In this document: one piece after another, positions 1 to 64,000 of the stretch
Position numbering within the stretch: the stretch's first letter is position 1
How the letters are laid out: the number at the start of each line of letters is the position of its first letter
Origin: Propionivibrio dicarboxylicus
GTDB taxonomy: Bacteria; Pseudomonadota; Gammaproteobacteria; Burkholderiales; Rhodocyclaceae
Reading direction: 5' to 3'
NCBI GenBank assembly: GCA_945902805.1
Contig: CAMDMZ010000003.1
Coordinates: forward strand, 62,001 to 126,000
DNA: 64,000 nucleotides
Translations under genes and position numbers: made by a program
The notes under the pieces: generated by a model
Told to the model about the DNA's origin: nothing
The model's input: only the letters and a program-made list of their open reading frames with translations
The model's database searches: none

Positions 1-289
1 TCACTTCTCCCAACCTCAGCAGATCGAAGGATTGCGAGGCCGATGCGACGGCGATGGCCGTCTGCAACGCAAAAAAGGATTTCCCCACGGAACCGGGCGC
101 CACGATGCTCCCGACCGTGCCGACCAGGAGACCGGAAATCACGAAGTCCAGCGCCGGCGGCTCCTTCTGGAACAGTTTGGCGATTTCCAGGACTTTCCAC
201 TCATGGGGCTTGCGTTGATAAGGAACGTATGGATTCCCGTCCGCATCGAATGCCCATTCCGCTGAATCTTCAAAATCACGTTTTCCCAT
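1..289 (-). CDS. repA: RepA-like replicative helicase, N-terminal part (cut by window edge)
   Basis: Reading from ATG at 289 toward base 1, the frame is open for 96 codons. It contains a P-loop in the context GSIVAPGSVGKSFFALQTAI at about residues 60-79, as in the RecA-fold hexameric helicases of IncQ plasmids (RepA, AAA_25 group). A GAGG ribosome site lies just upstream of the ATG. The C-terminal two thirds are outside the window. The RepB primase and MobA relaxase upstream in the same transcript direction support the IncQ-type assignment. It would unwind plasmid DNA during replication initiated by RepC, which is not seen. Confidence 0.72.
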   Translation of the reverse strand, partial: MGKRDFEDSAEWAFDADGNPYVPYQRKPHEWKVLEIAKLFQKEPPALDFVISGLLVGTVGSIVAPGSVGKSFFALQTAIAVASASQSFDLLRLGEV

Positions 290-336
290 ATTAACCTCGC
301 TATCAAAGAATTATCCCTATCCAACACATAGATGCT

Positions 337-996
337 TTAGAACGCGTCCATAATGTCAATGTCTTCAATTACAGACGCATGCTCAGCAGTTTCTTCCTCA
401 GAAAATCCGCCATTCAACGCATCGGCCATGAGTTGAGCCCTTATCCCCCGCAAAATGTCCCGGAAGATCCTTCGATCTTCCGCCGACCAATGCTCGGCTC
501 CCTGAGACGCCAGCATGCCCGCCATGACGTATGCCTTTTCAATCGCTTCATCGCCGATAATTTTTGGATTGATGCGTCCCCGCTCGACCAGATACAACAC
601 CAGACGATCCCCCATCCGCGCTGCCGCGAGGCGACCGTGGATATTCCGCAGTGTTGGCTCGATGGACTGCTCAAAATCAACCAGATCATTGGCAGATACA
701 GCACTCTTTTGGGCTGCTGTTCTACCGGGTATGGCGAACATTTCCAGAAGCGCACGTCCGTCCACGCCTCTCCCCAAAACCCGCTTCATACAGTGCTGAG
801 CGACTGTCGGTGTAACATCAAGTGACAATGAATCAGCATATTCGGCCAATGCGCGAGCAACGAAACCTCGCTTCGCTCGCTTGACGCTCGCACTGATGTG
901 GGCAATCCGTTTTCCGAACGGGAGGCAGCGTTCGCGAATTTCAGTGCAGTCAGCCACATGTTTGGCCACCACTTCGTCAAGAATGTTCTCGTACAT
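337..996 (-). CDS. Hypothetical protein between repB and repA
   Basis: A 219-residue soluble, mainly helical protein with many Arg, Ala and Glu residues and an acidic C-terminus. I recognise no family. The start at 996 follows a good AAGGAGA ribosome site. It sits 26 nt after repB and 47 nt before the repA-like gene, so the three are likely co-transcribed. Its place between primase and helicase suggests a replication or copy-control role, but nothing in the sequence proves this. Confidence 0.6.
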   Translation of the reverse strand: MYENILDEVVAKHVADCTEIRERCLPFGKRIAHISASVKRAKRGFVARALAEYADSLSLDVTPTVAQHCMKRVLGRGVDGRALLEMFAIPGRTAAQKSAVSANDLVDFEQSIEPTLRNIHGRLAAARMGDRLVLYLVERGRINPKIIGDEAIEKAYVMAGMLASQGAEHWSAEDRRIFRDILRGIRAQLMADALNGGFSEEETAEHASVIEDIDIMDAF

Positions 997-1022
997 TAAA
1001 TCTCCTTCAATTCTTTAGCTGG

Positions 1023-2300
1023 CTAACACATAGATGGGTTAGAAACGGTATCTGCTTTGTAGACATCGACCCTCTTCTGTCGGGCCATCTCACGCTCCAA
1101 CTTTTTCACGGCACGTACTTCAAGCTCACGCCACGCGCCGTGGTATTTCGCGGTTCCGACCAGCGCCAAGTCAGACTCTGCATTCAAAGCCTTGTCGGCC
1201 ACGCGCCTTGGATACGATCCGTTCGTGTACTTTGCTGTCGAGCAGCCCGCCACGGCTGACTCAATCTCGGCCACAAAATGGCCAGTTGCGCGTAAACGCT
1301 GAGCGATCATGATGTCAATCTGGTATTCATTTACACCCGGCTGGATGCGCAACACGTGGCGCCGATGCGCTTCCCAAACCGCCGCCAGGGATGGCACGGC
1401 CGGGGCGCGTTCGTGAGCCTGTATGTCGGTCTTCGGACCGTACGAACGCGACCTTGATTCGATACGGGCGTCGTGCCGTTTCCGTCGCTCAAAACGCTCT
1501 TGTTCGTGCCGCAGACCATCCTCCGCCAGTACCGTCGCGACCGGACAAAATCCCCCATCGGCTTCCACCAATGTCACAAGGGGATACGACCCATCAGGCA
1601 GGATGTGCTTCGTCTTTTGATTGAACATGCCTGGCATCCGATGCGGATGTTTGGACCCATAAAGATGCGGATCCCCCAACCCCATGCCGCCACCAAAATC
1701 CAAGGCATGCTGGAGGTGTTGCCGAGCTGTTCCGATTGCACGATCGGACGCTCCATCCACCAACAGACGCGCCAACGTCTCTTCGTAAAACGAGACATTC
1801 CTCCAGTTCAGGCGGTGGGTCAGGAAGTTCTCAATCTCGCGGTTGATTACCGGATCATTCGACAAGTGGCGCACGTTCAACACAACCTGAAAATTCCCTA
1901 CTGACGATTCAATAACGACGGCCGGACAGAACCCACCCATATTCATCGCCTGCAACTTTTCAGCGCTGACATCGTCGACCAGAATGTGATGAACGTGAGC
2001 GCTCAAGGGCACCACAAAAATCTGTTCCCGTGATCCATCCCCCGGTCGTTTCGCTTGCAGCTCATAAAGCTTTTTCCAGTCAACCAAACCAGGATCAACA
2101 CCATCTTTTCCTTGAACAGGCCAGCCTGTTTTACGGCGATCCTGGAGATCAAACAAAACGCTCATGGGCCGGACACGATCCGGACGAACCGCGGCGATGT
2201 AGCGGAGGAAATCCTCAGGGGAAGACGATGAGCCCGTCTTCCTGGAGTGCATGCCCCCGCGCCCCGCCGCCCCGCCCTTTTCAACGTCAAAAGCGACCAT
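1023..2300 (-). CDS. repB: RepB-like DNA primase
   Basis: 425 residues. The middle of the protein carries the signature of the archaeo-eukaryotic-type primase domain of IncQ RepB: HHILVDDVS (catalytic Asp pair near residues 109-110), PAVVIESSVGNFQ (about 127-138), and a basic GSKHPHRMPGMFNQK segment near 215-229. In IncQ plasmids RepB primes both strands at ssi sites, either free or as the C-terminal part of MobA. Here it is a separate gene whose ATG (2300) overlaps the relaxase stop (TGATG), so the usual MobA-RepB polyprotein is represented by two coupled cistrons. The C-terminal 170 residues are basic and of unknown role. Confidence 0.82.
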   Translation of the reverse strand: MVAFDVEKGGAAGRGGMHSRKTGSSSSPEDFLRYIAAVRPDRVRPMSVLFDLQDRRKTGWPVQGKDGVDPGLVDWKKLYELQAKRPGDGSREQIFVVPLSAHVHHILVDDVSAEKLQAMNMGGFCPAVVIESSVGNFQVVLNVRHLSNDPVINREIENFLTHRLNWRNVSFYEETLARLLVDGASDRAIGTARQHLQHALDFGGGMGLGDPHLYGSKHPHRMPGMFNQKTKHILPDGSYPLVTLVEADGGFCPVATVLAEDGLRHEQERFERRKRHDARIESRSRSYGPKTDIQAHERAPAVPSLAAVWEAHRRHVLRIQPGVNEYQIDIMIAQRLRATGHFVAEIESAVAGCSTAKYTNGSYPRRVADKALNAESDLALVGTAKYHGAWRELEVRAVKKLEREMARQKRVDVYKADTVSNPSMC

Positions 2301-3172
2301 CACTTCACCTCCCCCGTTCCCGTCCCCGTCCCTGTTCCGGTGATCTTGGCTTTTTCGCTTTCCAGGTCTTCCAGCTCCTGCTCGATTTCGGCAACACGGG
2401 TTTTTGCTTTTTTCAATTTCTTGTGCCGCATGATCCGATCGGGTGCCGATTCAACCTGTTCGCCAAGCCGCTTCGCTTTGCGTCGTTTCCTTTGAACTGC
2501 CACCCCGGCAACACCGATGTGCTCGCCGGGGATTCCTTCAATCCCTTGATCGACAAAACTTCTGTGGTCGATTCGCGCTTCGTGTCCGTGCATTTTCAAA
2601 TGCGTGTTGCAAACATCCGCCCACAACTTCCTCACGCCAAGCAACCAGTCGGCGCCTTTTAGTTTTTCGGTTTTCCGCGCACCGCCATCGGGACCCGCAC
2701 GTCGAAACCAGGAGCCAGGCGATCTGGCAATTCCGTCGTTCACCCTTTCGGAGACCATAAGATGCGCATGCGGATTTTTTCCCTTGCCCCTGTGCACGCC
2801 GAACGTGAACGGCAAGGCTCCCCCATCGACGTCACCCGTCACATAAAAGACGAACTCCTGCACGGCCGCCACTGATTGCTCCAGCGTCAATTCGCGAGGC
2901 AGGGAACACTCCACTTCCTTGCAAAGCCTCGCGTTCGAACGCTCGTACAAATCAGCGGCCGCCCAATACGCCTCCGCCGCATCGGAGCGTCGTGGGGAAC
3001 AGGATGCATGTCGAACAGTGCGTCCCCACGATGGCATATTTCCGGACTGCAAGTGCACAAGCTCGTCACCGCGCTTGTACTTTCCAACCCTCGCGATATA
3101 AGAGACGGACGCGGCGGCGGACTGGCCGCGTGACTTCGTCTTCGTCTCAACGTTCATATGAAATATGGCCAT
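2300..3172 (-). CDS. mobA: MobA/MobL-family relaxase
   Basis: 290 residues, start at 3172 giving MAIFHMNVETKTKSRGQS, the typical N-terminus of MOBQ relaxases such as RSF1010 MobA. Tyr25 in VSYIARV aligns with the known nicking tyrosine of that family. The metal-binding histidines are His127 and the pair in NPHAHLM (135, 137). It would nick the nearby oriT and lead the strand into a recipient using another element's conjugation channel. The C-terminus is a coiled, charged stretch ending in a Gly-Thr repeat (GTGTGTGTG), possibly a worn linker to the primase that follows. The stop overlaps the repB start. Confidence 0.9.
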   Translation of the reverse strand: MAIFHMNVETKTKSRGQSAAASVSYIARVGKYKRGDELVHLQSGNMPSWGRTVRHASCSPRRSDAAEAYWAAADLYERSNARLCKEVECSLPRELTLEQSVAAVQEFVFYVTGDVDGGALPFTFGVHRGKGKNPHAHLMVSERVNDGIARSPGSWFRRAGPDGGARKTEKLKGADWLLGVRKLWADVCNTHLKMHGHEARIDHRSFVDQGIEGIPGEHIGVAGVAVQRKRRKAKRLGEQVESAPDRIMRHKKLKKAKTRVAEIEQELEDLESEKAKITGTGTGTGTGEVK

Positions 3173-3223
3173 GGTCGCGTTTCCGTTTTTGTCTTCCGGG
3201 GTATCGGGCGGAGCCTGATCGCA

Positions 3224-3262
3224 CGGTTTGCCCGCAAGGGACACCGGTAAGTGCGCCCTCCG
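3224..3262. other. oriT: Origin of transfer (oriT), IncQ/RSF1010 type
   Basis: The segment CGGTAAGTGCGCCCTCC (3245-3261) matches the conserved nick region of IncQ-type oriT sites (GTAARTGCGCCCT). It is preceded by an imperfect inverted repeat: cggtttgccc (3224-3233), loop gcaa, gggacaccg (3238-3246). In RSF1010-type sites the relaxase binds such a repeat and cuts in the adjacent TAAGTGCG/CCCT. The site lies between the relaxase start and the accessory mob gene, where it is expected. Confidence 0.85.
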
Positions 3263-3292
3263 GGGGAAAATGGATGTTCTTTCCCACGAAAA

Positions 3293-3622
3293 TCAGGATT
3301 TCCCATCCTCGCTTCCGAACAACGTCGGACGCGCTGGCTTCGCTTCCGCTGCTGGCACCGTCGGCGCTGTCGTTCCGCGCTCAGGAAGCCAGAACAACGC
3401 GCGATCCGACGCCTTGGTGAGCTTGGCGTCTAGCGTTGCCAGCACAAGCGGCTTCAACTTCTCATCAGACAGAACGATTCCACCCAAAATGATTTTTCGA
3501 CGCGCGTCCGCCTTGCGATCCGAAGTGGACTTTTGGGAAAGAAGCAGCTTGCGTTCAGCTTTAAGTGCAGTTTCCCGCTCTGCGATTTCACTGAGGCGCG
3601 AATCAATATCCTTCTTTGCCAT
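3293..3622 (-). CDS. Mobilization accessory protein (MobC/TraD-like small protein)
   Basis: 109 residues, start at 3622 after an AAGGAA site. The N-terminal half is a charged coiled coil. The middle reads RRKIILGGIVLSDEK followed by KASDRALFWLPER, the pattern of small accessory proteins encoded beside MOBQ/MOBP relaxases, which help to melt oriT or recruit the relaxase. It lies immediately upstream of oriT and mobA and overlaps the end of the preceding gene by 20 nt. The family assignment is by pattern only. Confidence 0.6.
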   Translation of the reverse strand: MAKKDIDSRLSEIAERETALKAERKLLLSQKSTSDRKADARRKIILGGIVLSDEKLKPLVLATLDAKLTKASDRALFWLPERGTTAPTVPAAEAKPARPTLFGSEDGKS

Positions 3623-4319
3623 GGACATTCCTTTCAGCTTCAAATTTCAATTCCAATTGCACCGGGTCCGGATACCTCTGCGCCCTGATTTCTTGGTATG
3701 ACCGATCAAACACCATGCGGAACTCGTGGTTGTATGCAAATCCGCACGTAATCGTCGCGATGGCATATGCATTTCTCAATTCATCAGAAGCGAACAATGA
3801 TGGGAGAACTGTATGGCTGTTACGCGCCGCATTGCCAAGCTCGCTGAGCGCATTGAGGAACGGGTCGCCTTTCAGGCGATAGGAGCATTGTTTAAGATGC
3901 GATGGACTTGTACCAACAGCAAACCTCGCAAACTCAACGTCATCTTTCAATCGGTCCGATAAATGCTGGATGTAGAGCGGGTGTCGTTCTATCGCCCACG
4001 TCGCGAACTCGAGGTTGTCTTTCAGTCGTTCGGAACAATGCTCGATGTTCGACAATCCTTTTTCGATTGCGTACTTCGCAAAATCAAGGTCATCCTTCAA
4101 TGCAGCACAAAATCGAAAGGAACCGGGATCCTTCTCGATCGCAAGGCGTGCAACATCCCGATCTTCTCGAAGTCGGGTCGATAGACGTTTGAAGATCTGT
4201 TCGGCCCGAGCCGGATCATCGTCAGAAAATGTCAAATCATTGACATCAGGGGCCGCAGCGAGCGCTTCCATCGCAACGTGATAGTCGTCGCAACAGATCC
4301 AATTAAAGCTGGGTTTCAT
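3603..4319 (-). CDS. DUF4116 repeat protein
   Basis: 238 residues, start at 4319 after a GGAGG site. Residues about 50-150 hold four tandem repeats of roughly 25-28 residues with the DUF4116 pattern (DLDFAKYAIEKG, NIEHCSERLKDN, LEFATWAIERHP, QHLSDRLKDDVEFARFAV). The repeats form helical arrays in many uncharacterised proteins. No signal peptide or membrane segment. It is first in the mobilization transcript behind a likely promoter. Function unknown; a cargo or protein-interaction role is possible. Confidence 0.7.
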   Translation of the reverse strand: MKPSFNWICCDDYHVAMEALAAAPDVNDLTFSDDDPARAEQIFKRLSTRLREDRDVARLAIEKDPGSFRFCAALKDDLDFAKYAIEKGLSNIEHCSERLKDNLEFATWAIERHPLYIQHLSDRLKDDVEFARFAVGTSPSHLKQCSYRLKGDPFLNALSELGNAARNSHTVLPSLFASDELRNAYAIATITCGFAYNHEFRMVFDRSYQEIRAQRYPDPVQLELKFEAERNVHGKEGY

Positions 4320-4494
4320 GACCAACCTCCAAATGCGTGTCATCGCGACAGATGTCGCGAGGATGACGTGCATTTCAGCGCGGGCAGAGCGCTATAGCCG
4401 GTCCATTACAGAATCAATTGCCTCCCACTCGGCCAGTATGTGTGTGTCGTTCTTGGTGGGTGCTATGTGGGAACCCCGCCCAAGTGCCTTTTTA

Positions 4495-4525
4495 TATACA
4501 AGCACACTTACTAATCTGATGTCAA
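4495..4525 (-). promoter_or_regulatory. Putative sigma-70 promoter of the mob operon
   Basis: On the minus strand a perfect TTGACA (4525-4520) is followed, after a 19-nt spacer, by TGTATA (4500-4495). It points toward the DUF4116-mob-repB transcript. The spacer is slightly long. Confidence 0.45.
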
Positions 4526-4575
4526 CAACTTTGTGAATTACTTCGCGAATTTTTCTTTCCACTGCCAGAAACAAA

Positions 4576-4597
4576 AGGCCCCGCTTGAGCGGGGCCT
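4576..4597 (-). terminator. Rho-independent terminator
   Basis: A perfect 9-bp stem (aggccccgc / gcggggcct) with loop ttga is followed on the minus strand by TTTTGTTTC. It ends the transcript of the gene at 4640-5218. Confidence 0.85.
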
Positions 4598-4639
4598 CGT
4601 TGGGTTGGTTGTTGTGGTGATTGAAATTGATGAAACAAA

Positions 4640-5218
4640 TCAGCAGGGCTGCTGAAACGCTTGTACCAAAAGCTGAAGGCCGATAGACAGGTCTCCATCT
4701 CCACGCTGAACAAGGGCTTTGTAGGTATCGTAATCAAGTTGAATCTGCTTTGAGATCAGTCGGCCCTCAATAGCATGATGGTGTGTCACCCAGCGAAGTT
4801 CACTTTTGTCCGTGAATCGACCGGATCGAACGGCATCAAAAAACTCTTGGCACTGCATACTGTCGGGATCAAGAGCGAACAACCACTTGTCTTCCGCGAG
4901 CCCCGTGGCAGAAAAATCCGAGAAGCTTGAGTACCCGCTTGGCTTAGCACCTGCGTTATTGACAATCTCTTCGAATCGGTTGAGCCATTGCTGGAGGGAA
5001 CCAAGTTTGTACCGCACGGGGGCAGTTCGACCTTCCCCCAGCTTGATGTAAGGAGGTCCTTCAAAACCCTTTCGTCCTTCACGAGCAGCGGCAAGCCATT
5101 TCGTAGAGAGGCCAAGGATTGTGGCGGCCTGCGCTGGCGTGAGAAAGGGATTCTGCTCGCTCGGGAGGTTTTCGTTGATGACAGCAGCAGGTAGGTAGGG
5201 TCTCGAGGTTCTTGCCAT
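4640..5218 (-). CDS. Helix-turn-helix (AlpA/MerR-type) DNA-binding protein
   Basis: 192 residues. Residues about 24-80 (FLTPAQAATILGLSTKWLAA, then PPYIKLGEGRTAPVRYKLGS, then LQQWL) form the winged helix-turn-helix seen in AlpA-type regulators and excisionases of integrated elements. The C-terminal 100 residues match nothing I know. It is the gene nearest the chromosomal junction and is transcribed separately from the mob genes. A regulator of excision or replication is plausible, but the long C-terminal part is unusual for a simple excisionase. Confidence 0.65.
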   Translation of the reverse strand: MARTSRPYLPAAVINENLPSEQNPFLTPAQAATILGLSTKWLAAAREGRKGFEGPPYIKLGEGRTAPVRYKLGSLQQWLNRFEEIVNNAGAKPSGYSSFSDFSATGLAEDKWLFALDPDSMQCQEFFDAVRSGRFTDKSELRWVTHHHAIEGRLISKQIQLDYDTYKALVQRGDGDLSIGLQLLVQAFQQPC

Positions 5219-5268
5219 CGCAGGGAGCCTTTAGAGGGAGCCTTGAACAGTGCAACGCCTGAAAGAAG

Positions 5269-5292
5269 AAGGCCCGCATCGCTGCGGGCCTT
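5269..5292 (-). terminator. Terminator downstream of tRNA-Thr
   Basis: Stem aaggcccgc / gcgggcctt with loop atcgct. On the minus strand it directly follows the tRNA 3' end and is trailed by TTCTTCTTTC. Confidence 0.75.
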
Positions 5293-5300
5293 GGTATTAC

Positions 5301-5376
<76 letters not shown>

Positions 5377-5392
5377 GGACTGAAGGGAGACG

Positions 5393-5398
5393 ATTATA
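5393..5398 (-). promoter_or_regulatory. Putative -10 box of tRNA-Thr
   Basis: A perfect TATAAT on the minus strand lies 16 nt upstream of the tRNA 5' end, with a GC-rich stretch between. No good -35 is obvious. Confidence 0.45.
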
Positions 5399-5551
5399 GC
5401 GGCGCCAATTGCTTCTGCACAGCTTGAAGTTGTTGCGCAAGGCAGAAGAACGGCCGCTGGGACAATTTTGCCACCTATCCTACCAAAGTCCCGCAGGTCG
5501 AGTCGTGTATAAACTGCGCCATTGCTGCCTTCCCCGCCCCCGCTCACAACT

Positions 5552-6799
5552 ATGATCCGATTCCTGTTACTAACATTCTTACTGGGCTCGTCGTTCGCCC
5601 AAGCACAACAATTGCTCTTGCGGCACAAGCTGGAAGGGACGGCATTGAACGTGCTGGGAACCCTGGTCGTGCGTTTCAACGACGAACAAAAGGGAAAAGG
5701 CATGGTGCGGCTGCAATCGTTGCCGGCACCCGAGGATCGTCGGGTATTGCCGCAATTAGCGCTGCTCGACACGTCGGACAGTCGCGAATTCTTTGACACT
5801 CTGCCACGGTTTGTACCTTTGCATGAACTGATGAAATCGGGTGGCGAAAAACTTGATGCACAGGATGTTCTTCCGCAAATCAGAGACGCTATTGATGATG
5901 CTGCGGGCCGCTTGCAGGCGCTCCCGTTGGCGTTGAGCCTACCGGTGCTCTACCTCAATCGCGATATGTTGCAGAAGGCCGGTGCCGATCCTGATCAAAT
6001 TCCACGAACCTGGCTCGACCTGCAAGCGATGGCCGGAAAACTCTACGATAGTGGCGTCCAGTGTCCTCTCACCAGCTCTGATTTTTCCTGGGTGCATCTC
6101 GAAAACCTCGCCTCGCAGCACAACCAGCCGATTACTCTGCGCAGCCGCACGACGGAGAAGCTGCTGGTCAATAGCATGGTCAATATCAAGCATCTGGCGC
6201 TGCTCGCGAGTTGGCAAAAGAGCCACTACTTTCATTACTCGGGCGGCGGACGCGAAGGTGATGCCCGCTTTCTATCCGGCGAGTGCGCGATGCTGACCGG
6301 CGATTCGTCCTTGTATGCCGAAGCATTGGAGCGCCGACTGGATGTCGCGATTCTGGCGTTGCCCTACTACGATGACGTCTATGGTGCCAAGCCAAGTGAA
6401 ATCTTGCCCGATGGTGCCAGCCTGTGGGCACTGGCTGGCATGAAAAAAGATGAACTCCGCTTGGCAGCCAAGTTCATGCGCTTCCTGTTGCAGCCTTCGG
6501 TTCAGCGCGAATGGGTACGCAGTACGACCTATCTGCCGATGAGTGCCGGCGCCATCATTGCGTTGCGCGAGGCCCAGGCCTTTCCCGCAGAGTTGCTCGA
6601 TGCCGCCCAACGGCGCCTGGCGATCCCGTCCAAAAACAGCGCCCGCCCGCGCAGTGGCGCGGCACGTGAAAAGCTCCGCGCCATTCTGGGCGAGGAAGTG
6701 CAGCCAATGTGGACCGGTGATCGCCCCGCAAAAGAAGCGCTTGATCGTACTGTGCAACGCGCCAATGCCCTCGGCGCCCCGTTGATCAAGCCACGCTGA
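5552..6799 (+). CDS. ugpB: Periplasmic sugar/glycerol-phosphate-binding protein (UgpB-like)
   Basis: 415 residues. Start ATG at 5552 gives a clear signal peptide (MIRFLLLTFLLGSSFAQAQQ); a TTG ten codons upstream is less likely. The body follows the family-1 extracellular solute-binding fold: LPLALSLPVLYLNRDMLQKA near the hinge, then PRTWLDLQAMA, and FLSGECAMLTGDSSLYAEAL about two thirds along. Together with the next gene (glycerophosphodiester phosphodiesterase, stop and start adjacent) it points to uptake or sensing of glycerol-3-phosphate or its diesters. The permease and ATPase genes (ugpAEC) are not next to it. Confidence 0.78.
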   Translation: MIRFLLLTFLLGSSFAQAQQLLLRHKLEGTALNVLGTLVVRFNDEQKGKGMVRLQSLPAPEDRRVLPQLALLDTSDSREFFDTLPRFVPLHELMKSGGEKLDAQDVLPQIRDAIDDAAGRLQALPLALSLPVLYLNRDMLQKAGADPDQIPRTWLDLQAMAGKLYDSGVQCPLTSSDFSWVHLENLASQHNQPITLRSRTTEKLLVNSMVNIKHLALLASWQKSHYFHYSGGGREGDARFLSGECAMLTGDSSLYAEALERRLDVAILALPYYDDVYGAKPSEILPDGASLWALAGMKKDELRLAAKFMRFLLQPSVQREWVRSTTYLPMSAGAIIALREAQAFPAELLDAAQRRLAIPSKNSARPRSGAAREKLRAILGEEVQPMWTGDRPAKEALDRTVQRANALGAPLIKPR

Positions 6800-7522
6800 A
6801 TGACATCATTTTATCCCCGCATCATCGCCCACCGCTGTGGCGGTGCGCTGGCTCCGGAAAACTCGCTCGAAGGCTTGCGGATTGCAGCGCGCCTTGGCTG
6901 TCGTGGCGTCGAGTTCGATGTCATGCTCTCGGCTGACGGCATCCCGCTGCTGATCCACGATGAAACCCTGGAACGCACCACGACGGGCCACGGTCGTGTC
7001 GCCGAACTAACGGCCGCTGCGATTCGCCAGTTTGATGCTGGCGGACCGCATCACCGCGCATACGCCGTCTCGCCAGCACCGACTTTTTCCGAAGCCATGG
7101 CCGCATGCAAAGAACTCGGTTTGTGGACCAATATCGAGATCAAGCCGGCCGCCGGTCATGAGAGCACAACCGGGGCAATTGTCGGTCGCTGGCTGGCCGA
7201 GAACTGGAACGGCCACGGCATCGTCTCCTCTTTTTCCACGCTCGCACTCACGGCCGCGCAGCAGGCGGCGACCAATCTCCCGTGCGCCATGTTGCTCGAA
7301 TCCTTACCGGATGACTGGCAAACGCACATGCAAGCGCTCGATGCCAAGGCCGTCCATTTGGCGGCCAATGCCGTGACTGCGAAAAACGCCGCTGCCCTCA
7401 AGGGAACGCCCTGGGCCTGCTACACCGTCAATCGACGGCAAGAAGGCGATCGACTCTTTGCCCTCGGCTGCCACGCGGTATTCACCGACCGACCCGATTT
7501 ATGGTCAGTCAACGAAATGTAA
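6800..7522 (+). CDS. ugpQ: Glycerophosphodiester phosphodiesterase (UgpQ-like)
   Basis: 240 residues. IIAHRCGGALAPENSLEG at the N-terminus and GVEFDVMLSADGIPLLIHDE contain the catalytic His-Arg, Glu-Asn and Glu-x-Asp residues of the GDPD TIM-barrel family. It cleaves glycerophosphodiesters to glycerol-3-phosphate and an alcohol. No signal peptide, so cytosolic like E. coli UgpQ. It begins one base after the ugpB-like stop. Codons for YAVSPAPTFSEA coincide with a copy of the dispersed repeat (7063-7088). Confidence 0.88.
   Translation: MTSFYPRIIAHRCGGALAPENSLEGLRIAARLGCRGVEFDVMLSADGIPLLIHDETLERTTTGHGRVAELTAAAIRQFDAGGPHHRAYAVSPAPTFSEAMAACKELGLWTNIEIKPAAGHESTTGAIVGRWLAENWNGHGIVSSFSTLALTAAQQAATNLPCAMLLESLPDDWQTHMQALDAKAVHLAANAVTAKNAAALKGTPWACYTVNRRQEGDRLFALGCHAVFTDRPDLWSVNEM
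7063..7088 (-). repeat. Dispersed 25-bp repeat, copy 1 (in ugpQ)
   Basis: Minus-strand match to the consensus AAAAGTCGGYGCTGGCG followed by RGACGGCG. Nine copies were found by eye in the backbone of this window. Here it is read in frame in ugpQ. Confidence 0.75.
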
Positions 7523-7633
7523 ATTCCGAAACAAATGCTTGCAGTTGGCAATTCAACCACTGACAAAATTGCGCGTTAATGACCGCATGGGATAACCCAT
7601 AACCCAGCACCCAACACCCAAGGAGACGTGTAA

Positions 7634-7993
7634 ATGAAGAAGATCGCAGTTGTCGCCAGCATCGCCCTGCTCACCAGCCTCTCTGCACTGGCCGAAGGCC
7701 CCGCTACGCCTCGCCTTGATCAGCGTCAGGCTAATCAAGAACAGCGCATCAACCAGGGCGTGCAATCTGGACAATTGACGCCAAAAGAAGCCGCCCGGCT
7801 TGAAAAGGGGCAAGAGCACGTGCAGCGTCTGGAAGACAAAGCCAAGGCCGATGGCGTGGTGACAAAACAAGAACGTGCGCGCCTGCAACATGCCGAAAAT
7901 GTTCAAAGTCGCCAAATCGCCAAGCAAAAGCACGACGGCCAGCGCGACATGAACCATGACGGCAAGCGTGATCGCCCCGCCCGACGCGGATAG
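7634..7993 (+). CDS. Small secreted hypothetical protein
   Basis: 119 residues with a signal peptide (MKKIAVVASIALLTSLSALA). The mature part is hydrophilic and helical, with a Gln/Arg-rich LDQRQANQEQRINQGVQSGQ and a repeated LTPKEAARLEKG / VTKQERARLQHA theme, ending in DMNHDGKRDR, a calcium-loop-like motif. Similar small periplasmic proteins occur in betaproteobacteria, without an assigned function. AGGAGA lies upstream of the ATG and a terminator follows. Confidence 0.75.
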   Translation: MKKIAVVASIALLTSLSALAEGPATPRLDQRQANQEQRINQGVQSGQLTPKEAARLEKGQEHVQRLEDKAKADGVVTKQERARLQHAENVQSRQIAKQKHDGQRDMNHDGKRDRPARRG

Positions 7994-8017
7994 ACCTCAC
8001 CTTCCAACCCCATCCCG

Positions 8018-8039
8018 GCCCGCTTATTGCGGGCTTTTT
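8018..8039 (+). terminator. Rho-independent terminator
   Basis: gcccgc-ttatt-gcgggc followed by ttttt, just after the small secreted protein gene and before alaS. Confidence 0.8.
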
Positions 8040-8102
8040 CATGGCCGTTTAACGTGGAGCTTCGCGTAAAATGACGGCTTCCGCATCGTTTCCGTTCATC
8101 CC

Positions 8103-10722
<2,620 letters not shown>

Positions 10723-10724
<2 letters not shown>

Positions 10725-10748
10725 AAAGTCGGTGCTGGCGGAACGGCG
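10723..10748 (+). repeat. Dispersed 25-bp repeat, copy 2 (abuts alaS stop)
   Basis: Overlaps the last two bases of the alaS TAA; the only copy lying almost wholly between genes. Confidence 0.75.
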
Positions 10749-10808
10749 CAGAACGTTCGTAAAGAACGGTTTTGCGCCTTCGCCGCTTAACCGATGGCAA
10801 TTCCTTCC

Positions 10809-11171
10809 TCAGTTGCCGCCAATCACGCCGGCCTGATTGGATGCCGAATTGTTCTTGCCGATGGCAATCGCCGCCGTATTTTTCGACTTGGCATTGATAT
10901 TCGTGTTGCCTTTGATCGTCGTGCCACCACGAATGGCGCCGGTGGCGTTCTTGGCCGTGTTGCCGTCACCGATAGCAATCGCGGCGGAATTCTCCTGACT
11001 GGCTTTGAGGGTTGTATTGCCTTGAATATTTACTCCATTCGCGCCCCCCTTGGCGGCAGGGCCTGCGGTAGTCGCAGGAGCAGCGGTGAATTCCTTGGAA
11101 CGGCTGCTGGCTTGGACCGAACCTGCCGTGATGACGGACAACGCGACGATGGCGATGAGTGATTTCACCAT
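10809..11171 (-). CDS. Small secreted Gly/Asn-rich repeat protein
   Basis: 120 residues. A signal peptide (MVKSLIAIVALSVITAGSVQA) is followed by two imperfect tandem repeats of about 38 residues, each built as GNT-(T/N)-x-A-x(4)-N-(S/T)-AAIAIG-x(2)-N-x-A-x-N-x-(A/G) with a following GAIRGG or GVIGGN. The Gly-Asn spacing recalls beta-solenoid or curlin-like secreted proteins, but I cannot assign a family. An AAGGGAA site precedes the start at 11171. It is convergent with alaS. Confidence 0.65.
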   Translation of the reverse strand: MVKSLIAIVALSVITAGSVQASSRSKEFTAAPATTAGPAAKGGANGVNIQGNTTLKASQENSAAIAIGDGNTAKNATGAIRGGTTIKGNTNINAKSKNTAAIAIGKNNSASNQAGVIGGN

Positions 11172-11335
11172 GATGATTCCCTTTCGAGTAACGCTCGGTA
11201 AATCGGAGAAAAACCGCGACCACCACGATTAACGCGGCGCGGGGGCCAAAGATGACCACACTGCCGATAATGATTATTTGAGCGTCAAACTTCAGGACCA
11301 ATCACGAACGGCAAGCGCGAACTGGAAGTGCCTAC

Positions 11336-12589
11336 TCAGCTATTCTCTTTGCCGATATTGCTGGCCCACGCCAGCGCCTGCGTCAGGCAAGCATTGACGC
11401 TGGTGGAATCCATGCCGACCAGCAGTTCGACCAAATCGTGGCATGCCGCCGCATCGCCGAGTTCCAGCGCTTCGGTCAGTTTCAGCATCAAACCAAGCTC
11501 GCCAGCGTGTTGCTCCAGTGCGTCTTTCACTGGCGCGGCGATGCTGATCCCGCGCAGGATCTCGTCCAGCGGAACGCTCATCAGCGTCGGCATCAATGAC
11601 ATGATGCCGGTCATGAAGGCTTGATCTTCAAAATCACGTTTGCCCGGATGCAGTTTGCCGCCCAGCAGCTCCATCAGGCGACCGCGCGTGGCGGCGAGTT
11701 GCAGCAGCGGACTGACGCCACTGCCGCCCTGCGGATTGGTGTAAAGCAACAATTGCAGCCAGCGCTGCAACTGGCGTCGGCCCAGTACCGTGATCGCATG
11801 CCGCATCGAGGTGACCTTGGTGCGCACACCGCTGGCGACCGAATTGGTCAGCCGCATCAGGTTCATGGTCAGGCCCGGCTCCTGCTTGAGCACGCCTTCA
11901 AGATCGCCGGTTTCGGCATCTTCCATCACCATGCCGAGCAGACGCACCAGAGCGAGTTGCGAATGCCCCAACTTTTTACCGGCGACGATGGTCGGTTTGG
12001 CGAAGTAATAGCCTTGGAACAGGTGGTAACCGAGTGTGTGGCAATGGTCAGCCATCGCGCGCGAATCCACTTTCTCGGCCAGCAATTGCAGCGGCCAGCG
12101 CTGCAAGGCGCGCGTGGTATCGAGCAAGGCTTGCGGTGCCAGCGGCATGAGGTCGACCTTGACGATTTCGACCAACTCAAGCAACGGCTTCCACTTTTCT
12201 TCGTAATTGACGAAGTCATCCAGCGCCAGGGTAAAACCGCGCGCCTTAAGCTCGGCACAGCGCTCGACGATCTCTGGCGTGACCTCGACCGTCTCCAGCA
12301 CTTCGAGCACGATCTTGTCCGACGGCAAAATTTCCGGAATATCGGACAGCAGGATCGCTTCGTCGCAATTGATGAAGCCCTTGTACGGCCCCAAGGCCTG
12401 CTCGACGCCAAGATCGGCAAAGGCGTGGCTGATCACGTTGGCGGTGGCCGCCAGATCATCCTGCACGTTGGCGGAATTCTGCTTGCTGCCGCTGCGAAAC
12501 AACAGCTCGTAGGCAAACAATTCATGATTGCGGTTGAGGATCGGCTGGCGGCCGATGAAAATTTCTTCGCCGGAATAGGGCTGACCCAT
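11336..12589 (-). CDS. EAL-HDOD signalling protein
   Basis: 417 residues. N-terminal EAL-like domain (IFIGRQPILNRNHELFAYEL, then ALDDFVNYEEKW and VKVDL) in which the EAL signature is replaced by YELLF, so cyclic-di-GMP hydrolysis is doubtful. The C-terminal half is an HDOD domain (EPGLTMNLMRLTNSVASG, MRHAITVLGRRQLQRW). Proteins of this CdgJ/YuxH layout regulate motility and biofilm behaviour, usually without catalysis. Its ATG overlaps the stop of the phosphomannomutase gene by one base, so the two are coupled. Confidence 0.88.
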   Translation of the reverse strand: MGQPYSGEEIFIGRQPILNRNHELFAYELLFRSGSKQNSANVQDDLAATANVISHAFADLGVEQALGPYKGFINCDEAILLSDIPEILPSDKIVLEVLETVEVTPEIVERCAELKARGFTLALDDFVNYEEKWKPLLELVEIVKVDLMPLAPQALLDTTRALQRWPLQLLAEKVDSRAMADHCHTLGYHLFQGYYFAKPTIVAGKKLGHSQLALVRLLGMVMEDAETGDLEGVLKQEPGLTMNLMRLTNSVASGVRTKVTSMRHAITVLGRRQLQRWLQLLLYTNPQGGSGVSPLLQLAATRGRLMELLGGKLHPGKRDFEDQAFMTGIMSLMPTLMSVPLDEILRGISIAAPVKDALEQHAGELGLMLKLTEALELGDAAACHDLVELLVGMDSTSVNACLTQALAWASNIGKENS

Positions 12590-13971
12590 CAAAAATCGAC
12601 CTTCAAACCGGGCCAGACGCTTTGCAAGGCGCGGCGAAACTCGGTCTGGATGCGCTTCAGCGCGCGGGCGTTGTCAGCCTCGAAGCGCAGCACGATTACC
12701 GGCGTGGTGTTGGAGGCACGCGCCAAGCCGAAACCATCGGCATATTCGGCACGCACGCCATCGATGGTATTGAGCTCTCGGGCGCCGGGCAACAATTTGC
12801 GTCCCTGCTGCTGCAGCTTTTCAACCAAGGTGTGCGGCTCGCCTTCCTGCATCTTGATGTTCAGCTCAGGCGTTGAAATGGCGTTGGGCAGATGCTTCAG
12901 CGGCCAGCTCACGTCTTTCCAGCGCGAGACGATTTCCAGCAGGCGGGCGCCGGCATACAGGCCGTCGTCGAAACCGAACCAGCGTTCCTTGAAGAACATG
13001 TGGCCGCTCATCTCGCCCGCCAGCGGCGCACCAGTTTCCTTGAGTTTGGTCTTGATCAGGGCATGGCCGGTGTTCCACATCAGCGGCTGGCCGCCCTGGA
13101 AGCGGACAGATTCGGCGACCCAACGCGAGCACTTCACGTCATAGATGATCTGCGCGCCGGGGTTGCGGCTCAGCACATCGGCGGCGAACAGCATCAACTG
13201 GCGATCCGGGTAGATGATTTCGCCGTCTTTGGTTACCACGCCGAGACGATCACCATCGCCGTCGAAAGCCAAGCCGATTTCAGCATCGGTCTCTTTCAGC
13301 GCGCGCTGCAGATCGACCAGATTTTCCGGCTTTGACGGATCAGGATGGTGATTGGGGAAATGGCCATCGACCTCGCAAAACAGTTCGATCACCTCACAGC
13401 CCATGCGGCGGAACAGTTCTGGAGCAATACCGCCCGCAACACCGTTGCCGCAATCGACCACGATTTTCAGCGGCCGCGCCAGCTTGACGTCGCTGACGAT
13501 ACGCTCAAGATAAGCTGGCACGACATCGGCCCGGCGCAGCTTGCCTTTGCCCTTGGAAAAGTCGGCGCTGGTGATACGGCGGCGCAGCGCCTGAATCATG
13601 TCGCCGTAGAGCGTTTGCCCGCCCAACACCATTTTTAGGCCGTTGTATTCGGGCGGATTGTGGCTGCCGGTAACCGACACACAACTCTCGGTACCCAATT
13701 CATAAGCGGCGAAATAGGACAGCGGCGTGGGCACACAACCGATATCGATGACATCAACGCCGGTCGCCGTTATGCCCTTGGCCAAGGCGCCCGCCAGCTC
13801 CGCACCCGACAAGCGGCCGTCGCGCCCGACAGCGATGGTCTTGATGCCCTGGGCGACCGCTTCGCTGCCCAGTGCCTGGCCAATCAGGCGCACGGTATCG
13901 GCAGTCAATGTAGTGCGGACGATACCGCGGATGTCATAGGCTTTGAAAATCTCGGGAGCGAGTTGCGTCAT
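12589..13971 (-). CDS. algC: Phosphomannomutase/phosphoglucomutase (AlgC/ManB type)
   Basis: 460 residues from MTQLAPEIFKAYDIRG; upstream in-frame starts are less likely. It contains VGRDGRLSG, the phosphoserine loop VTGSHNPPEYNGLK, the metal loop GDGDRLG and the sugar-binding GEMSGHMFFKE. It interconverts hexose-1- and hexose-6-phosphates for LPS or exopolysaccharide precursors, in keeping with waaF in the same transcript direction. A dispersed repeat copy (13557-13582) encodes ITSADF in a surface stretch before the catalytic domain boundary. Confidence 0.93.
   Translation of the reverse strand: MTQLAPEIFKAYDIRGIVRTTLTADTVRLIGQALGSEAVAQGIKTIAVGRDGRLSGAELAGALAKGITATGVDVIDIGCVPTPLSYFAAYELGTESCVSVTGSHNPPEYNGLKMVLGGQTLYGDMIQALRRRITSADFSKGKGKLRRADVVPAYLERIVSDVKLARPLKIVVDCGNGVAGGIAPELFRRMGCEVIELFCEVDGHFPNHHPDPSKPENLVDLQRALKETDAEIGLAFDGDGDRLGVVTKDGEIIYPDRQLMLFAADVLSRNPGAQIIYDVKCSRWVAESVRFQGGQPLMWNTGHALIKTKLKETGAPLAGEMSGHMFFKERWFGFDDGLYAGARLLEIVSRWKDVSWPLKHLPNAISTPELNIKMQEGEPHTLVEKLQQQGRKLLPGARELNTIDGVRAEYADGFGLARASNTTPVIVLRFEADNARALKRIQTEFRRALQSVWPGLKVDF
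13557..13582 (+). repeat. Dispersed 25-bp repeat, copy 3 (in algC)
   Basis: The most diverged copy (GGTGATACGG in place of GGCGRGACGG); antisense to the gene. Confidence 0.6.
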
Positions 13972-14012
13972 GATATTGGCCTGAAGTAGTCGCCTGAAGA
14001 AGGGCGTCTGAA

Positions 14013-14984
14013 TTATCGCAGAAGGGTCTCGAAAAAATGTAGGAGTCGCTGCGGCAGCCACTCCAGATGCCCGGGCATGCCAGCGCTGACAAAGCCAACG
14101 TGTCCGCCCTGGGCCACGATTTCCAGCTCGACCGCAGTCGCGATGGCGGTGCGCGGCGGCAGGGCGTCAAGGGGCAAAAAGGGATCGTTCGCCGCGTGCA
14201 GGAGCAGGGTTGGTAAACGAATTTCGCCGAGGAACTGCTTGGCGCTGCTGCGCGCGTAGTAATCGTCAGCCCCGGCAAAGCCGTGCAGCGGTGCGGTCAC
14301 CGCATCGTCGAATTCACCCAGGCTGCGTGCTACCCGTGCCCTGGCGGGATCAAACAGACCCGGAAAACGCTGATGCTTGGCCAGCGCTGTCGGGATCAGG
14401 CTACGCAAGAAATGCCGCGCGTAGATGCGGTTGAAACCCCGCGTCAGGGACACATTTGCTGCGGCCAAATCGATTGGCGCACAGATGGCCGCCGCAGCGC
14501 GCACCACTGACGCCGCCGCGGTACCCTGCTCGCCTAGCCATTTGAGCAGAGCGTTCCCTCCCAGCGAAACGCCGGCGACAAAGATCGGCGCCGAAACATG
14601 GGCTGCGAGACGCCGCAAGACCCAGTCGATCTCGGCCGAATCACCGGAGTGATAGGCGCGCGCCAGACGATTCGGCTCGCCCGAACAGCCCCGAAAATGC
14701 ACCACCACGCCGCACCAGCCGTGTGCCTCGACCGCACGCATCAAGCTGCGCGCATAGTGGCTGCGCGAACTGCCTTCGAGGCCATGAAACAAGACCACGC
14801 AGGCCGGCGCTACCGGACTGCCAACCCAATCGAGATCAATGAAATCACCGTCGGAGGTGTCCCAGCGCTCGCGCCGATAGGCAGGCATGGTGCCCTTGAT
14901 GGCCAGCGGCCAGATCGTCTGCGCATGCGCGCCCGGCAGCCAGTGCGGCGCGCGATAAGGCGGTGCGATCAACGCCACGTTCAA
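14013..14984 (-). CDS. yheT: YheT-family alpha/beta hydrolase
   Basis: 323 residues. HGLEGSSRSHYARSL, VVHFRGCSGE, nucleophile elbow GVSLGGNAL, then AANDPFLPL (Asp) and QGGHVGFV (His) give the full catalytic triad of the COG0429 hydrolases. Substrate unknown; related proteins act on lipids or esters. The start overlaps the stop of the preceding SnoaL-like gene by 4 nt. Confidence 0.9.
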   Translation of the reverse strand: MNVALIAPPYRAPHWLPGAHAQTIWPLAIKGTMPAYRRERWDTSDGDFIDLDWVGSPVAPACVVLFHGLEGSSRSHYARSLMRAVEAHGWCGVVVHFRGCSGEPNRLARAYHSGDSAEIDWVLRRLAAHVSAPIFVAGVSLGGNALLKWLGEQGTAAASVVRAAAAICAPIDLAAANVSLTRGFNRIYARHFLRSLIPTALAKHQRFPGLFDPARARVARSLGEFDDAVTAPLHGFAGADDYYARSSAKQFLGEIRLPTLLLHAANDPFLPLDALPPRTAIATAVELEIVAQGGHVGFVSAGMPGHLEWLPQRLLHFFETLLR

Positions 14985-15406
14985 TGGAAAATCTTGGGCG
15001 TCTCAAGCAATGAATCAGGCGGCACCACCGAGCCATGATGCGCCACCATGCGCCAGCCCAGGGCACCACGCACATACAGATTGGTCGCCGCCACCGGCGC
15101 GGTACCGCCTTCGCGATCGCGGATGCTGATGTGCTCGATCACGCTATGCAGGACAGCGAACGGCGTCACCACCACGCTTTGTTGCGCGATACGTACCTGC
15201 AAACGCGGGCCACCTTCGAAAATGCGTCGCCAGGCATCGCGCACCACGCGGTAGCCGACCAGCCGCGGACCGCCAGGATGCAGGCAGACAATGTCGTCAT
15301 CCTCGGACCAGACCAGCATCATGGCGTCCAGATCGGCCCGCTCCAACGCTTCGTAAAACGCGTTCTCGACATCCTGCGGTGTGGTGAAGATCTGCTTGCC
15401 GCTCAT
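14981..15406 (-). CDS. SnoaL-like (NTF2-fold) protein
   Basis: 141 residues with the cone-shaped NTF2 fold pattern: FYEALERADLDAMMLVWSED, VCLHPGGPRLVGYRVVRDAW, and a final NLYVRGALGWRMVAHHGS strand pair. Such proteins serve as small enzymes or ligand binders; the DDD-VCLHPGG motif is typical of the SnoaL_3-type bacterial subgroup. It overlaps waaF by 4 nt upstream and yheT by 4 nt downstream. Confidence 0.82.
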   Translation of the reverse strand: MSGKQIFTTPQDVENAFYEALERADLDAMMLVWSEDDDIVCLHPGGPRLVGYRVVRDAWRRIFEGGPRLQVRIAQQSVVVTPFAVLHSVIEHISIRDREGGTAPVAATNLYVRGALGWRMVAHHGSVVPPDSLLETPKIFH

Positions 15407-16395
15407 GACACCGTTTCGATCGCCGCCAGGACCTGCTCGGGCTGCAGTTCATTTAAACAGGCGAAGTGGCCGAGCGGACATTCGCGCTTGAAGCAGGGGC
15501 TGCAATCCAGTCGCCGGCTGAGAATCTTGGCATGAGGAGAAAGTGGCGGCGTATAGCCCGGATCGGTCGAGCCGTACAGCGCCACCAGTGGCCGATCGAG
15601 CGCCGCCGCGACATGCATCAGGCCAGAGTCGTTGCTGACGACAAGGATCGCACTGGCAATCAGATCGATCACCTGTTCCAGCGTGGTGCGGCCACACAGA
15701 TTGATTGCCGCACCGCCGGCCAGCTTGGTGATCACACCACCGATCGCTGCGTCCTTGGCCGAACCAAGAATCCACACCGGAAAGTCGGTGCTGGCGAGAC
15801 GGCGGGCGAGCGTGGCAAAGTGCGTGGCCGGCCAGCGCTTGGCCGGGCCGTACTCGGCACCGGGGCAAAAAATGATGGGGACGCCGTGCAGCGGCAACCC
15901 CAGTGCTGCACGGGCGGCTTGTTGTTGTTCGAGCGTCGAGTTCAGTTGCGGACGCGGCAACTCGGCCGGCAAAGGGCCCGCCAGGGCCGCATAGCGTTGC
16001 ACCAGGCGCGGATATTCCTGCTTGTCCAGGCGGTGCCGTTCATTCAGCAGCCACCAGCGGGCTTCTCCCTGGTAGCCGATACGATGCGGGATCTCGGCAA
16101 AAAAAGGAACGAGCGCCGATTTCCATGAATTCGGCATCACGTAGCAGCGCTGGTAGCCACTTTGCGCCAAGTCGCGACCCAATGAATGCCGGGACATCAC
16201 ACGCAACTGGCCGTGAGCGAACGGATTGGTGATGACGCCGTCAACCTCGGCCATGCGATCGAGCAGCGGTGCCGACCAACCGGGCGCCAGCACGTCGATA
16301 TGCAGACCCGGCTCACGCTGCTTAAGCAGCGTGAGCATGGGTTGCATCATGATCGTGTCGCCGATCCAGGACGGAGCGACGACGAGAACCTTCAC
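15403..16395 (-). CDS. waaF: ADP-heptose:LPS heptosyltransferase II
   Basis: 330 residues, GT-B family 9. N-terminal VVAPSWIGDTIMMQPML, acceptor-side segment with GYQGEARWWLLN, donor-side PIIFCPGAEYGPAKRWP and SNDSGLMHVAAALDRPLVALYGSTDP, then CSPCFKRECPLGH near the C-terminus. It adds the second heptose to the LPS inner core at the cytoplasmic face. The dispersed repeat at 15781-15804 supplies ARRLASTDF within the donor-binding half. Confidence 0.93.
   Translation of the reverse strand: MKVLVVAPSWIGDTIMMQPMLTLLKQREPGLHIDVLAPGWSAPLLDRMAEVDGVITNPFAHGQLRVMSRHSLGRDLAQSGYQRCYVMPNSWKSALVPFFAEIPHRIGYQGEARWWLLNERHRLDKQEYPRLVQRYAALAGPLPAELPRPQLNSTLEQQQAARAALGLPLHGVPIIFCPGAEYGPAKRWPATHFATLARRLASTDFPVWILGSAKDAAIGGVITKLAGGAAINLCGRTTLEQVIDLIASAILVVSNDSGLMHVAAALDRPLVALYGSTDPGYTPPLSPHAKILSRRLDCSPCFKRECPLGHFACLNELQPEQVLAAIETVS
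15781..15804 (+). repeat. Dispersed 25-bp repeat, copy 4 (in waaF)
   Basis: Antisense to waaF; the read-through peptide differs from that in ispH and amiC because strand and frame differ. Confidence 0.75.
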
Positions 16396-16420
16396 CAGGC
16401 CACCAAGCTCAATCTAAGGC

Positions 16421-16627
16421 TCAATGATGGCCCTTTGGCTTCTCGCCGGTAAAGCGATAGACCGTGCCGCAATACGGGCAAGCCGCTGCGTCATTGTCAC
16501 TCTTCAGCAAATCGAGGAAGACCCGTGGATGCCGCGCCCACAGTGGGGCACCGGGACGCGGGCAATGCAGAGGCAGATCGTGCGCGGTCACCGCGACATC
16601 CTTGGTAGTTTCGTCGAGTACGCTCAT
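16421..16627 (-). CDS. Small CHCC zinc-finger protein
   Basis: 68 residues. LPLHCPRPGAPLWARHPRVF followed by LDLL and ACPYCGTVYRFTGE match the zf-CHCC family (Cys, His, Cys, Cys ligands), related to the mitochondrial complex I subunit NDUFS6 and common beside ilvE and waaF in betaproteobacteria. It lies 8 nt after ilvE. Its biochemical role is unsettled. Confidence 0.9.
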   Translation of the reverse strand: MSVLDETTKDVAVTAHDLPLHCPRPGAPLWARHPRVFLDLLKSDNDAAACPYCGTVYRFTGEKPKGHH

Positions 16628-16635
16628 GATCGTCC

Positions 16636-17556
16636 TTAAACTGCTGTCAGCCAGTCGGCGTGGGCGGGAACCTTGCCATTCACCACGTCGAAGAACAGGC
16701 TCTGGATTTTCTGAGTGATCGGGCCACGATGACCGGCGCCGATCTGGCGGTTGTCAAGTTCGCGAATCGGCGTCACTTCCGCTGCCGTGCCGGTGAAGAA
16801 TGCTTCATCGGCGATATAGATGTCGTCCCGCGTCATGCGCCGCGAGCGCACTTCAAAGCCGAGTTCCTTGGCCAGCACATGCACCGACGCACGCGTGATG
16901 CCGGACAGCGCGGCGGCGATTTCCGGTTCGTAGATCACGCCATCCTTGACGATGAACAGATTCTCGCCCGCACCCTCGGCGACAAAACCTTCGGTGTCGA
17001 GCAATAGCGCCTCATCGTAGCCATCGTTGATCGCTTCCATATTGGCCAGGATCGAGTTGGCGTAGGTCGCGCCCACTTTGGCGCGCGGCATGATGGAATT
17101 CACGTGCGCACGGGAATAACTCGAAGTTTTGACGCGGATACCCTTCTCCATGCCCTCTTCGCCGAGATACGCGCCCCACGGCCAGGCCGCGATTGCGACA
17201 TGCACAGCAGCTCCTCGCGGTGATACGCCCATCTTTTCCGAACCGTAGAAGGCAATCGGACGCAGGTAGCAGGAATCGAGATTGTTGGCGCGCACCACTT
17301 CGCATTGCGCATCCATCACCTGTTCCTTGCTGTACGGAATCTTCATCATGTAGATGTGCGCCGAATTGAACAGGCGATCCGTATGCTCTTTGAGGCGGAA
17401 AATTGCGGTACCAGAAACCGTCTTGTAGGCCCGGACACCCTCAAACACCGACAATCCGTAGTGCAACGAGTGGGTCAGGACGTGGGTGGTGGCATCGCGC
17501 CACGGCACCAATTTGCCGTCATACCAGATAAAACCATCACGATCGGCCATGGACAT
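16636..17556 (-). CDS. ilvE: Branched-chain amino acid aminotransferase
   Basis: 306 residues, fold-type IV PLP enzyme. FIWYDGKLVPWRDATTHVLT at the N-terminus, MPRAKVGATYANSILANMEA with the PLP lysine, EGAGENLFIVKDG, and FFTGTAAEVTPIRELDNRQI. It performs the last transamination in Ile, Leu and Val synthesis. Start at 17556 after a TGGAGAA site. It heads the minus-strand run that includes the zinc finger, waaF, SnoaL, yheT and probably algC and EAL-HDOD. Confidence 0.96.
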   Translation of the reverse strand: MSMADRDGFIWYDGKLVPWRDATTHVLTHSLHYGLSVFEGVRAYKTVSGTAIFRLKEHTDRLFNSAHIYMMKIPYSKEQVMDAQCEVVRANNLDSCYLRPIAFYGSEKMGVSPRGAAVHVAIAAWPWGAYLGEEGMEKGIRVKTSSYSRAHVNSIMPRAKVGATYANSILANMEAINDGYDEALLLDTEGFVAEGAGENLFIVKDGVIYEPEIAAALSGITRASVHVLAKELGFEVRSRRMTRDDIYIADEAFFTGTAAEVTPIRELDNRQIGAGHRGPITQKIQSLFFDVVNGKVPAHADWLTAV

Positions 17557-17625
17557 CGGAGTTCTCCAGCAAAATGGATGAAAGTTGGGATTCTAGCCGA
17601 TTGCCGCAACGGCTAGAATAGCTGC

Positions 17626-18087
17626 ATGAGCCCGAAAGATCGCATCTGGAAACCCAATACCACCGTTGCCGCGCTGATCGAGCGCGAAGGAAAGTTCCTT
17701 CTAGTCGAAGAGGAAACCGAAGCCGGCATTCGCCTCAACCAGCCCGCCGGCCATCTCGACGAAGGCGAATCGCTGGTCACCGCGTGCGCCCGCGAAGCGC
17801 TCGAAGAGACCGCCTGGCATTTTCATCCGCACCTGCTGGTGGGCGTTTATCAATGGCGTCGCCCGCAGCGCGACATCACCTATTTACGTTTCGCCTTCGC
17901 CGGCGAGCTGGGCAGCCACGAAGCGGATCGTCCGCTCGACGACGGCATTCTGCGCACCGTCTGGATGACACCGGGCGAACTTGCCGCTTGCCCCGAGCGC
18001 CATCGCAGCCCGCTGGTGTTGCAATGCGTCGAGGATTGGCTCAGTGGCCGACGCTTTCCGCTGGATCTAATTCGCCACTATGACTAA
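17626..18087 (+). CDS. nudJ: NUDIX hydrolase (NudJ-like phosphatase)
   Basis: 153 residues. The Nudix box is [20 protein letters not shown] followed by TAW. N-terminal [20 protein letters not shown] and C-terminal [13 protein letters not shown] are typical of NudJ, which hydrolyses HMP-PP and nucleoside di/triphosphates. As in many gamma- and betaproteobacteria it precedes and overlaps mnmA (8 nt). Confidence 0.92.
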
Positions 18088-19189
18088 GCAAAAAATCATT
18101 GTCGGCCTCTCCGGCGGTGTCGATTCGGCAGTGGCTGCCTTGCTGATCAAGCGCGCCGGCCATGAGGTCAGCGGTCTGTTCATGAAGAACTGGGAAGACG
18201 ACGACACGGAAGATTTCTGTTCGTCGCGGGAGGATCTGATTGCAGCGGCAGCAGCGGCGGATGCGATCGGGATCGAACTGGACGTCGTGAACTTCTCGGC
18301 CGAGTACCGCGATCGTGTTTTTGCCGAATTCCTGCGCGAATACCAGGCCGGACGCACGCCGAACCCGGACGTATTGTGCAACTCGGAAGTTAAATTCAAG
18401 GCCTTCCTTGACCACGCTGTCACTCTGGGCGCGGACAAGATCGCCACTGGCCATTACGCCCAGGTGCGTGAATTCCACGGCAGCGCCGGGGCCGAGTGGC
18501 AGCTATTGCGCGGCGAGGATGGCAACAAGGACCAAAGTTATTTTCTTTACCGCTTGAATCAGGCGCAGTTGTCGCGAACTCTCTTTCCGGTGGGCCATCT
18601 CTACAAGCGCGAGGTGCGGAAAATCGCCGCTGAAGCCGGTTTGCCCAACCACGCCCGCAAGGATTCGACCGGAATTTGCTTCATTGGCGAACGACCGTTC
18701 AGGGAATTTCTGGCCCGTTACCTGCCACGCCAGCCGGGTGAAATTCGCATTCTCGACAGTGACCGCGTCATTGGCCAGCACGAGGGTCTGATGTACTACA
18801 CGCTCGGCCAGCGAGAGGGCCTTGGCATTGGTGGCGTGCGCGGTGCACCAGAAGAACCCTGGTTCGTTGCGGCAAAGGATATGGTGCGTAACATCCTTTG
18901 GGTCGTGCAGGGTCACGACCATCCATCCCTGTTTGGGAACACACTCCAAGCCGCTGATCTATCGTGGATTTCCGGGCAAGCTCCGCATACGCATTGGGTT
19001 TACGCGGCGAAGACACGCTACCGGCAACCGGATGCCGCGTGTCAGGTCGAGCGTATCGACGCAGCGGCCTGCACAATCGAATTCGCTGCACCGCAATGGT
19101 CAGTAACGCCCGGGCAGTCCGCAGTGCTCTATGAGTCTCGCGTGTGCCTGGGCGGAGGCATCATCACCACAAGCGGGATGTCGGCTTGA
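18080..19189 (+). CDS. mnmA: tRNA-specific 2-thiouridylase
   Basis: 369 residues. PP-loop [18 protein letters not shown], first catalytic Cys in [12 protein letters not shown], second in [12 protein letters not shown], and the [14 protein letters not shown]-domain segment. It inserts sulphur at U34 of Lys, Glu and Gln tRNAs. It overlaps nudJ. Confidence 0.97.
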
Positions 19190-19209
19190 GCCCGAATTGC
19201 ATAAAGTCC

Positions 19210-19240
19210 TTGCAAACACAGGTGAAATGCGGTTTAGAAT
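19210..19240 (+). promoter_or_regulatory. Putative promoter of the HU gene
   Basis: TTGCAA (19210-19215), then 17 nt, then TTTAGA (19233-19238), or TAGAAT (19235-19240) with a 19-nt spacer. A GGAGG ribosome site follows near 19273. Confidence 0.45.
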
Positions 19241-19286
19241 CCACCTCGGTCGGGCGGGGTGCCCGTGATAATGGAGGATTCACTGA

Positions 19287-19580
19287 ATGAATAAAGCAGA
19301 ACTGATCGAAATCGTCGCCACTGCTGCTGATATCAGCAAAGCTAAAGCGGGTTTGGCTCTTGACGGTCTGATGGCCGCCGTAGTGAAGACTGTCGCCGCA
19401 GGCGATACCGTGACCCTCATCGGTTTCGGCACCTTCAAGTCGTCCAAGCGTGCGGCCCGCACAGGAAAGAACCCGAAGACCGGCGCCGCCCTGAAGATTG
19501 CGGCCACCACGGTGCCGAAGTTCTCCGCCGGTTCGGGCTTCAAGACTGCCGTCGCCGGCAAGAAGGCCAAGAAAAAGTAA
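19287..19580 (+). CDS. hup: HU-family nucleoid protein
   Basis: 97 residues. MNKAELIEIVATAADISKAK opens the helical dimer domain; VTLIGFGTFKSSKRAARTGK and NPKTGAALKI form the DNA-binding beta arm. A short KKAKKK tail extends past the normal HU end of about 90 residues. It bends and wraps DNA. Good GGAGG site, own promoter and terminator. Confidence 0.95.
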   Translation: MNKAELIEIVATAADISKAKAGLALDGLMAAVVKTVAAGDTVTLIGFGTFKSSKRAARTGKNPKTGAALKIAATTVPKFSAGSGFKTAVAGKKAKKK

Positions 19581-19611
19581 GCGTTACGCTAAGGCGTTTC
19601 GGCTTTTCTAC

Positions 19612-19644
19612 AAAGGGCTCGCTTGGCGAGCCCTTTGTTTTTTG
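19612..19644 (+). terminator. Terminator of the HU gene
   Basis: aaagggctcgc-ttg-gcgagcccttt followed by gttttttg. Confidence 0.9.
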
Positions 19645-19655
19645 CATCTTCCCTG

Positions 19656-19799
19656 AGAACGTGTTTTGAAAGTGTAGCGAGCAGGCCGAAGAGCAAGGCG
19701 CACGGAGCACAGGAACCGGAATGTACTTGAGTACATGAGGATTCCGAGCACCGCGCAACGCCGCAATTCGGCCGCGCAGTAACTTTCAAAACACGTTCT
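19656..19799. repeat. 144-bp palindromic MITE-like repeat
   Basis: Perfect 18-bp terminal inverted repeats agaacgtgttttgaaagt (19656-19673) and its complement (19782-19799). Inside are further palindromic parts (gcgcacggagc...accgcgc; tgtacttgagtaca). No coding capacity. It resembles interspersed palindromic repeats that I recall from betaproteobacterial genomes; that recollection needs a search. Confidence 0.75.
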
Positions 19800-19911
19800 G
19801 AGCCAAAACATCGGTTGCGATGACACGCTGCGCGATGCCGGTTTGCGCTAAGCTCTCAATTGGCTATTGAACCAAACGAACTGACAGAACTCACGCAGCA
19901 AGGATACCCAC

Positions 19912-20265
19912 ATGATCGCCATCGACCACAAAGAAAACCTCGTCACCGTCAATGTGCTGGGTGAATTCACGCTTGCCGACTTCAAGGAATTTGAAGAACT
20001 GGTGCTCTACAAGACCAAGTTCACCGGACCAGTCCGCTTGCTGTTTGATCTGCGCGAGATGATTGGCTTCACTGTCGACATGGCGTGGGAGGAAGTACGC
20101 TTCTCGCGCGAGCATGGTAGCGACTTTGATCGCATCGCGGTCGTCACCGACAGCCAGTGGCTGGCTTGGAGCGCCTGGTTGCAACAACTGTTTGTCAGCG
20201 CGGATCTGCGCGTGTTTGGCGACGAAACCGAAGCCCGCACCTGGATTGAGGAAAGCGAGCAATGA
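19912..20265 (+). CDS. SpoIIAA/STAS-like protein
   Basis: 117 residues. VTVNVLGEFTLADFKEFEEL, RLLFDLREMIGFTVDMAWEE and DRIAVVTDSQWLAW follow the alternating strand-helix pattern of the SpoIIAA-like family. These small cytosolic proteins have no established enzymatic role. The stop overlaps the start of the sulfurtransferase gene by 4 nt. Confidence 0.85.
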   Translation: MIAIDHKENLVTVNVLGEFTLADFKEFEELVLYKTKFTGPVRLLFDLREMIGFTVDMAWEEVRFSREHGSDFDRIAVVTDSQWLAWSAWLQQLFVSADLRVFGDETEARTWIEESEQ

Positions 20266-21104
20266 GCACGCTCCTGGTCAGCGTCGACGACCTCGCCGCC
20301 CATCCGGAGTGGCGAATTTTCGACTGCCGTCACGATCTGTCTGATACCGATTACGGCCCGCGCGCCTATGCCAAGGAGCACATTCCCGGCGCCTTTCATC
20401 TGCATCTCGATCGCGACATGTCCGGCGCCACGAATGGTCGTAACGGCCGCCACCCGCTACCCTCGATCGAGGATTTTGCGGCCCGCATGAGCGCCTGCGG
20501 CGTGGGCGACGATACCCAAGTGGTCGCCTATGACAACGAGGGTGGAATATTTGCCGCACGCTTATGGTGGCTCTTGCGCTGGCTGGGACATGACAAGGTG
20601 GCGCTGCTTAACGGTGGACTGCCCGGTTGGCGCCGCAGCAAACGCGGTCTGGACAACACGGTACCCACTGTCGCACCCGCCAGCTTCACTCCGCGCCCGC
20701 GCATTGATCTGACCATGGCAACAGAGCCTATCGTCGCCGCGCTCGACACCGACGCGCTATTGCTTATCGATGCACGCAGCGAAGAACGCTTCGCCGGCCA
20801 GAACGAAACTCTGGACCCGGTCGCCGGACATATTCCCGGCGCAATCAATCGCTTCTATTTTGACAACCTCGATGACTCGGGCTGCTACTTCAAACCAGCC
20901 GACGAACTGCGCGCTGAACTCGTGGAACTACTGGGATCTCGTGACCCCACCACCGTCGTGCAACAGTGCGGTTCGGGAGTGACGGCCTGCCACAATCTGC
21001 TGGCGATGGAATTAGCTGGACTACCCGGCTCCAAGCTCTATCCAGGCTCCTGGAGCGAATGGTGTTCCGACCCCGCACGGCCCGTAGCCGCTGGCTCCGC
21101 GTGA
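20262..21104 (+). CDS. sseA: Sulfurtransferase (3-mercaptopyruvate/thiosulfate, two rhodanese domains)
   Basis: 280 residues. N-terminal inactive rhodanese domain (WRIFDCRHDLSD, HIPGAFHLHLDRDMSG) and C-terminal domain with active-site Cys in VVQQCGSGVTACHNLL. The CGSGVT loop fits the SseA group. Its 3' end runs 67 bp into the 3' end of queG on the other strand. Confidence 0.92.
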   Translation: MSTLLVSVDDLAAHPEWRIFDCRHDLSDTDYGPRAYAKEHIPGAFHLHLDRDMSGATNGRNGRHPLPSIEDFAARMSACGVGDDTQVVAYDNEGGIFAARLWWLLRWLGHDKVALLNGGLPGWRRSKRGLDNTVPTVAPASFTPRPRIDLTMATEPIVAALDTDALLLIDARSEERFAGQNETLDPVAGHIPGAINRFYFDNLDDSGCYFKPADELRAELVELLGSRDPTTVVQQCGSGVTACHNLLAMELAGLPGSKLYPGSWSEWCSDPARPVAAGSA

Positions 21105-22129
21105 CGGGACAAGGCACACGCCACATGTTCGCGCACCAATGCCGATGGATGATCGGCATGGTGTTGCAATGCGCGCTGGATTGACTCGCTGCACGGCGCA
21201 TTGCCCAGCGCCACGGCAATATTGCGCAGCCAGCGCTCATGGCCGATACGCCGGATCGGCGAACCTTGTAACCGCTGATTGAACTCGGCCTCGGTCCATG
21301 TAAACAGATCGATCAACCGCGCCGTATCCAATCCCTGGCGCGGCTGAAAATCGATCTCCGCAGTTTCCGGCGCAAAACGATTCCAGGGGCATGCCGTTTG
21401 GCAATCATCGCAACCGTAGATGCGATTGCCCAGCAAAGGCCGCAGCTCCTCCGGGATGGCCTCTTTAAGTTCAATCGTGAGATACGAAATACAACGTCGG
21501 GCATCAAGTTGATACGGCGCGACAAAGGCCTGTGTCGGGCAACTCACAAGGCACGCGGTGCAACTGCCGCAATGATCGGTCACGGGGGTATCCGGAGGCA
21601 ACTCCAGCGTCGTAAAGATTTCGCCGAGGAAAAAATAGGAGCCGGCGTCACGCTGCAGCAACAAGGTGTGTTTGCCGCGCCAGCCAAGGCCGCTTTGCTG
21701 CGCCCATTCAACCTCCATCACCGGTGCGGAATCCGTAAAGACGCGATAGCCGACATCGGCCACTTCTTTCTTGATCGAGTCGGCGAGTTGCTGCAAACGC
21801 GCGCGTAGCAGCTTGTGATAATCGCGACCCAAGGCGTAGCTCGATATCGCCGCACGTTCGGGGTCGGCAAGAGCATTAGCCACGTCTACGCTGGCGGGAC
21901 GATAGTTCATGCGTGCGGTGATCACGCAGCGCGTTCCAGGGACCAACTCGGCCGGCCGCGCCCGTTTGCTGCCATGGGCAGCCATATAATCCATCTCGCC
22001 GTGGTAGCCGGCGGTCAGCCACGCATGCAAACCCGCTTCAGCGACCAGCGGTGTCGCGACGGCAAAACCAATGGCATCGAAACCCAGCGCCTGCCCCCAG
22101 GTGCGAATTTTTTCTTTCAAATCATGCAT
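21038..22129 (-). CDS. queG: Epoxyqueuosine reductase
   Basis: 363 residues from ATG 22129. N-terminal cobalamin-binding part (YHGEMDYMAAHG, ARMNYRP), two [4Fe-4S] clusters (CGSCTACLVSCPTQAF; GCDDCQTACPWN), and C-terminal HEAT-like RNIAVALGNAP. It makes the last step of queuosine synthesis in tRNA. The start codon overlaps that of divergent tsaE inside ATGCAT. Confidence 0.95.
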   Translation of the reverse strand: MHDLKEKIRTWGQALGFDAIGFAVATPLVAEAGLHAWLTAGYHGEMDYMAAHGSKRARPAELVPGTRCVITARMNYRPASVDVANALADPERAAISSYALGRDYHKLLRARLQQLADSIKKEVADVGYRVFTDSAPVMEVEWAQQSGLGWRGKHTLLLQRDAGSYFFLGEIFTTLELPPDTPVTDHCGSCTACLVSCPTQAFVAPYQLDARRCISYLTIELKEAIPEELRPLLGNRIYGCDDCQTACPWNRFAPETAEIDFQPRQGLDTARLIDLFTWTEAEFNQRLQGSPIRRIGHERWLRNIAVALGNAPCSESIQRALQHHADHPSALVREHVACALSRHAEPAATGRAGSEHHSLQEPG

Positions 22130-22624
22130 GACAACCATCTTACGCTGCCCCTTGCCGATGAAGCCGCGACCCTGAATCTGGGTCGCCGGTTGGCCACGGT
22201 CGTCACGCCCGGCTGCGTGATCTGGCTCGAAGGTGACCTCGGCGCCGGAAAAACCACACTGGTGCGCGGACTGCTTCGCGCCGCCGGCGAAACTGGTCCG
22301 GTCAAGAGCCCAACCTACACGCTGGTTGAAGTTCATCCAGTTTCTGGAATATACTTCTATCACTTTGATTTCTATCGGTTCAATCAGCCGGAAGAGTATC
22401 TCGATGCGGGTCTGGATGAATACTTTGCCAAACAGGGAAGCACAGCGGGCGTCTGCCTGGTCGAATGGCCGGACAAAGCAGAGCCTTATCTGGTCGCGCC
22501 CGACCTGCGCATCGTTCTACATCTCAGCGGTGCCGGGCGCCTTGCTGAACTCGATGGCTTCACCGAACGAGGACAGACATGCATCGCCGGCGTGAGTTTC
22601 TCAAGTACGCTGCCGCCAGTCTGA
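22124..22624 (+). CDS. tsaE: tRNA threonylcarbamoyladenosine ATPase
   Basis: 166 residues. Walker A EGDLGAGKTTLVRG, KSPTYTLVEVH, and LVEWPDKAEPYL identify TsaE, the ATPase of the TsaBDE complex that makes t6A37 in tRNA. Start ATG 22124 gives MHDNHLTLPLADEAAT, as expected for the family. The last 46 nt overlap amiC. Confidence 0.95.
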   Translation: MHDNHLTLPLADEAATLNLGRRLATVVTPGCVIWLEGDLGAGKTTLVRGLLRAAGETGPVKSPTYTLVEVHPVSGIYFYHFDFYRFNQPEEYLDAGLDEYFAKQGSTAGVCLVEWPDKAEPYLVAPDLRIVLHLSGAGRLAELDGFTERGQTCIAGVSFSSTLPPV

Positions 22625-23877
22625 CGCTCGCGGTCACGGCGGTCCAAAAAGTCGGCGCTGGCGAGACGGCGAAGAGCCTGCCGTCGATTCTCGCGGTGCG
22701 CGTCTGGCCGGCTGCCGACTACACGCGGATCACCCTGGAGCAAAACCAGGACGTCAAATACACCCACCTGCTGGTCAAGGACCCGCATCGTCTGGTAGTT
22801 GATCTGGAAGGCATCGAATTCAATGCTGTGCTGCAAAGTCTGCCCTCGAAGATTCTCGATTCCGATCCTTATATCAAGCTGATCCGCGCCGGGCGCAACC
22901 GTCCGGGCGTGGTCCGCCTCGTGATCGACCTCAAGGCCGAGATCAAGCCACAGGTTTTTGCACTCAAGCCGATCGGCGAATACGGCCATCGCCTGGTGCT
23001 GGATCTGTATCCGGTGCAGGAAATCGATCCGCTGATGGCCTTGCTCGAGCAACCCAACGAACGCAAGCTAAAGTCCGAAAACGAGATTCGGCTGGACGAT
23101 CGGCCAAACCGCGCAACCACCCCGGATGTGCCCAGAAAACCAACCGACCCGCCGCAAATTGATCGCATGGTCACCATCGTGCTCGACCCCGGTCACGGCG
23201 GCGAAGATCCCGGCGCAGTAGGGCATGGTGGCAGTTACGAAAAGAATGTCACCCTTGAAGTGGCCCGCCGCCTCAAAGCGAAGATCGACGCGCAGCCGAA
23301 TATGCGCTCGGTACTCACCCGCGATGGCGACTTTTTCATTCCCTTGCAACAACGTGTCGCCAAAGCTCGCCGCGTGCAGGCCGATTTGTTCGTCTCGGTC
23401 CATGCCGACGCCTTCATCAAAAGCACCGCGCGTGGCTCCAGCGTCTTCGTACTTTCCGAGAACGGCGCCACTTCATCAGCGGCGCGCTGGCTGGCGAAGA
23501 AGGAAAACGATGCCGACCTGATCGGCGGCGTCAATCTCGGCGTCAAGGATCCGTATCTCGCCCGCACCCTACTCGATCTTTCGCAGACTGCGACCATCAA
23601 TGACAGCCTCAAGCTCGGCAGCGCCGTGCTTGGCGAACTCGGCCGCATCAACACCTTGCACAAGGCGCAGGTGGAACAAGCGGGCTTTGCCGTGCTGAAA
23701 GCCCCCGATATTCCGTCCATCCTGGTCGAGACCGCGTTTATCTCCAATCCCGAGGAAGAGCAGCGCCTCAACGATGACGCGTATCAGGATCAACTCGCCG
23801 ATGCCATCATGCGCGGCATCAAACGCTATTTCGCCAAGAACCCGCCGCTCGCCAAATCGCGCCTGGCATCCTTGTAA
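22579..23877 (+). CDS. amiC: N-acetylmuramoyl-L-alanine amidase (AmiC type)
   Basis: 432 residues. Twin-arginine-like leader MHRRREFLKYAAASLTLAVT, AMIN domain at about 35-150 (VRVWPAADYTRITLE), and Amidase_3 domain from about 195 (VLDPGHGGEDPGA zinc His; SVHADAF; PSILVETAFISN with catalytic Glu). Septal peptidoglycan splitting in the periplasm. A dispersed repeat copy encodes KVGAGETAK just after the leader, where spacing is tolerant. Confidence 0.95.
   Translation: MHRRREFLKYAAASLTLAVTAVQKVGAGETAKSLPSILAVRVWPAADYTRITLEQNQDVKYTHLLVKDPHRLVVDLEGIEFNAVLQSLPSKILDSDPYIKLIRAGRNRPGVVRLVIDLKAEIKPQVFALKPIGEYGHRLVLDLYPVQEIDPLMALLEQPNERKLKSENEIRLDDRPNRATTPDVPRKPTDPPQIDRMVTIVLDPGHGGEDPGAVGHGGSYEKNVTLEVARRLKAKIDAQPNMRSVLTRDGDFFIPLQQRVAKARRVQADLFVSVHADAFIKSTARGSSVFVLSENGATSSAARWLAKKENDADLIGGVNLGVKDPYLARTLLDLSQTATINDSLKLGSAVLGELGRINTLHKAQVEQAGFAVLKAPDIPSILVETAFISNPEEEQRLNDDAYQDQLADAIMRGIKRYFAKNPPLAKSRLASL
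22646..22671 (+). repeat. Dispersed 25-bp repeat, copy 5 (in amiC)
   Basis: Sense orientation, read as KVGAGETA at the junction between leader peptide and AMIN domain; same frame as the ispH copy. Confidence 0.8.
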
Positions 23878-23947
23878 GCCCCTGTCGCTGCTACAATTCG
23901 CGGCTTTCCGCAGTTGATCCGCCCCTTTTTCGGGCTACCCAAACTCC

Positions 23948-24877
23948 ATGTTGTTTTTTCGCGGCGTGCCGCCCCAGGCGACGACATCCACGGTACTCAC
24001 CATCGGCAATTTCGATGGCGTGCACCATGGTCATCGCGCCCTGCTTTCCCGTCTCACGGCCAAGGCGCGCGAGGTCTCGTTACCGGCGACGGTACTGAGC
24101 TTCGAGCCGCACCCGCGTGAGCTCTTCGCGCCGGACCAAGCCCCGGCACGCCTATCGAGCTTGCGGGAAAAATTGAATCTTCTGGAATCCTGCGGTGTCG
24201 ATCGCGTGTATATGTGCCGCTTCAATCGACAGCTAGCCAATTTGTCGGCCGATGACTTCATTGAACAAATCCTGATCCGGGGATTGTCCACGCGCCATTT
24301 ATTGATCGGCGACGATTTTCGCTTCGGCAAAGGCCGCTCGGGCGATTTTGCGGCCTTGGAAAAAGCTGGCGCCAAATACGGCTTCTCGGTCGAGGCTATG
24401 CACACGATTGACCTTCACGGTGAGCGCGTCTCCAGTTCCGCCGTCCGCGATGCACTGGCCGATGGCGATATCGAACACGCCAACCGTCTACTCGGCTGGT
24501 CCTACGGCATTGCCGGGCGCGTGGTCCATGGCGACAAGATTGGACGCACGCTGGGTTTCCCCACTGCCAACATCGCCATCAAGCGCAAGCGCCTGCCACT
24601 GACCGGCGTCTTTGCCGTCACTGTTTCAGGGCTCGGCGACAAACCGCTGCCCGGTGCCGCAAGCCTTGGCGTGCGACCAACCTTGGCCGATGGCCTCAAG
24701 CCCGTGCTGGAAGTCCATCTGCTGGATTTCGATCGCGATATCTATGGCGCTCATGTGACGGTAAACTTTCTGCACAAACTGCGTGACGAAGAAAAATACG
24801 ATTCACTCGATGCACTCACGGCCCAGATCGCCCGCGATGTCGCGAACGTTCGAGGCTACGCTGAGAGCCAACTTTGA
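23948..24877 (+). CDS. ribF: Bifunctional riboflavin kinase / FAD synthetase
   Basis: 309 residues. Nucleotidyltransferase half ([30 protein letters not shown]-like [13 protein letters not shown]) and kinase half ([40 protein letters not shown]). It produces FMN and FAD. First gene of the classic ribF-ileS-lspA-fkpB-ispH row. Confidence 0.96.
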
Positions 24878-24891
24878 AAGTGGCAGGAACC

Positions 24892-27708
24892 ATGGCTGAA
24901 GCCGAAAAAAAGACCGACTATCGTAAAACGCTGAATATGCCAGACACGCCCTTCCCGATGCGGGGTGATCTGGCCAAACGCGAACCGGGCTGGGTCGCGC
25001 AATGGCTGGAGCAGCGGCGCTATCAGCGTATTCGCGAGGTCGCCAAAGGCCGTCCGCGCTTCGTCCTGCACGACGGCCCACCCTATGCCAATGGCGATAT
25101 TCACATCGGCCACGCGGTGAACAAGATCCTGAAGGACATCATCGTCCGCTCCAAGACCCTGGCCGGCTTTGACGCGCCCTACGTGCCGGGCTGGGACTGC
25201 CACGGCCTGCCCATCGAGCACCAGATCGAAAAGGCGCACGGCAAGCACCTGCCTTCCGACAAGGCACGCGAACTCTGTCGCAGCTACGCCACCGAACAAG
25301 TCGAACGCCAAAAGAAAGATTTCATTCGCCTTGGCGTACTCGGCGACTGGGACAATCCTTACCTGACGATGGCTTTCCGCAATGAAGCCGACGAGATCCG
25401 CTCGGTCGGCGAGCTCTACAAGCGCGGCTATCTGTTCAAGGGCCTGAAACCGGTCAATTGGTGTTTTGACTGCCGCTCGGCATTGGCTGAAGCCGAGGTC
25501 GAGTATCAAGACAAGAAGTCAGCGGCGATCGATGTCGGGTTCCGTCTCGACGAGACCGAGCGCGAGCGTATCGCCCATGCCTTTGGCATCAGCGCGCTAC
25601 CCGCCGGCGATTGCTACACGGTAATCTGGACCACCACACCGTGGACGATTCCGTCCAACCAGGCGCTCAACATGCACCCGGACTTCACCTATGAGCTGGT
25701 GCAAACCGAACGCGGCTGCCTGATCCTCGCCGCCGAACTGCGCGCGACGGCGCTGGAGCGCTACAAGCTCACCGGTATGGTACTCGGCGCTTGCCAGGGC
25801 ACGGCATTGTCGCTGGTCAAGTTCCGTCATCCCTTCTACGATCGCATCTCGCCGGTGTATCTCGGCGAATACGTCACGCTAGATGCCGGCACCGGCATCG
25901 TGCACAGCGCCCCCGCTTACGGCCTGGAAGACTTCGATTCCTGCCGCAAGCACGGTATGCACAACGACGAAATCCTTACCCCGGTGCAGGGCGACGGCGT
26001 ATTTGCCACGACGCTGCCGTTCTTCGGCGGCATGAACGTCTGGAAGGCCAATCCGCTGATCATCGAGAAGCTGGCCGAAGTTGGCAGCCTGTTTTGCGCC
26101 AGCGAGATCGTGCACAGCTACATGCATTGCTGGCGCCACAAAACACCGATCATCTACCGCGCCACCACGCAATGGTTCGTCGGCATGGAGCGGCGCGAGG
26201 GTGCCGACAAACCGACTCTGCGCGATGCCGCACTCGCCGCTGTCGAAGCGACCAAGTTCTACCCCGATTGGGGCCAGGCCCGGCTGCATTCGATGATTGC
26301 CAACCGCCCGGACTGGTGCGTCTCGCGCCAGCGCAACTGGGGCGTGCCGATTCCGTTTTTCCTGCATAAGGAAACCGGCGAGCCGCACCCGCGCACGCTC
26401 GAATTGATCGAAGCGGCTGCCCAGCGTGTCGAACAGCAAGGCATCGAAGGCTGGTTCAGTCTCGACGCCAGGGAGTTGCTCGGCGATGACACAGACAGTT
26501 ACGACAAGATGCGCGATACGCTCGATGTCTGGTTCGATTCCGGCACCACACACCGCACCGTCTTGCGCGGTTCGCACGCGGCCGAATCGACCTACCCGGC
26601 CGATCTCTATCTCGAAGGATCTGACCAGCATCGCGGCTGGTTCCACTCCTCGCTGCTGACCGGCGCCGCCATCGACGGCCGCGCACCGTACAAGAGCCTG
26701 CTAACGCACGGCTTCGTGGTCGATGGCAAGGGCATGAAAATGTCCAAGTCCAAGGGCAATGTGGTCGCCCCGCAGGAAGTCTCCGACACCCTCGGCGCCG
26801 AAATTCTGCGCCTGTGGGTTGCCACCACCGACTATTCGGGTGAGCTGTCGATCTCCAAGGAAATCCTCGCCCGTGTGGTCGAGGTCTATCGCCGCCTGCG
26901 CAACACACTGCGCTTCCTGCTGGCCAACACCGCCGATTTCGACCCGGCGACACAAATGGTCCCGGTCGGCCAATGGCTGGAGGCCGATCGCTACGCGCTG
27001 GCACTGACGCGAAAGCTGCATGCCCAGTGCACCGCCGACTACGAACGCTTCGAGTTCCACAAGGTGATCCAGGGTCTGATGAGCTTCTGCTCGGAAGATC
27101 TCGGCGCCTTCTACCTCGACATCCTCAAGGATCGCCTCTACACCACGGCGGTCGACTCGATCCCGCGGCGTGCCGCGCAAAGCGCCTTGTGGCACATCCT
27201 GCAAACTGTCACGCGTCTGATGGCCCCGGTGCTCTCCTTCACCGCCGAAGAAATCTGGGCGACCACCCGGCAAGGCGAGAGCGTCATGCTCGCCACCTGG
27301 CACGAATTGCCCGCGCTGGCTGAAGAGTCGGCGCTGGCGGGACGGTGGTCGGGCTTGCGTGATGTCCGTGCCGAGGTCACCAAAGCCATGGAAGCGCTGC
27401 GCGAGGCTGGCAAGATCGGCTCCTCACTGCAAGCCGAAGTGGAGATCCGTGCCTGTGGCGACAAGTACGATTTGCTCGCCACACTGGGCGACGACCTGCG
27501 CTTCATTCTGATCTGCTCGAAGGCTACATTAAGCCAGGTCGCGACCATCGAAGACGAACAAATCATCGTCACACCGACAGCCCACGTCAAGTGCGCCCGT
27601 TGTTGGCATTGGCGCGACGATGTCGGCCACGATGCGGCGCACCCCGAACTCTGCGGCCGCTGCACATCCAACCTTTTCGGCACCGGCGAGGCGCGCCATT
27701 TTGCTTGA
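24892..27708 (+). CDS. ileS: Isoleucyl-tRNA synthetase
   Basis: 938 residues. HIGH motif in [15 protein letters not shown], editing domain with [19 protein letters not shown] in [12 protein letters not shown], and C-terminal zinc ribbon CARCWHWR...CGRCTSNL. Start at 24892 after an AGGA site; the TTG at 24874 overlapping the ribF stop is less likely. The dispersed repeat at 27322-27348 encodes EESALAGRW in the anticodon-binding region. Confidence 0.97.
27322..27348 (+). repeat. Dispersed 25-bp repeat, copy 6 (in ileS)
   Basis: Sense orientation, read as [10 protein letters not shown] in the anticodon-binding domain, a third reading frame of the repeat. Confidence 0.7.
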
Positions 27709-27721
27709 GCAAACCCAAGCG

Positions 27722-28186
27722 ATGATGCGCTGGTTGCTGCTGGCCGGTATCGTCATCGTTATCGACCAGATCACCAAGCTGTCGGTGCTAGGCAGTTTTT
27801 ATTTGCACGAGCACCGCGCGGTGACGGATTTCTTCAATCTCGTCCTGGTATTTAATGCGGGGGCGGCGTTCAGTTTCCTGTCGAGCGCCGGCGGTTGGCA
27901 GAAATGGTTCTTCGTCGGCCTGGCGTTGGTCATCTCGGGCTGGCTTGTCACCATGCTGCGCCAGCATGCGAGCGAGCGATTATTGCCGGCCGCTTTGTCG
28001 CTGATTCTCGGCGGTGCGCTGGGCAACGTGATCGATCGTTTGCGTTTTGACGCCGTGATCGATTTCCTGGATTTCCATGTCGCCGGCTACCACTGGCCGG
28101 CCTTCAACGTCGCCGATTCGGCCATTACCATCGGTGTCGGCCTTATGCTGCTGCAGCAGTTCCGCCACCCCAAGGAATCCTCATGA
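27722..28186 (+). CDS. lspA: Prolipoprotein signal peptidase (signal peptidase II)
   Basis: 154 residues, four membrane segments. Catalytic Asp residues lie in [20 protein letters not shown] and [11 protein letters not shown]. It removes lipoprotein leaders after diacylglyceryl transfer. Start at 27722; the overlap with fkpB is 4 nt. Confidence 0.95.
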
Positions 28187-28614
28187 GTGACACTGTCCAG
28201 CCCGACAGCTACATTGCCCTGCACTATCGCGTAGCCAACAGCGACGATGTGGAATTGGTCAGCACCTTCGGCACCGGCCCGGCGACAATGCAACTTGGCA
28301 CGGGGGAACTGGCTCCACCACTGGAGCAATGCTTGATCGGTATCACACCCGGCGAACGCCATGTATTTCTACTCGAACCGCACCAGGCTTTCGGTGCACA
28401 CAATCCGCAGCTTGTGCAGCGCGTCAGCATCGGCGATCTGCCACCGAGTTCCACGCCCGATCTGCACAGCATGATCGAATTTTCGTCACCGGCCGGCGAC
28501 AAATTCACCGGCATGGTGCGCGAACTCGACAGCGACACGGTACTGGTCGACTTCAATCATCCACTGGCCGGAAAATCGATCCGCTTTGAAGTCGAAGTCC
28601 TGGGCATCATGTGA
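28183..28614 (+). CDS. fkpB: FKBP-type peptidyl-prolyl isomerase (SlpA/FkpB)
   Basis: 143 residues. [50 protein letters not shown] and a C-terminal [20 protein letters not shown] are the SlpA-type FKBP domain with an insert-in-flap region. Folding helper. Its place between lspA and ispH is conserved. Confidence 0.95.
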
Positions 28615-29552
28615 TGGACATCCTGCTCGCCAACCCGCGCGGCTTCTGCGCCGGTGTCGAACGCGCGATAGCCATTGTCGAGCGCGCGCTGGAAAAATTC
28701 GGCCGTCCGATTTATGTGCGTCACGAAGTGGTGCACAACCGCTACGTGGTCGACGATCTCAAGGCCAAGGGTGCCATCTTCATCGAAGAGCTGGATGACG
28801 TTCCCGATGGTGCCACGTTGATCTTCAGCGCCCACGGCGTGCCGCAATCGGTACGTATCGCCGCCGAAAAGCGCGGACTCACGGTATTCGATGCCACCTG
28901 CCCGCTGGTGACCAAGGTCCATCTCGAAGTTGCGCGCCTGCGCAAGCAAGGCTACGAAATCGTCATGATCGGCCACAAAGGCCATCCGGAAGTCGAAGGC
29001 ACCATGGGCCAGACCGATGGCGGCATGTACCTCGTGGAAAACGCCGACGATGTAGCGGCGCTAAAAGTCGGTGCTGGCGGGACGGCGGATAGCGCCCCGA
29101 AGCTCGCCTATGTCACCCAGACCACTCTGTCGGTCGATGATGCGAGCAAGATTGTCGCGGCGCTCAAGATCCGTTTCCCGGCTATTGTCGGGCCGAAAAA
29201 GGACGATATTTGCTACGCCACGCAAAACCGTCAGGACGCCGTCAAACATCTTGCCAGCAAGGTTGACGTCGTTTTCGTGGTGGGCTCGAAGAACAGCTCT
29301 AACTCGAACCGGCTCAAGGAGGTCGCCGACCATCTTGGCGTACGCGCGCAACTGGTCGATGACGCCACACAGATCGATGTCGCGCTCATTGCGGGTGTCA
29401 ATTCGGTCGGCGTCAGTGCAGGCGCCTCGGCTCCGGAGATACTGGTGAACGGCGTTATTGAGAAACTGTCAGCGCTTGGTTCCGGTAGGGTCATCACGCT
29501 TGAAGGTGTGGCAGAAAACGTGATCTTCCCTATCCCGAAAGAGCTCGGCTGA
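28614..29552 (+). CDS. ispH: 4-hydroxy-3-methylbut-2-enyl diphosphate reductase
   Basis: 312 residues. The three iron-sulphur Cys are in [24 protein letters not shown] and [14 protein letters not shown]. Last enzyme of the MEP isoprenoid pathway, feeding hpnCDE among others. ATG 28614 overlaps the fkpB stop (TGATG). The segment [18 protein letters not shown] is several residues longer than the same place in E. coli IspH as I recall it and coincides with the dispersed repeat. Confidence 0.97.
29063..29088 (+). repeat. Dispersed 25-bp repeat, copy 7 (in ispH)
   Basis: Exact consensus match, read as KVGAGGTAD in a loop before TQTTLSVDD. Confidence 0.85.
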
Positions 29553-29570
29553 ACGCTGCACTTTGACCGA

Positions 29571-30140
29571 CTAACTGGTCGGCAAGTGCGCCTTGATGAT
29601 GTCGTAAAGCCTGGGTCGGTGCTGGCGTACTTCATCAGGTGACAACCCTTCCAGCGAATGCGGGTATTTCAACCAGCTCATGGTTTCGTGAATGAAGTAG
29701 TCAGGAATGCGATCCGTCCGGCTCCGGGCCGGTTTGTAGTAGGGCACGGCAACACGAATGTCATGTGGCGTATTGAGGCGGGTGCGTTCACGGAGCTGCT
29801 TGATCACGCCATCGATAGTCAAGCCGGTGTCGAAAACGTCATCGACGATCAACAACCGATCTTCATAGCGCACCGTCTTGATCAGGTAGCTCATGTCGTG
29901 CACCTTGACCTCGGAAGCACGGCCATCGACCCCCTGATAGGACGAGGTACGAATCGCAATGTGATCGGTGTCGATGTTTGCATAGGCCAGTAATTCCTGT
30001 ACCGCGATACCGATCGGTGCACCACCCCGCCACAGTGCGACGATGATGCTGGGCCGAAAGCCACTGGCCAGAATCATGGCCCCGAGCCGGAAAGAATCTT
30101 CCAGCAAGTCCTGTGCTTTGAGGTAGATTTTTTCGGACAT
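29571..30140 (-). CDS. Phosphoribosyltransferase (hypoxanthine/xanthine type)
   Basis: 189 residues. The PRPP loop is RLLIVDDVFDTGLTID; the N-terminal GFRPSIIVALWRGGAPIGI is the type I PRTase hood. Purine salvage is likely; the precise base is not readable from sequence. Divergent from and homologous to the next gene. Confidence 0.88.
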   Translation of the reverse strand: MSEKIYLKAQDLLEDSFRLGAMILASGFRPSIIVALWRGGAPIGIAVQELLAYANIDTDHIAIRTSSYQGVDGRASEVKVHDMSYLIKTVRYEDRLLIVDDVFDTGLTIDGVIKQLRERTRLNTPHDIRVAVPYYKPARSRTDRIPDYFIHETMSWLKYPHSLEGLSPDEVRQHRPRLYDIIKAHLPTS

Positions 30141-30204
30141 CGTGGGTCAATTGGGGGGCAGCGATGCACAGTATGATAGGCGGACTCATCGCCCACACGA
30201 CAAA

Positions 30205-30837
30205 ATGAAACGACCGGAAACTTCTAAAAAGCGCTTCGTTGAGGAAGAATCCTTGATCGAAGATGCCTATCGCCTTGCGGTGGCCATATTCGAAAGCGGT
30301 TTTCGGCCCAGCATCATCGTCGGCATCTGGCGTGGAGGGTCGACGATCGGCATCTATGTGCAGGAATGTCTGCAATACCTGGGGCTCAAGACTGACCATA
30401 TCGCGATTCGCACCTCCTATCGCGGCATGCACGATTACCTTGAACGTTTCGATCGCCCGGAAGAAATCCGCGTGCATGGGCTGCAATATCTGATCGAGAC
30501 CATGAACCGTGACGACACGCTGCTGTTAGTCGACGACGTCTTTAGCACCGGCCGCAATATAGCGGCCGTGCTCGCTCGACTTGAAAGCAAGGTCAAGCGC
30601 AACATGCCCGCCGACGTGCGCGTCGCCACCGTCTATTACAAGCCCGGCCATCGGTTGGTCAGCCGCGAGCCCGACTATTACATCCACGCCACAGAAAGTT
30701 GGCTGGTGTTTCCCTATGAGCTAAACGGCCTGAGCCGTGACGATATCGTCGCCCACAAACCCTGGGCTCTCCCGTTTCTGGAGGCAGTTCCCGATTCTCG
30801 TCAGGAAAGCGCCGTACCGCCAGCACCGACTTTTTAG
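30205..30837 (+). CDS. Phosphoribosyltransferase, paralogue of the divergent neighbour
   Basis: 210 residues. GFRPSIIVGIWRGGSTIGIY and TLLLVDDVFSTGRNI parallel the other gene almost word for word, and TDHIAIRTS is shared. Differences in the hood (YRGMHDYLERFDRP) suggest another base specificity. The last codons (VPPAPTF, stop) are supplied by a dispersed repeat copy. Confidence 0.88.
   Translation: MKRPETSKKRFVEEESLIEDAYRLAVAIFESGFRPSIIVGIWRGGSTIGIYVQECLQYLGLKTDHIAIRTSYRGMHDYLERFDRPEEIRVHGLQYLIETMNRDDTLLLVDDVFSTGRNIAAVLARLESKVKRNMPADVRVATVYYKPGHRLVSREPDYYIHATESWLVFPYELNGLSRDDIVAHKPWALPFLEAVPDSRQESAVPPAPTF
30810..30835 (-). repeat. Dispersed 25-bp repeat, copy 8 (3' end of PRTase gene)
   Basis: Ends at the first base of the TAG stop codon, so the repeat forms the C-terminal tail of the protein. 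Confidence 0.8.
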
Positions 30838-30844
30838 CCTAACT

Positions 30845-32101
30845 TCAATAGCGCCGACCGGTCATCGTGACCAAGGGCAGCGGCGTACCGACCTTCCATT
30901 GCGTCGAAATCACCTGGCCTTCATCGAGCTCGCGACTGGAAAGCTGCTCAAGTAGCTCGTTACGCTTCTTCTTGGCCGGCTCATGTCCCGTTGCTGCGGC
31001 GATATTGAACAAGCTATAGGCTAGCGTGACATCGCGGCGAATGCCGGTGCCGACCTGGAAGGCAACCCCCAGGTTGTACAAAGCGCCGGGATAGCCTTTC
31101 TCTGCCGCCAAACGATACAGCGCCAGTGCATTGCGGTAACTCTGCGTCACGCCTTCGCCCTTCTCGTACATTGAGCCGAGATAGTTTTGCGAGGCCGTGT
31201 GTCCCTGGTCTGCCGCTTTACGGAAGGCGGTCGCCGCCGCACCAAAATTCTGTTCGGTTCCATTGCCCCGGTAGTAGAGCAAACCCAGCGTCGCAGACGC
31301 TTCGATATTGCCCTGGGCAGCCGCTTTCGAGGCCCAGTTGAAGGCTTGTTTGAAGTCCTTGGCGACACCCTCGCCGTTGTAAAAAAGGACCGCCAGCAAG
31401 GATTGCGCGTCGGCATATCCACGTTCAGCGGCCTTTCTGGACCACTCGCCGGCCTGCGCATAATCTCGCGGCACCCCGGTGCCCGACGCGTACATTGACC
31501 CTAAACGCGCCTGCGCCGTCAGATCCCCTTGCTCTGCCGCCTTGCGATACCACTCCGCCGCAAGTTTGAGGTCTTGCGTAACACCGCGTCCGTTCGCATA
31601 GGCGGCGGCCAACGCCGACTGCGCCGCCGGGTTGCCTTGATTGGCGGCCTTCTGATACCAACTGGCCGCTTTGATATGATCCAGCATGACACCACGGCCC
31701 GTCTCATACAACTGCCCAAGACTGGCTTGTGCCGTGGCATTACCCTGTTCTGCAGCCAAGCCGAGCCAATGGGCAGCAAAAAGATGGCTTTGCCAGACCC
31801 CCTTGCCGCTCAAATAGCGCAAACCCAATTCAGTTTGCGCGGCGACGCTGCCCTGATCCGCCGCTTTGCGGTACCAGAATGCCGCGTCGGTGTCGTCCAA
31901 CGCTACCCCGCGCCCCTGCTGATACATGCCCGCCAAGCCCAACTGGGCATCCATGTTGCCGATCTCGGCGGCGGCGCTCCATTCCAGCAGCGCCTTTGAA
32001 TAGTCGCCCGCATTAGACGCGGCAAGCCCCTCGGGATAGCCGGCGAACACCGCCTGATTGAGACAAAGCGTCATGACCAGTACTGGCAAATATTTTTTCA
32101 T
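30845..32101 (-). CDS. Secreted Sel1-repeat protein
   Basis: 418 residues. Signal peptide MKKYLPVLVMTLCLNQAVFA, then about ten Sel1-like repeats of 36 residues (pattern A-x-WYRKAA-x-QG-x(3)-AQ-x-x-LG-x-x-Y-x-x-G-x-GV). Periplasmic scaffold; Sel1 proteins commonly mediate protein-protein contacts. It is convergent with the phosphoribosyltransferase, with 7 nt between stops. Confidence 0.92.
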   Translation of the reverse strand: MKKYLPVLVMTLCLNQAVFAGYPEGLAASNAGDYSKALLEWSAAAEIGNMDAQLGLAGMYQQGRGVALDDTDAAFWYRKAADQGSVAAQTELGLRYLSGKGVWQSHLFAAHWLGLAAEQGNATAQASLGQLYETGRGVMLDHIKAASWYQKAANQGNPAAQSALAAAYANGRGVTQDLKLAAEWYRKAAEQGDLTAQARLGSMYASGTGVPRDYAQAGEWSRKAAERGYADAQSLLAVLFYNGEGVAKDFKQAFNWASKAAAQGNIEASATLGLLYYRGNGTEQNFGAAATAFRKAADQGHTASQNYLGSMYEKGEGVTQSYRNALALYRLAAEKGYPGALYNLGVAFQVGTGIRRDVTLAYSLFNIAAATGHEPAKKKRNELLEQLSSRELDEGQVISTQWKVGTPLPLVTMTGRRY

Positions 32102-32243
32102 CGTGTTGCTCTTCTCTTTGATATCACGCAAAACATCATTGTAGCTCCTGAGCAAACTCAGCCAACTGGTCGTTCAACATGCCGCCCGATTTCTACGCAT
32201 TCACGCCGCTGGCAACAAAACCCGTATCAAAAGGGGCATTGGC

Positions 32244-32249
32244 TATAAT
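32244..32249 (+). promoter_or_regulatory. Putative -10 box of fabI
   Basis: Perfect TATAAT 72 nt before the fabI ATG in the 220-bp gap between divergent genes. No convincing -35. Confidence 0.4.
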
Positions 32250-32321
32250 CCGCTGCAGAACTACGAGAATTTCGCAGCCGCGGGTTTTCAACCATTTTTC
32301 GACTCAGCAGGAGATAGCGCG

Positions 32322-33122
32322 ATGGGCTTTTTGTCCGGTAAGCGAATCCTTATCACGGGACTTCTTTCAAATCGTTCGATCGCCTACGGCATCGCCAAAG
32401 CGTGCCATCGCGAAGGGGCGACGCTGGCGTTCACCTACCAGAATGAACGGTTCAAGGATCGAATCACGAAATTTGCAGAGGAGTTTGGCTCGACATCGAT
32501 CTTTCCATGCGATGTGGCCGAAGATGCTCAGATCGAACAGTTATTTGCTGATATCGGCAAGCAGTGGAATGGACTCGAAGGGCTGGTTCATTCCATCGCA
32601 TTTGCACCGAGTTCCTCGATTGAAGGCGATTTTCTCGACGGCCTTTCGCGCGAGTCGTTCCGCATTGCGCACGAGGTCTCATCGTACAGTTATCCCGCTC
32701 TGGTCAAGGCGGCACGGCCACTGCTGCTGAATGGCAAGAATGCCGCAGTGCTGGCCTTGACCTATCTCGGTGCCGAGCGCACGATGCCCAACTACAACAC
32801 TATGGGCGTCGCCAAAGCCAGTCTGGAAGCGGCAACCCGCTATCTCGCGTTCTGCCTTGGGCCGCAGGGAATCCGCGCCAACGCCTTATCCGCCGGACCG
32901 ATCAAGACTCTGGCTGCGTCAGGCATTGGCAACTTCGGCAAGCTGCTATCGTACAACTCTCACCATGCCCCGCTACGTCGCAACGTGACCATCGAGGAAG
33001 TCGGCAATGCCGCTGCATTCTTGTTGTCTGATCTGGCGAGCGGAGTTACCGGTGAGATTATGTACGTTGATGGCGGCATGAATACCACCGCACTTGGAAA
33101 CGCGGATCCTTTGCCGGCCTGA
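32322..33122 (+). CDS. fabI: Enoyl-[acyl-carrier-protein] reductase (NADH)
   Basis: 266 residues. SDR-type [15 protein letters not shown] cofactor loop, Tyr and Lys in [19 protein letters not shown], and substrate loop [13 protein letters not shown]. Last step of fatty-acid elongation. AGGAGA precedes the start; a strong terminator follows. Confidence 0.97.
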
Positions 33123-33140
33123 AAGTTGTCCGCAAAAACG

Positions 33141-33177
33141 AAAAAAGCCGGTCGATGCCTCATCGTCCGGCTTTTTT
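33141..33177. terminator. Bidirectional terminator between fabI and ppiD
   Basis: aaaaaagccgg-t-cgatg-cct-catcg-t-ccggctttttt: long stem with A-tract and T-tract on the two sides, serving both convergent genes. Confidence 0.9.
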
Positions 33178-33204
33178 ATTCCAGCTGCAAGTCCCGGAAA
33201 ATTC

Positions 33205-35094
33205 TTACTTCTTCTCCAGCGCAGCGCTGTTAACCTTGACAGGATAGCGCTGACGCAACCCGCTGATCCAGGCGGTGAATTCCTCTTCCGCGACAAGGCG
33301 TGCGTATTGCTGATTCAGTGAAGCGGCGCGCGGATCATCCTCCGCCGCTGGCTTCACTCCGGCAATGCGATACAAGGCATAGCCACCCGCAGGGACGCTT
33401 GCACCCGCATAGGCCGGCAGCTTTGCCGCATCGGTCTTGAAGACGGCACGCGCAGCATCCGGTGCAAACCCGGCCGGGGCCGCCCGCAAGACGCTTCGTA
33501 CCGGCCCCCATGCCAACTTGACATCCTCACCCTTGTTTAAGCGGGCAAGCGTTTCCTCACCCTCCTTTTGCGCTAGCTTGGTCGCCTCTTCCGTCATGAG
33601 CCGTTTGCGAATTGACTCTTTGACGGTATCCAATGGCTGCAAACTGGCCGGACGGTGTTCAGCGACGCGTGCGGCAACCAACGTATTGGTTGCCACCTCA
33701 ACCGCTTCGGTATTGCGCTTATGGGTGACTGCATCCTGTGAGAAAACGGCTCCTGCGAGTTTGGCATTGTCAAACGGGGCCGGAAGCCTTGCTCCTTTGC
33801 TTAACCATTCCGAATTTTTCACCGTCAGCTTCCATTTGTCCGCAGCCGGCTGGAGGCTGTCAGCTTGCTCGTAGACCATATTTCCAAAGCTCTCGACCGC
33901 CTCAGAGAATTTGCGGGTGGCATGTTCCTGCTGAAGTTCAGCTTGAATCTGCGGTTTCACTTCGACCAACGGCCTGATTTTTTCTGGGCGAATACCGGTC
34001 AAACGAATAATGTGCAAACCAAAGTCGGATTTCACTACGTCCGACAACTCGCCTTCCTTGAGCGAAAACACGGTGTCTTCGAACGCCTTGACCATCATCC
34101 CGCGTCCAAACCAATCGAGATCGCCCCCCTTAGCCGCAGAACCAGGGTCTTGGGAAAACTCCTTGGCCAGACGCGCAAACTCATTGGGCGATTTCTTGAC
34201 CATCGCCAATACGTCTTGGGCTTTGGCCTGGGCAGTCTTTATCTCTGCATCCGATGCCGTCTTGGCCACCGTTATCAGGATATGGCTTGCACGACGCGAC
34301 TCGGCTTCCTTGAAAGTATCGGCCTTTGCGGCATAACGCGCCTTGATTTCATCATCGGTAACGGCGACCTGAGCCAGCATTGCATCCCTGCTCAGGGTCA
34401 AATACTCAACTCGAACCTGTTCAGGAAGTTCAAATAGCGGACGATTAGCTTCGTAGTACTTGGCAACCGCCTCATCAGTAATGGTGACCTTGGTCGCATA
34501 AGTTTCAGGCAACAGCTTTACTTCGGCCACATCGCGCTGCTCAAGTTGTGCCAGAGCCCAGCGCGCAGCAGGTGCCTTACCGGCGATCGAGGCTTCACCC
34601 ACCGGCTGCGCCACTTGCTGCATGGCCAAGTCGTAGCGCAAGCGCTGCTCGAATGCCTCTTTGCTCAAGCCCTGGGAAGCCACTAATGCGGCATAGCGTT
34701 CGGGCGAAAATTTGCCATTTTCCTGCAAAGCGGGAACCGTCGCGATGAAACGGGCGAGGTCCGCATCGCCAAGAGTCATATGGTTCTTGTTTGATTGCAA
34801 GGCCAGCAACCGCTGGTTGATTAGTGATTCCAGCACGGCGCGACGCATAGCCGGCGTATCAAACATCGCCGGATCCAGTTTCCCGCCCAACTGTTGGCGC
34901 ATCCGGTCTTCTTGCTCGCGCAGCGCGCCCTGGAATTCCTGCATCGATATCTTGTTATCCCCAACCGACGCCAAATCCTGAGTCGTGCCGGCGTTTCGTA
35001 CGTAGGACTCGATGCCAAAGAACGCAAACGGAAGCGTAATCATGGCAAGAATAATTTGGGCAACTTTCTTATTGTTGCGAACGGCGTCAAACAT
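33205..35094 (-). CDS. ppiD: Periplasmic chaperone PpiD (SurA-like parvulin)
   Basis: 629 residues. Start [16 protein letters not shown] with a single N-terminal membrane helix (about 12-34), SurA_N-like chaperone region, and one PpiC parvulin domain ([20 protein letters not shown] ... [19 protein letters not shown]). Membrane-anchored helper for outer-membrane protein folding at the Sec channel. In betaproteobacteria it usually follows lon and tRNA-Val; here the element separates them. Confidence 0.95.
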
Positions 35095-35166
35095 TGGCGG
35101 CACCCATGATGCGAAAAAGGCGAACCCGGGTTCGCCTTTGAAAATATGAATCGGGACAGAAATTCA

Positions 35167-35214
35167 GTGGTGGGTGCTGACGGGCTCGAACCGCCGACAT
35201 TCGCCTTGTAAGGG
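35167..35214. other. attL: attL (3' remnant of tRNA-Val)
   Basis: 48 bp equal to 53444-53491 except one C/T difference in the T loop. It starts with the CCA end and stops in the anticodon stem, so this is the original 3' end displaced by integration. Confidence 0.93.
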
Positions 35215-35230
35215 TCGGATACGAGTTTGG

Positions 35231-35247
35231 TCGCTTCCCCACGAGCT
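35231..35247. promoter_or_regulatory. Candidate recombination-protein site near attL
   Basis: tcgcttccccacgagct resembles tcgctccctacgagct upstream of the 85-residue helix-turn-helix gene (51464-51479) and, in its core, the site near attR. The rest of 35215-35350 is non-coding with small inverted repeats (cttcgaagtatatcgaag). Confidence 0.4.
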
Positions 35248-35350
35248 TCGAAGTATATCGAAGTTCTTCGGAGTTCGTCACTACTTGACTGAATTAAACG
35301 ATCCCAAATCGTTGATCGGCGATCGGCGTCGCCGAGGGTTTGATGCGCGG

Positions 35351-35551
35351 TTATCGCGCCAAAGTTTCCCAAAGGGATTCGCGCTTCGCCGCTTCGCCGA
35401 GCATCTTGCGAACCTCGGCACGGTCGATGCCACGTTTCTCGAATTCGCGTCGGAGCTTGTCGATCGCCTTCGCTTCGATCTGCCGCACGCGCTCCCGGGT
35501 GACGCCGCCGAGTTCGGCGGCGACCTGGTCGAGGGTCATGTTATACGCCAT
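35351..35551 (-). CDS. Small sigma-70 region 4-like DNA-binding protein
   Basis: 66 residues. MTLDQVAAELGGVTRERVRQ followed by IEAKAIDKLRREFE is the sigma-70 region 4 helix-turn-helix, which binds -35 elements, without any other sigma region. Start at 35551 was chosen so the domain begins at once; it overlaps the preceding gene by 11 nt. Last gene of the element's rightward-to-left transcript, next to attL. It may control late genes or act as an anti-sigma-like competitor; unproven. Confidence 0.7.
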   Translation of the reverse strand: MAYNMTLDQVAAELGGVTRERVRQIEAKAIDKLRREFEKRGIDRAEVRKMLGEAAKRESLWETLAR

Positions 35552-35708
35552 CGCGATCGACCTCTCGCTCGATCTGGTCGAGCTCCCGGTTAAGTTGCGC
35601 GAGTTCGTCGCGAAGGCGGCGCGTCGATATGTCATCACGTCGCCGCTCGATTGCGTCAAGCTCCCGCTTTACCTTTTCGATTTGTGCCTCAACGGTTGCG
35701 CGCCGCAT
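35541..35708 (-). CDS. Small coiled-coil hypothetical protein
   Basis: 55 residues from ATG 35708 (MRRATVEAQIEKVKREL...), almost wholly a charged coiled coil with heptad Leu and Ile. It overlaps the preceding gene by 20 nt and the sigma-like gene by 11 nt. No known family. Confidence 0.5.
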   Translation of the reverse strand: MRRATVEAQIEKVKRELDAIERRRDDISTRRLRDELAQLNRELDQIEREVDRDGV

Positions 35709-35847
35709 CTTTCGCCCGTTGCTCGCGTTCGAGTTGTTGCTTGAGGATGCGCTCGGCGAGTTCCCGGGCGAGCTGTTTCTCGTCGGCGGCGACGAGCTTC
35801 GCAAGGGCGACAGAATCGCGCACGTCTTTACCCGGGCGCATTCTCAT
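35689..35847 (-). CDS. Small hypothetical protein
   Basis: 52 residues (MRMRPGKDVRDSVALAKLVA, then a charged helix ending KDAARNR). Its ATG overlaps the previous stop as ATGA, which supports it as real. Helical and highly charged; no family recognised. Confidence 0.55.
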   Translation of the reverse strand: MRMRPGKDVRDSVALAKLVAADEKQLARELAERILKQQLEREQRAKDAARNR

Positions 35848-36044
35848 AATCGCACCTCGTCGAGTTCGCGCGCCCCGGCGACGCCGATCGAGAGCGTGAT
35901 ATTTTCCGGGCTCATGGTCGCCGCGAGCTTGCGCGCGGCGCGCAGTTTCGAGGGTCGAGTTTTGTCGGTCGCTTGCCGCGCGTTATGCCACGCGCGGCGA
36001 AGTTGTTGCCGTTGTTGAGCGGCGAGTTCGGGGTCGATGGTCAT
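35844..36044 (-). CDS. Small hypothetical protein
   Basis: 66 residues, basic N-terminal half (QQRQQLRRAWHNARQATDKT) and ENITLSIGVAGARELDEVRL C-terminus. Overlaps the upstream and downstream genes by 4 nt each. Unknown. Confidence 0.5.
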   Translation of the reverse strand: MTIDPELAAQQRQQLRRAWHNARQATDKTRPSKLRAARKLAATMSPENITLSIGVAGARELDEVRL

Positions 36045-36319
36045 TTGTGCGATTTGTCCTCTATAAACGCCCTCGCCGCCCCTCGATCCTTGTTACAAAA
36101 AACGTCCATCGTTCCGAGGCGCGCCATGGACTTTTCCATGATTTCGCCGCGAATTGTCGTCGGCGTTTTGAATCCAAGGTCTAGGAAAACTGCCCCGTCT
36201 TGAACGTGGACGACGGTGCCGCATGGTTTGCCGCTGCGGTTGAACAGCGGATCGCCTTTTCGCAGATCGTTGAACGTTTTCCGGGTCAATGGAGCATCTC
36301 CGGCGAAAGTTGAATCCAT
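36041..36319 (-). CDS. Hypothetical protein
   Basis: 92 residues. KPCGTVVHVQDGAVFLDLGF suggests a small beta-barrel segment. ATG 36319 overlaps the previous gene by 34 nt; a TTG at 36289 would give a shorter overlap. Unknown function. Confidence 0.5.
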   Translation of the reverse strand: MDSTFAGDAPLTRKTFNDLRKGDPLFNRSGKPCGTVVHVQDGAVFLDLGFKTPTTIRGEIMEKSMARLGTMDVFCNKDRGAARAFIEDKSHK

Positions 36320-36663
36320 TCACCGCGATTGAAGGCGTCGAGCATGTCGTCTAGCACTTCTTCGGGAACGGCTTCGATCTTAGGTTTGATCCGCTCAACG
36401 ACGACAGACCATAGACGGTCGACTTCTTTTTGGGGCAACTGCCGCAGCATGAACTCGTCGTCAGTGTTCGTGACGCCATCTAAATGAAGTCGACCCGCAA
36501 GCAAACCGATGAATACGTCGTCCTGCGTCGCGGTATTGGGCCATTGAGGGACGGTGACAGCGGCTTCCATATCATCGTCCCACTTTATCGTCACCAATGG
36601 ACAGCCACGATCTATGTTAGCGAGACCGTGACAGAGTTCGTGCAGCAAGAGGTCGCGGTTCAT
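36286..36663 (-). CDS. Small protein with M41-like HExxH motif
   Basis: 125 residues beginning MNRDLLLHELCHGLANIDRG. HELCH fits the HExxH zinc signature, followed by VTIKWDDD and a helical GLLAGRLHLDGVTNTDDEFM stretch like the helix set that follows in FtsH-type (M41) peptidases. There is no ATPase or membrane part. It could be a tiny peptidase acting on a regulator or phage protein; the third metal ligand is not certain. Confidence 0.5.
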   Translation of the reverse strand: MNRDLLLHELCHGLANIDRGCPLVTIKWDDDMEAAVTVPQWPNTATQDDVFIGLLAGRLHLDGVTNTDDEFMLRQLPQKEVDRLWSVVVERIKPKIEAVPEEVLDDMLDAFNRGEWIQLSPEMLH

Positions 36664-37070
36664 GGGAAGTCACCGCTCAAAAGTTGCGGATTCGGGTTCG
36701 CCTTGCCGCTGCGTGCGATGTTGAGTTCCTGTTCTTGCGCCTGACGTTTTCGCCGAAGGATATATGCGCCCATTTTTAGGAATGAGTCGAAACATCCGTC
36801 GACGATCTCATGCTGAAGCGGCGCGGACGCAATGAGCGCCTTTGCGAATAGAGTCGGGGCGACGCCGCTGATTTTGAGCGTCTCGGTGACGCGACTTTCG
36901 ATCAGATCGCACGCGGTCGAAATGCAAATAACATCGGGGACGTGCGGTTGATGAGCCTTGATGAGATTGGCGAGCTCGTTGCTCATCGCCGTTTTCATCG
37001 ACTGAATACCTCCGACTTCGAGGATCGTTGCTTGTAGGGTTTTGTCGAATTGCTTTGCGATATCGGTCAT
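36660..37070 (-). CDS. Hypothetical protein
   Basis: 136 residues from ATG 37070 (AGGAG 8 nt upstream). Helical, MTDIAKQFDKTLQATILEVG start, no motif recognised. Overlaps the HExxH gene by 4 nt. Confidence 0.55.
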   Translation of the reverse strand: MTDIAKQFDKTLQATILEVGGIQSMKTAMSNELANLIKAHQPHVPDVICISTACDLIESRVTETLKISGVAPTLFAKALIASAPLQHEIVDGCFDSFLKMGAYILRRKRQAQEQELNIARSGKANPNPQLLSGDFP

Positions 37071-37072
37071 GG

Positions 37073-37534
37073 TTATTGCTCCTGATTGTGGGCGAACGTA
37101 TACGCCGCCGCGGTCAAAATATCGCGCGCGTCGCACGCTTCCTGCGCGATGAGCCCTTTCATCGTCGCCGCTTCCCGGGCGATCGTGCCGAGGCTCCCGT
37201 CGATCTTGTTGTTCGTCGTTTTTTCAATTTCGACGATTTGCTCGACGATTGCCTCTGTCATCTTTTTATCGAGGTCGAACGCGGCTTTATTGACTGCGCC
37301 GGGAAACATCTTCACGAAACCGTCGAGCGCGTCGGCGAGTGCCTTTGTCCGGCGAGCGTTGTCGGCAATCGTGATTTCCAGCGACGACAATTTGACGTCG
37401 AGCGTTTTGCCGATACGCTTTTCCGCGGCTTCGATATCGTGCCATCCCGGGGAGTTATGACCGCCGCCGTGCATCGCGTTAAGTTCAAAGCGAAGCGAAT
37501 TGATGCGTTCTTCGAGGTGTTCGATCGTGCTCAT
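37073..37534 (-). CDS. Coiled-coil hypothetical protein
   Basis: 153 residues. N-terminal coiled coil (MSTIEHLEERINSLRFELNA), central GGGHNSPGWHD, long helical remainder. Overlaps the preceding gene by 4 nt. In tailed phages a coiled-coil gene after terL can be scaffold or head-related, but nothing here supports that directly. Confidence 0.5.
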   Translation of the reverse strand: MSTIEHLEERINSLRFELNAMHGGGHNSPGWHDIEAAEKRIGKTLDVKLSSLEITIADNARRTKALADALDGFVKMFPGAVNKAAFDLDKKMTEAIVEQIVEIEKTTNNKIDGSLGTIAREAATMKGLIAQEACDARDILTAAAYTFAHNQEQ

Positions 37535-38202
37535 TTCAAGCCCTCCATCCTGATGCGGCGTTTCGTTTCAATGAAGCGAGCGCGGCGAGCGTCGCGCGCC
37601 GCGTCTTTTTTCCCGGCGACATAAGAAAGGAGTCGGCGCGAGCGGTCATCGAACGCGGGATTCTCGGCGCATTGGCGATAAAGCTCGCCGATGTTGCTAT
37701 GCAAGGCGATCGCCGCGGTGTCGCCGAGGTGTTTATGCTTGTCGGTAGCATTGGCGAGCGCGCTCAATGCGTGCGAGGCATGGCGGCGGATTTCGTCGCT
37801 CGGGTTCGGGATTGCTCCCGCCCGGATTCCCGCAAGCATCTTGCGCGCGAGCGTTTGAAAATGCTCGGGCAGGGCGACAGGCATCGCGCCGCGCCCTTCA
37901 AGATGATCGGCGAGGTCGAGCCATGCCGTCGCCGTCTTATGCGCGTCGGCGAGGATCGTTCGCGCCGCGTCGCGCGACTTGAACATTTCCGATTTAATCG
38001 CGCTCGCGGCGCGGAAAACGTCGCCGGAATGCTTGCACGCATCGCGCTCGTCGAGCATTTGCGCCAAAATATCCCCTGTGCTCGCGCTATGCGACGGGGA
38101 GCGCGCGACCTTGACCAATAGCACGCGCGAATCGACGAGCGATATCGCCGCCTTGAGCTTAAATTCGCTTTGCCTTATTGCTGAATGAACCGTTTGCATC
38201 AT
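37531..38202 (-). CDS. Hypothetical protein after terL
   Basis: 223 residues, helical, rich in Ala, Arg, His and Lys. It holds the position where a portal gene would be expected (57 nt after terL), but has neither the length nor the pattern of a portal protein. Unknown. Confidence 0.55.
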   Translation of the reverse strand: MMQTVHSAIRQSEFKLKAAISLVDSRVLLVKVARSPSHSASTGDILAQMLDERDACKHSGDVFRAASAIKSEMFKSRDAARTILADAHKTATAWLDLADHLEGRGAMPVALPEHFQTLARKMLAGIRAGAIPNPSDEIRRHASHALSALANATDKHKHLGDTAAIALHSNIGELYRQCAENPAFDDRSRRLLSYVAGKKDAARDARRARFIETKRRIRMEGLK

Positions 38203-38259
38203 TTGCTTCCTTTCGACTGAAAGTTGCCGGGGCGCGACGGCGCTCGGCGGGTTGTGACG

Positions 38260-39975
38260 TCATCCGATCATCGCGGCGACGTCGAAAAGCGTGTGCTCCT
38301 TTGTTGCATGAAGGGCGAGCGCCGAAAGCGCCGCCATAATTCCATCGATCTTGAGTTCGCCCGTTCCCGATCCCGCGGCGTCGCGCTTGCTAAAGCGGCG
38401 ACCGTTCCCCGCATCCTCGACGAGCAGGTTCGCCACGTTGAACGCGAGGAGCGGCGACGGCACGCGACAGATGCGCCGGTCGGCGGCGTATGCCTCGAGA
38501 TCGGCGAGCGCCGCGGTGAGCGTCCATCCCTGTTTGACTTCGGCGAACTCCCCGGCGACCGCTTGCCGAAAGCTCGGCACGAATCCCGCCGAGCCGAAGG
38601 CGTCGCCGCCGAAAACGAGCGTCGCGAAGCCGTGACGGTTTCGCAGATCGTTCGCGTCTTGAAAGATGACGCCGGTCATCGCCACGGCGGTTTCATGTAT
38701 GACGAGCTCGCCTTCGGCGCGCGCCTTGTCGTAAACCGACTTGAGCGCCGCCCCCGCGCGGTCATAGCCGAGTTGCGTCAAATGCTGTTTGACCGAAAAG
38801 CAAATGCGCCCCGCGGCATCCTTCCAACAAAGGGCGACCGCGAACGGATCGGAAACGCCGCCCGGGTCGAACGCACAAACGAGGAATTGCACGTCGGAGG
38901 GCGGGAGCCTCGGGCAAGCCTCGAACTCGCCCCATCGCTCTTGAAACACGAGGTCGCCGACATTCTTGCGATCGGCGGGTTCGATGCCGAGACGTTGCGA
39001 CAGGAAAAGCGCGAGGGCGTGCGGATCGTCGCCGCGGATCGCTTCGCGGTATTCCCGCACCATTTCATCAGCGAGCATCGTGCCGACGTCGCCCGGGGTG
39101 CGCTTGAGGCTTGGCATTCCCCAAAACCAATTCGACGAATTGCTGAGGTCGATCTCGGGATATTGTTTGAGCGGCGGCTCGAATATGACCGGGAAAAACG
39201 ACGGGTCGTCGATCTCGCCGTCGCGCACCTTGCGCGCAAGCTCGAGGGTTTGGGTATAGATGCCGCTCGCCGTCGCCGGGGGCGCGGTTGTAATTGCGAT
39301 CTCGAGCGCCTCGACCCCGGCGTTCGCTTGTCCGCGGCGTAACTGGTCGATGACTTGGTTCGCCTGACGGCATTCGAGTGCCATCAGGTGCAGTTCGTCA
39401 TAAATGCAAAGCAACGGGCGCAAGCCGACTGCCTGTTCGAGCGAGGCGACGCGAACGGCGATATCGATGCCGCTCGCGACGTGCGTGATCGTGCGATTGA
39501 CCGCCTTCGAGCGGAATTGGTCGCGGATATGCGGGTCATTGAGAATCGCTTGCTCGACGTGACCGAAAACGATGTTCGAGGTCGCGATCGACGGGCTCAT
39601 GACGATAATCAAGCCGCGATAACCGACGCCCCGGGCGACGCAATCCATCAGGAAGCCGAGCGCGATCGCCGCGGTCATGGTCGATTTGCTCGAACCCTTG
39701 CCAACTTTGAGGAAGGCGCGCCGCACGCGGCGATTACCTTGCGCGTCGGTATTTCCGAACAGGTAGCGCAAATAATCGCGTTGCCACGGCAACATGACTT
39801 CATGAAGTCGCCGCCCCGCGAATTCGCCTTGCGTGAGGAGGAATTGCCCGACGACGCTCGCCATCAGTTCGCCGCGCCCCGCGGGATCGCTCGTCGCCGG
39901 GATTAGGTCGAGGGCGGTCGTCGCCTCGAACCATTGCGGATTGCGGGGAGTGTCGATCGGACGGGCGAACGTCAT
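38260..39975 (-). CDS. terL: Terminase large subunit
   Basis: 571 residues; start 39975 chosen because it overlaps terS as ATGA. ATPase: adenine/P-loop region LKVGKGSSKSTMTAA (about 89-103) and Walker B PLLCIYDELHLM (Asp193, Glu194). Nuclease: CAFDPGGVSDPFAVALCW (first acidic residue), VFGGDAFGS and KIDGIMAALSALALH. This is the HK97-type two-domain motor that cuts and packages DNA. All motifs are intact and no frameshift is present. Confidence 0.92.
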   Translation of the reverse strand: MTFARPIDTPRNPQWFEATTALDLIPATSDPAGRGELMASVVGQFLLTQGEFAGRRLHEVMLPWQRDYLRYLFGNTDAQGNRRVRRAFLKVGKGSSKSTMTAAIALGFLMDCVARGVGYRGLIIVMSPSIATSNIVFGHVEQAILNDPHIRDQFRSKAVNRTITHVASGIDIAVRVASLEQAVGLRPLLCIYDELHLMALECRQANQVIDQLRRGQANAGVEALEIAITTAPPATASGIYTQTLELARKVRDGEIDDPSFFPVIFEPPLKQYPEIDLSNSSNWFWGMPSLKRTPGDVGTMLADEMVREYREAIRGDDPHALALFLSQRLGIEPADRKNVGDLVFQERWGEFEACPRLPPSDVQFLVCAFDPGGVSDPFAVALCWKDAAGRICFSVKQHLTQLGYDRAGAALKSVYDKARAEGELVIHETAVAMTGVIFQDANDLRNRHGFATLVFGGDAFGSAGFVPSFRQAVAGEFAEVKQGWTLTAALADLEAYAADRRICRVPSPLLAFNVANLLVEDAGNGRRFSKRDAAGSGTGELKIDGIMAALSALALHATKEHTLFDVAAMIG

Positions 39976-40409
39976 GCCGACGCGCCTTTTAACGCCTGAT
40001 GCCACGGCGACGCCTCGACGGTTGCCTCATGGTCGCCGCTTGGCTTCGAGGCGGCGATCGAGTCGCGCGCGTGTTTGGTTATCCCGAGCGCCGAGGCTTG
40101 CGCGGCGACCAATCGAACCGCCTTCCCGAGCACGAGCGCCGCGGGAGCCTGTTCGCCGGTTGCGGTGAAAGCGCCGAATTCGTTGATTGCGCGCGCCGCT
40201 TCCCGGGCAAGATGCACCGCATGAAAATATGATTCGATCGTCGGGAGCAATTCGGGCTTATAGATGCCCGACTTTTGAAAGCCGCGGATCAATGTGTCGA
40301 ATTCAGGTTTCAAATTCGGATGAATCGACTCGGGCATTTTGACCGCCCGGGGTTTGATCGAGGTCGCCGCCAATGTGAGCGCGCCGCGCTCGCCTTTGAT
40401 CTTGGTCAT
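39972..40409 (-). CDS. terS: Terminase small subunit (P27-like)
   Basis: 145 residues. LLPTIESYFHAVHLAREAAR, then APAALVLGKAVRLVAAQASA and LGITKHARDSI fit the P27-type small terminase, which recognises the packaging site. It overlaps HNH and terL by 4 nt each. Confidence 0.8.
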   Translation of the reverse strand: MTKIKGERGALTLAATSIKPRAVKMPESIHPNLKPEFDTLIRGFQKSGIYKPELLPTIESYFHAVHLAREAARAINEFGAFTATGEQAPAALVLGKAVRLVAAQASALGITKHARDSIAASKPSGDHEATVEASPWHQALKGASA

Positions 40410-40885
40410 GATTGATCGCCTTTCGATTGATCTAGGTCAAAACGCGCCTTTAGACGCGCCGCCAATGCTTGAGCAGAGTCAAGGGGTATTAACGAATCCG
40501 GCTTCGGAATATGTTTCGAGCCCATAGGCGCGCTTGCGCCCGATCGACCCGGATTTGCCAAACGCCCCCCCTCCCCATCGCTCGACGCCACCCTTGCCCC
40601 AAGAAAACCCGAGCGATAACGTCGGGTATTCGATCCGTCGAGGCGCGCATCGACGAGGAGCGTCTTGCGCGAGTGGCACGAATGGCACATAGCCACCCAC
40701 CGGCTCGCATCCCAAAAGCGAGAAAGCCAATCGCCCGAATGACCGGCAGCATGATCGACGGTGTTCGCCGCCTTGCCACAATGCGCGCAATAGGGGTGAG
40801 CCTTGAGGAAGGCGCGACGCGCGAGCTTCCATCGCGGGGAGCGATACAGTTCGAGACGTTGCGCCTTTGGGCTCATCGGTTGCAT
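40406..40885 (-). CDS. HNH endonuclease
   Basis: 159 residues. LYRSPRWKLARRAFLKAHPY, CAHCGKAANTVDHAAGHSG and MCHSCHSRKT give the Cys4 zinc and His-Asn-His-like catalytic set of phage HNH enzymes encoded next to terminase, where they assist cos cleavage and packaging. The C-terminal third is Ser/Gly-rich and disordered. Confidence 0.88.
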   Translation of the reverse strand: MQPMSPKAQRLELYRSPRWKLARRAFLKAHPYCAHCGKAANTVDHAAGHSGDWLSRFWDASRWVAMCHSCHSRKTLLVDARLDGSNTRRYRSGFLGARVASSDGEGGRLANPGRSGASAPMGSKHIPKPDSLIPLDSAQALAARLKARFDLDQSKGDQS

Positions 40886-40934
40886 GATTGAATGATGAAA
40901 GGCGTTTCGCTATTTGGTGAAGGCGCTATTTCGC

Positions 40935-40991
40935 CAAATAGCGGTTTCGTCAAACAGGGTCGCCGAGGCAGTTTGAGCAGTAGGTCGCCGC
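40935..40991. repeat. 57-bp repeat unit C1
   Basis: caaatagcggtttcgtcaaa through gtaggtcgccgc; identical to 41437-41493 except one base. A partial copy (gaaacagggtcgccgagg ... cagtaggtcgccgg) is at 41011-41055. A ctatttgg/ccaaatag inverted repeat overlaps the start. Confidence 0.85.
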
Positions 40992-41081
40992 GAGTTTGTT
41001 ACGAGATCGTGAAACAGGGTCGCCGAGGCGGGGCGCTTTGCTCAGTAGGTCGCCGGTCGCCGGTCGTTTTCGAGCAAAGTT

Positions 41082-41250
41082 AATTGGTCATGCCTTAAGG
41101 GAGGATGACCGGATGACCAATACTTTTGACCCTCGAAAGCGGCGCGCAGGGAGAGAGATTGAAATCTCTCTCCCTGCGACGACTGCCGCTGTTCTCGTTT
41201 GGGTTGCGAAGCGAACCGGTCATCCGGTCATATCCGCACCATGACCAATT
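41082..41250. repeat. Nested-palindrome module A
   Basis: Outer inverted repeat atgaccggatgacc (41105-41118) / ggtcatccggtcat (41218-41231) surrounds a perfect 16-bp-arm hairpin cgcagggagagagatt (41145-41160) with a 2-nt centre. Extra aattggtcat / atgaccaatt words lie at 41082-41091 and 41241-41250. Confidence 0.8.
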
Positions 41251-41436
41251 CAAACCCGCACCAATTGGGCGTTTGCGGCGATTTGTTGCCGAACTGGTCA
41301 TGATTGACGCCATGCCCAGTTCGGCTTTGAGCGGCGACTTATTGCCCATCGGTAAAAACGAGCCATTTATCGTCGAACGGTTTGAAGTATTGGTCGCGGA
41401 GGCGATCGCGAATAATCGACCCGAGGCGATGCCCGT

Positions 41437-41493
41437 CAAATAGCGGTTTCGTCAAACAGGGTCGCCGAGGCGGTTTGAGCAGTAGGTCGCCGC
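41437..41493. repeat. 57-bp repeat unit C3
   Basis: Second full copy of the unit at 40935-40991, lying between modules A and B. Confidence 0.85.
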
Positions 41494-41510
41494 TCGTTTT
41501 TAGGGGGGGA

Positions 41511-41740
41511 GGAGATGGTGCATTCCCTAAGGAAAACGAGAAAATGCACCATCTCCTCAATCGACCATCGAGGGGGAGAGAAACAAAGTTTCTCTCTCCC
41601 CGACGATGGGGATTTCGCATTGCCGCGGTGAGATGGTGCATTGGTGCATTTTTAACGAATGCACCATCTTTTCCGCTCAACCATGCGGGTTTGCGAAGAT
41701 TTTGCCGAGATGGTGCATTATTTTGAAAATGCACCATCTC
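41511..41740. repeat. Nested-palindrome module B
   Basis: Three gagatggtgcatt / aatgcaccatctc pairs (41511-41524 with 41543-41556; 41630-41642 with 41658-41669; 41707-41719 with 41728-41740) and a long hairpin gggggagagaaac-aaa-gtttctctctcccc (41565-41609). Same plan as module A with different words. The last hairpin overlaps the end of the next gene. Confidence 0.8.
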
Positions 41741-42161
41741 GTTTCTTCGCGGCGACGGTCTTTGCTTTCGGGAGCGTGCCGTGCGGCGTGCCTCGCAATG
41801 TTTCGATCCGTGCCTTGTGTTCCTCCCACGCCTTTTGAAATTCTCCGCACATTTGCGCGAGGCTTACGCAAAAATATTCATTAACCCATGCTTTATCGCC
41901 GCTCAACATGAAATCAGGAATTGCGCCGTCGTTGATGAGGGCGCGCCAGCTTTCGCGATCGAGCCCGATAGCGACGTCCGATTCGTCGCCGAAGTTTTTA
42001 GAATTGGGGAGCGCGATGATCGCGCTCGATCCTTCGGCGATATCTTGCCTCCGCCAATTGTTGAGATGGTGCGCGAATCGATCTAGGGTGTAGGGGTCGT
42101 GATGCCATACGCCGAGGGTTGCGACTTGCGCGATTGATTGGGGAACACTTGTTTCTTTCAT
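41718..42161 (-). CDS. Hypothetical protein downstream of the primase-helicase
   Basis: 147 residues from ATG 42161, overlapping the preceding stop as ATGA. SSAIIALPNSKNFGDESDVA and a lysine-rich tail (KAKTVAAKKRDG). No family recognised. Its stop codon lies inside a palindrome of module B that could also end the transcript. Confidence 0.55.
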   Translation of the reverse strand: MKETSVPQSIAQVATLGVWHHDPYTLDRFAHHLNNWRRQDIAEGSSAIIALPNSKNFGDESDVAIGLDRESWRALINDGAIPDFMLSGDKAWVNEYFCVSLAQMCGEFQKAWEEHKARIETLRGTPHGTLPKAKTVAAKKRDGAFSK

Positions 42162-45109
42162 GATTGCGCCTCTTGTGAGTTGTGGAATTGATAAACCGCC
42201 CAATCGTTGCCGAGCGGGGTGCAGCGTTGCTCAATGAACCGTTTGCGGGTAAGGGTTGCGGTTTCGCGGTTTGCCCCGACGGTGACGCCCTTGGGCGTGC
42301 TCTTGAAACTCGCGATCGGGTATAGCGCAGCATCGGCATAATCCCCAAGATCGACGGCGACCTTCTTTGCGTCGCCTAGCTTGACCATCACGCCGAGCGC
42401 GTCCGGGTGTAGTTCGCGGAAATGTGCCTCATAAGCGGCGACGCCTTCCTCGATCTGCCGGTCGGCATTGCTCGCCTTGATGACCGCCGCCGCTTCCTCG
42501 CGATCTTCCGCGGTGAGGATTTCAGGCTCGACGACGATCGATCGTTGCTCAACAATGTCGCCGTGACGGTTCGGGCGGTTTTCGACGATCGTTGCGACGT
42601 TGCGAAATGCGATTTCCTGATAATCGCGGTCGTTGCGGATTTTCTCTGTTTGCATGATCCGCAAGTCGGGTAAATCCTTATCGACCCGGAAAAACGCCGT
42701 TCCGTTCGCGTCGCCTTCCATCGCTCCCGCACCGCGGAACGAAAAGTTGTCCCCGGTCGCCGCCGCCGCTTTGCTAACGTGACCGATAACCCAAACCGAG
42801 CAAAGGCGTTTTTCGTAAAGCTCAACCTTGAGCGCCGCCAAAACCCGCGATTGCTGCGCGTTGTCGTTTTCGCTTTCGATCTCGAACGAGGCGGCATGGG
42901 TGTCAAAAACGATCAGGGGCGGTTCGTTATGGGGCGGCAATGCCTCAATCAAGCGAACGACCTCGGCGACCAGTTGCGCGACCGGCAAACGGCGCGCCGG
43001 GGCGACCTTGATCGAGTCGTTCGCCGCTTTCGGATCGATGCCGCGGTGGATCAGTTGCGCCCGGATCGAGCGGCGAATTTGCCCTTCTGCTTCGGTGACG
43101 TAAATCACGGGGCGAGGGTAACGGGTGTGAATCCTCCCGTCGTTAAAAGTTGCCAATCCCGCAACGCATAAAACGAGCGGGGCGAGGTTCGTCGATTTGC
43201 CGATACCGTGCCGACCGGCGACCGCCCAAACGCCCTCGTCGATAAATCCTTCGATGACCCAATCCGCCGCGGGAGTCTCATCGAATGCGTTTTCGATAAA
43301 TGTCATTCGCGGGGCGGCGACCATTTGTCGATCGCCCCGCGACTTTGGGTCGAATACCTCGCCGGTCGCGTTGTCGATGACGACGCCGCCCTCGAATCGT
43401 TCGCCGCGCGCCCGATAGATCGCCTCAAGGTCGAACCCTGCGAACGACGTTCCGGGCATCGTCGGCGGCGGCACGTCGAAACCCTTTTCCTTGAGCCATT
43501 GCCAAACGGAAAGCGAACGAAACTCGGCGCATGATCCATGATGGCAACGAAACTTCCAATCGCCGGTCGCCTCGATGAATATTCCCGCGCCGTCGTCGTC
43601 GATCTGGTCGGTATGCGCGAGATAGTTCGGGCATTGCACCTCGACCCATCCCGACGCGCGCCGCTTTCGCAACGTGCCGAGCTCATCGAACGCCCGGGCG
43701 ACAGGATGCGCCACGGCGTCGCCGCCGACGAGCTCGCCGCGGAGGTCGATCGCCTTCGCCGCTTCCTCGAGATTTTCGATCCCGAGCCATGCGGCGAGCT
43801 CGTCGGGTGAATATTTGTTATCCGGTTTCCAATATTCGAGCCGCACCGGAAAACCCTCGTCGCCGAAGGCTTCCAAATGCTTCGCCTTGACGTTTGCGCC
43901 AAACGGCAAGCGGAAAACTCTATTCAGTCCGCCCGATCCGGGCTCGTTGAATCCCTGTTCGATCGACGCGTCGATAATCGCTTGCGCTTGCGCCGATTCG
44001 GTCAAGGGTTCGGCGAGACGGTAGAAAAACTGCCGGTTGCCCGGCGACGACTCGAGGATCATTGTCGGTTCGCCGAAACCGCGTTCCCGCGGATCGCCGA
44101 CCTTCGTTCCGACGTCATCGAACAGGAAGCCATAAGTCGCCGTCACGTTGTAGCTCGAGCGGTGATATACGCCATCGGCGTCGGGCGCATGGGTCGAGAT
44201 CGAGGCGTAAGTCGCGACGCCACGGCAATCGCCCTCGACCGCCTTCGCGTTGTAGCGCATCGCGCCGCCGCCCCATTGATCTTGCACGCGGGAGCCGACG
44301 ACGTAAGCCTCGGGCAAAGCGTCGCCGAAGATAACCTCGAGCGCGTCACGATTGCAGGAAGGGGGTTTACCGGCGTTTACAGCCTCGCCACGCGCTTTTT
44401 TCGGGGCGGGTGAGGGTTCGGCATCCTCCGACGCCTTTTTCGCCGTTGTAGCCCTCTGGATTTCATGATAGCCGCCATCAATCGATGCGCCCGAAATAAT
44501 AGGCGTCGCCGTCTTGTCGAGAATGGTGCGGATTTCGTCAAGGTAGCGATCGACGTCGAGATCGTCAGGAATGCCCGTCGAGATATCGACGATCGGCTTG
44601 CACCCTTTGTGCACTCGTTTCGCCGGGGCTTTTCCCGTCGGCGGGATCGTGATTTCGGGCGCGGCGGCGTCGGTCGAGTAATAGACGCGCATTACGTTGC
44701 CCATATCGACGCCGCCGACAAGGTGCGTCCCGTTCGTTGTCGCCACGGTACAAAACGCCCCCATGTCGCCGCGCGCGATCGCGTCGGCGACCGTTTGTTC
44801 GATCGGCGTTCCCGCCCGATCAGATTCGAGGATCGCTTGCGGCACGATGAGGCGGTTCGGGTTCGATTCGAGGTTGCGCTCCGGATTGAGCGAGCCTTTT
44901 CCCTTGACCTTGCCGTTCGCGAGAATCGCCTGATACGTGTTGACGTTGAGTCGCCGGTAATGCTCGACCTTTGTCGTCTCGAATTCGAGCCCGAAATCAT
45001 CTTCGATCGATTTGATCGCGGCGGCGACGCGCTCCTCGTCTCCCGGTGCAATGGCGATTAGCATGCCGTCGGTATTCATTGAAGCGATGAATGTCTGTTC
45101 GTGAGTCAT
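42158..45109 (-). CDS. Family-B DNA polymerase C-part (motif C + thumb) fused to primase-helicase
   Basis: 983 residues; start ATG 45109 behind AAGGGG, overlapping the previous stop as ATGA. Residues 6-200 are the end of a phage-type PolB: motif C FIASMNTDGMLIAI (catalytic Asp14), RRLNVNTYQAILANGKVKGK, GTPIEQTVADAI and NVMRVYYSTD ... DDLDVDRYLDEIRTIL. After a Lys/Pro-rich linker (about 220-250) come an archaeo-eukaryotic-type primase (FLFDDVG at 329-334, MILESSPGNRQFFYRL, GLNRVFRLPFGANVK), a zinc-binding stretch (C493...H499, C522-HHGS-C527), and a RecA-like ATPase (Walker A GRHGIGKST 632-640, Walker B PPLIVFDTHA, VIGHVSK). The rest of the polymerase is in the preceding gene. Domain calls rest on motifs, not on a search. 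Confidence 0.85.
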   Translation of the reverse strand: MTHEQTFIASMNTDGMLIAIAPGDEERVAAAIKSIEDDFGLEFETTKVEHYRRLNVNTYQAILANGKVKGKGSLNPERNLESNPNRLIVPQAILESDRAGTPIEQTVADAIARGDMGAFCTVATTNGTHLVGGVDMGNVMRVYYSTDAAAPEITIPPTGKAPAKRVHKGCKPIVDISTGIPDDLDVDRYLDEIRTILDKTATPIISGASIDGGYHEIQRATTAKKASEDAEPSPAPKKARGEAVNAGKPPSCNRDALEVIFGDALPEAYVVGSRVQDQWGGGAMRYNAKAVEGDCRGVATYASISTHAPDADGVYHRSSYNVTATYGFLFDDVGTKVGDPRERGFGEPTMILESSPGNRQFFYRLAEPLTESAQAQAIIDASIEQGFNEPGSGGLNRVFRLPFGANVKAKHLEAFGDEGFPVRLEYWKPDNKYSPDELAAWLGIENLEEAAKAIDLRGELVGGDAVAHPVARAFDELGTLRKRRASGWVEVQCPNYLAHTDQIDDDGAGIFIEATGDWKFRCHHGSCAEFRSLSVWQWLKEKGFDVPPPTMPGTSFAGFDLEAIYRARGERFEGGVVIDNATGEVFDPKSRGDRQMVAAPRMTFIENAFDETPAADWVIEGFIDEGVWAVAGRHGIGKSTNLAPLVLCVAGLATFNDGRIHTRYPRPVIYVTEAEGQIRRSIRAQLIHRGIDPKAANDSIKVAPARRLPVAQLVAEVVRLIEALPPHNEPPLIVFDTHAASFEIESENDNAQQSRVLAALKVELYEKRLCSVWVIGHVSKAAAATGDNFSFRGAGAMEGDANGTAFFRVDKDLPDLRIMQTEKIRNDRDYQEIAFRNVATIVENRPNRHGDIVEQRSIVVEPEILTAEDREEAAAVIKASNADRQIEEGVAAYEAHFRELHPDALGVMVKLGDAKKVAVDLGDYADAALYPIASFKSTPKGVTVGANRETATLTRKRFIEQRCTPLGNDWAVYQFHNSQEAQS

Positions 45110-47310
45110 GATTGCCCCTTGTATTGATAGGTTCGTTTCATCGGTTCGCCGAGCCATCCCCGGATATATTTCGATAGTTCGCATCCTGCGGCGTTTTGAA
45201 CGTCCGTTAGGATCAGTTCGATCCCAAGTTCCCCGGCGATGATTGATTGCAGTTCGAGCATTCGGGCAAGCGCCCACGGTTGCGGAACGGGATCGTCGGT
45301 CAATCCGCGCCGATAGAGCAGTTGCAAACCCTTCATCGCGCCCGGCCCAGCGTGCGCCCATGTGTCGCGATCCGCCCATTGCGAGCCGAATGTCATCCAT
45401 CGCAGATCGATCGCGACTTGGCTCGCAAAGAAGTCGCCGAATCCGGTCACGTCAGCGAGCACGCCGACGGCGGCGCGCATGGTTGCCGCTTTACGCAAAC
45501 GTTCCTCGACCGCGCGCAACAGGGTAAGCGCGCCGAAGGGGATCGATCGCGTGTGCTCCTTTGCTCCGGCGATCTCGATCCATTTGCGAACCACGGGAAC
45601 ACGGTAAGCGGCGGTCGATTTTGCGCCGCGTGCCTTCGCCGCCTCGAGCGTCGTTGCGATGAGCTCGGGGTCGAAACGTTCGCCCGGCCAAGCGTTCGCC
45701 GCGGTAAGCGCCTCGAAAAACGATTCGGTATTCGTCAGGCGCCCGAGGGCGACGCCGAGATAATCGAACCGCGTGCCGTCGTGCGGGTCGCGGTGATGCC
45801 GCGCGAGCGAACGGGTCAATCGATCATCCTCGCGGCGGTTGCAGCAAAACCGATGATCGCGAATTACCGGGTCGTCGGTTAGCGGTGCGGGGAGATTCGC
45901 CTCGCGCGCCTTTTGCACCTTTTCCCGCTCGCGAACATAGAACAAGGCGACGCCGTAATCGGGCGGTGCGTTGCCTTTCGCGACCGCCGCGCGTATCCGT
46001 TCCTCGGTCATGCGTTCGGGAATGGTGATCGGATGAATGATCGCGGGAGCGGTGACGGTCGGGGTTTGGGTCGAGGCAAATGTCGCGGCACTGGTCGCCG
46101 CCCGATTCCCGGCGATCTTTTCGGCGGCGGCGATGAGGATCAGTTGCCCCGCGATCGTGATCCGCAAAAAGGTTAGCGGCGAAAACAGTGCCGAATAGCG
46201 ATCGTTGCCCATGCCGAACGTCGAATTGACGACGACTTTCAATGCCGCCGCTTCGCGCGTGCGACCGTTGCGCTTCGCGTCGAGGCGTTGCTCGATCATG
46301 CGCGCAAAGGTCGGGCGGAAAATACCCGGGTCGAGATGTTGCGGCGACATTCCGGGTTTGAGCAGCAACGCGGGGTAATAGGATGAAACGTCGATATCGA
46401 GAGCGTGCGCGATACGCCCGGCTCGATCGCGCGAATGCAAGCCGCCGAGCCCGAAATTGCAATCGATCCCGCCGACGGTGATCTGCCGAGGCCATGTGCG
46501 CGACGGCTTGCCGCGTTCGCCGTCGCGGATCGGGAATATCGTTCCCTCGATCTCGGCAACGATCGACGCAGCGACCGGCGACGATGCGAGCCCGACGTGC
46601 AACCATTCGGGGAGCCCGAATTCGACGTCGCAATTCCAAAACCGTTTCGCACGCGCCTTGACGTCGGCGGCTTCGTCGCCGCTCGCCTTGCAGTATTCCG
46701 CAACGAGCACCGTCTCGGCGGCACGCGCCGGGGATTTGCCCATTAAACCCGGGAGATCGAACATAGTTTCAAGTTCGTGCCGCGTAGCGATATCGTCGGC
46801 GAGCTCGCGCCATAGAAACTCGGTCGCCGCAAGGTCGTGTTCGAGGTAGGTTTGCACCTTCGGCAGATCGTCCGCGGTGATCGGCGCGTCGGGATCGAAC
46901 GGCAAGCATTCGACGCGATCCATCCCGAGTCGCGCCTCAAACGCTTTCAATTTCGCGCGCTTGCTGAGAATGTTGAACAGGTCGAGCTCGTTGAATCCCG
47001 ACTTGCCGAACCCGAACCCGCGCGCCGTTTTCCATGCGGGGGCGTCACCTTCGACGATAGCTTTCGATAGCTTATAAACGAGCTCGGGCGGTGCGCCCTT
47101 GAGGATCGCGTCGAGGATGAAAGTATCGTATCCCGCCGAATTGAATCCGATCAATTCGTCGCCGTGATTGAGGCGGTCGCGCAAACGCGCGGCGACCTCG
47201 GGTTCGATCGGGGCGTCGATGACGATCTGTTCGCTTTGCTTCGTCTCGGCGTCGAGCAATCCGACGATCGACAGGTTAGGCGCGACTTCAATATCGAAAA
47301 TGGTTGGCAT
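45106..47310 (-). CDS. Family-B DNA polymerase N-part (exo + motifs A, B) fused to amino-acid:DNA-transferase-like domain
   Basis: 734 residues; start 47310 after AGGAGG, overlapping the helicase stop. Exonuclease motifs: DIEVAP (6-11), GFNSAGYD (55-62), YLEHDL (155-160). Polymerase motif A DIDVSSYYPALLL (305-317) and motif B KVVVNSTFG (358-366), then GQLILIAAAEKIAG to about 401, where a polymerase should run straight into motif C. Instead a Thr/Ala/Pro linker (402-433) leads to a C-terminal domain (434-734) with RDHRFCCNRREDDRLTR, DFFASQVAIDLRW, AGPGAMKGLQ and LTDVQNAAGCELSKY. These fit the alpha-glutamyl/putrescinyl thymine pyrophosphorylase / amino-acid:DNA transferase family of phage DNA hypermodification. 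Motif C and the thumb follow in the next gene. Confidence 0.85.
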   Translation of the reverse strand: MPTIFDIEVAPNLSIVGLLDAETKQSEQIVIDAPIEPEVAARLRDRLNHGDELIGFNSAGYDTFILDAILKGAPPELVYKLSKAIVEGDAPAWKTARGFGFGKSGFNELDLFNILSKRAKLKAFEARLGMDRVECLPFDPDAPITADDLPKVQTYLEHDLAATEFLWRELADDIATRHELETMFDLPGLMGKSPARAAETVLVAEYCKASGDEAADVKARAKRFWNCDVEFGLPEWLHVGLASSPVAASIVAEIEGTIFPIRDGERGKPSRTWPRQITVGGIDCNFGLGGLHSRDRAGRIAHALDIDVSSYYPALLLKPGMSPQHLDPGIFRPTFARMIEQRLDAKRNGRTREAAALKVVVNSTFGMGNDRYSALFSPLTFLRITIAGQLILIAAAEKIAGNRAATSAATFASTQTPTVTAPAIIHPITIPERMTEERIRAAVAKGNAPPDYGVALFYVREREKVQKAREANLPAPLTDDPVIRDHRFCCNRREDDRLTRSLARHHRDPHDGTRFDYLGVALGRLTNTESFFEALTAANAWPGERFDPELIATTLEAAKARGAKSTAAYRVPVVRKWIEIAGAKEHTRSIPFGALTLLRAVEERLRKAATMRAAVGVLADVTGFGDFFASQVAIDLRWMTFGSQWADRDTWAHAGPGAMKGLQLLYRRGLTDDPVPQPWALARMLELQSIIAGELGIELILTDVQNAAGCELSKYIRGWLGEPMKRTYQYKGQS

Positions 47311-48710
47311 TATTTCCTCCTCATGACGTCGAGCGCCGCAATCAGCGCCGCCTCGCCCGATTGCTTCCGGGCGAGCACGCCGAGGATCGCGCGGTCGATC
47401 CCTTGATTTGCGACGAGTTGAATGACGGAAACGCGGCGCGCTTGACCCGAGCGGATAAGGCGCGCGTTCGTTTGGGTAAAGGATTCGCTCGACCAAGAGT
47501 TCGCGAACCAAATGATCGTTTGCGCCGCGCCGTGCTGTAAGTTCAAACCGTGCCGCATCGCTTGCGGCGAGACGACCAGCATCGGGATTTTGTCGAGATT
47601 CCAATCGCGAACGATGCGTCGCCGCTCCTCGTCAGGTGTTGCGCCGACGAAGGCGATCGCCCACGGGAAACGCTCGACGATCATGGCAAGTTCCGCCTTG
47701 TAGCGAATCGGGATCATGACCGGCGACGATATGCCCTCGAGCACTTCCTCGAGGGCGTCGAGGCGCGCGTCGGTGAGTTTGGCGAATGTGCCGCGCTCAT
47801 CGAGATAGACAAACCCATTCGTCAATTGATGCAACTTGCCAAGGTAAGCACCATCGTCGCCGCCGTTGATCGTGACGCCGCCGATCTCGACGGTGCGCTC
47901 CCGCATGAATTCCTCGATGAGCCCCGCAACATCCTCGCCGTGATCGAACGGCGCGGTCGAGTAAAGCGCCGGGGGCAGATCGACGGCATCCTCGAGGCGG
48001 ATCGATATCGCATGGCGCGCGATCTCATCCTCGATGCGTTTCGTCGCCCCGGGTTTCGGCTTCCATCCGAACGCGGTCACTTTGTCGAAATGTCGCGCTC
48101 GCCACCGCGGGAATGATTGATCCCAAAAGTCGCCGCCGCGCGAGACGATGCGCCCGGGCGACCATAGGTCGATCGCCGAATTCGGACGCGGCGAGCCCGA
48201 CAGCAAAAGGATATTCCCGCGGCAAAGCGCCGCGAGTGCGTGAAGGGCTTTTGTCCGCACGGCATCGGCGTTGCGAAAGCCCTGCGACTCATCGACGACA
48301 ATCGCCTCGACGGGCAGGATTCCCCGAGCGGCGACTTCCTCGACGAAGCGCGGCAAGACGTCGGGCGTCACGGTGACGATATGCCCCTTTCCCTCAAACC
48401 AAAGGTGTGACCGATCGTTCCCGGTCATGCGGTGCGCTTCGTCAAATCTAATATGTTGCGTGTGCGCCCATTCGTTCGCCTCGATAGGCCAAACGGTATC
48501 GAGGATCGCCCGGGGCGCGACGAGTAAGGCGCGCGCAAAGCGCCCCGCGGCGATGCCGTCGGCGACGATGGTGAGCGCCGTCGGCGTCTTGCCCGAGCCC
48601 GGGGCGGCGGCGATAAGGTGCGGCTCGCTTGCCGCGGCTATGACGGCGGCTTGTTGCCATCGGTAAAGTTGTTCGCGTTCGCGCAATGGCGCGCGTTGTA
48701 AGGTTTCCAT
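47310..48710 (-). CDS. SNF2-like DNA helicase/translocase
   Basis: 466 residues, superfamily 2. Walker A AAPGSGKTPTAL (about 36-47), motif II VVDESQGF, motif III LLLSGSPRPN, and C-terminal motifs with VVSPQAMRHGLNLQHG, then QTNARLIRSGQ (motif VI). Typical of the small SNF2-type helicases in phage replication clusters that also have DUF2800 and DUF2815 genes. Last base of ATG of the next gene overlaps its stop. Confidence 0.88.
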   Translation of the reverse strand: METLQRAPLREREQLYRWQQAAVIAAASEPHLIAAAPGSGKTPTALTIVADGIAAGRFARALLVAPRAILDTVWPIEANEWAHTQHIRFDEAHRMTGNDRSHLWFEGKGHIVTVTPDVLPRFVEEVAARGILPVEAIVVDESQGFRNADAVRTKALHALAALCRGNILLLSGSPRPNSAIDLWSPGRIVSRGGDFWDQSFPRWRARHFDKVTAFGWKPKPGATKRIEDEIARHAISIRLEDAVDLPPALYSTAPFDHGEDVAGLIEEFMRERTVEIGGVTINGGDDGAYLGKLHQLTNGFVYLDERGTFAKLTDARLDALEEVLEGISSPVMIPIRYKAELAMIVERFPWAIAFVGATPDEERRRIVRDWNLDKIPMLVVSPQAMRHGLNLQHGAAQTIIWFANSWSSESFTQTNARLIRSGQARRVSVIQLVANQGIDRAILGVLARKQSGEAALIAALDVMRRK

Positions 48711-48728
48711 GATCGACCCTTAAGAATG

Positions 48729-48763
48729 AAAAAAACCCCGACGCCGCAAGCGGTCGCCGGGGT
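48729..48763 (-). terminator. Terminator after the DUF2815 gene
   Basis: On the minus strand ccccggcgaccgc-ttg-cggcgtcgggg (about 12-bp stem with two mismatches) is followed by seven T. It lies between the ssDNA-binding protein gene and the helicase gene. Confidence 0.7.
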
Positions 48764-48802
48764 GATGTTGCGTTGCGCCGAATTAAGCCTTCGCGAACAC
48801 GA

Positions 48803-49429
48803 TCAAGCCTCCGCCCCGAACGTCGCGTCGGCGGTTCTAAACTTGACGCCCGACAGATCGAGCGAATCGAACGACGTGCCGCCGCCCTGCCCTTTTTCGA
48901 TGACGTGCTCGGTCTTGCCGATCAACAGGATCGCCGAGAGCGACAGGGCGACCCCGGCGCTTTGATTGTTGAAGTGAAAGGCTTGAATTCCGACGAGACA
49001 TTCGTCGCCGCCCTTGATCTCGCCCGGGTCGCACGGCGTTTTATTCGCACCGTAAAAGCACTTCGGCGCGAACCCGGATTTCAAACGGACGACGACGTTA
49101 TCGCCGCGGAATCCGGCATGCTTGAAAACGAGCTCGCCGTTTGGCTTGCGCTCATCGGCGTCGCGGATCGGGTTGTGATACTTCGCCCCGAGTGTGCGGC
49201 TCCCGGTCAAGGCTTCCGCATGGTCGCCGATGAGCTCGAGCAGGGTTTCGAGCGTCGGTTCGTTGCGCGGAATGATGAGCAGGGTCGAGTATTTCCCGGT
49301 TTCGGGATCGGGCTCGGTGACGGTCGGATACGCGACCACGCCATGCACGGCGATTTCGCGTTTGAGGGTTGCTTCCGAGATCGCCGAGGCGATGGGCTTT
49401 TTTGCGGTTTTGTAAGAGTTTGCACTCAT
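48803..49429 (-). CDS. DUF2815 ssDNA-binding protein
   Basis: 208 residues from ATG 49429. The body ends in an OB-fold pattern: FYGANKTPCDPGEIKGGDEC, LVGIQAFHFNNQSAGVALSL, LLIGKTEHV, and an acidic-type tail region. This is the phage T7 gp2.5-like DUF2815 group that coats single strands during replication. It has its own upstream gap (49430-49552) and a downstream terminator. Confidence 0.8.
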   Translation of the reverse strand: MSANSYKTAKKPIASAISEATLKREIAVHGVVAYPTVTEPDPETGKYSTLLIIPRNEPTLETLLELIGDHAEALTGSRTLGAKYHNPIRDADERKPNGELVFKHAGFRGDNVVVRLKSGFAPKCFYGANKTPCDPGEIKGGDECLVGIQAFHFNNQSAGVALSLSAILLIGKTEHVIEKGQGGGTSFDSLDLSGVKFRTADATFGAEA

Positions 49430-49552
49430 GACTATCGAACCTTTATGACAGTTTCGGCTTTCGCCGACCCCCTCGATATGAGAGGGCGATAGGGATTCTT
49501 TAACTCGCGCCGCTATTATTTTTCGACCCTGTTTGACCAAATAGGGGATTCG
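49430..49552. promoter_or_regulatory. Upstream region of the DUF2815 gene
   Basis: AT-rich compared with its neighbours. It holds gaccctgtttgaccaaatag and gtcaaatagcg, words related in inverse orientation to the start of the 57-bp unit (caaatagcg...caaacagggtc), suggesting a common regulator site. No clear promoter boxes. Confidence 0.4.
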
Positions 49553-50272
49553 TCAAATAGCGCGCGACGGGCATTCATAGCGCCCTTTGCACCATTGGCA
49601 AGCGGTCGCGCTCGGCTCGACGGGCGGCTCGTCGAGATCGGTCAAAGCGAGGCGTTCGCGGCAATGCTCAAGGAAGTCGGCGACCATTTGCCGGTCGGTT
49701 TCCCAAACGACAAGCCCGATCCCGGGCGCGGTCGGTTGGATGATGGCGATCGCGATCGTCTCGATCCCCACGGCGACGCCTTGATCGATAAAACGCAACG
49801 CGCCCGAGGCGTAAGCGAGGAGTTGTTCATTGAGCCGCGGGTCGATCTTGATCTTGCCAAACTTCGCATCGCCGACGACGAGCGTCGATCCGTCGCCACT
49901 GATGCCGATGTAATCGCTCGTTCCCCAAAAGTCGGAACGCCCGATCGCTGCGCCCGGATCGACGCGAACCTCATGCCATCGTTCGCCGATCTGGTAACGC
50001 TCCTCGAGGGCGCGCAAGGCGACGATCGCACGGTCGAGGAGCGTTTGCGCCCGGGCTTGACCGCAATCGAGCACGTCGAGCTCGATTACCGCGTTCGGGG
50101 TGAGCGAAGGGTCGCCGCCCAATGCCACGCGCTCAAATTCATCATGGAGCACCGTGCCGATCATGGCGGCGCGCCCGGATCGATCCTCGACGGTTTCGTT
50201 CCAGATGACCGCCATCGCGCAAGCGAGCGCCGTCTTGAGGTAAGACGGCGGAATTCTGGCATGGTCACTCAT
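49553..50272 (-). CDS. Cas4/DUF2800-like PD-(D/E)XK nuclease
   Basis: 239 residues from ATG 50272. His43 in GTVLHDEFE, Asp120 in GTSDYIGIS, the D135-A-K137 core in VVGDAKFGKIKI, Gln150 in LNEQLLAYA, and a Cys cluster CQWCKGRYEC near the C-terminus that can hold an iron-sulphur centre. RecB-family exonuclease of phage replication/recombination clusters. The ATG overlaps the previous stop by 8 nt. Confidence 0.82.
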   Translation of the reverse strand: MSDHARIPPSYLKTALACAMAVIWNETVEDRSGRAAMIGTVLHDEFERVALGGDPSLTPNAVIELDVLDCGQARAQTLLDRAIVALRALEERYQIGERWHEVRVDPGAAIGRSDFWGTSDYIGISGDGSTLVVGDAKFGKIKIDPRLNEQLLAYASGALRFIDQGVAVGIETIAIAIIQPTAPGIGLVVWETDRQMVADFLEHCRERLALTDLDEPPVEPSATACQWCKGRYECPSRAI

Positions 50273-50939
50273 CGCAATAGCCGCAATCGGCGGCGACGAG
50301 ATATGACCCGATCCATCGTTCGATTTTGCCGATCTCGCCGATCGATCTCGACGGCAAACTCGGGCGGTTTTGCGGCGACGCCGCGGGGAAGGTGACGCGC
50401 CAAAAGTCGAGGATCGGGGCGATCGTATCCCGGGGGGCGCGCAGCTTCCCGGTCGTCGAATCATCCGCGGCGACGTGGTGATAAACGACGCGCAAAACGT
50501 CGCTATAAAAGCGCCCCGGGTCGCCCTTGCGCCATTGCGCCCGATGCCATCCCTCGATTGCGATATCGAGCTCGACGGGGGCGAACGGGTTTGGCAAAAA
50601 CGCCTCAACGTCACAATCGCAAAATTCGCGACCATAGCAATCGTCGAGGGTAAGAATTGTCGCCGTTCCAATCGGCGCGACGAGGCATCGATCGGGGTCG
50701 ATGCGCGGTATCCCTTCGACCTCATCGAAGGCGGTAAGCAAACGGGAATCGAAGATGATCCCGGGCGGTCGGAATAGATCAACGTCGCGGCGACGCGCTT
50801 TCATCAGTTCGGCGGCGCGAAACGCCGAAGCGTTCGCTACCGTCGCCCCGGATATGTGCCGCGGAACGATAACGCGACCGCGGAACGGATCGTCGTCGCC
50901 CCAATAGCCTGAACCGGCATCGATGAATTTAATCGACAT
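50265..50939 (-). CDS. Hypothetical protein
   Basis: 224 residues from ATG 50939 (MSIKFIDAGSGYWGDDDPFR); a longer upstream reading is unlikely because it runs through the previous gene. Contains a CYGREFCDCDVEAF Cys cluster and a GYCDE tail, so metal binding is possible. No family recognised. Overlaps both neighbours. Confidence 0.55.
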   Translation of the reverse strand: MSIKFIDAGSGYWGDDDPFRGRVIVPRHISGATVANASAFRAAELMKARRRDVDLFRPPGIIFDSRLLTAFDEVEGIPRIDPDRCLVAPIGTATILTLDDCYGREFCDCDVEAFLPNPFAPVELDIAIEGWHRAQWRKGDPGRFYSDVLRVVYHHVAADDSTTGKLRAPRDTIAPILDFWRVTFPAASPQNRPSLPSRSIGEIGKIERWIGSYLVAADCGYCDE

Positions 50940-51165
50940 CCTTGCTCGCCTCGCTTGGGGATTCGGTGACTTCGCGCTCCTCAATTTGCACGTCGTCGGG
51001 GGCAGGTGCGCCGCTCGCGATGAGGTATGCCACGGCGAGCAGATCGTCGAGGGCTTTACCTTCCCCGAAGCCTCCCGCCGAAATACCAGTGATATCCCCG
51101 GTCGAGTTGTAACGGATAGTCGCCGCGATAGCGTTGCGGCGGACGGTTTTGATTTTTGCACTCAT
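50929..51165 (-). CDS. Small hypothetical protein
   Basis: 78 residues. Basic MSAKIKTVRRNAIAATIRYN start and an acidic EEREVTESPSEASKDVD tail. Overlaps the next gene by 11 nt. Unknown. Confidence 0.5.
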   Translation of the reverse strand: MSAKIKTVRRNAIAATIRYNSTGDITGISAGGFGEGKALDDLLAVAYLIASGAPAPDDVQIEEREVTESPSEASKDVD

Positions 51166-51194
51166 GACTCATGCACTCCATGAAAAGTTGAGTT

Positions 51195-51452
51195 TTAGGC
51201 CGAGGCGGTCTCGGCAATACCAAGCAAGCGAGCGGCGACGTCAGGGAACAACCCGGTATCGATAAAGTAGTCGCGACCGATCCGAATCAACGCGCCTGAT
51301 TCGGTCAGGGCTTGCCGGTTGTTTTTGAGGAACCATTCAAACGATTCGGGTTTTTCCCAAATCTTGCGAACCCAAGGCGGGGCGTCGTGTTGGTAATAAT
51401 CCGGTTTGCGGCGAAGTCGGTTTAAGGTTTCATCCATTGCGCTATTCTCCAA
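51195..51452 (-). CDS. Small helix-turn-helix protein, candidate excisionase/regulator
   Basis: 85 residues. SFEWFLKNNRQALTESGALI followed by RIGRDYFIDTGLFP is the pattern of short winged helix-turn-helix proteins of integrated elements (a helix, ESGA turn, RIGR wing). A 20-bp site 4 nt upstream of its start (51456-51475) recurs inverted beside attR. Together these suggest a recombination directionality factor that also controls itself. Confidence 0.55.
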   Translation of the reverse strand: MENSAMDETLNRLRRKPDYYQHDAPPWVRKIWEKPESFEWFLKNNRQALTESGALIRIGRDYFIDTGLFPDVAARLLGIAETASA

Positions 51453-51455
51453 AAG

Positions 51456-51475
51456 TTAAAACGTCGCTCCCTACG
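51456..51475. promoter_or_regulatory. 20-bp site shared with attR flank
   Basis: ttaaaacgtcgctccctacg; exact inverted copy at 53396-53415, related copy near attL (35231-35247). Confidence 0.55.
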
Positions 51476-51484
51476 AGCTAGGTC

Positions 51485-51566
51485 GAGAATATCAGGGCAA
51501 ATGGTTGTTAAGTAATTGAAAACAAACATATCCGTCCGTTGAGCTAGCACTTCAGACAGATTTGTT
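51485..51566. repeat. 82-bp direct repeat, copy 1
   Basis: gagaatatcagggcaaatgg through cagacagatttgtt. One mismatch to 51891-51972. It lies 33 nt upstream of the 85-residue gene. Confidence 0.92.
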
Positions 51567-51575
51567 TCAAGGCAA

Positions 51576-51600
51576 TAAAAAACCGCCTTTCGGCGGTTTG
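51576..51600 (-). terminator. Terminator of the 79-residue gene
   Basis: aaaccgcc/ggcggttt stem with a T-run (TTTTTTATT) on the minus strand, just after the stop at 51606. Confidence 0.85.
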
Positions 51601-51605
51601 TCTGG

Positions 51606-51845
51606 TCAGACTTCGATTTGGTCGATTGCCCCGGTCCAGTGTACCGAACGACTATACTCGCCTCGGATGTCATCGGTCATGAACTTAATAAACCGATACA
51701 GCCGATATAGAGCATCGTCGTCCAAAGGGATGTTTACAGTCTCCGGTTCATCCCAACCAGGGAGGGTAACGGTGGTGTAGAGATGAAAAGTACCATCGGC
51801 CCAACGGACCAGCTGCAAATCAAAATGCTTTAACTTTTTACTCAT
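51606..51845 (-). CDS. Small hypothetical protein
   Basis: 79 residues. Beta-rich N-terminal half (HFDLQLVRWADGTFHLYTTV) and a helical YRLYRFIKFMTDDI segment. It has its own repeat-borne upstream region and terminator, so it is an independent transcript. Unknown. Confidence 0.6.
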   Translation of the reverse strand: MSKKLKHFDLQLVRWADGTFHLYTTVTLPGWDEPETVNIPLDDDALYRLYRFIKFMTDDIRGEYSRSVHWTGAIDQIEV

Positions 51846-51890
51846 GACATTTGAACTCCGAAAGATTCATCACCGGATCGGTGATGGTTG

Positions 51891-51972
51891 GAGAATATCA
51901 GGGCAAATGGTTGTTAAGTCATTGAAAACAAACATATCCGTCCGTTGAGCTAGCACTTCAGACAGATTTGTT
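51891..51972. repeat. 82-bp direct repeat, copy 2
   Basis: 46 nt upstream of the 79-residue gene and overlapping the last 15 nt of the 160-residue gene. On the minus strand it ends with GATATTCTC, a possible -10 region. Confidence 0.92.
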
Positions 51973-52440
51973 AGTTAACGCTTGCTTGTAGTTGACCGCT
52001 CGATCTTTGGTCGCTTTTTCCAGCAGTTCCGGGCAGTCGACAGCTAGGATTTTGCGAACCTGATTCAGCAAAACGGTCCATCCGGGAATATGACCGTTTC
52101 GCTCGGCGATAACGCGATCAAACCAGGGTTTGAGATCATTTGAAACCCTGGTCGCCGCTTCTTTGTTAAGTTCCGCCGTGGTTTTTCCGCCGAGACTTCG
52201 ACCTTCGCCAGCAAGGGCGGCGACCTCGTTTTCAGCATTGCGCCGGGCAAGCGTCCACGCGAGATTGTTTTCCGCAACGGCTACGCGTTGAAGGGTGTCG
52301 ATCTCCCTTTCCGTTGCGTCGTCGGGTATCCAGAACGACGCCGGTCCGGGGCGACTTGGCAGTAATGCCAAGTTTGCCCGGGCAATTGCTTTCTTTGCCT
52401 GGTTGATCGTTTGAGCTTTGCTTTTTGGTTTCATCGCCAC
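51958..52440 (-). CDS. Hypothetical protein overlapping int
   Basis: 160 residues. Basic N-terminus (MAMKPKSKAQTINQAKKAIA), long helical body. Its start lies in the last codons of the integrase gene (10-nt overlap). No family recognised. Confidence 0.6.
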   Translation of the reverse strand: MAMKPKSKAQTINQAKKAIARANLALLPSRPGPASFWIPDDATEREIDTLQRVAVAENNLAWTLARRNAENEVAALAGEGRSLGGKTTAELNKEAATRVSNDLKPWFDRVIAERNGHIPGWTVLLNQVRKILAVDCPELLEKATKDRAVNYKQALTNKSV

Positions 52441-53339
52441 GCCCTTTTTAGACTATCCCGAACCGAATCGGTGTTGAGGTGCGAATAGTGCAACGCCATT
52501 GACGGCGTTTTGTGATTCAGCGCCGCCATAACAGTTTGAACGTTTGCCCCGGACTGACTGAGGATCGAGGCGGCAACATGGCGCAAGCTATGAAGGGTCC
52601 AAGACTCAGGCAACCCGGCAAGGCGTAACGCCGCTTTGAACGATTTGGTAATGTTGGTCGGACCGAAAACGAGGTCGCCGCCTTCGACGTCCTTTGCTTT
52701 GATCCGTTTCAGTTCGACGATTACCCAAGGGAGCAAGGGGATACGATGCGCCGTTCCGTTTTTGGTGCGTTCGGTATCGGCGAACCCGTTGTCGAGATCG
52801 AGTTGACCCCATGTCAGGGACTCAATGTTACCGCGCCGCCATCCGCTCTGAGCGGCAAAAGCGACCCATGCCGCAAGTTTGGGGTTCCGGGATAGGCGAG
52901 AGGCGGCAACCAGGCGTTGAACGTCATCGGCGGCGACGGTGATCGTTTTGCCGCCGGTTTCTTTCAACCGTCCGAACCCGCGCAACGGGGAAACATGAGA
53001 ACGGCGCAACAAACCCATTTCACGCAATTCGCGAAAGATACCGCCGAGGGTCGACAGGCTTCGATTCAAGGTGCTGGTCGCGAGAGGTTGATCGGTCTCG
53101 ACCAATTGCGCCTGGTCGCCGGACCAATTGGGGATGACTTTCATCTTGCGTTTTTGGCGCAAGATCATGAAAGCATCCTCGACTTGCTCACCGGTAATGG
53201 TGGTTATGTCCTGGTCGCCGAATTGATCGATCCAGAATTGCGCCCGGGATAAAAAGGCAGGATCGCGACCGGCTCGATTCAGGGCGACAAAGCACGCAAG
53301 GTCGGCGAACGCCTTGGTCGAAGGGGCAGAATATGGCAT
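52431..53339 (-). CDS. int: Tyrosine recombinase (integrase)
   Basis: 302 residues. Catalytic set: Arg in SGWRRGNIESLTWGQLDL (168/169), Lys193 in RTKNGTAHRIPL, His250 and Arg253 in TLHSLRHVAA, His276 in LNHKTPS and nucleophile Tyr285 in ALHYSHL. An N-terminal SAM-like domain precedes it. It lies 105 bp from attR and drives integration at tRNA-Val. Confidence 0.95.
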   Translation of the reverse strand: MPYSAPSTKAFADLACFVALNRAGRDPAFLSRAQFWIDQFGDQDITTITGEQVEDAFMILRQKRKMKVIPNWSGDQAQLVETDQPLATSTLNRSLSTLGGIFRELREMGLLRRSHVSPLRGFGRLKETGGKTITVAADDVQRLVAASRLSRNPKLAAWVAFAAQSGWRRGNIESLTWGQLDLDNGFADTERTKNGTAHRIPLLPWVIVELKRIKAKDVEGGDLVFGPTNITKSFKAALRLAGLPESWTLHSLRHVAASILSQSGANVQTVMAALNHKTPSMALHYSHLNTDSVRDSLKRAWR

Positions 53340-53368
53340 TTGAAACTCCTTAAAACATCGATAAAAGG

Positions 53369-53390
53369 AACGTTGGATTTATCCAACGTT
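53369..53390. promoter_or_regulatory. Perfect 22-bp palindrome upstream of int
   Basis: aacgttggat-tt-atccaacgtt between int and attR; a likely operator or integrase arm site. Confidence 0.6.
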
Positions 53391-53395
53391 GCTTT

Positions 53396-53415
53396 CGTAG
53401 GGAGCGACGTTTTAA
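53396..53415. promoter_or_regulatory. Shared site beside attR
   Basis: cgtagggagcgacgttttaa, exact inverse of 51456-51475, 28 bp inside the attR repeat. Confidence 0.55.
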
Positions 53416-53443
53416 GGGTTCCGGATCAAACACTTACAATCAG

Positions 53444-53491
53444 GTGGTGGGTGCTGACGGGTTCGAACCGCCGACATTCGCCTTGTAAGGG
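53444..53491. other. attR: attR (within intact tRNA-Val)
   Basis: 48-bp repeat equal to attL except one base; it carries the tRNA 3' half supplied by the element. Confidence 0.93.
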
Positions 53492-53520
53492 CGACGCTCT
53501 ACCAACTGAGCTAAGCACCC
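53445..53520 (-). tRNA. tRNA-Val (anticodon UAC)
   Basis: 76 nt with encoded CCA. Acceptor GGGTGCT/AGCACCC, anticodon stem TCGCC/GGCGA with loop CTTACAA (UAC), T loop GTTCGAAC. The 3' 48 nt belong to the element-borne copy. Confidence 0.97.
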
Positions 53521-53583
53521 TGATTTCCTCCCGGCTCACTAGTCGTTTTTCAACGAGTAGCGAGGCCGCATTCTATCAGCTTC

Positions 53584-56010
53584 TCAGTGAGTCACCACGG
53601 TAGTCGCCGCATTCGGTACGCCAGATGCCTCGGTCGCGACAACGGCCACCACGGTTCCGATATCTGCTTCAGGTTTTGGCATGGGCATGCGTTCGAGTGC
53701 AAGCTCAAGAACCCGATCAATCCACTTCACTGGAATAATCTCAAGCGTGTTTTTGATGTTGTCTGGAATTTCGACAAGATCCTTGACGTTTTCTTCCGGA
53801 ATCAAGGCAACCCGTATGCCACCGCGGACGGCCGCGAGTAACTTTTCCTTCAAGCCCCCAATCGGCAAGACTTCGCCGCGCAGAGTAATTTCACCCGTCA
53901 TGGCAACATCCGCGCGAACCGGAATACCAGTCAATACGGAAACTAGAGCAACGGTAATCGCGATACCGGCAGAGGGGCCGTCTTTCGGCGTCGCGCCCTC
54001 TGGCAAATGGATATGAAGATCGCTCTTCTGGTAGAAATCTTCAGCTATACCCAATTGCTTGCTGCGCTTTCTCACCACCGACAAGGCAGCTTGTATCGAC
54101 TCCTGCATAACTTCGCCAAGTTTGCCGGTGGTCATGGTCTTGCCTTTACCCGGCAGCGCCACCGCCTCGATGGTCAACAACTCACCACCGACTTCGGTCC
54201 AGGCCAAACCAGTCACCTGGCCCACCTGATTCTCTTTTTCCGCTATACCAAAGCTGTAGCGACGGACACCCAGAAACTTGTCGAGGTTCTTGGCATTCAC
54301 CACCATCTTGTTTTTGCGCGTCTTCATCACCAAAGACTTGACCACCTTGCGGCAGATCTTGGAAATATCGCGTTCAAGCGCGCGCACGCCGGCCTCGCGG
54401 GTGTAATAACGGACGATGTCACGCAAGGCATCCTCGGTCACTGACAGCTCGTCACTCTTGATGCCATTGTTTTTTAGCTGCTTCGGCAGCAAGTAACGCA
54501 AGGCAATATTCACTTTTTCGTCTTCGGTATAACCAGAAAGACGAATTACTTCGAGGCGGTCAAGCAGGGCCGGCGGAATATTCATACTGTTTGCCGTAGC
54601 GACAAACATAACATCCGAAAGATCGAAATCGACCTCGATGTAATGATCCTGGAACGTATGGTTCTGCTCGGGATCAAGCACTTCAAGCAAAGCGGATGAC
54701 GGATCCCCGCGGAAATCCTGGCCCATCTTATCCACTTCATCGAGCAGGAAGAGTGGATTCTTGACCCCGGCTTTGGTCATGTTCTGCAGAATCTTGCCGG
54801 GCATCGAGCCAATATAAGTACGACGATGTCCCCGAATTTCGGCCTCATCGCGCACTCCGCCAAGCGCCATGCGGATGAACTTTCGATTCGTGGCTTTTGC
54901 AATCGATTGTCCCAGCGACGTCTTGCCAACGCCGGGCGGCCCAACCAGACACAGGATCGGAGCCTTAACCTTCTCCACCCGCTGCTGCACGGCGAGATAC
55001 TCGACGATCCGCTCCTTGACCTTATCGAGACCGTAGTGATCCCTATCGAGAATCTTTTCGGCCGCTGACAGATCTTTACTGACTCGTGATTTTTTGCGCC
55101 AGGGAAGATTGACCACCGTCTCGATGAAATTCCGCACCACGGTCGCCTCAGCCGACATCGGTGACATCAGCTTGAGCTTTTTCATTTCGGCATTGACCTT
55201 GGTCAGTGCCTCCTTGCTCATGCCTGCGGCCTTGATCTTCTTTTCCATCTCTTCGATATCGGCGCCCTCTTCACCCTCGCCGAGTTCTTTCTGGATGGCC
55301 TTGACCTGTTCATTCAGGTAATACTCGCGCTGGCTCTTTTCCATCTGACGCTTTACGCGGCCACGGATGCGCTTTTCAACCTGCAGGATATCGAGTTCAG
55401 ATTCCAATTGACCAAGTAGTTTCTCCAGGCGTTCTGAGACGACAAAGATCTCGAGGATTTCCTGTTTCTGTTCCAACTTGAGCGGCAGATGCGCGGCGAT
55501 GGTATCGGCCAGGCGCCCGGCCTCCTCAATACCACCTAGAGAGGTCAGTATCTCCGGAGGAATCTTCTTGTTCAGTTTTACGTACTGATCAAATTGTGCA
55601 AGAACCGTACGGCGCATGGCCTCGCTTTCGCTGCCGGTACCTTCCTGTATCTCGATCAAACGAATATCTGCAACAAACAGGGATTTCTGATCCTCAATCC
55701 GCAGGACGGTGGCACGCTGGACACCTTCGACGAGAACCTTGACGGTTCCGTCCGGCAATTTGAGCATCTGCAAAATATTGGCAACGCAGCCAATACCGTA
55801 CATGTCTTCGACGGAAGGCTCATCCTTCGCGGCCGACTTTTGCGCCACGAGGAGGATGCTCTTGCCAGCGTCCATGGCACTTTCAAGCGCCTTGATCGAT
55901 TTTGGCCGGCCCACAAAAAGTGGGATCACCATATGAGGGAAAACCACCACATCGCGCAACGGCAACAGGGGGAGGGTTTGGATCTCTTCGGGGGTGGCTT
56001 CGCCAGACAT
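53584..56010 (-). CDS. lon: ATP-dependent protease Lon
   Basis: 808 residues. N-terminal LonN (LPLLPLRDVVVFPHMVIPLF), AAA+ Walker A GPPGVGKTSLGQS, Walker B PLFLLDEVDKM, protease Ser in PKDGPSAGIAI with a following Lys. It degrades misfolded and regulatory proteins. Last of the tig-clpP-clpX-lon row. Confidence 0.97.
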   Translation of the reverse strand: MSGEATPEEIQTLPLLPLRDVVVFPHMVIPLFVGRPKSIKALESAMDAGKSILLVAQKSAAKDEPSVEDMYGIGCVANILQMLKLPDGTVKVLVEGVQRATVLRIEDQKSLFVADIRLIEIQEGTGSESEAMRRTVLAQFDQYVKLNKKIPPEILTSLGGIEEAGRLADTIAAHLPLKLEQKQEILEIFVVSERLEKLLGQLESELDILQVEKRIRGRVKRQMEKSQREYYLNEQVKAIQKELGEGEEGADIEEMEKKIKAAGMSKEALTKVNAEMKKLKLMSPMSAEATVVRNFIETVVNLPWRKKSRVSKDLSAAEKILDRDHYGLDKVKERIVEYLAVQQRVEKVKAPILCLVGPPGVGKTSLGQSIAKATNRKFIRMALGGVRDEAEIRGHRRTYIGSMPGKILQNMTKAGVKNPLFLLDEVDKMGQDFRGDPSSALLEVLDPEQNHTFQDHYIEVDFDLSDVMFVATANSMNIPPALLDRLEVIRLSGYTEDEKVNIALRYLLPKQLKNNGIKSDELSVTEDALRDIVRYYTREAGVRALERDISKICRKVVKSLVMKTRKNKMVVNAKNLDKFLGVRRYSFGIAEKENQVGQVTGLAWTEVGGELLTIEAVALPGKGKTMTTGKLGEVMQESIQAALSVVRKRSKQLGIAEDFYQKSDLHIHLPEGATPKDGPSAGIAITVALVSVLTGIPVRADVAMTGEITLRGEVLPIGGLKEKLLAAVRGGIRVALIPEENVKDLVEIPDNIKNTLEIIPVKWIDRVLELALERMPMPKPEADIGTVVAVVATEASGVPNAATTVVTH

Positions 56011-56118
56011 CACAGCGTCCTTTTGGTTTGCAATCAGGCTGTCACATGGGGACGGCCGAACAGATAATCAAGCGCCGCAATGAACCGCAGGGTAGATCAC
56101 CACTGCGGAGCTAAACAC

Positions 56119-57381
56119 CTAGTTCGAGCCGGAAACCTTGGGCTGATCCGCGTAGATCATCAGCGGCACGCCGCCTTCAATCGTACTCTCATCGACGACG
56201 ACCTTGACCACACCTTGCGCTATCGGCAATTCGTACATGGTATCGAGCAACACCGACTCAAGGATCGACCGCAAACCGCGTGCTCCGGTTTTGCGCTTGA
56301 CGGCCTTGCGAGCAATTGCCTGAAGTGCCGAAGGACGAATCTCGAGTTCGACATTCTCCATCGAGAACAACTTCTGATACTGCTTGACCAGCGCGTTCTT
56401 GGGTTCGATCAGGATCTGGACGAGAGCCTCTTCATCCAGCTCCTGCAGGGTCGCAATCACAGGAAGACGGCCTATCAGTTCCGGAATCAGGCCAAATTTG
56501 ATCAAATCCTCCGGCTCGACGTTCTTCAGGGTATCGGCAGTGCTCTCAGCATCCCGACTCTTGACCTCGGCACCGAAGCCGATGCCGCCTTTTTCCGAGC
56601 GATTGCGGATTACCTTTTCCAGACCGGCAAACGCACCGCCACAGACAAAAAGGATGTTCGTCGTGTCAACCTGAATGAAGTCCTGATTGGGATGCTTGCG
56701 GCCCCCTTGTGGCGGAATGCTCGCCACGGTTCCCTCGATCAGCTTCAGGAGTGCCTGTTGAACGCCCTCGCCCGAAACGTCACGGGTAATCGATGGGTTG
56801 TCCGACTTGCGCGAAATCTTGTCAATTTCATCAATATAAACAATTCCCTGCTGCGCTTTCTCGACCTCGTGGTCACATTTCTGCAGCAGCTTCTGGATGA
56901 TATTTTCGACGTCCTCGCCGACATACCCGGCCTCGGTCAGTGTCGTCGCATCGGCCATAACGAACGGCACATTGAGCAGTCGTGCCAATGTCTGCGCAAG
57001 GAGTGTTTTGCCTGATCCCGTCGGGCCAATCAGCAGAATATTGCTCTTGGAAAGCTCGACGTCGTCGCCGCCACGCTCTTGATAGCGAATCCGCTTGTAA
57101 TGGTTATAGACAGCGACCGAAAGAATTTTCTTCGCCGCGTCCTGACCAATCACATATTGATCCAGCGTTGCGCGAATCTCGGTCGGTGCTGGGAGATCGC
57201 TCCCGGATTTAGCGACAACTTCAGTGCTGACCTCGTCGCGAATGATGTCGTTGCATAGCTCTATGCATTCATCACAAATGAATACCGACGGCCCAGCAAT
57301 CAGCTTTTTCACCTCGTGCTGACTCTTGCCGCAGAAGGAGCAGTACAAGAGTTTTTCGCTGCTCGACTTCTTTTCCGCCAT
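56119..57381 (-). CDS. clpX: ClpX ATPase subunit of Clp protease
   Basis: 420 residues. Zinc-binding N-domain ([25 protein letters not shown]), Walker [13 protein letters not shown], Walker [11 protein letters not shown], and the GFGAEV-type ClpP-binding loop ([12 protein letters not shown]). Substrate unfoldase for ClpP. Confidence 0.97.
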
Positions 57382-57426
57382 TGCTATCTCCGTATCTCAG
57401 TGCCTAATGAACCACTCAGGGACCAC

Positions 57427-58077
57427 TCAGGCCGCCGCAGCCTCGGTGCGACTGGTCAATACTTTGTCAACCAGACCGTACTCTACCGCCGCTTCTGCAG
57501 AGAGAAAATTATCGCGATCGGTATCACGCTCAATACGCTCGATCGGCTGACCGGTATGGTGGGCAAGCATTTCATTAAGCTTCTGCTTTAGATAGAGGAT
57601 TTCCTTGGCATGGATCTCGATATCCGAGGCTTGCCCTTGAAAACCGCCCATCGGCTGATGAATCATGACGCGAGAATTTGGCAGGCAGAAACGCTTGCCC
57701 TTCTCGCCAGCCGCCAAGAGGAAGGCGCCCATACTGGCGGCTTGCCCGATGCACAGCGTGGACACATTCGGCTTGATGAACTGCATGGTGTCGTAGATGG
57801 CCATTCCGGCCGTCACCGATCCACCGGGGGAGTTGATGTAGAAGAAAATATCCTTGTCGGGGTTTTCCGATTCCAGGAACAGCAATTGCGCCACCACCAC
57901 GTTGGCGGTTATATCATTCACTGGCCCGACCAGAAAGACCACACGCTCGCGCAACAAGCGCGAGTAGATGTCATACGCCCGCTCGCCACGGCCACTGGTT
58001 TCGATGACCATGGGTACCAATCCCAGAGCCTGCGTATCTTGCGCACCGTATTGCATGGAGTGATCCCGTGTAGTCAT
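57427..58077 (-). CDS. clpP: ClpP protease subunit
   Basis: 216 residues from ATG 58077 (an upstream ATG at 58092 overlaps tig). Catalytic Ser in [11 protein letters not shown], His in [10 protein letters not shown], Asp further on. [20 protein letters not shown] is family hallmark. Confidence 0.95.
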
Positions 58078-58088
58078 TGACGACAGAA

Positions 58089-59453
58089 TCATGCCTCATT
58101 ACCCATCAGCTCGTCAAAACCAATTGGCTTTTCGGTCACCTGAGCGGAGGCCAGCACCCACTCAACCACGTTATTTTCCAGGGCCAGTGCTTCCGCCTCG
58201 GCCAAGCGTTGCGGCTGCGAGTAATACCAGCGCACAACTTCCTTTGGATCTTCAAAAGTGGCGGCAAAATCATCCACAATGGCACGAACCTGCTCCGGCT
58301 TGGCATGCAGATCCTTAGTCTTTACGACTTCAGCAAGCAACAGACCAAGCTTGACGCGGCGCGTCGCCTGATCGGTGAACCAGGACGCTTCTACCGGAAT
58401 ACTCTTTACATTCATACCGCGCGACTCAAGGTCTTTACGCGAGGCGTCGGCCATCTGCTGCGACTCGGCCTCGACAAGGGCTTTCGGTACGTCGATCGGA
58501 TTGACCGTCAAAAGCGCTTCCATTACCTGATTCTTGACGCGGGCCTGCAGACGCTTCTTCACTTCTCGCTCGAGGTTGGAGCGAACTTCATCGTGCATCT
58601 TGACCAAATCGCCATCGGTAATACCGAGGGCTTTGGCAAATTCGGCATCGACCTCGGGAAGCATCGGTGCCTCGACCTTTTTAACCGTCATATCGAACTG
58701 CACGGCCTGGCCGGCGAGATCCGCCGCATGATAATCCGCCGGAAACGTGACATCAAAGGTTTTGGTATCGCCTGGCTTCACGCCATCCAGCTGAGTCTCG
58801 AAATCGGGCAACATCATTCCGCCGCCGACCATGACCGTGTAATCCGTGGCTTTGCCACCTGCAAACTCTTCGCCACCCTTGCGACCGGTGAAATCGATAA
58901 CCAGACGATCTTCCTTTTGCGACGGACGACCCGCATCGACATACGTGGTGCGCTGCTTGCGCAGTACATCGAGTGTCTGCTGAATTTCGGCTTCGCCAAC
59001 GGTCAAGGTGACCTTCTCAATCGACTGACCGGCTACATCCGCAGGAACGATATCGGGATAGACCTCGAAGACGGCCGAAAAGCCCAGTTGCCCCTCAGCG
59101 GCAAGCCCCGACGGCTCGATTCGCGGATAGCCAGCAACGCGCAGATTCTGTGCCCGCACCTGCTCGCCAAACGCACGCTCAACCGCCGCGCCGATGGCCT
59201 CGGAACGGGCCTGATGGCCATATTGCTGAGCAACCATTTTCAATGGCACTTTGCCCGGACGAAAACCAGCCATTTTGACGGTTCGCGACATGTGTTTGAG
59301 GCGCTGATCGACGTCCTTGTCGATCTCGGCAAGCGCCACCGTCATGTCGATCCGGCGCTCCAAAGCGCCAAGGGCACCCACGGCACCCGGGGTACCAAGA
59401 GCACCAACTGCGCCAGCGGCCACTTCCTGTTCCGTCGTCACGATATCCGTCAT
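58089..59453 (-). CDS. tig: Trigger factor
   Basis: 454 residues. Ribosome-binding [16 protein letters not shown]-type PPIase domain near 160-250, helical C-terminal chaperone arms. The N-terminus has an extra [19 protein letters not shown] stretch before LERRIDMTV that the E. coli protein lacks, a Gly/Ala/Val repeat. Confidence 0.94.
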
Positions 59454-59549
59454 TTTGCTATTCGTCTTTCAAAAATTGACCAAAACGCCACCACCTCCGA
59501 AAGTCGGGAGTGCCAGCCAAATTAACCCCTTCGAATCCAACCGTTTACG

Positions 59550-59634
59550 TGGTGCCCAGGAAGGGACTCGAACCCCCACACCTTTCGGCGGCAGGACCTA
59601 AACCTGCTGCGTCTACCAATTTCGCCACCTGGGC
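59550..59634 (-). tRNA. tRNA-Leu (anticodon UAG)
   Basis: 85 nt with long variable arm and CCA. Anticodon stem GCAGG/CCTGC with loop TTTAGGT (UAG), T loop GTTCGAGTC. Confidence 0.96.
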
Positions 59635-59745
59635 CACGCCACTGAAATCAGAGCCATCGCACCCGATTTACAGCGAGCCCGGCATTTTACCCTCTTTCGT
59701 CGCTCATCGCCCCTACAGATCTACGCGGCCCCTATACTTCTAGTC

Positions 59746-60600
59746 ATGACCGCTGTCGATCATTACGAAAACTTCCCGGTTGCCTCGATTTTGCTGCCGA
59801 AACCGCTGCGTGCTCCGGTGGCAGCGATCTACCATTTTGCCCGCACGGCTGACGATTTTGCCGACGAAGGCGATGTCCCGCCCGGCGAAAGGCTCGCTCT
59901 CCTGAATGCTTACCGCGATCAACTGGACAAAATCGAAGCCGGCCTTCCCGCTACGCACCCGATTTTTCTTGCCTTGCAGCCCGTCATCGCACAGTTTGAA
60001 CTCCCGCTCACGCTGTTCCGTGACCTTCTGGATGCCTTCGAACAGGATGTGCGCAAAGACCGCTACGTCAACGTCACTGAACTCATGGATTACTGTCGGC
60101 GTTCAGCCAACCCGGTCGGGCGTTTGCTGTTGCACTTGTTTGGCCAGGCGAGCGAACAAAACCTGAAGGATTCGGACGCCATCTGCTCGGCGCTACAGTT
60201 GATCAATCATTGGCAGGACGTGGGCATCGATGCCCAAAAGGGCGCCAACGGCCGGATCTATTTGCCGCAAGACGAGATGCAAGGCTTCAACATCCCAGAC
60301 GACAGCATCCTGCGCCGTACCGCCAGTCCCGAAAAGGGGATTCCCTTCGGTCACACCGACTTTGTGGCACTGATGCGTTTCCAGGTCGACCGTGCCCGCA
60401 CCTTGATGCTCGCGGGCGCTCCGCTCGGCTGGCGCTTGCCCGGACGCATCGGGCTCGAAATTCGCGCGATTGTCGCTGGTGGATTGCGCATTCTGGACAA
60501 GATCGAAGCGGTTGATTATGACGTTTTCATCCGTCGTCCAACACTCAAGGCCAGCGACTGGCCCGGCATCCTCTGGCACGCGCTGGTGCGTCCGTCATGA
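59746..60600 (+). CDS. hpnC: Presqualene diphosphate synthase-type enzyme HpnC
   Basis: 284 residues, squalene/phytoene synthase fold. YHFARTADDFADEGD (first Asp-rich site), MDYCRRSANPVGRLLLHLFG, and second site HWQDVGIDAQKG. In the HpnCDE route HpnD makes presqualene diphosphate from two FPP, HpnC converts it to hydroxysqualene, and HpnE reduces this to squalene for hopanoids. Overlaps hpnD by 4 nt. Confidence 0.92.
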   Translation: MTAVDHYENFPVASILLPKPLRAPVAAIYHFARTADDFADEGDVPPGERLALLNAYRDQLDKIEAGLPATHPIFLALQPVIAQFELPLTLFRDLLDAFEQDVRKDRYVNVTELMDYCRRSANPVGRLLLHLFGQASEQNLKDSDAICSALQLINHWQDVGIDAQKGANGRIYLPQDEMQGFNIPDDSILRRTASPEKGIPFGHTDFVALMRFQVDRARTLMLAGAPLGWRLPGRIGLEIRAIVAGGLRILDKIEAVDYDVFIRRPTLKASDWPGILWHALVRPS

Positions 60601-61430
60601 ATCCCGACGACTACTGCCAGCAAAAAGCGGCGGCGAGCGGCTCGAGCTTCTACTACAGCTTTCTGTTCCTCGAACCTGTGCGGCGGCAGGCCATCGCCGC
60701 GCTCTACGCATTTTGTCGCGAAGTCGATGACGTGGTCGACGAATGCCCCGACCCGAATCTGGCCCAGACCAAGCTTGCCTGGTGGCGCACCGAAGTGGCC
60801 GCGCTTTTCGCCGCCCGTCCAAGCCATCCAGTCACCCAAGCACTAGCCAAATCGCTGGAACGATTCTCCTTGCCGCAAGAGCAACTGCTCGAAATTATCG
60901 ATGGCATGGAGATGGATCTGCATCAGGCCCGATACGCCGACTTCAAGGCTCTGCATCTCTACTGCTACCGCGTCGCCAGCGTCGTCGGCCTGCTCGCGGC
61001 CGAGATTTTCGGCTATACCGACCGCCGTACGCTGAAGTACGCCCATGATCTTGGGCTCGCGTTTCAGCTCACCAACATCATCCGCGATGTCGGCGAAGAT
61101 GCCCGACGCGGGCGCATTTACCTGCCCCAAGACGAACTGGCCCGCTTTACCGTCAGTGAAACTGACTTGCTGCAAGCCCGCTACTCAGAAAATTTTCAGT
61201 GCCTCATGGAGTTTCAGATCGAACGCGCCCAGCAGTTATATGACCAGGCCTTCGCCCAGCTTCCTGCTGCCGATCGCAAGTCGCAACGGGCTGGCCTCAT
61301 CATGGCCGCCATCTATCGCACGACCTTGAATGAAATCGTCCGCGATGGCTGTCGCGTTCTGGATCAACGCGTGTCCCTGACGCCCCTGCGCAAGATCTGG
61401 CTGGCGGGCAAGACCTGGTTGCAGAATTGA
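60597..61430 (+). CDS. hpnD: Squalene-synthesis enzyme HpnD
   Basis: 277 residues. ALYAFCREVDDVVDECPD and LTNIIRDVGEDARRGRIYLP are the two Asp-rich metal sites. It forms presqualene diphosphate. Overlaps hpnE by 4 nt. Confidence 0.95.
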   Translation: MNPDDYCQQKAAASGSSFYYSFLFLEPVRRQAIAALYAFCREVDDVVDECPDPNLAQTKLAWWRTEVAALFAARPSHPVTQALAKSLERFSLPQEQLLEIIDGMEMDLHQARYADFKALHLYCYRVASVVGLLAAEIFGYTDRRTLKYAHDLGLAFQLTNIIRDVGEDARRGRIYLPQDELARFTVSETDLLQARYSENFQCLMEFQIERAQQLYDQAFAQLPAADRKSQRAGLIMAAIYRTTLNEIVRDGCRVLDQRVSLTPLRKIWLAGKTWLQN

Positions 61431-62701
61431 CTACCACGTCGCGCGTCGCTGTCATCGGTGCCGGCTGGGCCGGATTGGCCGCTGCCGTTGAACTCTCTGA
61501 TGCGGGAATCGCCATAGACGTTTTTGAAGCCTCACGCACGCTCGGTGGCCGCGCCAGAGCGGTTCAGTGGAACGGACTCACGATCGACAACGGTCAGCAC
61601 ATCCTGATCGGTGCCTACAGCGAGACTCTGCGCCTGATGCGAAAAGTGGGCGCCGACCCGGACAAACTGCTGCTGCGCATGCCTCTACGCCTTGAGTTTC
61701 CTGGCGAATTCCTGCTGACAGCACCAAAACTGCCGGCCCCATTCCATACCTTAGCCGCCCTGCTCACCGCACGCGGTATCGACTGGCGTGAGAAATTGTC
61801 CGCCGTGCGCCTGATGCTGACGCTACAGCGCAACAATTACCGCATCGAGCCCGATGTAACGGTTCAACAATGGCTGGACAACAACCAAACGCCGTCCCGC
61901 CAGCGCCGACTTTTATGGGAACCGCTGTGTATCGCGGCTCTGAATACGCCGGTTGCCGACGCCTCGGCGCAGATTCTGGCCAATGTGCTGCGCGATAGCC
62001 TGGGTGGAAAGCGCGAGGCGAGTGATTTGCTACTGCCGCGAGTCGATCTATCGTCGCTCTTTCCTGAGCCGGCCGCGAGGTTTGTCATGGAACACCACGG
62101 CACTGTGCGACGCGGCCAGCGGATCGGTGCCTTGCGTCGCGAAGGGAATTGCTGGTATGCCGATGCGGAAGGTCCGTATGATCAAGTCATTGTTGCCGTC
62201 GCACCTCAGCATGCCAGCAGCCTTCTGGCCGGAGACGCGCTCCAAACCGCCGAAATGGAATGGCAACCCATCGTCACCACCTACCTGCAATATCCGTCGA
62301 ACTTTCGTCTGCCTTCGCCCATGCAGGGTCTGGCCGAAGGCACCGCACAATGGCTCTTTGATCGCGGCCAGAGCTGCGGGCAACATGGCTTGATTGCTGC
62401 CGTCATCAGCGCCCGGGGACGACATTTACAGCTCGCGACGGAAGACCTGGAACACTTGATCGATCAGGAAGTGCGCCGCGTCGCCGGGACGGATACGGCG
62501 CCCATCGCCGTGACCACCATCACCGAAAAACGCGCCACGTTTTCTGCGCGACCTAATCTACAGCGTCCGTCGGGCAAATTGGGCAACGGCCTATGGCTGG
62601 CTGGCGATGCCGTTGCTGGTGATTACCCGGCAACCTTGGAGGGCGCAATCCGGGCCGGCGTTAGCGCGGCAAAAGGTATTTCTGAAATCCGGAGCCGTTA
62701 A
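61427..62701 (+). CDS. hpnE: Hydroxysqualene dehydroxylase HpnE
   Basis: 424 residues. FAD Rossmann site VIGAGWAGLAAAVELSDAGI, FEASRTLGGRARAV, and C-terminal FAD-contact GLWLAGDAVAGDYPATLEGA. The dispersed repeat copy supplies NQTPSRQRRLLW. Its ORF begins at GTG/TTG-type position 61427 overlapping hpnD; the family start MVAV-like residues TTTSRVAVIG follow. Confidence 0.94.
   Translation: MTTTSRVAVIGAGWAGLAAAVELSDAGIAIDVFEASRTLGGRARAVQWNGLTIDNGQHILIGAYSETLRLMRKVGADPDKLLLRMPLRLEFPGEFLLTAPKLPAPFHTLAALLTARGIDWREKLSAVRLMLTLQRNNYRIEPDVTVQQWLDNNQTPSRQRRLLWEPLCIAALNTPVADASAQILANVLRDSLGGKREASDLLLPRVDLSSLFPEPAARFVMEHHGTVRRGQRIGALRREGNCWYADAEGPYDQVIVAVAPQHASSLLAGDALQTAEMEWQPIVTTYLQYPSNFRLPSPMQGLAEGTAQWLFDRGQSCGQHGLIAAVISARGRHLQLATEDLEHLIDQEVRRVAGTDTAPIAVTTITEKRATFSARPNLQRPSGKLGNGLWLAGDAVAGDYPATLEGAIRAGVSAAKGISEIRSR
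61890..61914 (-). repeat. Dispersed 25-bp repeat, copy 9 (in hpnE)
   Basis: Exact consensus match antisense to hpnE; the peptide is TPSRQRRLL, another frame again. Confidence 0.82.
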
Positions 62702-62711
62702 AACCACAGTT

Positions 62712-63599
62712 TCAGTCGCCCTTCACCACGTGCATGAACGCCGTCTCCAGCGACAAACTCGGCTTGATTTCAACGATTACATGACCTGCCGCTTCCAACG
62801 TCCGCAGCAAATACCATAACTCAGGCCGCGCAACCTCCAGCATCCAGCGCCCGCCCGGTTCGGGGCTCATCCCGGCCACCGGCGTCGCACCCTGGCTACG
62901 CACCAACACACGCTCGTCCTCGCCGACCAGTTCGCTCGGTGCCCGCACCGCACGCAGTTCACCCTTGTGGATCAAGCCGAAGCGGTCGGCCAAACGCTCG
63001 ACATCATGTAGGACATGCGAGGTGAGAAAGATCGTGCCACCCTGATGACGATAATTGGCGAGGATGTCCACCACCTCACGACGACCAATCGGGTCCAGCC
63101 CTGACAACGGCTCGTCAAGAATTAGCAGGCGCGGTTCGACGGCCATCGCGTGTGCCAAGGCAACTCGCTGAACGGTTCCCTTGGAGAGATCCCTGATGCG
63201 GCGTTTGGCCGCATGTGCGATGGAAAAACGCTCCAGCCAGCCGATACACCACGACTCGGCATCGGTACGGCGAATTCCGTACATAGAGAGGCCCGCCTTA
63301 AGGATTTCAAGAGGTGTGAACTGCTCATAGAGTGCCGGCGACTCAGGCACATAAGCGACCGTCTTACGGGCAACTGCCTCCCGTGCGGAGATGCCAAAGA
63401 GCGAAACTTCACCTTCATACTCATTGATCACGTCGAGCATGATCTTGATCGTCGTTGACTTGCCGGCACCATTGGGACCGATAAAACCAAATACCTCGCC
63501 TTCGGTGACATCCAGTGAAACATTTTTCAATGCTTGAACGGAAAGACCCCGTCGGGAAAATGTCTTGCTAACGGATTTGAACTCGAGTGCCACAGTCAT
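62712..63599 (-). CDS. ABC transporter ATP-binding protein
   Basis: 295 residues. Walker A FGFIGPNGAGKSTTIKI, Walker B RLLILDEPLSGLDP, H-loop TSHVLHDVE. The signature LSKGTVQRVALA departs from LSGGQ. NatA/CcmA-type exporter ATPase; its membrane partner would lie beyond the window or elsewhere. Confidence 0.93.
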   Translation of the reverse strand: MTVALEFKSVSKTFSRRGLSVQALKNVSLDVTEGEVFGFIGPNGAGKSTTIKIMLDVINEYEGEVSLFGISAREAVARKTVAYVPESPALYEQFTPLEILKAGLSMYGIRRTDAESWCIGWLERFSIAHAAKRRIRDLSKGTVQRVALAHAMAVEPRLLILDEPLSGLDPIGRREVVDILANYRHQGGTIFLTSHVLHDVERLADRFGLIHKGELRAVRAPSELVGEDERVLVRSQGATPVAGMSPEPGGRWMLEVARPELWYLLRTLEAAGHVIVEIKPSLSLETAFMHVVKGD

Positions 63600-63618
63600 C
63601 TGTTATCTCTCTCGGTTT

Positions 63619-64000
63619 TCAATTTAATCCAAGGATCTTGGCTTGCCTCAAGTGAAACTCACCATCGCGAAATTGGAACCCGAGCCGGAGTGGATCGTCG
63701 GGAAAAGAAACCAGTATTCCCTCTTTCAGCAATTGATCCGGTCGCTCAAGTTTTTTCCCGAGGCGTTCCTCATAGCTCTTCTGCGCCTCACGCAAGCTGA
63801 CCAAACCTTCAATCCGGATAACGCGCTTATCCAGCATCTCGCGCAATTTCGGATCGCGCGCACCATCGCGCTCCAGACGCAGCATACTTAGCGCCATGTG
63901 GGCATCTTTTGTCGCATTCACGGTCAGCATGATCGCGATATTGCGAAATCCGGCTGCATTCTCCGTTGATCGCTCGGCCGCCAGCTCAATGGCCTGACGC
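63619..64000 (-). CDS. Hypothetical protein, C-terminal part (cut by window edge)
   Basis: The frame is open from the window end, so an internal Met at 63930 is not the start. The visible 126 residues are helical and charged (RQAIELAAERSTENAAGFRN) and end EFHLRQAKILGLN. The repeat-like helix pairs recall TPR-type proteins in the upstream part. Unknown; 19 nt before the ABC ATPase gene, so possibly same transcript. Confidence 0.5.
   Translation of the reverse strand, partial: RQAIELAAERSTENAAGFRNIAIMLTVNATKDAHMALSMLRLERDGARDPKLREMLDKRVIRIEGLVSLREAQKSYEERLGKKLERPDQLLKEGILVSFPDDPLRLGFQFRDGEFHLRQAKILGLN

Follow-up and report, generated by a model that had tools for sequence, protein, structure and literature searches.

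Two overlapping, fused genes encode a family-B DNA polymerase with a break between motifs B and C in an integrated element of Propionivibrio dicarboxylicus

A family-B DNA polymerase (PolB) encoded in a 64,000-nt stretch of the Propionivibrio dicarboxylicus genome (the whole stretch is hereafter called the window) is split into two overlapping genes, confirming the arrangement as first described. Both genes lie on the minus strand: gene 1 (45106..47310; 734 amino acids (aa)) encodes the N-terminal half of the polymerase (N-half) followed by an HMUDK_hel domain, and gene 2 (42158..45109; 983 aa) encodes the C-terminal half (C-half) followed by a primase and an AAA_25 domain. Very probably, the two products are subunits of one PolB assembled in trans, in which the C-half is part of a primase-helicase. 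The genome that holds the window (G000) is a draft of 129 contigs.

The two halves were assigned by profile matches to a single polymerase family. Residues 3–400 of the gene 1 protein (46111..47304) match positions 55–446 of the DNA polymerase profile phrog_1252 (E = 3.2e-71), and residues 8–200 of the gene 2 protein (44510..45088) match positions 452–651 (E = 3.6e-29), such that the two proteins together cover the whole enzyme represented by this profile of 663 positions. Strings that we take to be Exo I, Exo II, Exo III, motif A (residues 307–313) and motif B (residues 358–366) are all found in the gene 1 protein, while the one that we take to be motif C (NTDG, residues 12–15; 45065..45076) was located by string search and alignment in the gene 2 protein, on a palm strand followed by the thumb. 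The first-pass annotation of this DNA had proposed that gene 1 carries the exonuclease and motifs A and B and ceases to resemble a polymerase at about residue 401, and that gene 2 opens with motif C and the thumb. Both proposals agree with these matches, and the homology search placed both halves in phrog_1252 rather than either one in a different family.

Its further claim, that the halves read as one polymerase, was borne out by an alignment of the window halves with seven intact relatives (five phage records and two loci from genomes of the window's family): the halves cover the whole polymerase and meet between motifs B and C without a missing residue. A profile of this alignment had 15 matches in the PDB, all of them DNA polymerases: Pol II of E. 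coli, Pol alpha and 1s5j (Sulfolobus PolB1, as we take it). Residues N12, T13, D14 and G15 are conserved at ≥90% in a second alignment of 43 sequences; five of its rows are primases that fall wholly or largely beyond the C-half stretch. In a predicted model, the first 204 residues of the gene 2 protein align to the part of family-B polymerases that starts at about residue 529 (Z of 7–8, a range called common by the tool), and motif C is found at the turn of a predicted hairpin. This model is middling (mean pLDDT 74, pTM 0.50), and the PolB assignment of the C-half rests on the sequence profile.

The two genes are joined by a 4-nt ATGA stop/start overlap (45106..45109, minus strand), and both the open frames and the overlap that had been annotated are present in the sequence. 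A strong ribosome-binding-like sequence (AGGAGG) precedes the ATG of gene 1, and AAGGGG is found shortly upstream of the ATG of gene 2. Within the gene 1 protein, residues 401–457 (45940..46110) form a linker with an Ala/Thr/Pro-rich start and no family match in Pfam and phrog scans. We rejected two candidate features at the break: a group I intron, for which there was no Rfam intron match at E up to 1 in window positions 41000–50000, and a degenerate extra copy of motif C within the linker (...TFASTQTPT...), with DNA similarity to the true motif-C start that was within that of shuffled sequences (54 of 500 at or above).

A search for the same break in relatives, which the first-pass annotation had suggested, found it in three other sequences (sisters). 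Among 399 genomes of the order, that of Limnohabitans radicicola JUR4 (G622; loci L192/L195) contained a 43% match to residues 3–399, carried by an open frame that spans only 415 codons. Together with a Comamonadaceae metagenome-assembled genome (MAG; L194), a 40.5-kb IMG/VR contig (L208) and the window, this gives four sequences with a break between motifs B and C, all of which have overlapping genes and a C-half fused to a primase. The Limnohabitans N-half (414 aa) is 42.5% identical to that of the window, and the C-protein (1253 aa) is 33.7% identical over the C-half and then 33.2% over the primase; the two genes overlap by 8 nt. The same arrangement is found in L194 and L208, with a 14-nt overlap. 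Each half had been described as tied to another enzyme, which is true of the window (HMUDK_hel on one side, an AEP primase plus AAA_25 on the other) but not of the N-half in the sisters, where it is unfused (414–415 aa). Gene order is also conserved: a single-strand binding protein, an SNF2 helicase and the two polymerase genes follow each other in the window and sisters (partly judged by eye from translations for L194 and L208), headed by an exonuclease gene in the window, L192 and L194. The SNF2-type helicase is intact in the window and split in the three sisters.

Beyond these sequences, 399 genomes of the Limnohabitans family contained no split member other than the Limnohabitans genome itself. 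The Limnohabitans N-half matched 737 annotated phage records (≤ about 32% identity among the 10 listed) and four plasmid records (≤ about 28% identity). Relatives of the primase (L196–L200) had no PolB C-half in the same locus, and L193, a candidate split member found with a split-clade profile, was rejected as it encodes an intact 751-aa polymerase.

Both halves are under purifying selection in the three sisters, with dN/dS values of 0.07, 0.10 and 0.12 for the N-half and 0.08, 0.10 and 0.10 for the C-half; synonymous differences between the window and L192 are saturated (pS of 0.71 and 0.73), and these values thus cover the sisters only. We also built one tree for each half (65 tips from 91 loci after removal of near-duplicates; L194 was dropped as near to L192 and L208 was not included). 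The window and L192 are sisters in both (support of 1.0 for the N-half and 0.957 for the C-half), while neither tree resolves their deeper placement. Based on this concordance, the break most simply arose once, before the divergence of the window element from the Limnohabitans/Comamonadaceae phages, and the two halves were inherited together.

Downstream of the C-half, the gene 2 protein contains an AEP-type primase domain (residues 250–443; 43781..44362, minus strand) and an AAA_25 ATPase/helicase domain (residues 605–782; 42764..43297, minus strand; 76.8 bits against a cut-off of 27). The primase scored 25.0 bits against the Pfam family RepB_primase (cut-off 24.3) and its model matched S-2L PrimPol (6zp9; Z = 15.8) and RepB' (3h20; Z = 11.5), placing it among AEP primases by both family and fold. 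The Limnohabitans C-protein ends in phrog_29234 and phrog_19930, unlike the AAA_25 of the window, so the C-terminal end of the C-half protein, like that of the N-half, is exchangeable.

The HMUDK_hel domain (PF18723) occupies residues 458–717 of the gene 1 protein (45160..45939, minus strand) and scored 106.7 bits in Pfam (cut-off 25). It is in frame and intact, ends in the ATGA overlap and keeps 16 columns that are invariant across a 58-row alignment, which also yielded a model of residues 440–734 (pLDDT 90.2, pTM 0.88) with a predicted fold like that of HhH DNA glycosylases. Using VIA-align, nearly tied matches were obtained for the queuine-salvage family DUF2419 (Z = 10.5), the 5-PmdU glycinyltransferase PUGT of phage PaMx11 (8z2n; Z = 9.9, rmsd of 4.2 over 215 residues) and 8-oxoguanine glycosylases (Z up to 9.4). 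Because Foldseek was weak, with no E below 0.5 (best 0.57), we based the fold assignment on VIA-align; sequence and profile searches of the PDB gave 0 matches. The likeness to PUGT and HhH glycosylases is one of predicted fold, at about 10% identity, and does not imply a shared activity. As a separate point, the 330 extra residues of the gene 1 protein could hinder the join and so count against pairing.

The same family is carried by the hypermodification phages Sonora and M6 (Pfam) and RHph_TM26 (tblastn), in all of which HMUDK_hel is a stand-alone gene, whereas in the window it is fused to half a PolB. In Sonora, the gene overlaps one for a 5-hmdU kinase (PF18748); Sonora and M6 carry the amino acid:DNA transferase family ADDT (PF18724) as a gene apart from HMUDK_hel; and Sonora and RHph_TM26 have an annotated DNA polymerase I. 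The Sonora kinase had no match in G000, in a search run without a positive control, and no kinase family was found among the element ORFs scanned, which include only part of the small ORFs below TerL.

We found the fusion of HMUDK_hel to a polymerase in the window only. The domain was not found in L192, L194 and L208 (a 13-kb locus in the last case) or in the whole genomes G622 and G1146, and the same search was positive in G000. The gene 1 protein had matches in 8 of 395 genomes of the family, 7 of 399 of the order and 4 of 369 of the class (overlapping sets), and in these samples a match over both the PolB and HMUDK_hel parts was confined to G000. Single-sequence scans of IMG/VR and GTDB contigs recovered no relative. 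Polymerase or primase parts were found in none of 80 IMG/VR HMUDK_hel loci with up to 4.5 kb of flank (the best 80 among the matches listed). Conversely, an HMUDK_hel gene lies 2.0–2.7 kb upstream of an intact polymerase in 4 of 80 IMG/VR polymerase loci (L042, L050, L062 and L081), and a primase inside the polymerase ORF in none, again for the best 80 among the matches listed. Given that the fusion was not found in the sisters or the IMG/VR loci, HMUDK_hel is most simply a later gain at the free C-terminus of the N-half in the window lineage, although an ancestral fusion that was lost in the sisters is conceivable.

The split genes are part of an 18.3-kb integrated element (35167..53491) located between 48-nt direct repeats (35167-35214 and 53444-53491; 98%), one copy of which is in tRNA-Val. 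Other genes of the element include an integrase (52431-53339), an HNH gene (40406-40885), TerS (39972-40409), TerL (38260-40005) and, on the minus strand, the SNF2-type helicase (47310..48710; phrog_62, E = 8e-83), a single-strand binding protein (Enc34/gp2.5-like by family matches; 48803..49540) and an exonuclease (DUF2800) ORF (49553..50782), the true start of which may lie later because the match covers residues 170–408. We recognised no virion genes in the element beyond terminase (no capsid, portal or tail), and the interval from TerL to the left repeat has no minus-strand ORFs >223 aa. Nothing in the window was matched by the minus-strand ORFs of ≥100 aa of L205, the structural region of the Limnohabitans element, whose products include capsid, tape measure and tail proteins. 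The window element is satellite-like or a prophage that has shed its virion genes. The host and Limnohabitans belong to the same order (Burkholderiales in NCBI terms). Two features of the locus are points against the trans-assembled reading: the HMUDK_hel fusion is known from a single sequence, and the element is possibly a prophage whose virion genes have been lost.

Several other explanations could account for the split. The window gene might be a formerly working split enzyme that has decayed; the fusion to HMUDK_hel and the missing virion genes would then be marks of a defective remnant. This is unlikely: the missing capsid, portal and tail genes, a fusion found nowhere else in the searches made and the long branches of the window halves (tip depths of 2.87 and 2.59 versus medians of 1.88 and 1.85 in the two trees) would fit it, but neither frame is interrupted and no motif string is damaged, the replication block is open throughout, the AGGAGG and the overlap are retained, and HMUDK_hel keeps its invariant columns and models at a pLDDT of 90. 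The first-pass annotation had argued against decay, and the same break in three sisters, with both halves constrained there, upholds that view. A chimeric or otherwise faulty assembly near 46110 or 45110 is extremely improbable; it could be suspected from the draft state of G000 and the single witness to the HMUDK_hel fusion, but the same break is found in three separately assembled sequences, one of them from a named strain, and HMUDK_hel runs in frame and intact into the overlap. Recurrence, selection in the sisters and concordant trees together speak strongly against both chimera and decay.

We also considered whether the halves act apart or as one chain. Each half carries separate domains, and the two might never pair, with the N-half working as an exonuclease and the C-half serving the primase in a structural or DNA-binding role; we judge this very unlikely given that the N-half retains the strings of motifs A and B and the C-half that of motif C, that both are constrained in the sisters and that G000 and G622 contain no phrog_1252 match beyond the two halves. 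Overlapping genes are typical sites of frameshifting, and programmed frameshifting at the overlap could join the halves into one chain; however, the reading phase differs, with the ATG on base 3 of the upstream codon in the window and on base 2 in L192, L194 and L208, making this route unlikely. A split intein could have the same effect and such inteins do occur in PolB genes (PMC10189870; PMC4104785), but the C-proteins have only about 7–11 residues before the motif-C strand, leaving no room for an intein C-part, so protein splicing is unlikely, and no intein family was found in a Pfam scan of the window proteins. In addition, the window, L192, L194 and L208 all have extra residues at the join, and overall a single chain by either route is highly improbable.

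Returning to a PolB assembled in trans, homology suggests that the halves share an active site. In the working model that we infer, which takes in complex formation, activity, translational coupling and a role for HMUDK_hel, the gene overlap would allow ribosomes ending gene 1 to restart at the overlapping ATG, and the two halves would be made in the same place. The N-half would give the exonuclease, motif-A palm and fingers and the C-half the motif-C hairpin and thumb, with motif A Asp 307 of protein 1 and motif C Asp 14 of protein 2 forming one catalytic site through the paired palm. Since a primase–AAA-ATPase protein begins with the C-half, pairing would also tie the polymerase to primase and helicase in one assembly, and HMUDK_hel would presumably sit at the fork as a module that modifies bases or reads DNA. 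More tentatively, the genes may encode a two-subunit replisome core with an active site only when subunit 1 (exonuclease, fingers and, in the window element, an HhH domain of base-modification type) meets subunit 2 (motif-C palm, thumb, AEP primase and ATPase/helicase); the shared palm would hold polymerase, primase, helicase and, in the window element, a base-modifying step at the fork.

Split PolB enzymes are known, as the first-pass annotation had stated. PolB3, a replicative family-B polymerase, is encoded in two gene parts in Methanobacteriales and Nanoarchaeum equitans; it is a cellular archaeal enzyme, and its split is ascribed to erratic intein excision or an intein split (PMC4104785). 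Aeromonas phages 25 and 44RR have a phage family-B polymerase in two genes, as in the window, and the phage 25 gp43 parts 43A and 43B co-purify and polymerise (PMC2988022). Unlike the overlapping window genes, 43A and 43B have a seg endonuclease gene or an untranslated spacer between them, and the available portion of that paper mentions no fusion to other enzymes. Aeromonas gp43 is of the T4 type, presumably a different polymerase group from that of the window. A split PolB16 from a sheep gut metagenome (OarG) is likewise a PolB-type gene in two parts, joined by a split intein of 15 + 168 aa (PMC10189870), whereas the window has none. Splits are also reported outside family B, in family-A polymerases of OM43 phages (PMC10580990) and in a Pol III core from jumbo phages (PMC7824862). 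Members of the same family as the window halves are the intact phrog_1252 polymerases of phages Langgrundblatt1, RcTitan, R7M, Erebus and pCB2051-A (24–30% identical to the window N-half), all of which are one chain without primase or HMUDK_hel fusion; Langgrundblatt1 and RcTitan have a helicase and exonuclease near polB, as in the window.

A palm active site assembled in trans, with each half tied to another enzyme, had been put forward as something that would be new, but the in-trans principle is already in print (PMC4104785, PMC2988022). What is new, as far as our searches reach, is the conserved break in the phrog_1252 family with the C-half fused to a primase-helicase and, in one element, the N-half fused to HMUDK_hel; no description of either was recognised in open-licence PMC texts, which is not proof of absence. 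If our reading is correct, selection can maintain a replicative polymerase that is broken within its palm, and such a break can serve as the assembly point that welds a primase-helicase to the polymerase. Palm reassembly in trans could be studied on this naturally split PolB, whose junction is replicated, and the system also provides a natural fusion between a polymerase subunit and a base-hypermodification-type domain.

Lastly, we looked at where related polymerase genes are interrupted. Among IMG/VR relatives (the best 80 among the matches listed), the motif B/C junction lies inside one ORF in 80 of 80, and at least 7 of the 80 have a gene interrupted at another site, immediately upstream of motif B (L038, L039, L043, L045, L047, L048 and L099). 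Rfam found no intron in L038, L048 and L099. Two gaps read by eye contain a GIY-YIG-like ORF (L038) and an HNH-like ORF (L099), making homing-endonuclease insertion a live route to splitting phrog_1252 polymerases, as proposed for T4-type gene 43 (PMC2988022).

The SNF2 helicase gene is likewise split in all three sister phages that share the PolB break (L192, from Limnohabitans radicicola JUR4; L194, from a Comamonadaceae MAG; and L208, a 40.5-kb IMG/VR contig), where it is carried as two ORFs with an ATGA overlap (L192:10138–11696, L194:5582–6990 and L208:4606–6014). The break falls between the two lobes of the helicase, and both halves have dN/dS values of 0.07–0.15 across the three sisters; the window helicase is a single 466-aa ORF. 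Two replication enzymes of one lineage, PolB and the SNF2 helicase, are split into overlapping genes.

Same-family PolB genes are also interrupted just 5′ of motif B in at least seven of the best 80 IMG/VR loci (L038, L039, L043, L045, L047, L048 and L099). ORFs in the gap were read for two of these seven and, judged by eye, are GIY-YIG-like in L038 and HNH-like in L099.

HMUDK_hel (PF18723), fused in the window to the PolB N-terminal half, lies 2.0–2.7 kb upstream of an intact same-family PolB in at least four IMG/VR loci (L042, L050, L062 and L081), so the two fusion partners co-occur there as separate genes. The domain is also present in three bacterial loci (L007, L008 and L010). Judged by eye, the L008 copy is fused to an N-terminal segment resembling a kinase, and a thymidylate-synthase-like ORF comes next; the L007 copy also neighbours an ORF of this kind. 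These bacterial loci may represent a cassette for thymidine modification or for defence that sits apart from the replication modules of phages.

The 18.3-kb element (35167–53491), inserted in tRNA-Val, encodes an integrase, a replication block, HNH, TerS and TerL, together with a sigma-70 region 4 ORF (35351–35659). No portal, capsid or tail genes were recognizable within it; the element is either satellite-like or a stripped prophage. Two direct-repeat pairs are internal to the element, at 40932–41499 (66 nt, 94% identity, 502 nt apart) and 51485–51972 (82 nt, 99%, 406 nt apart).
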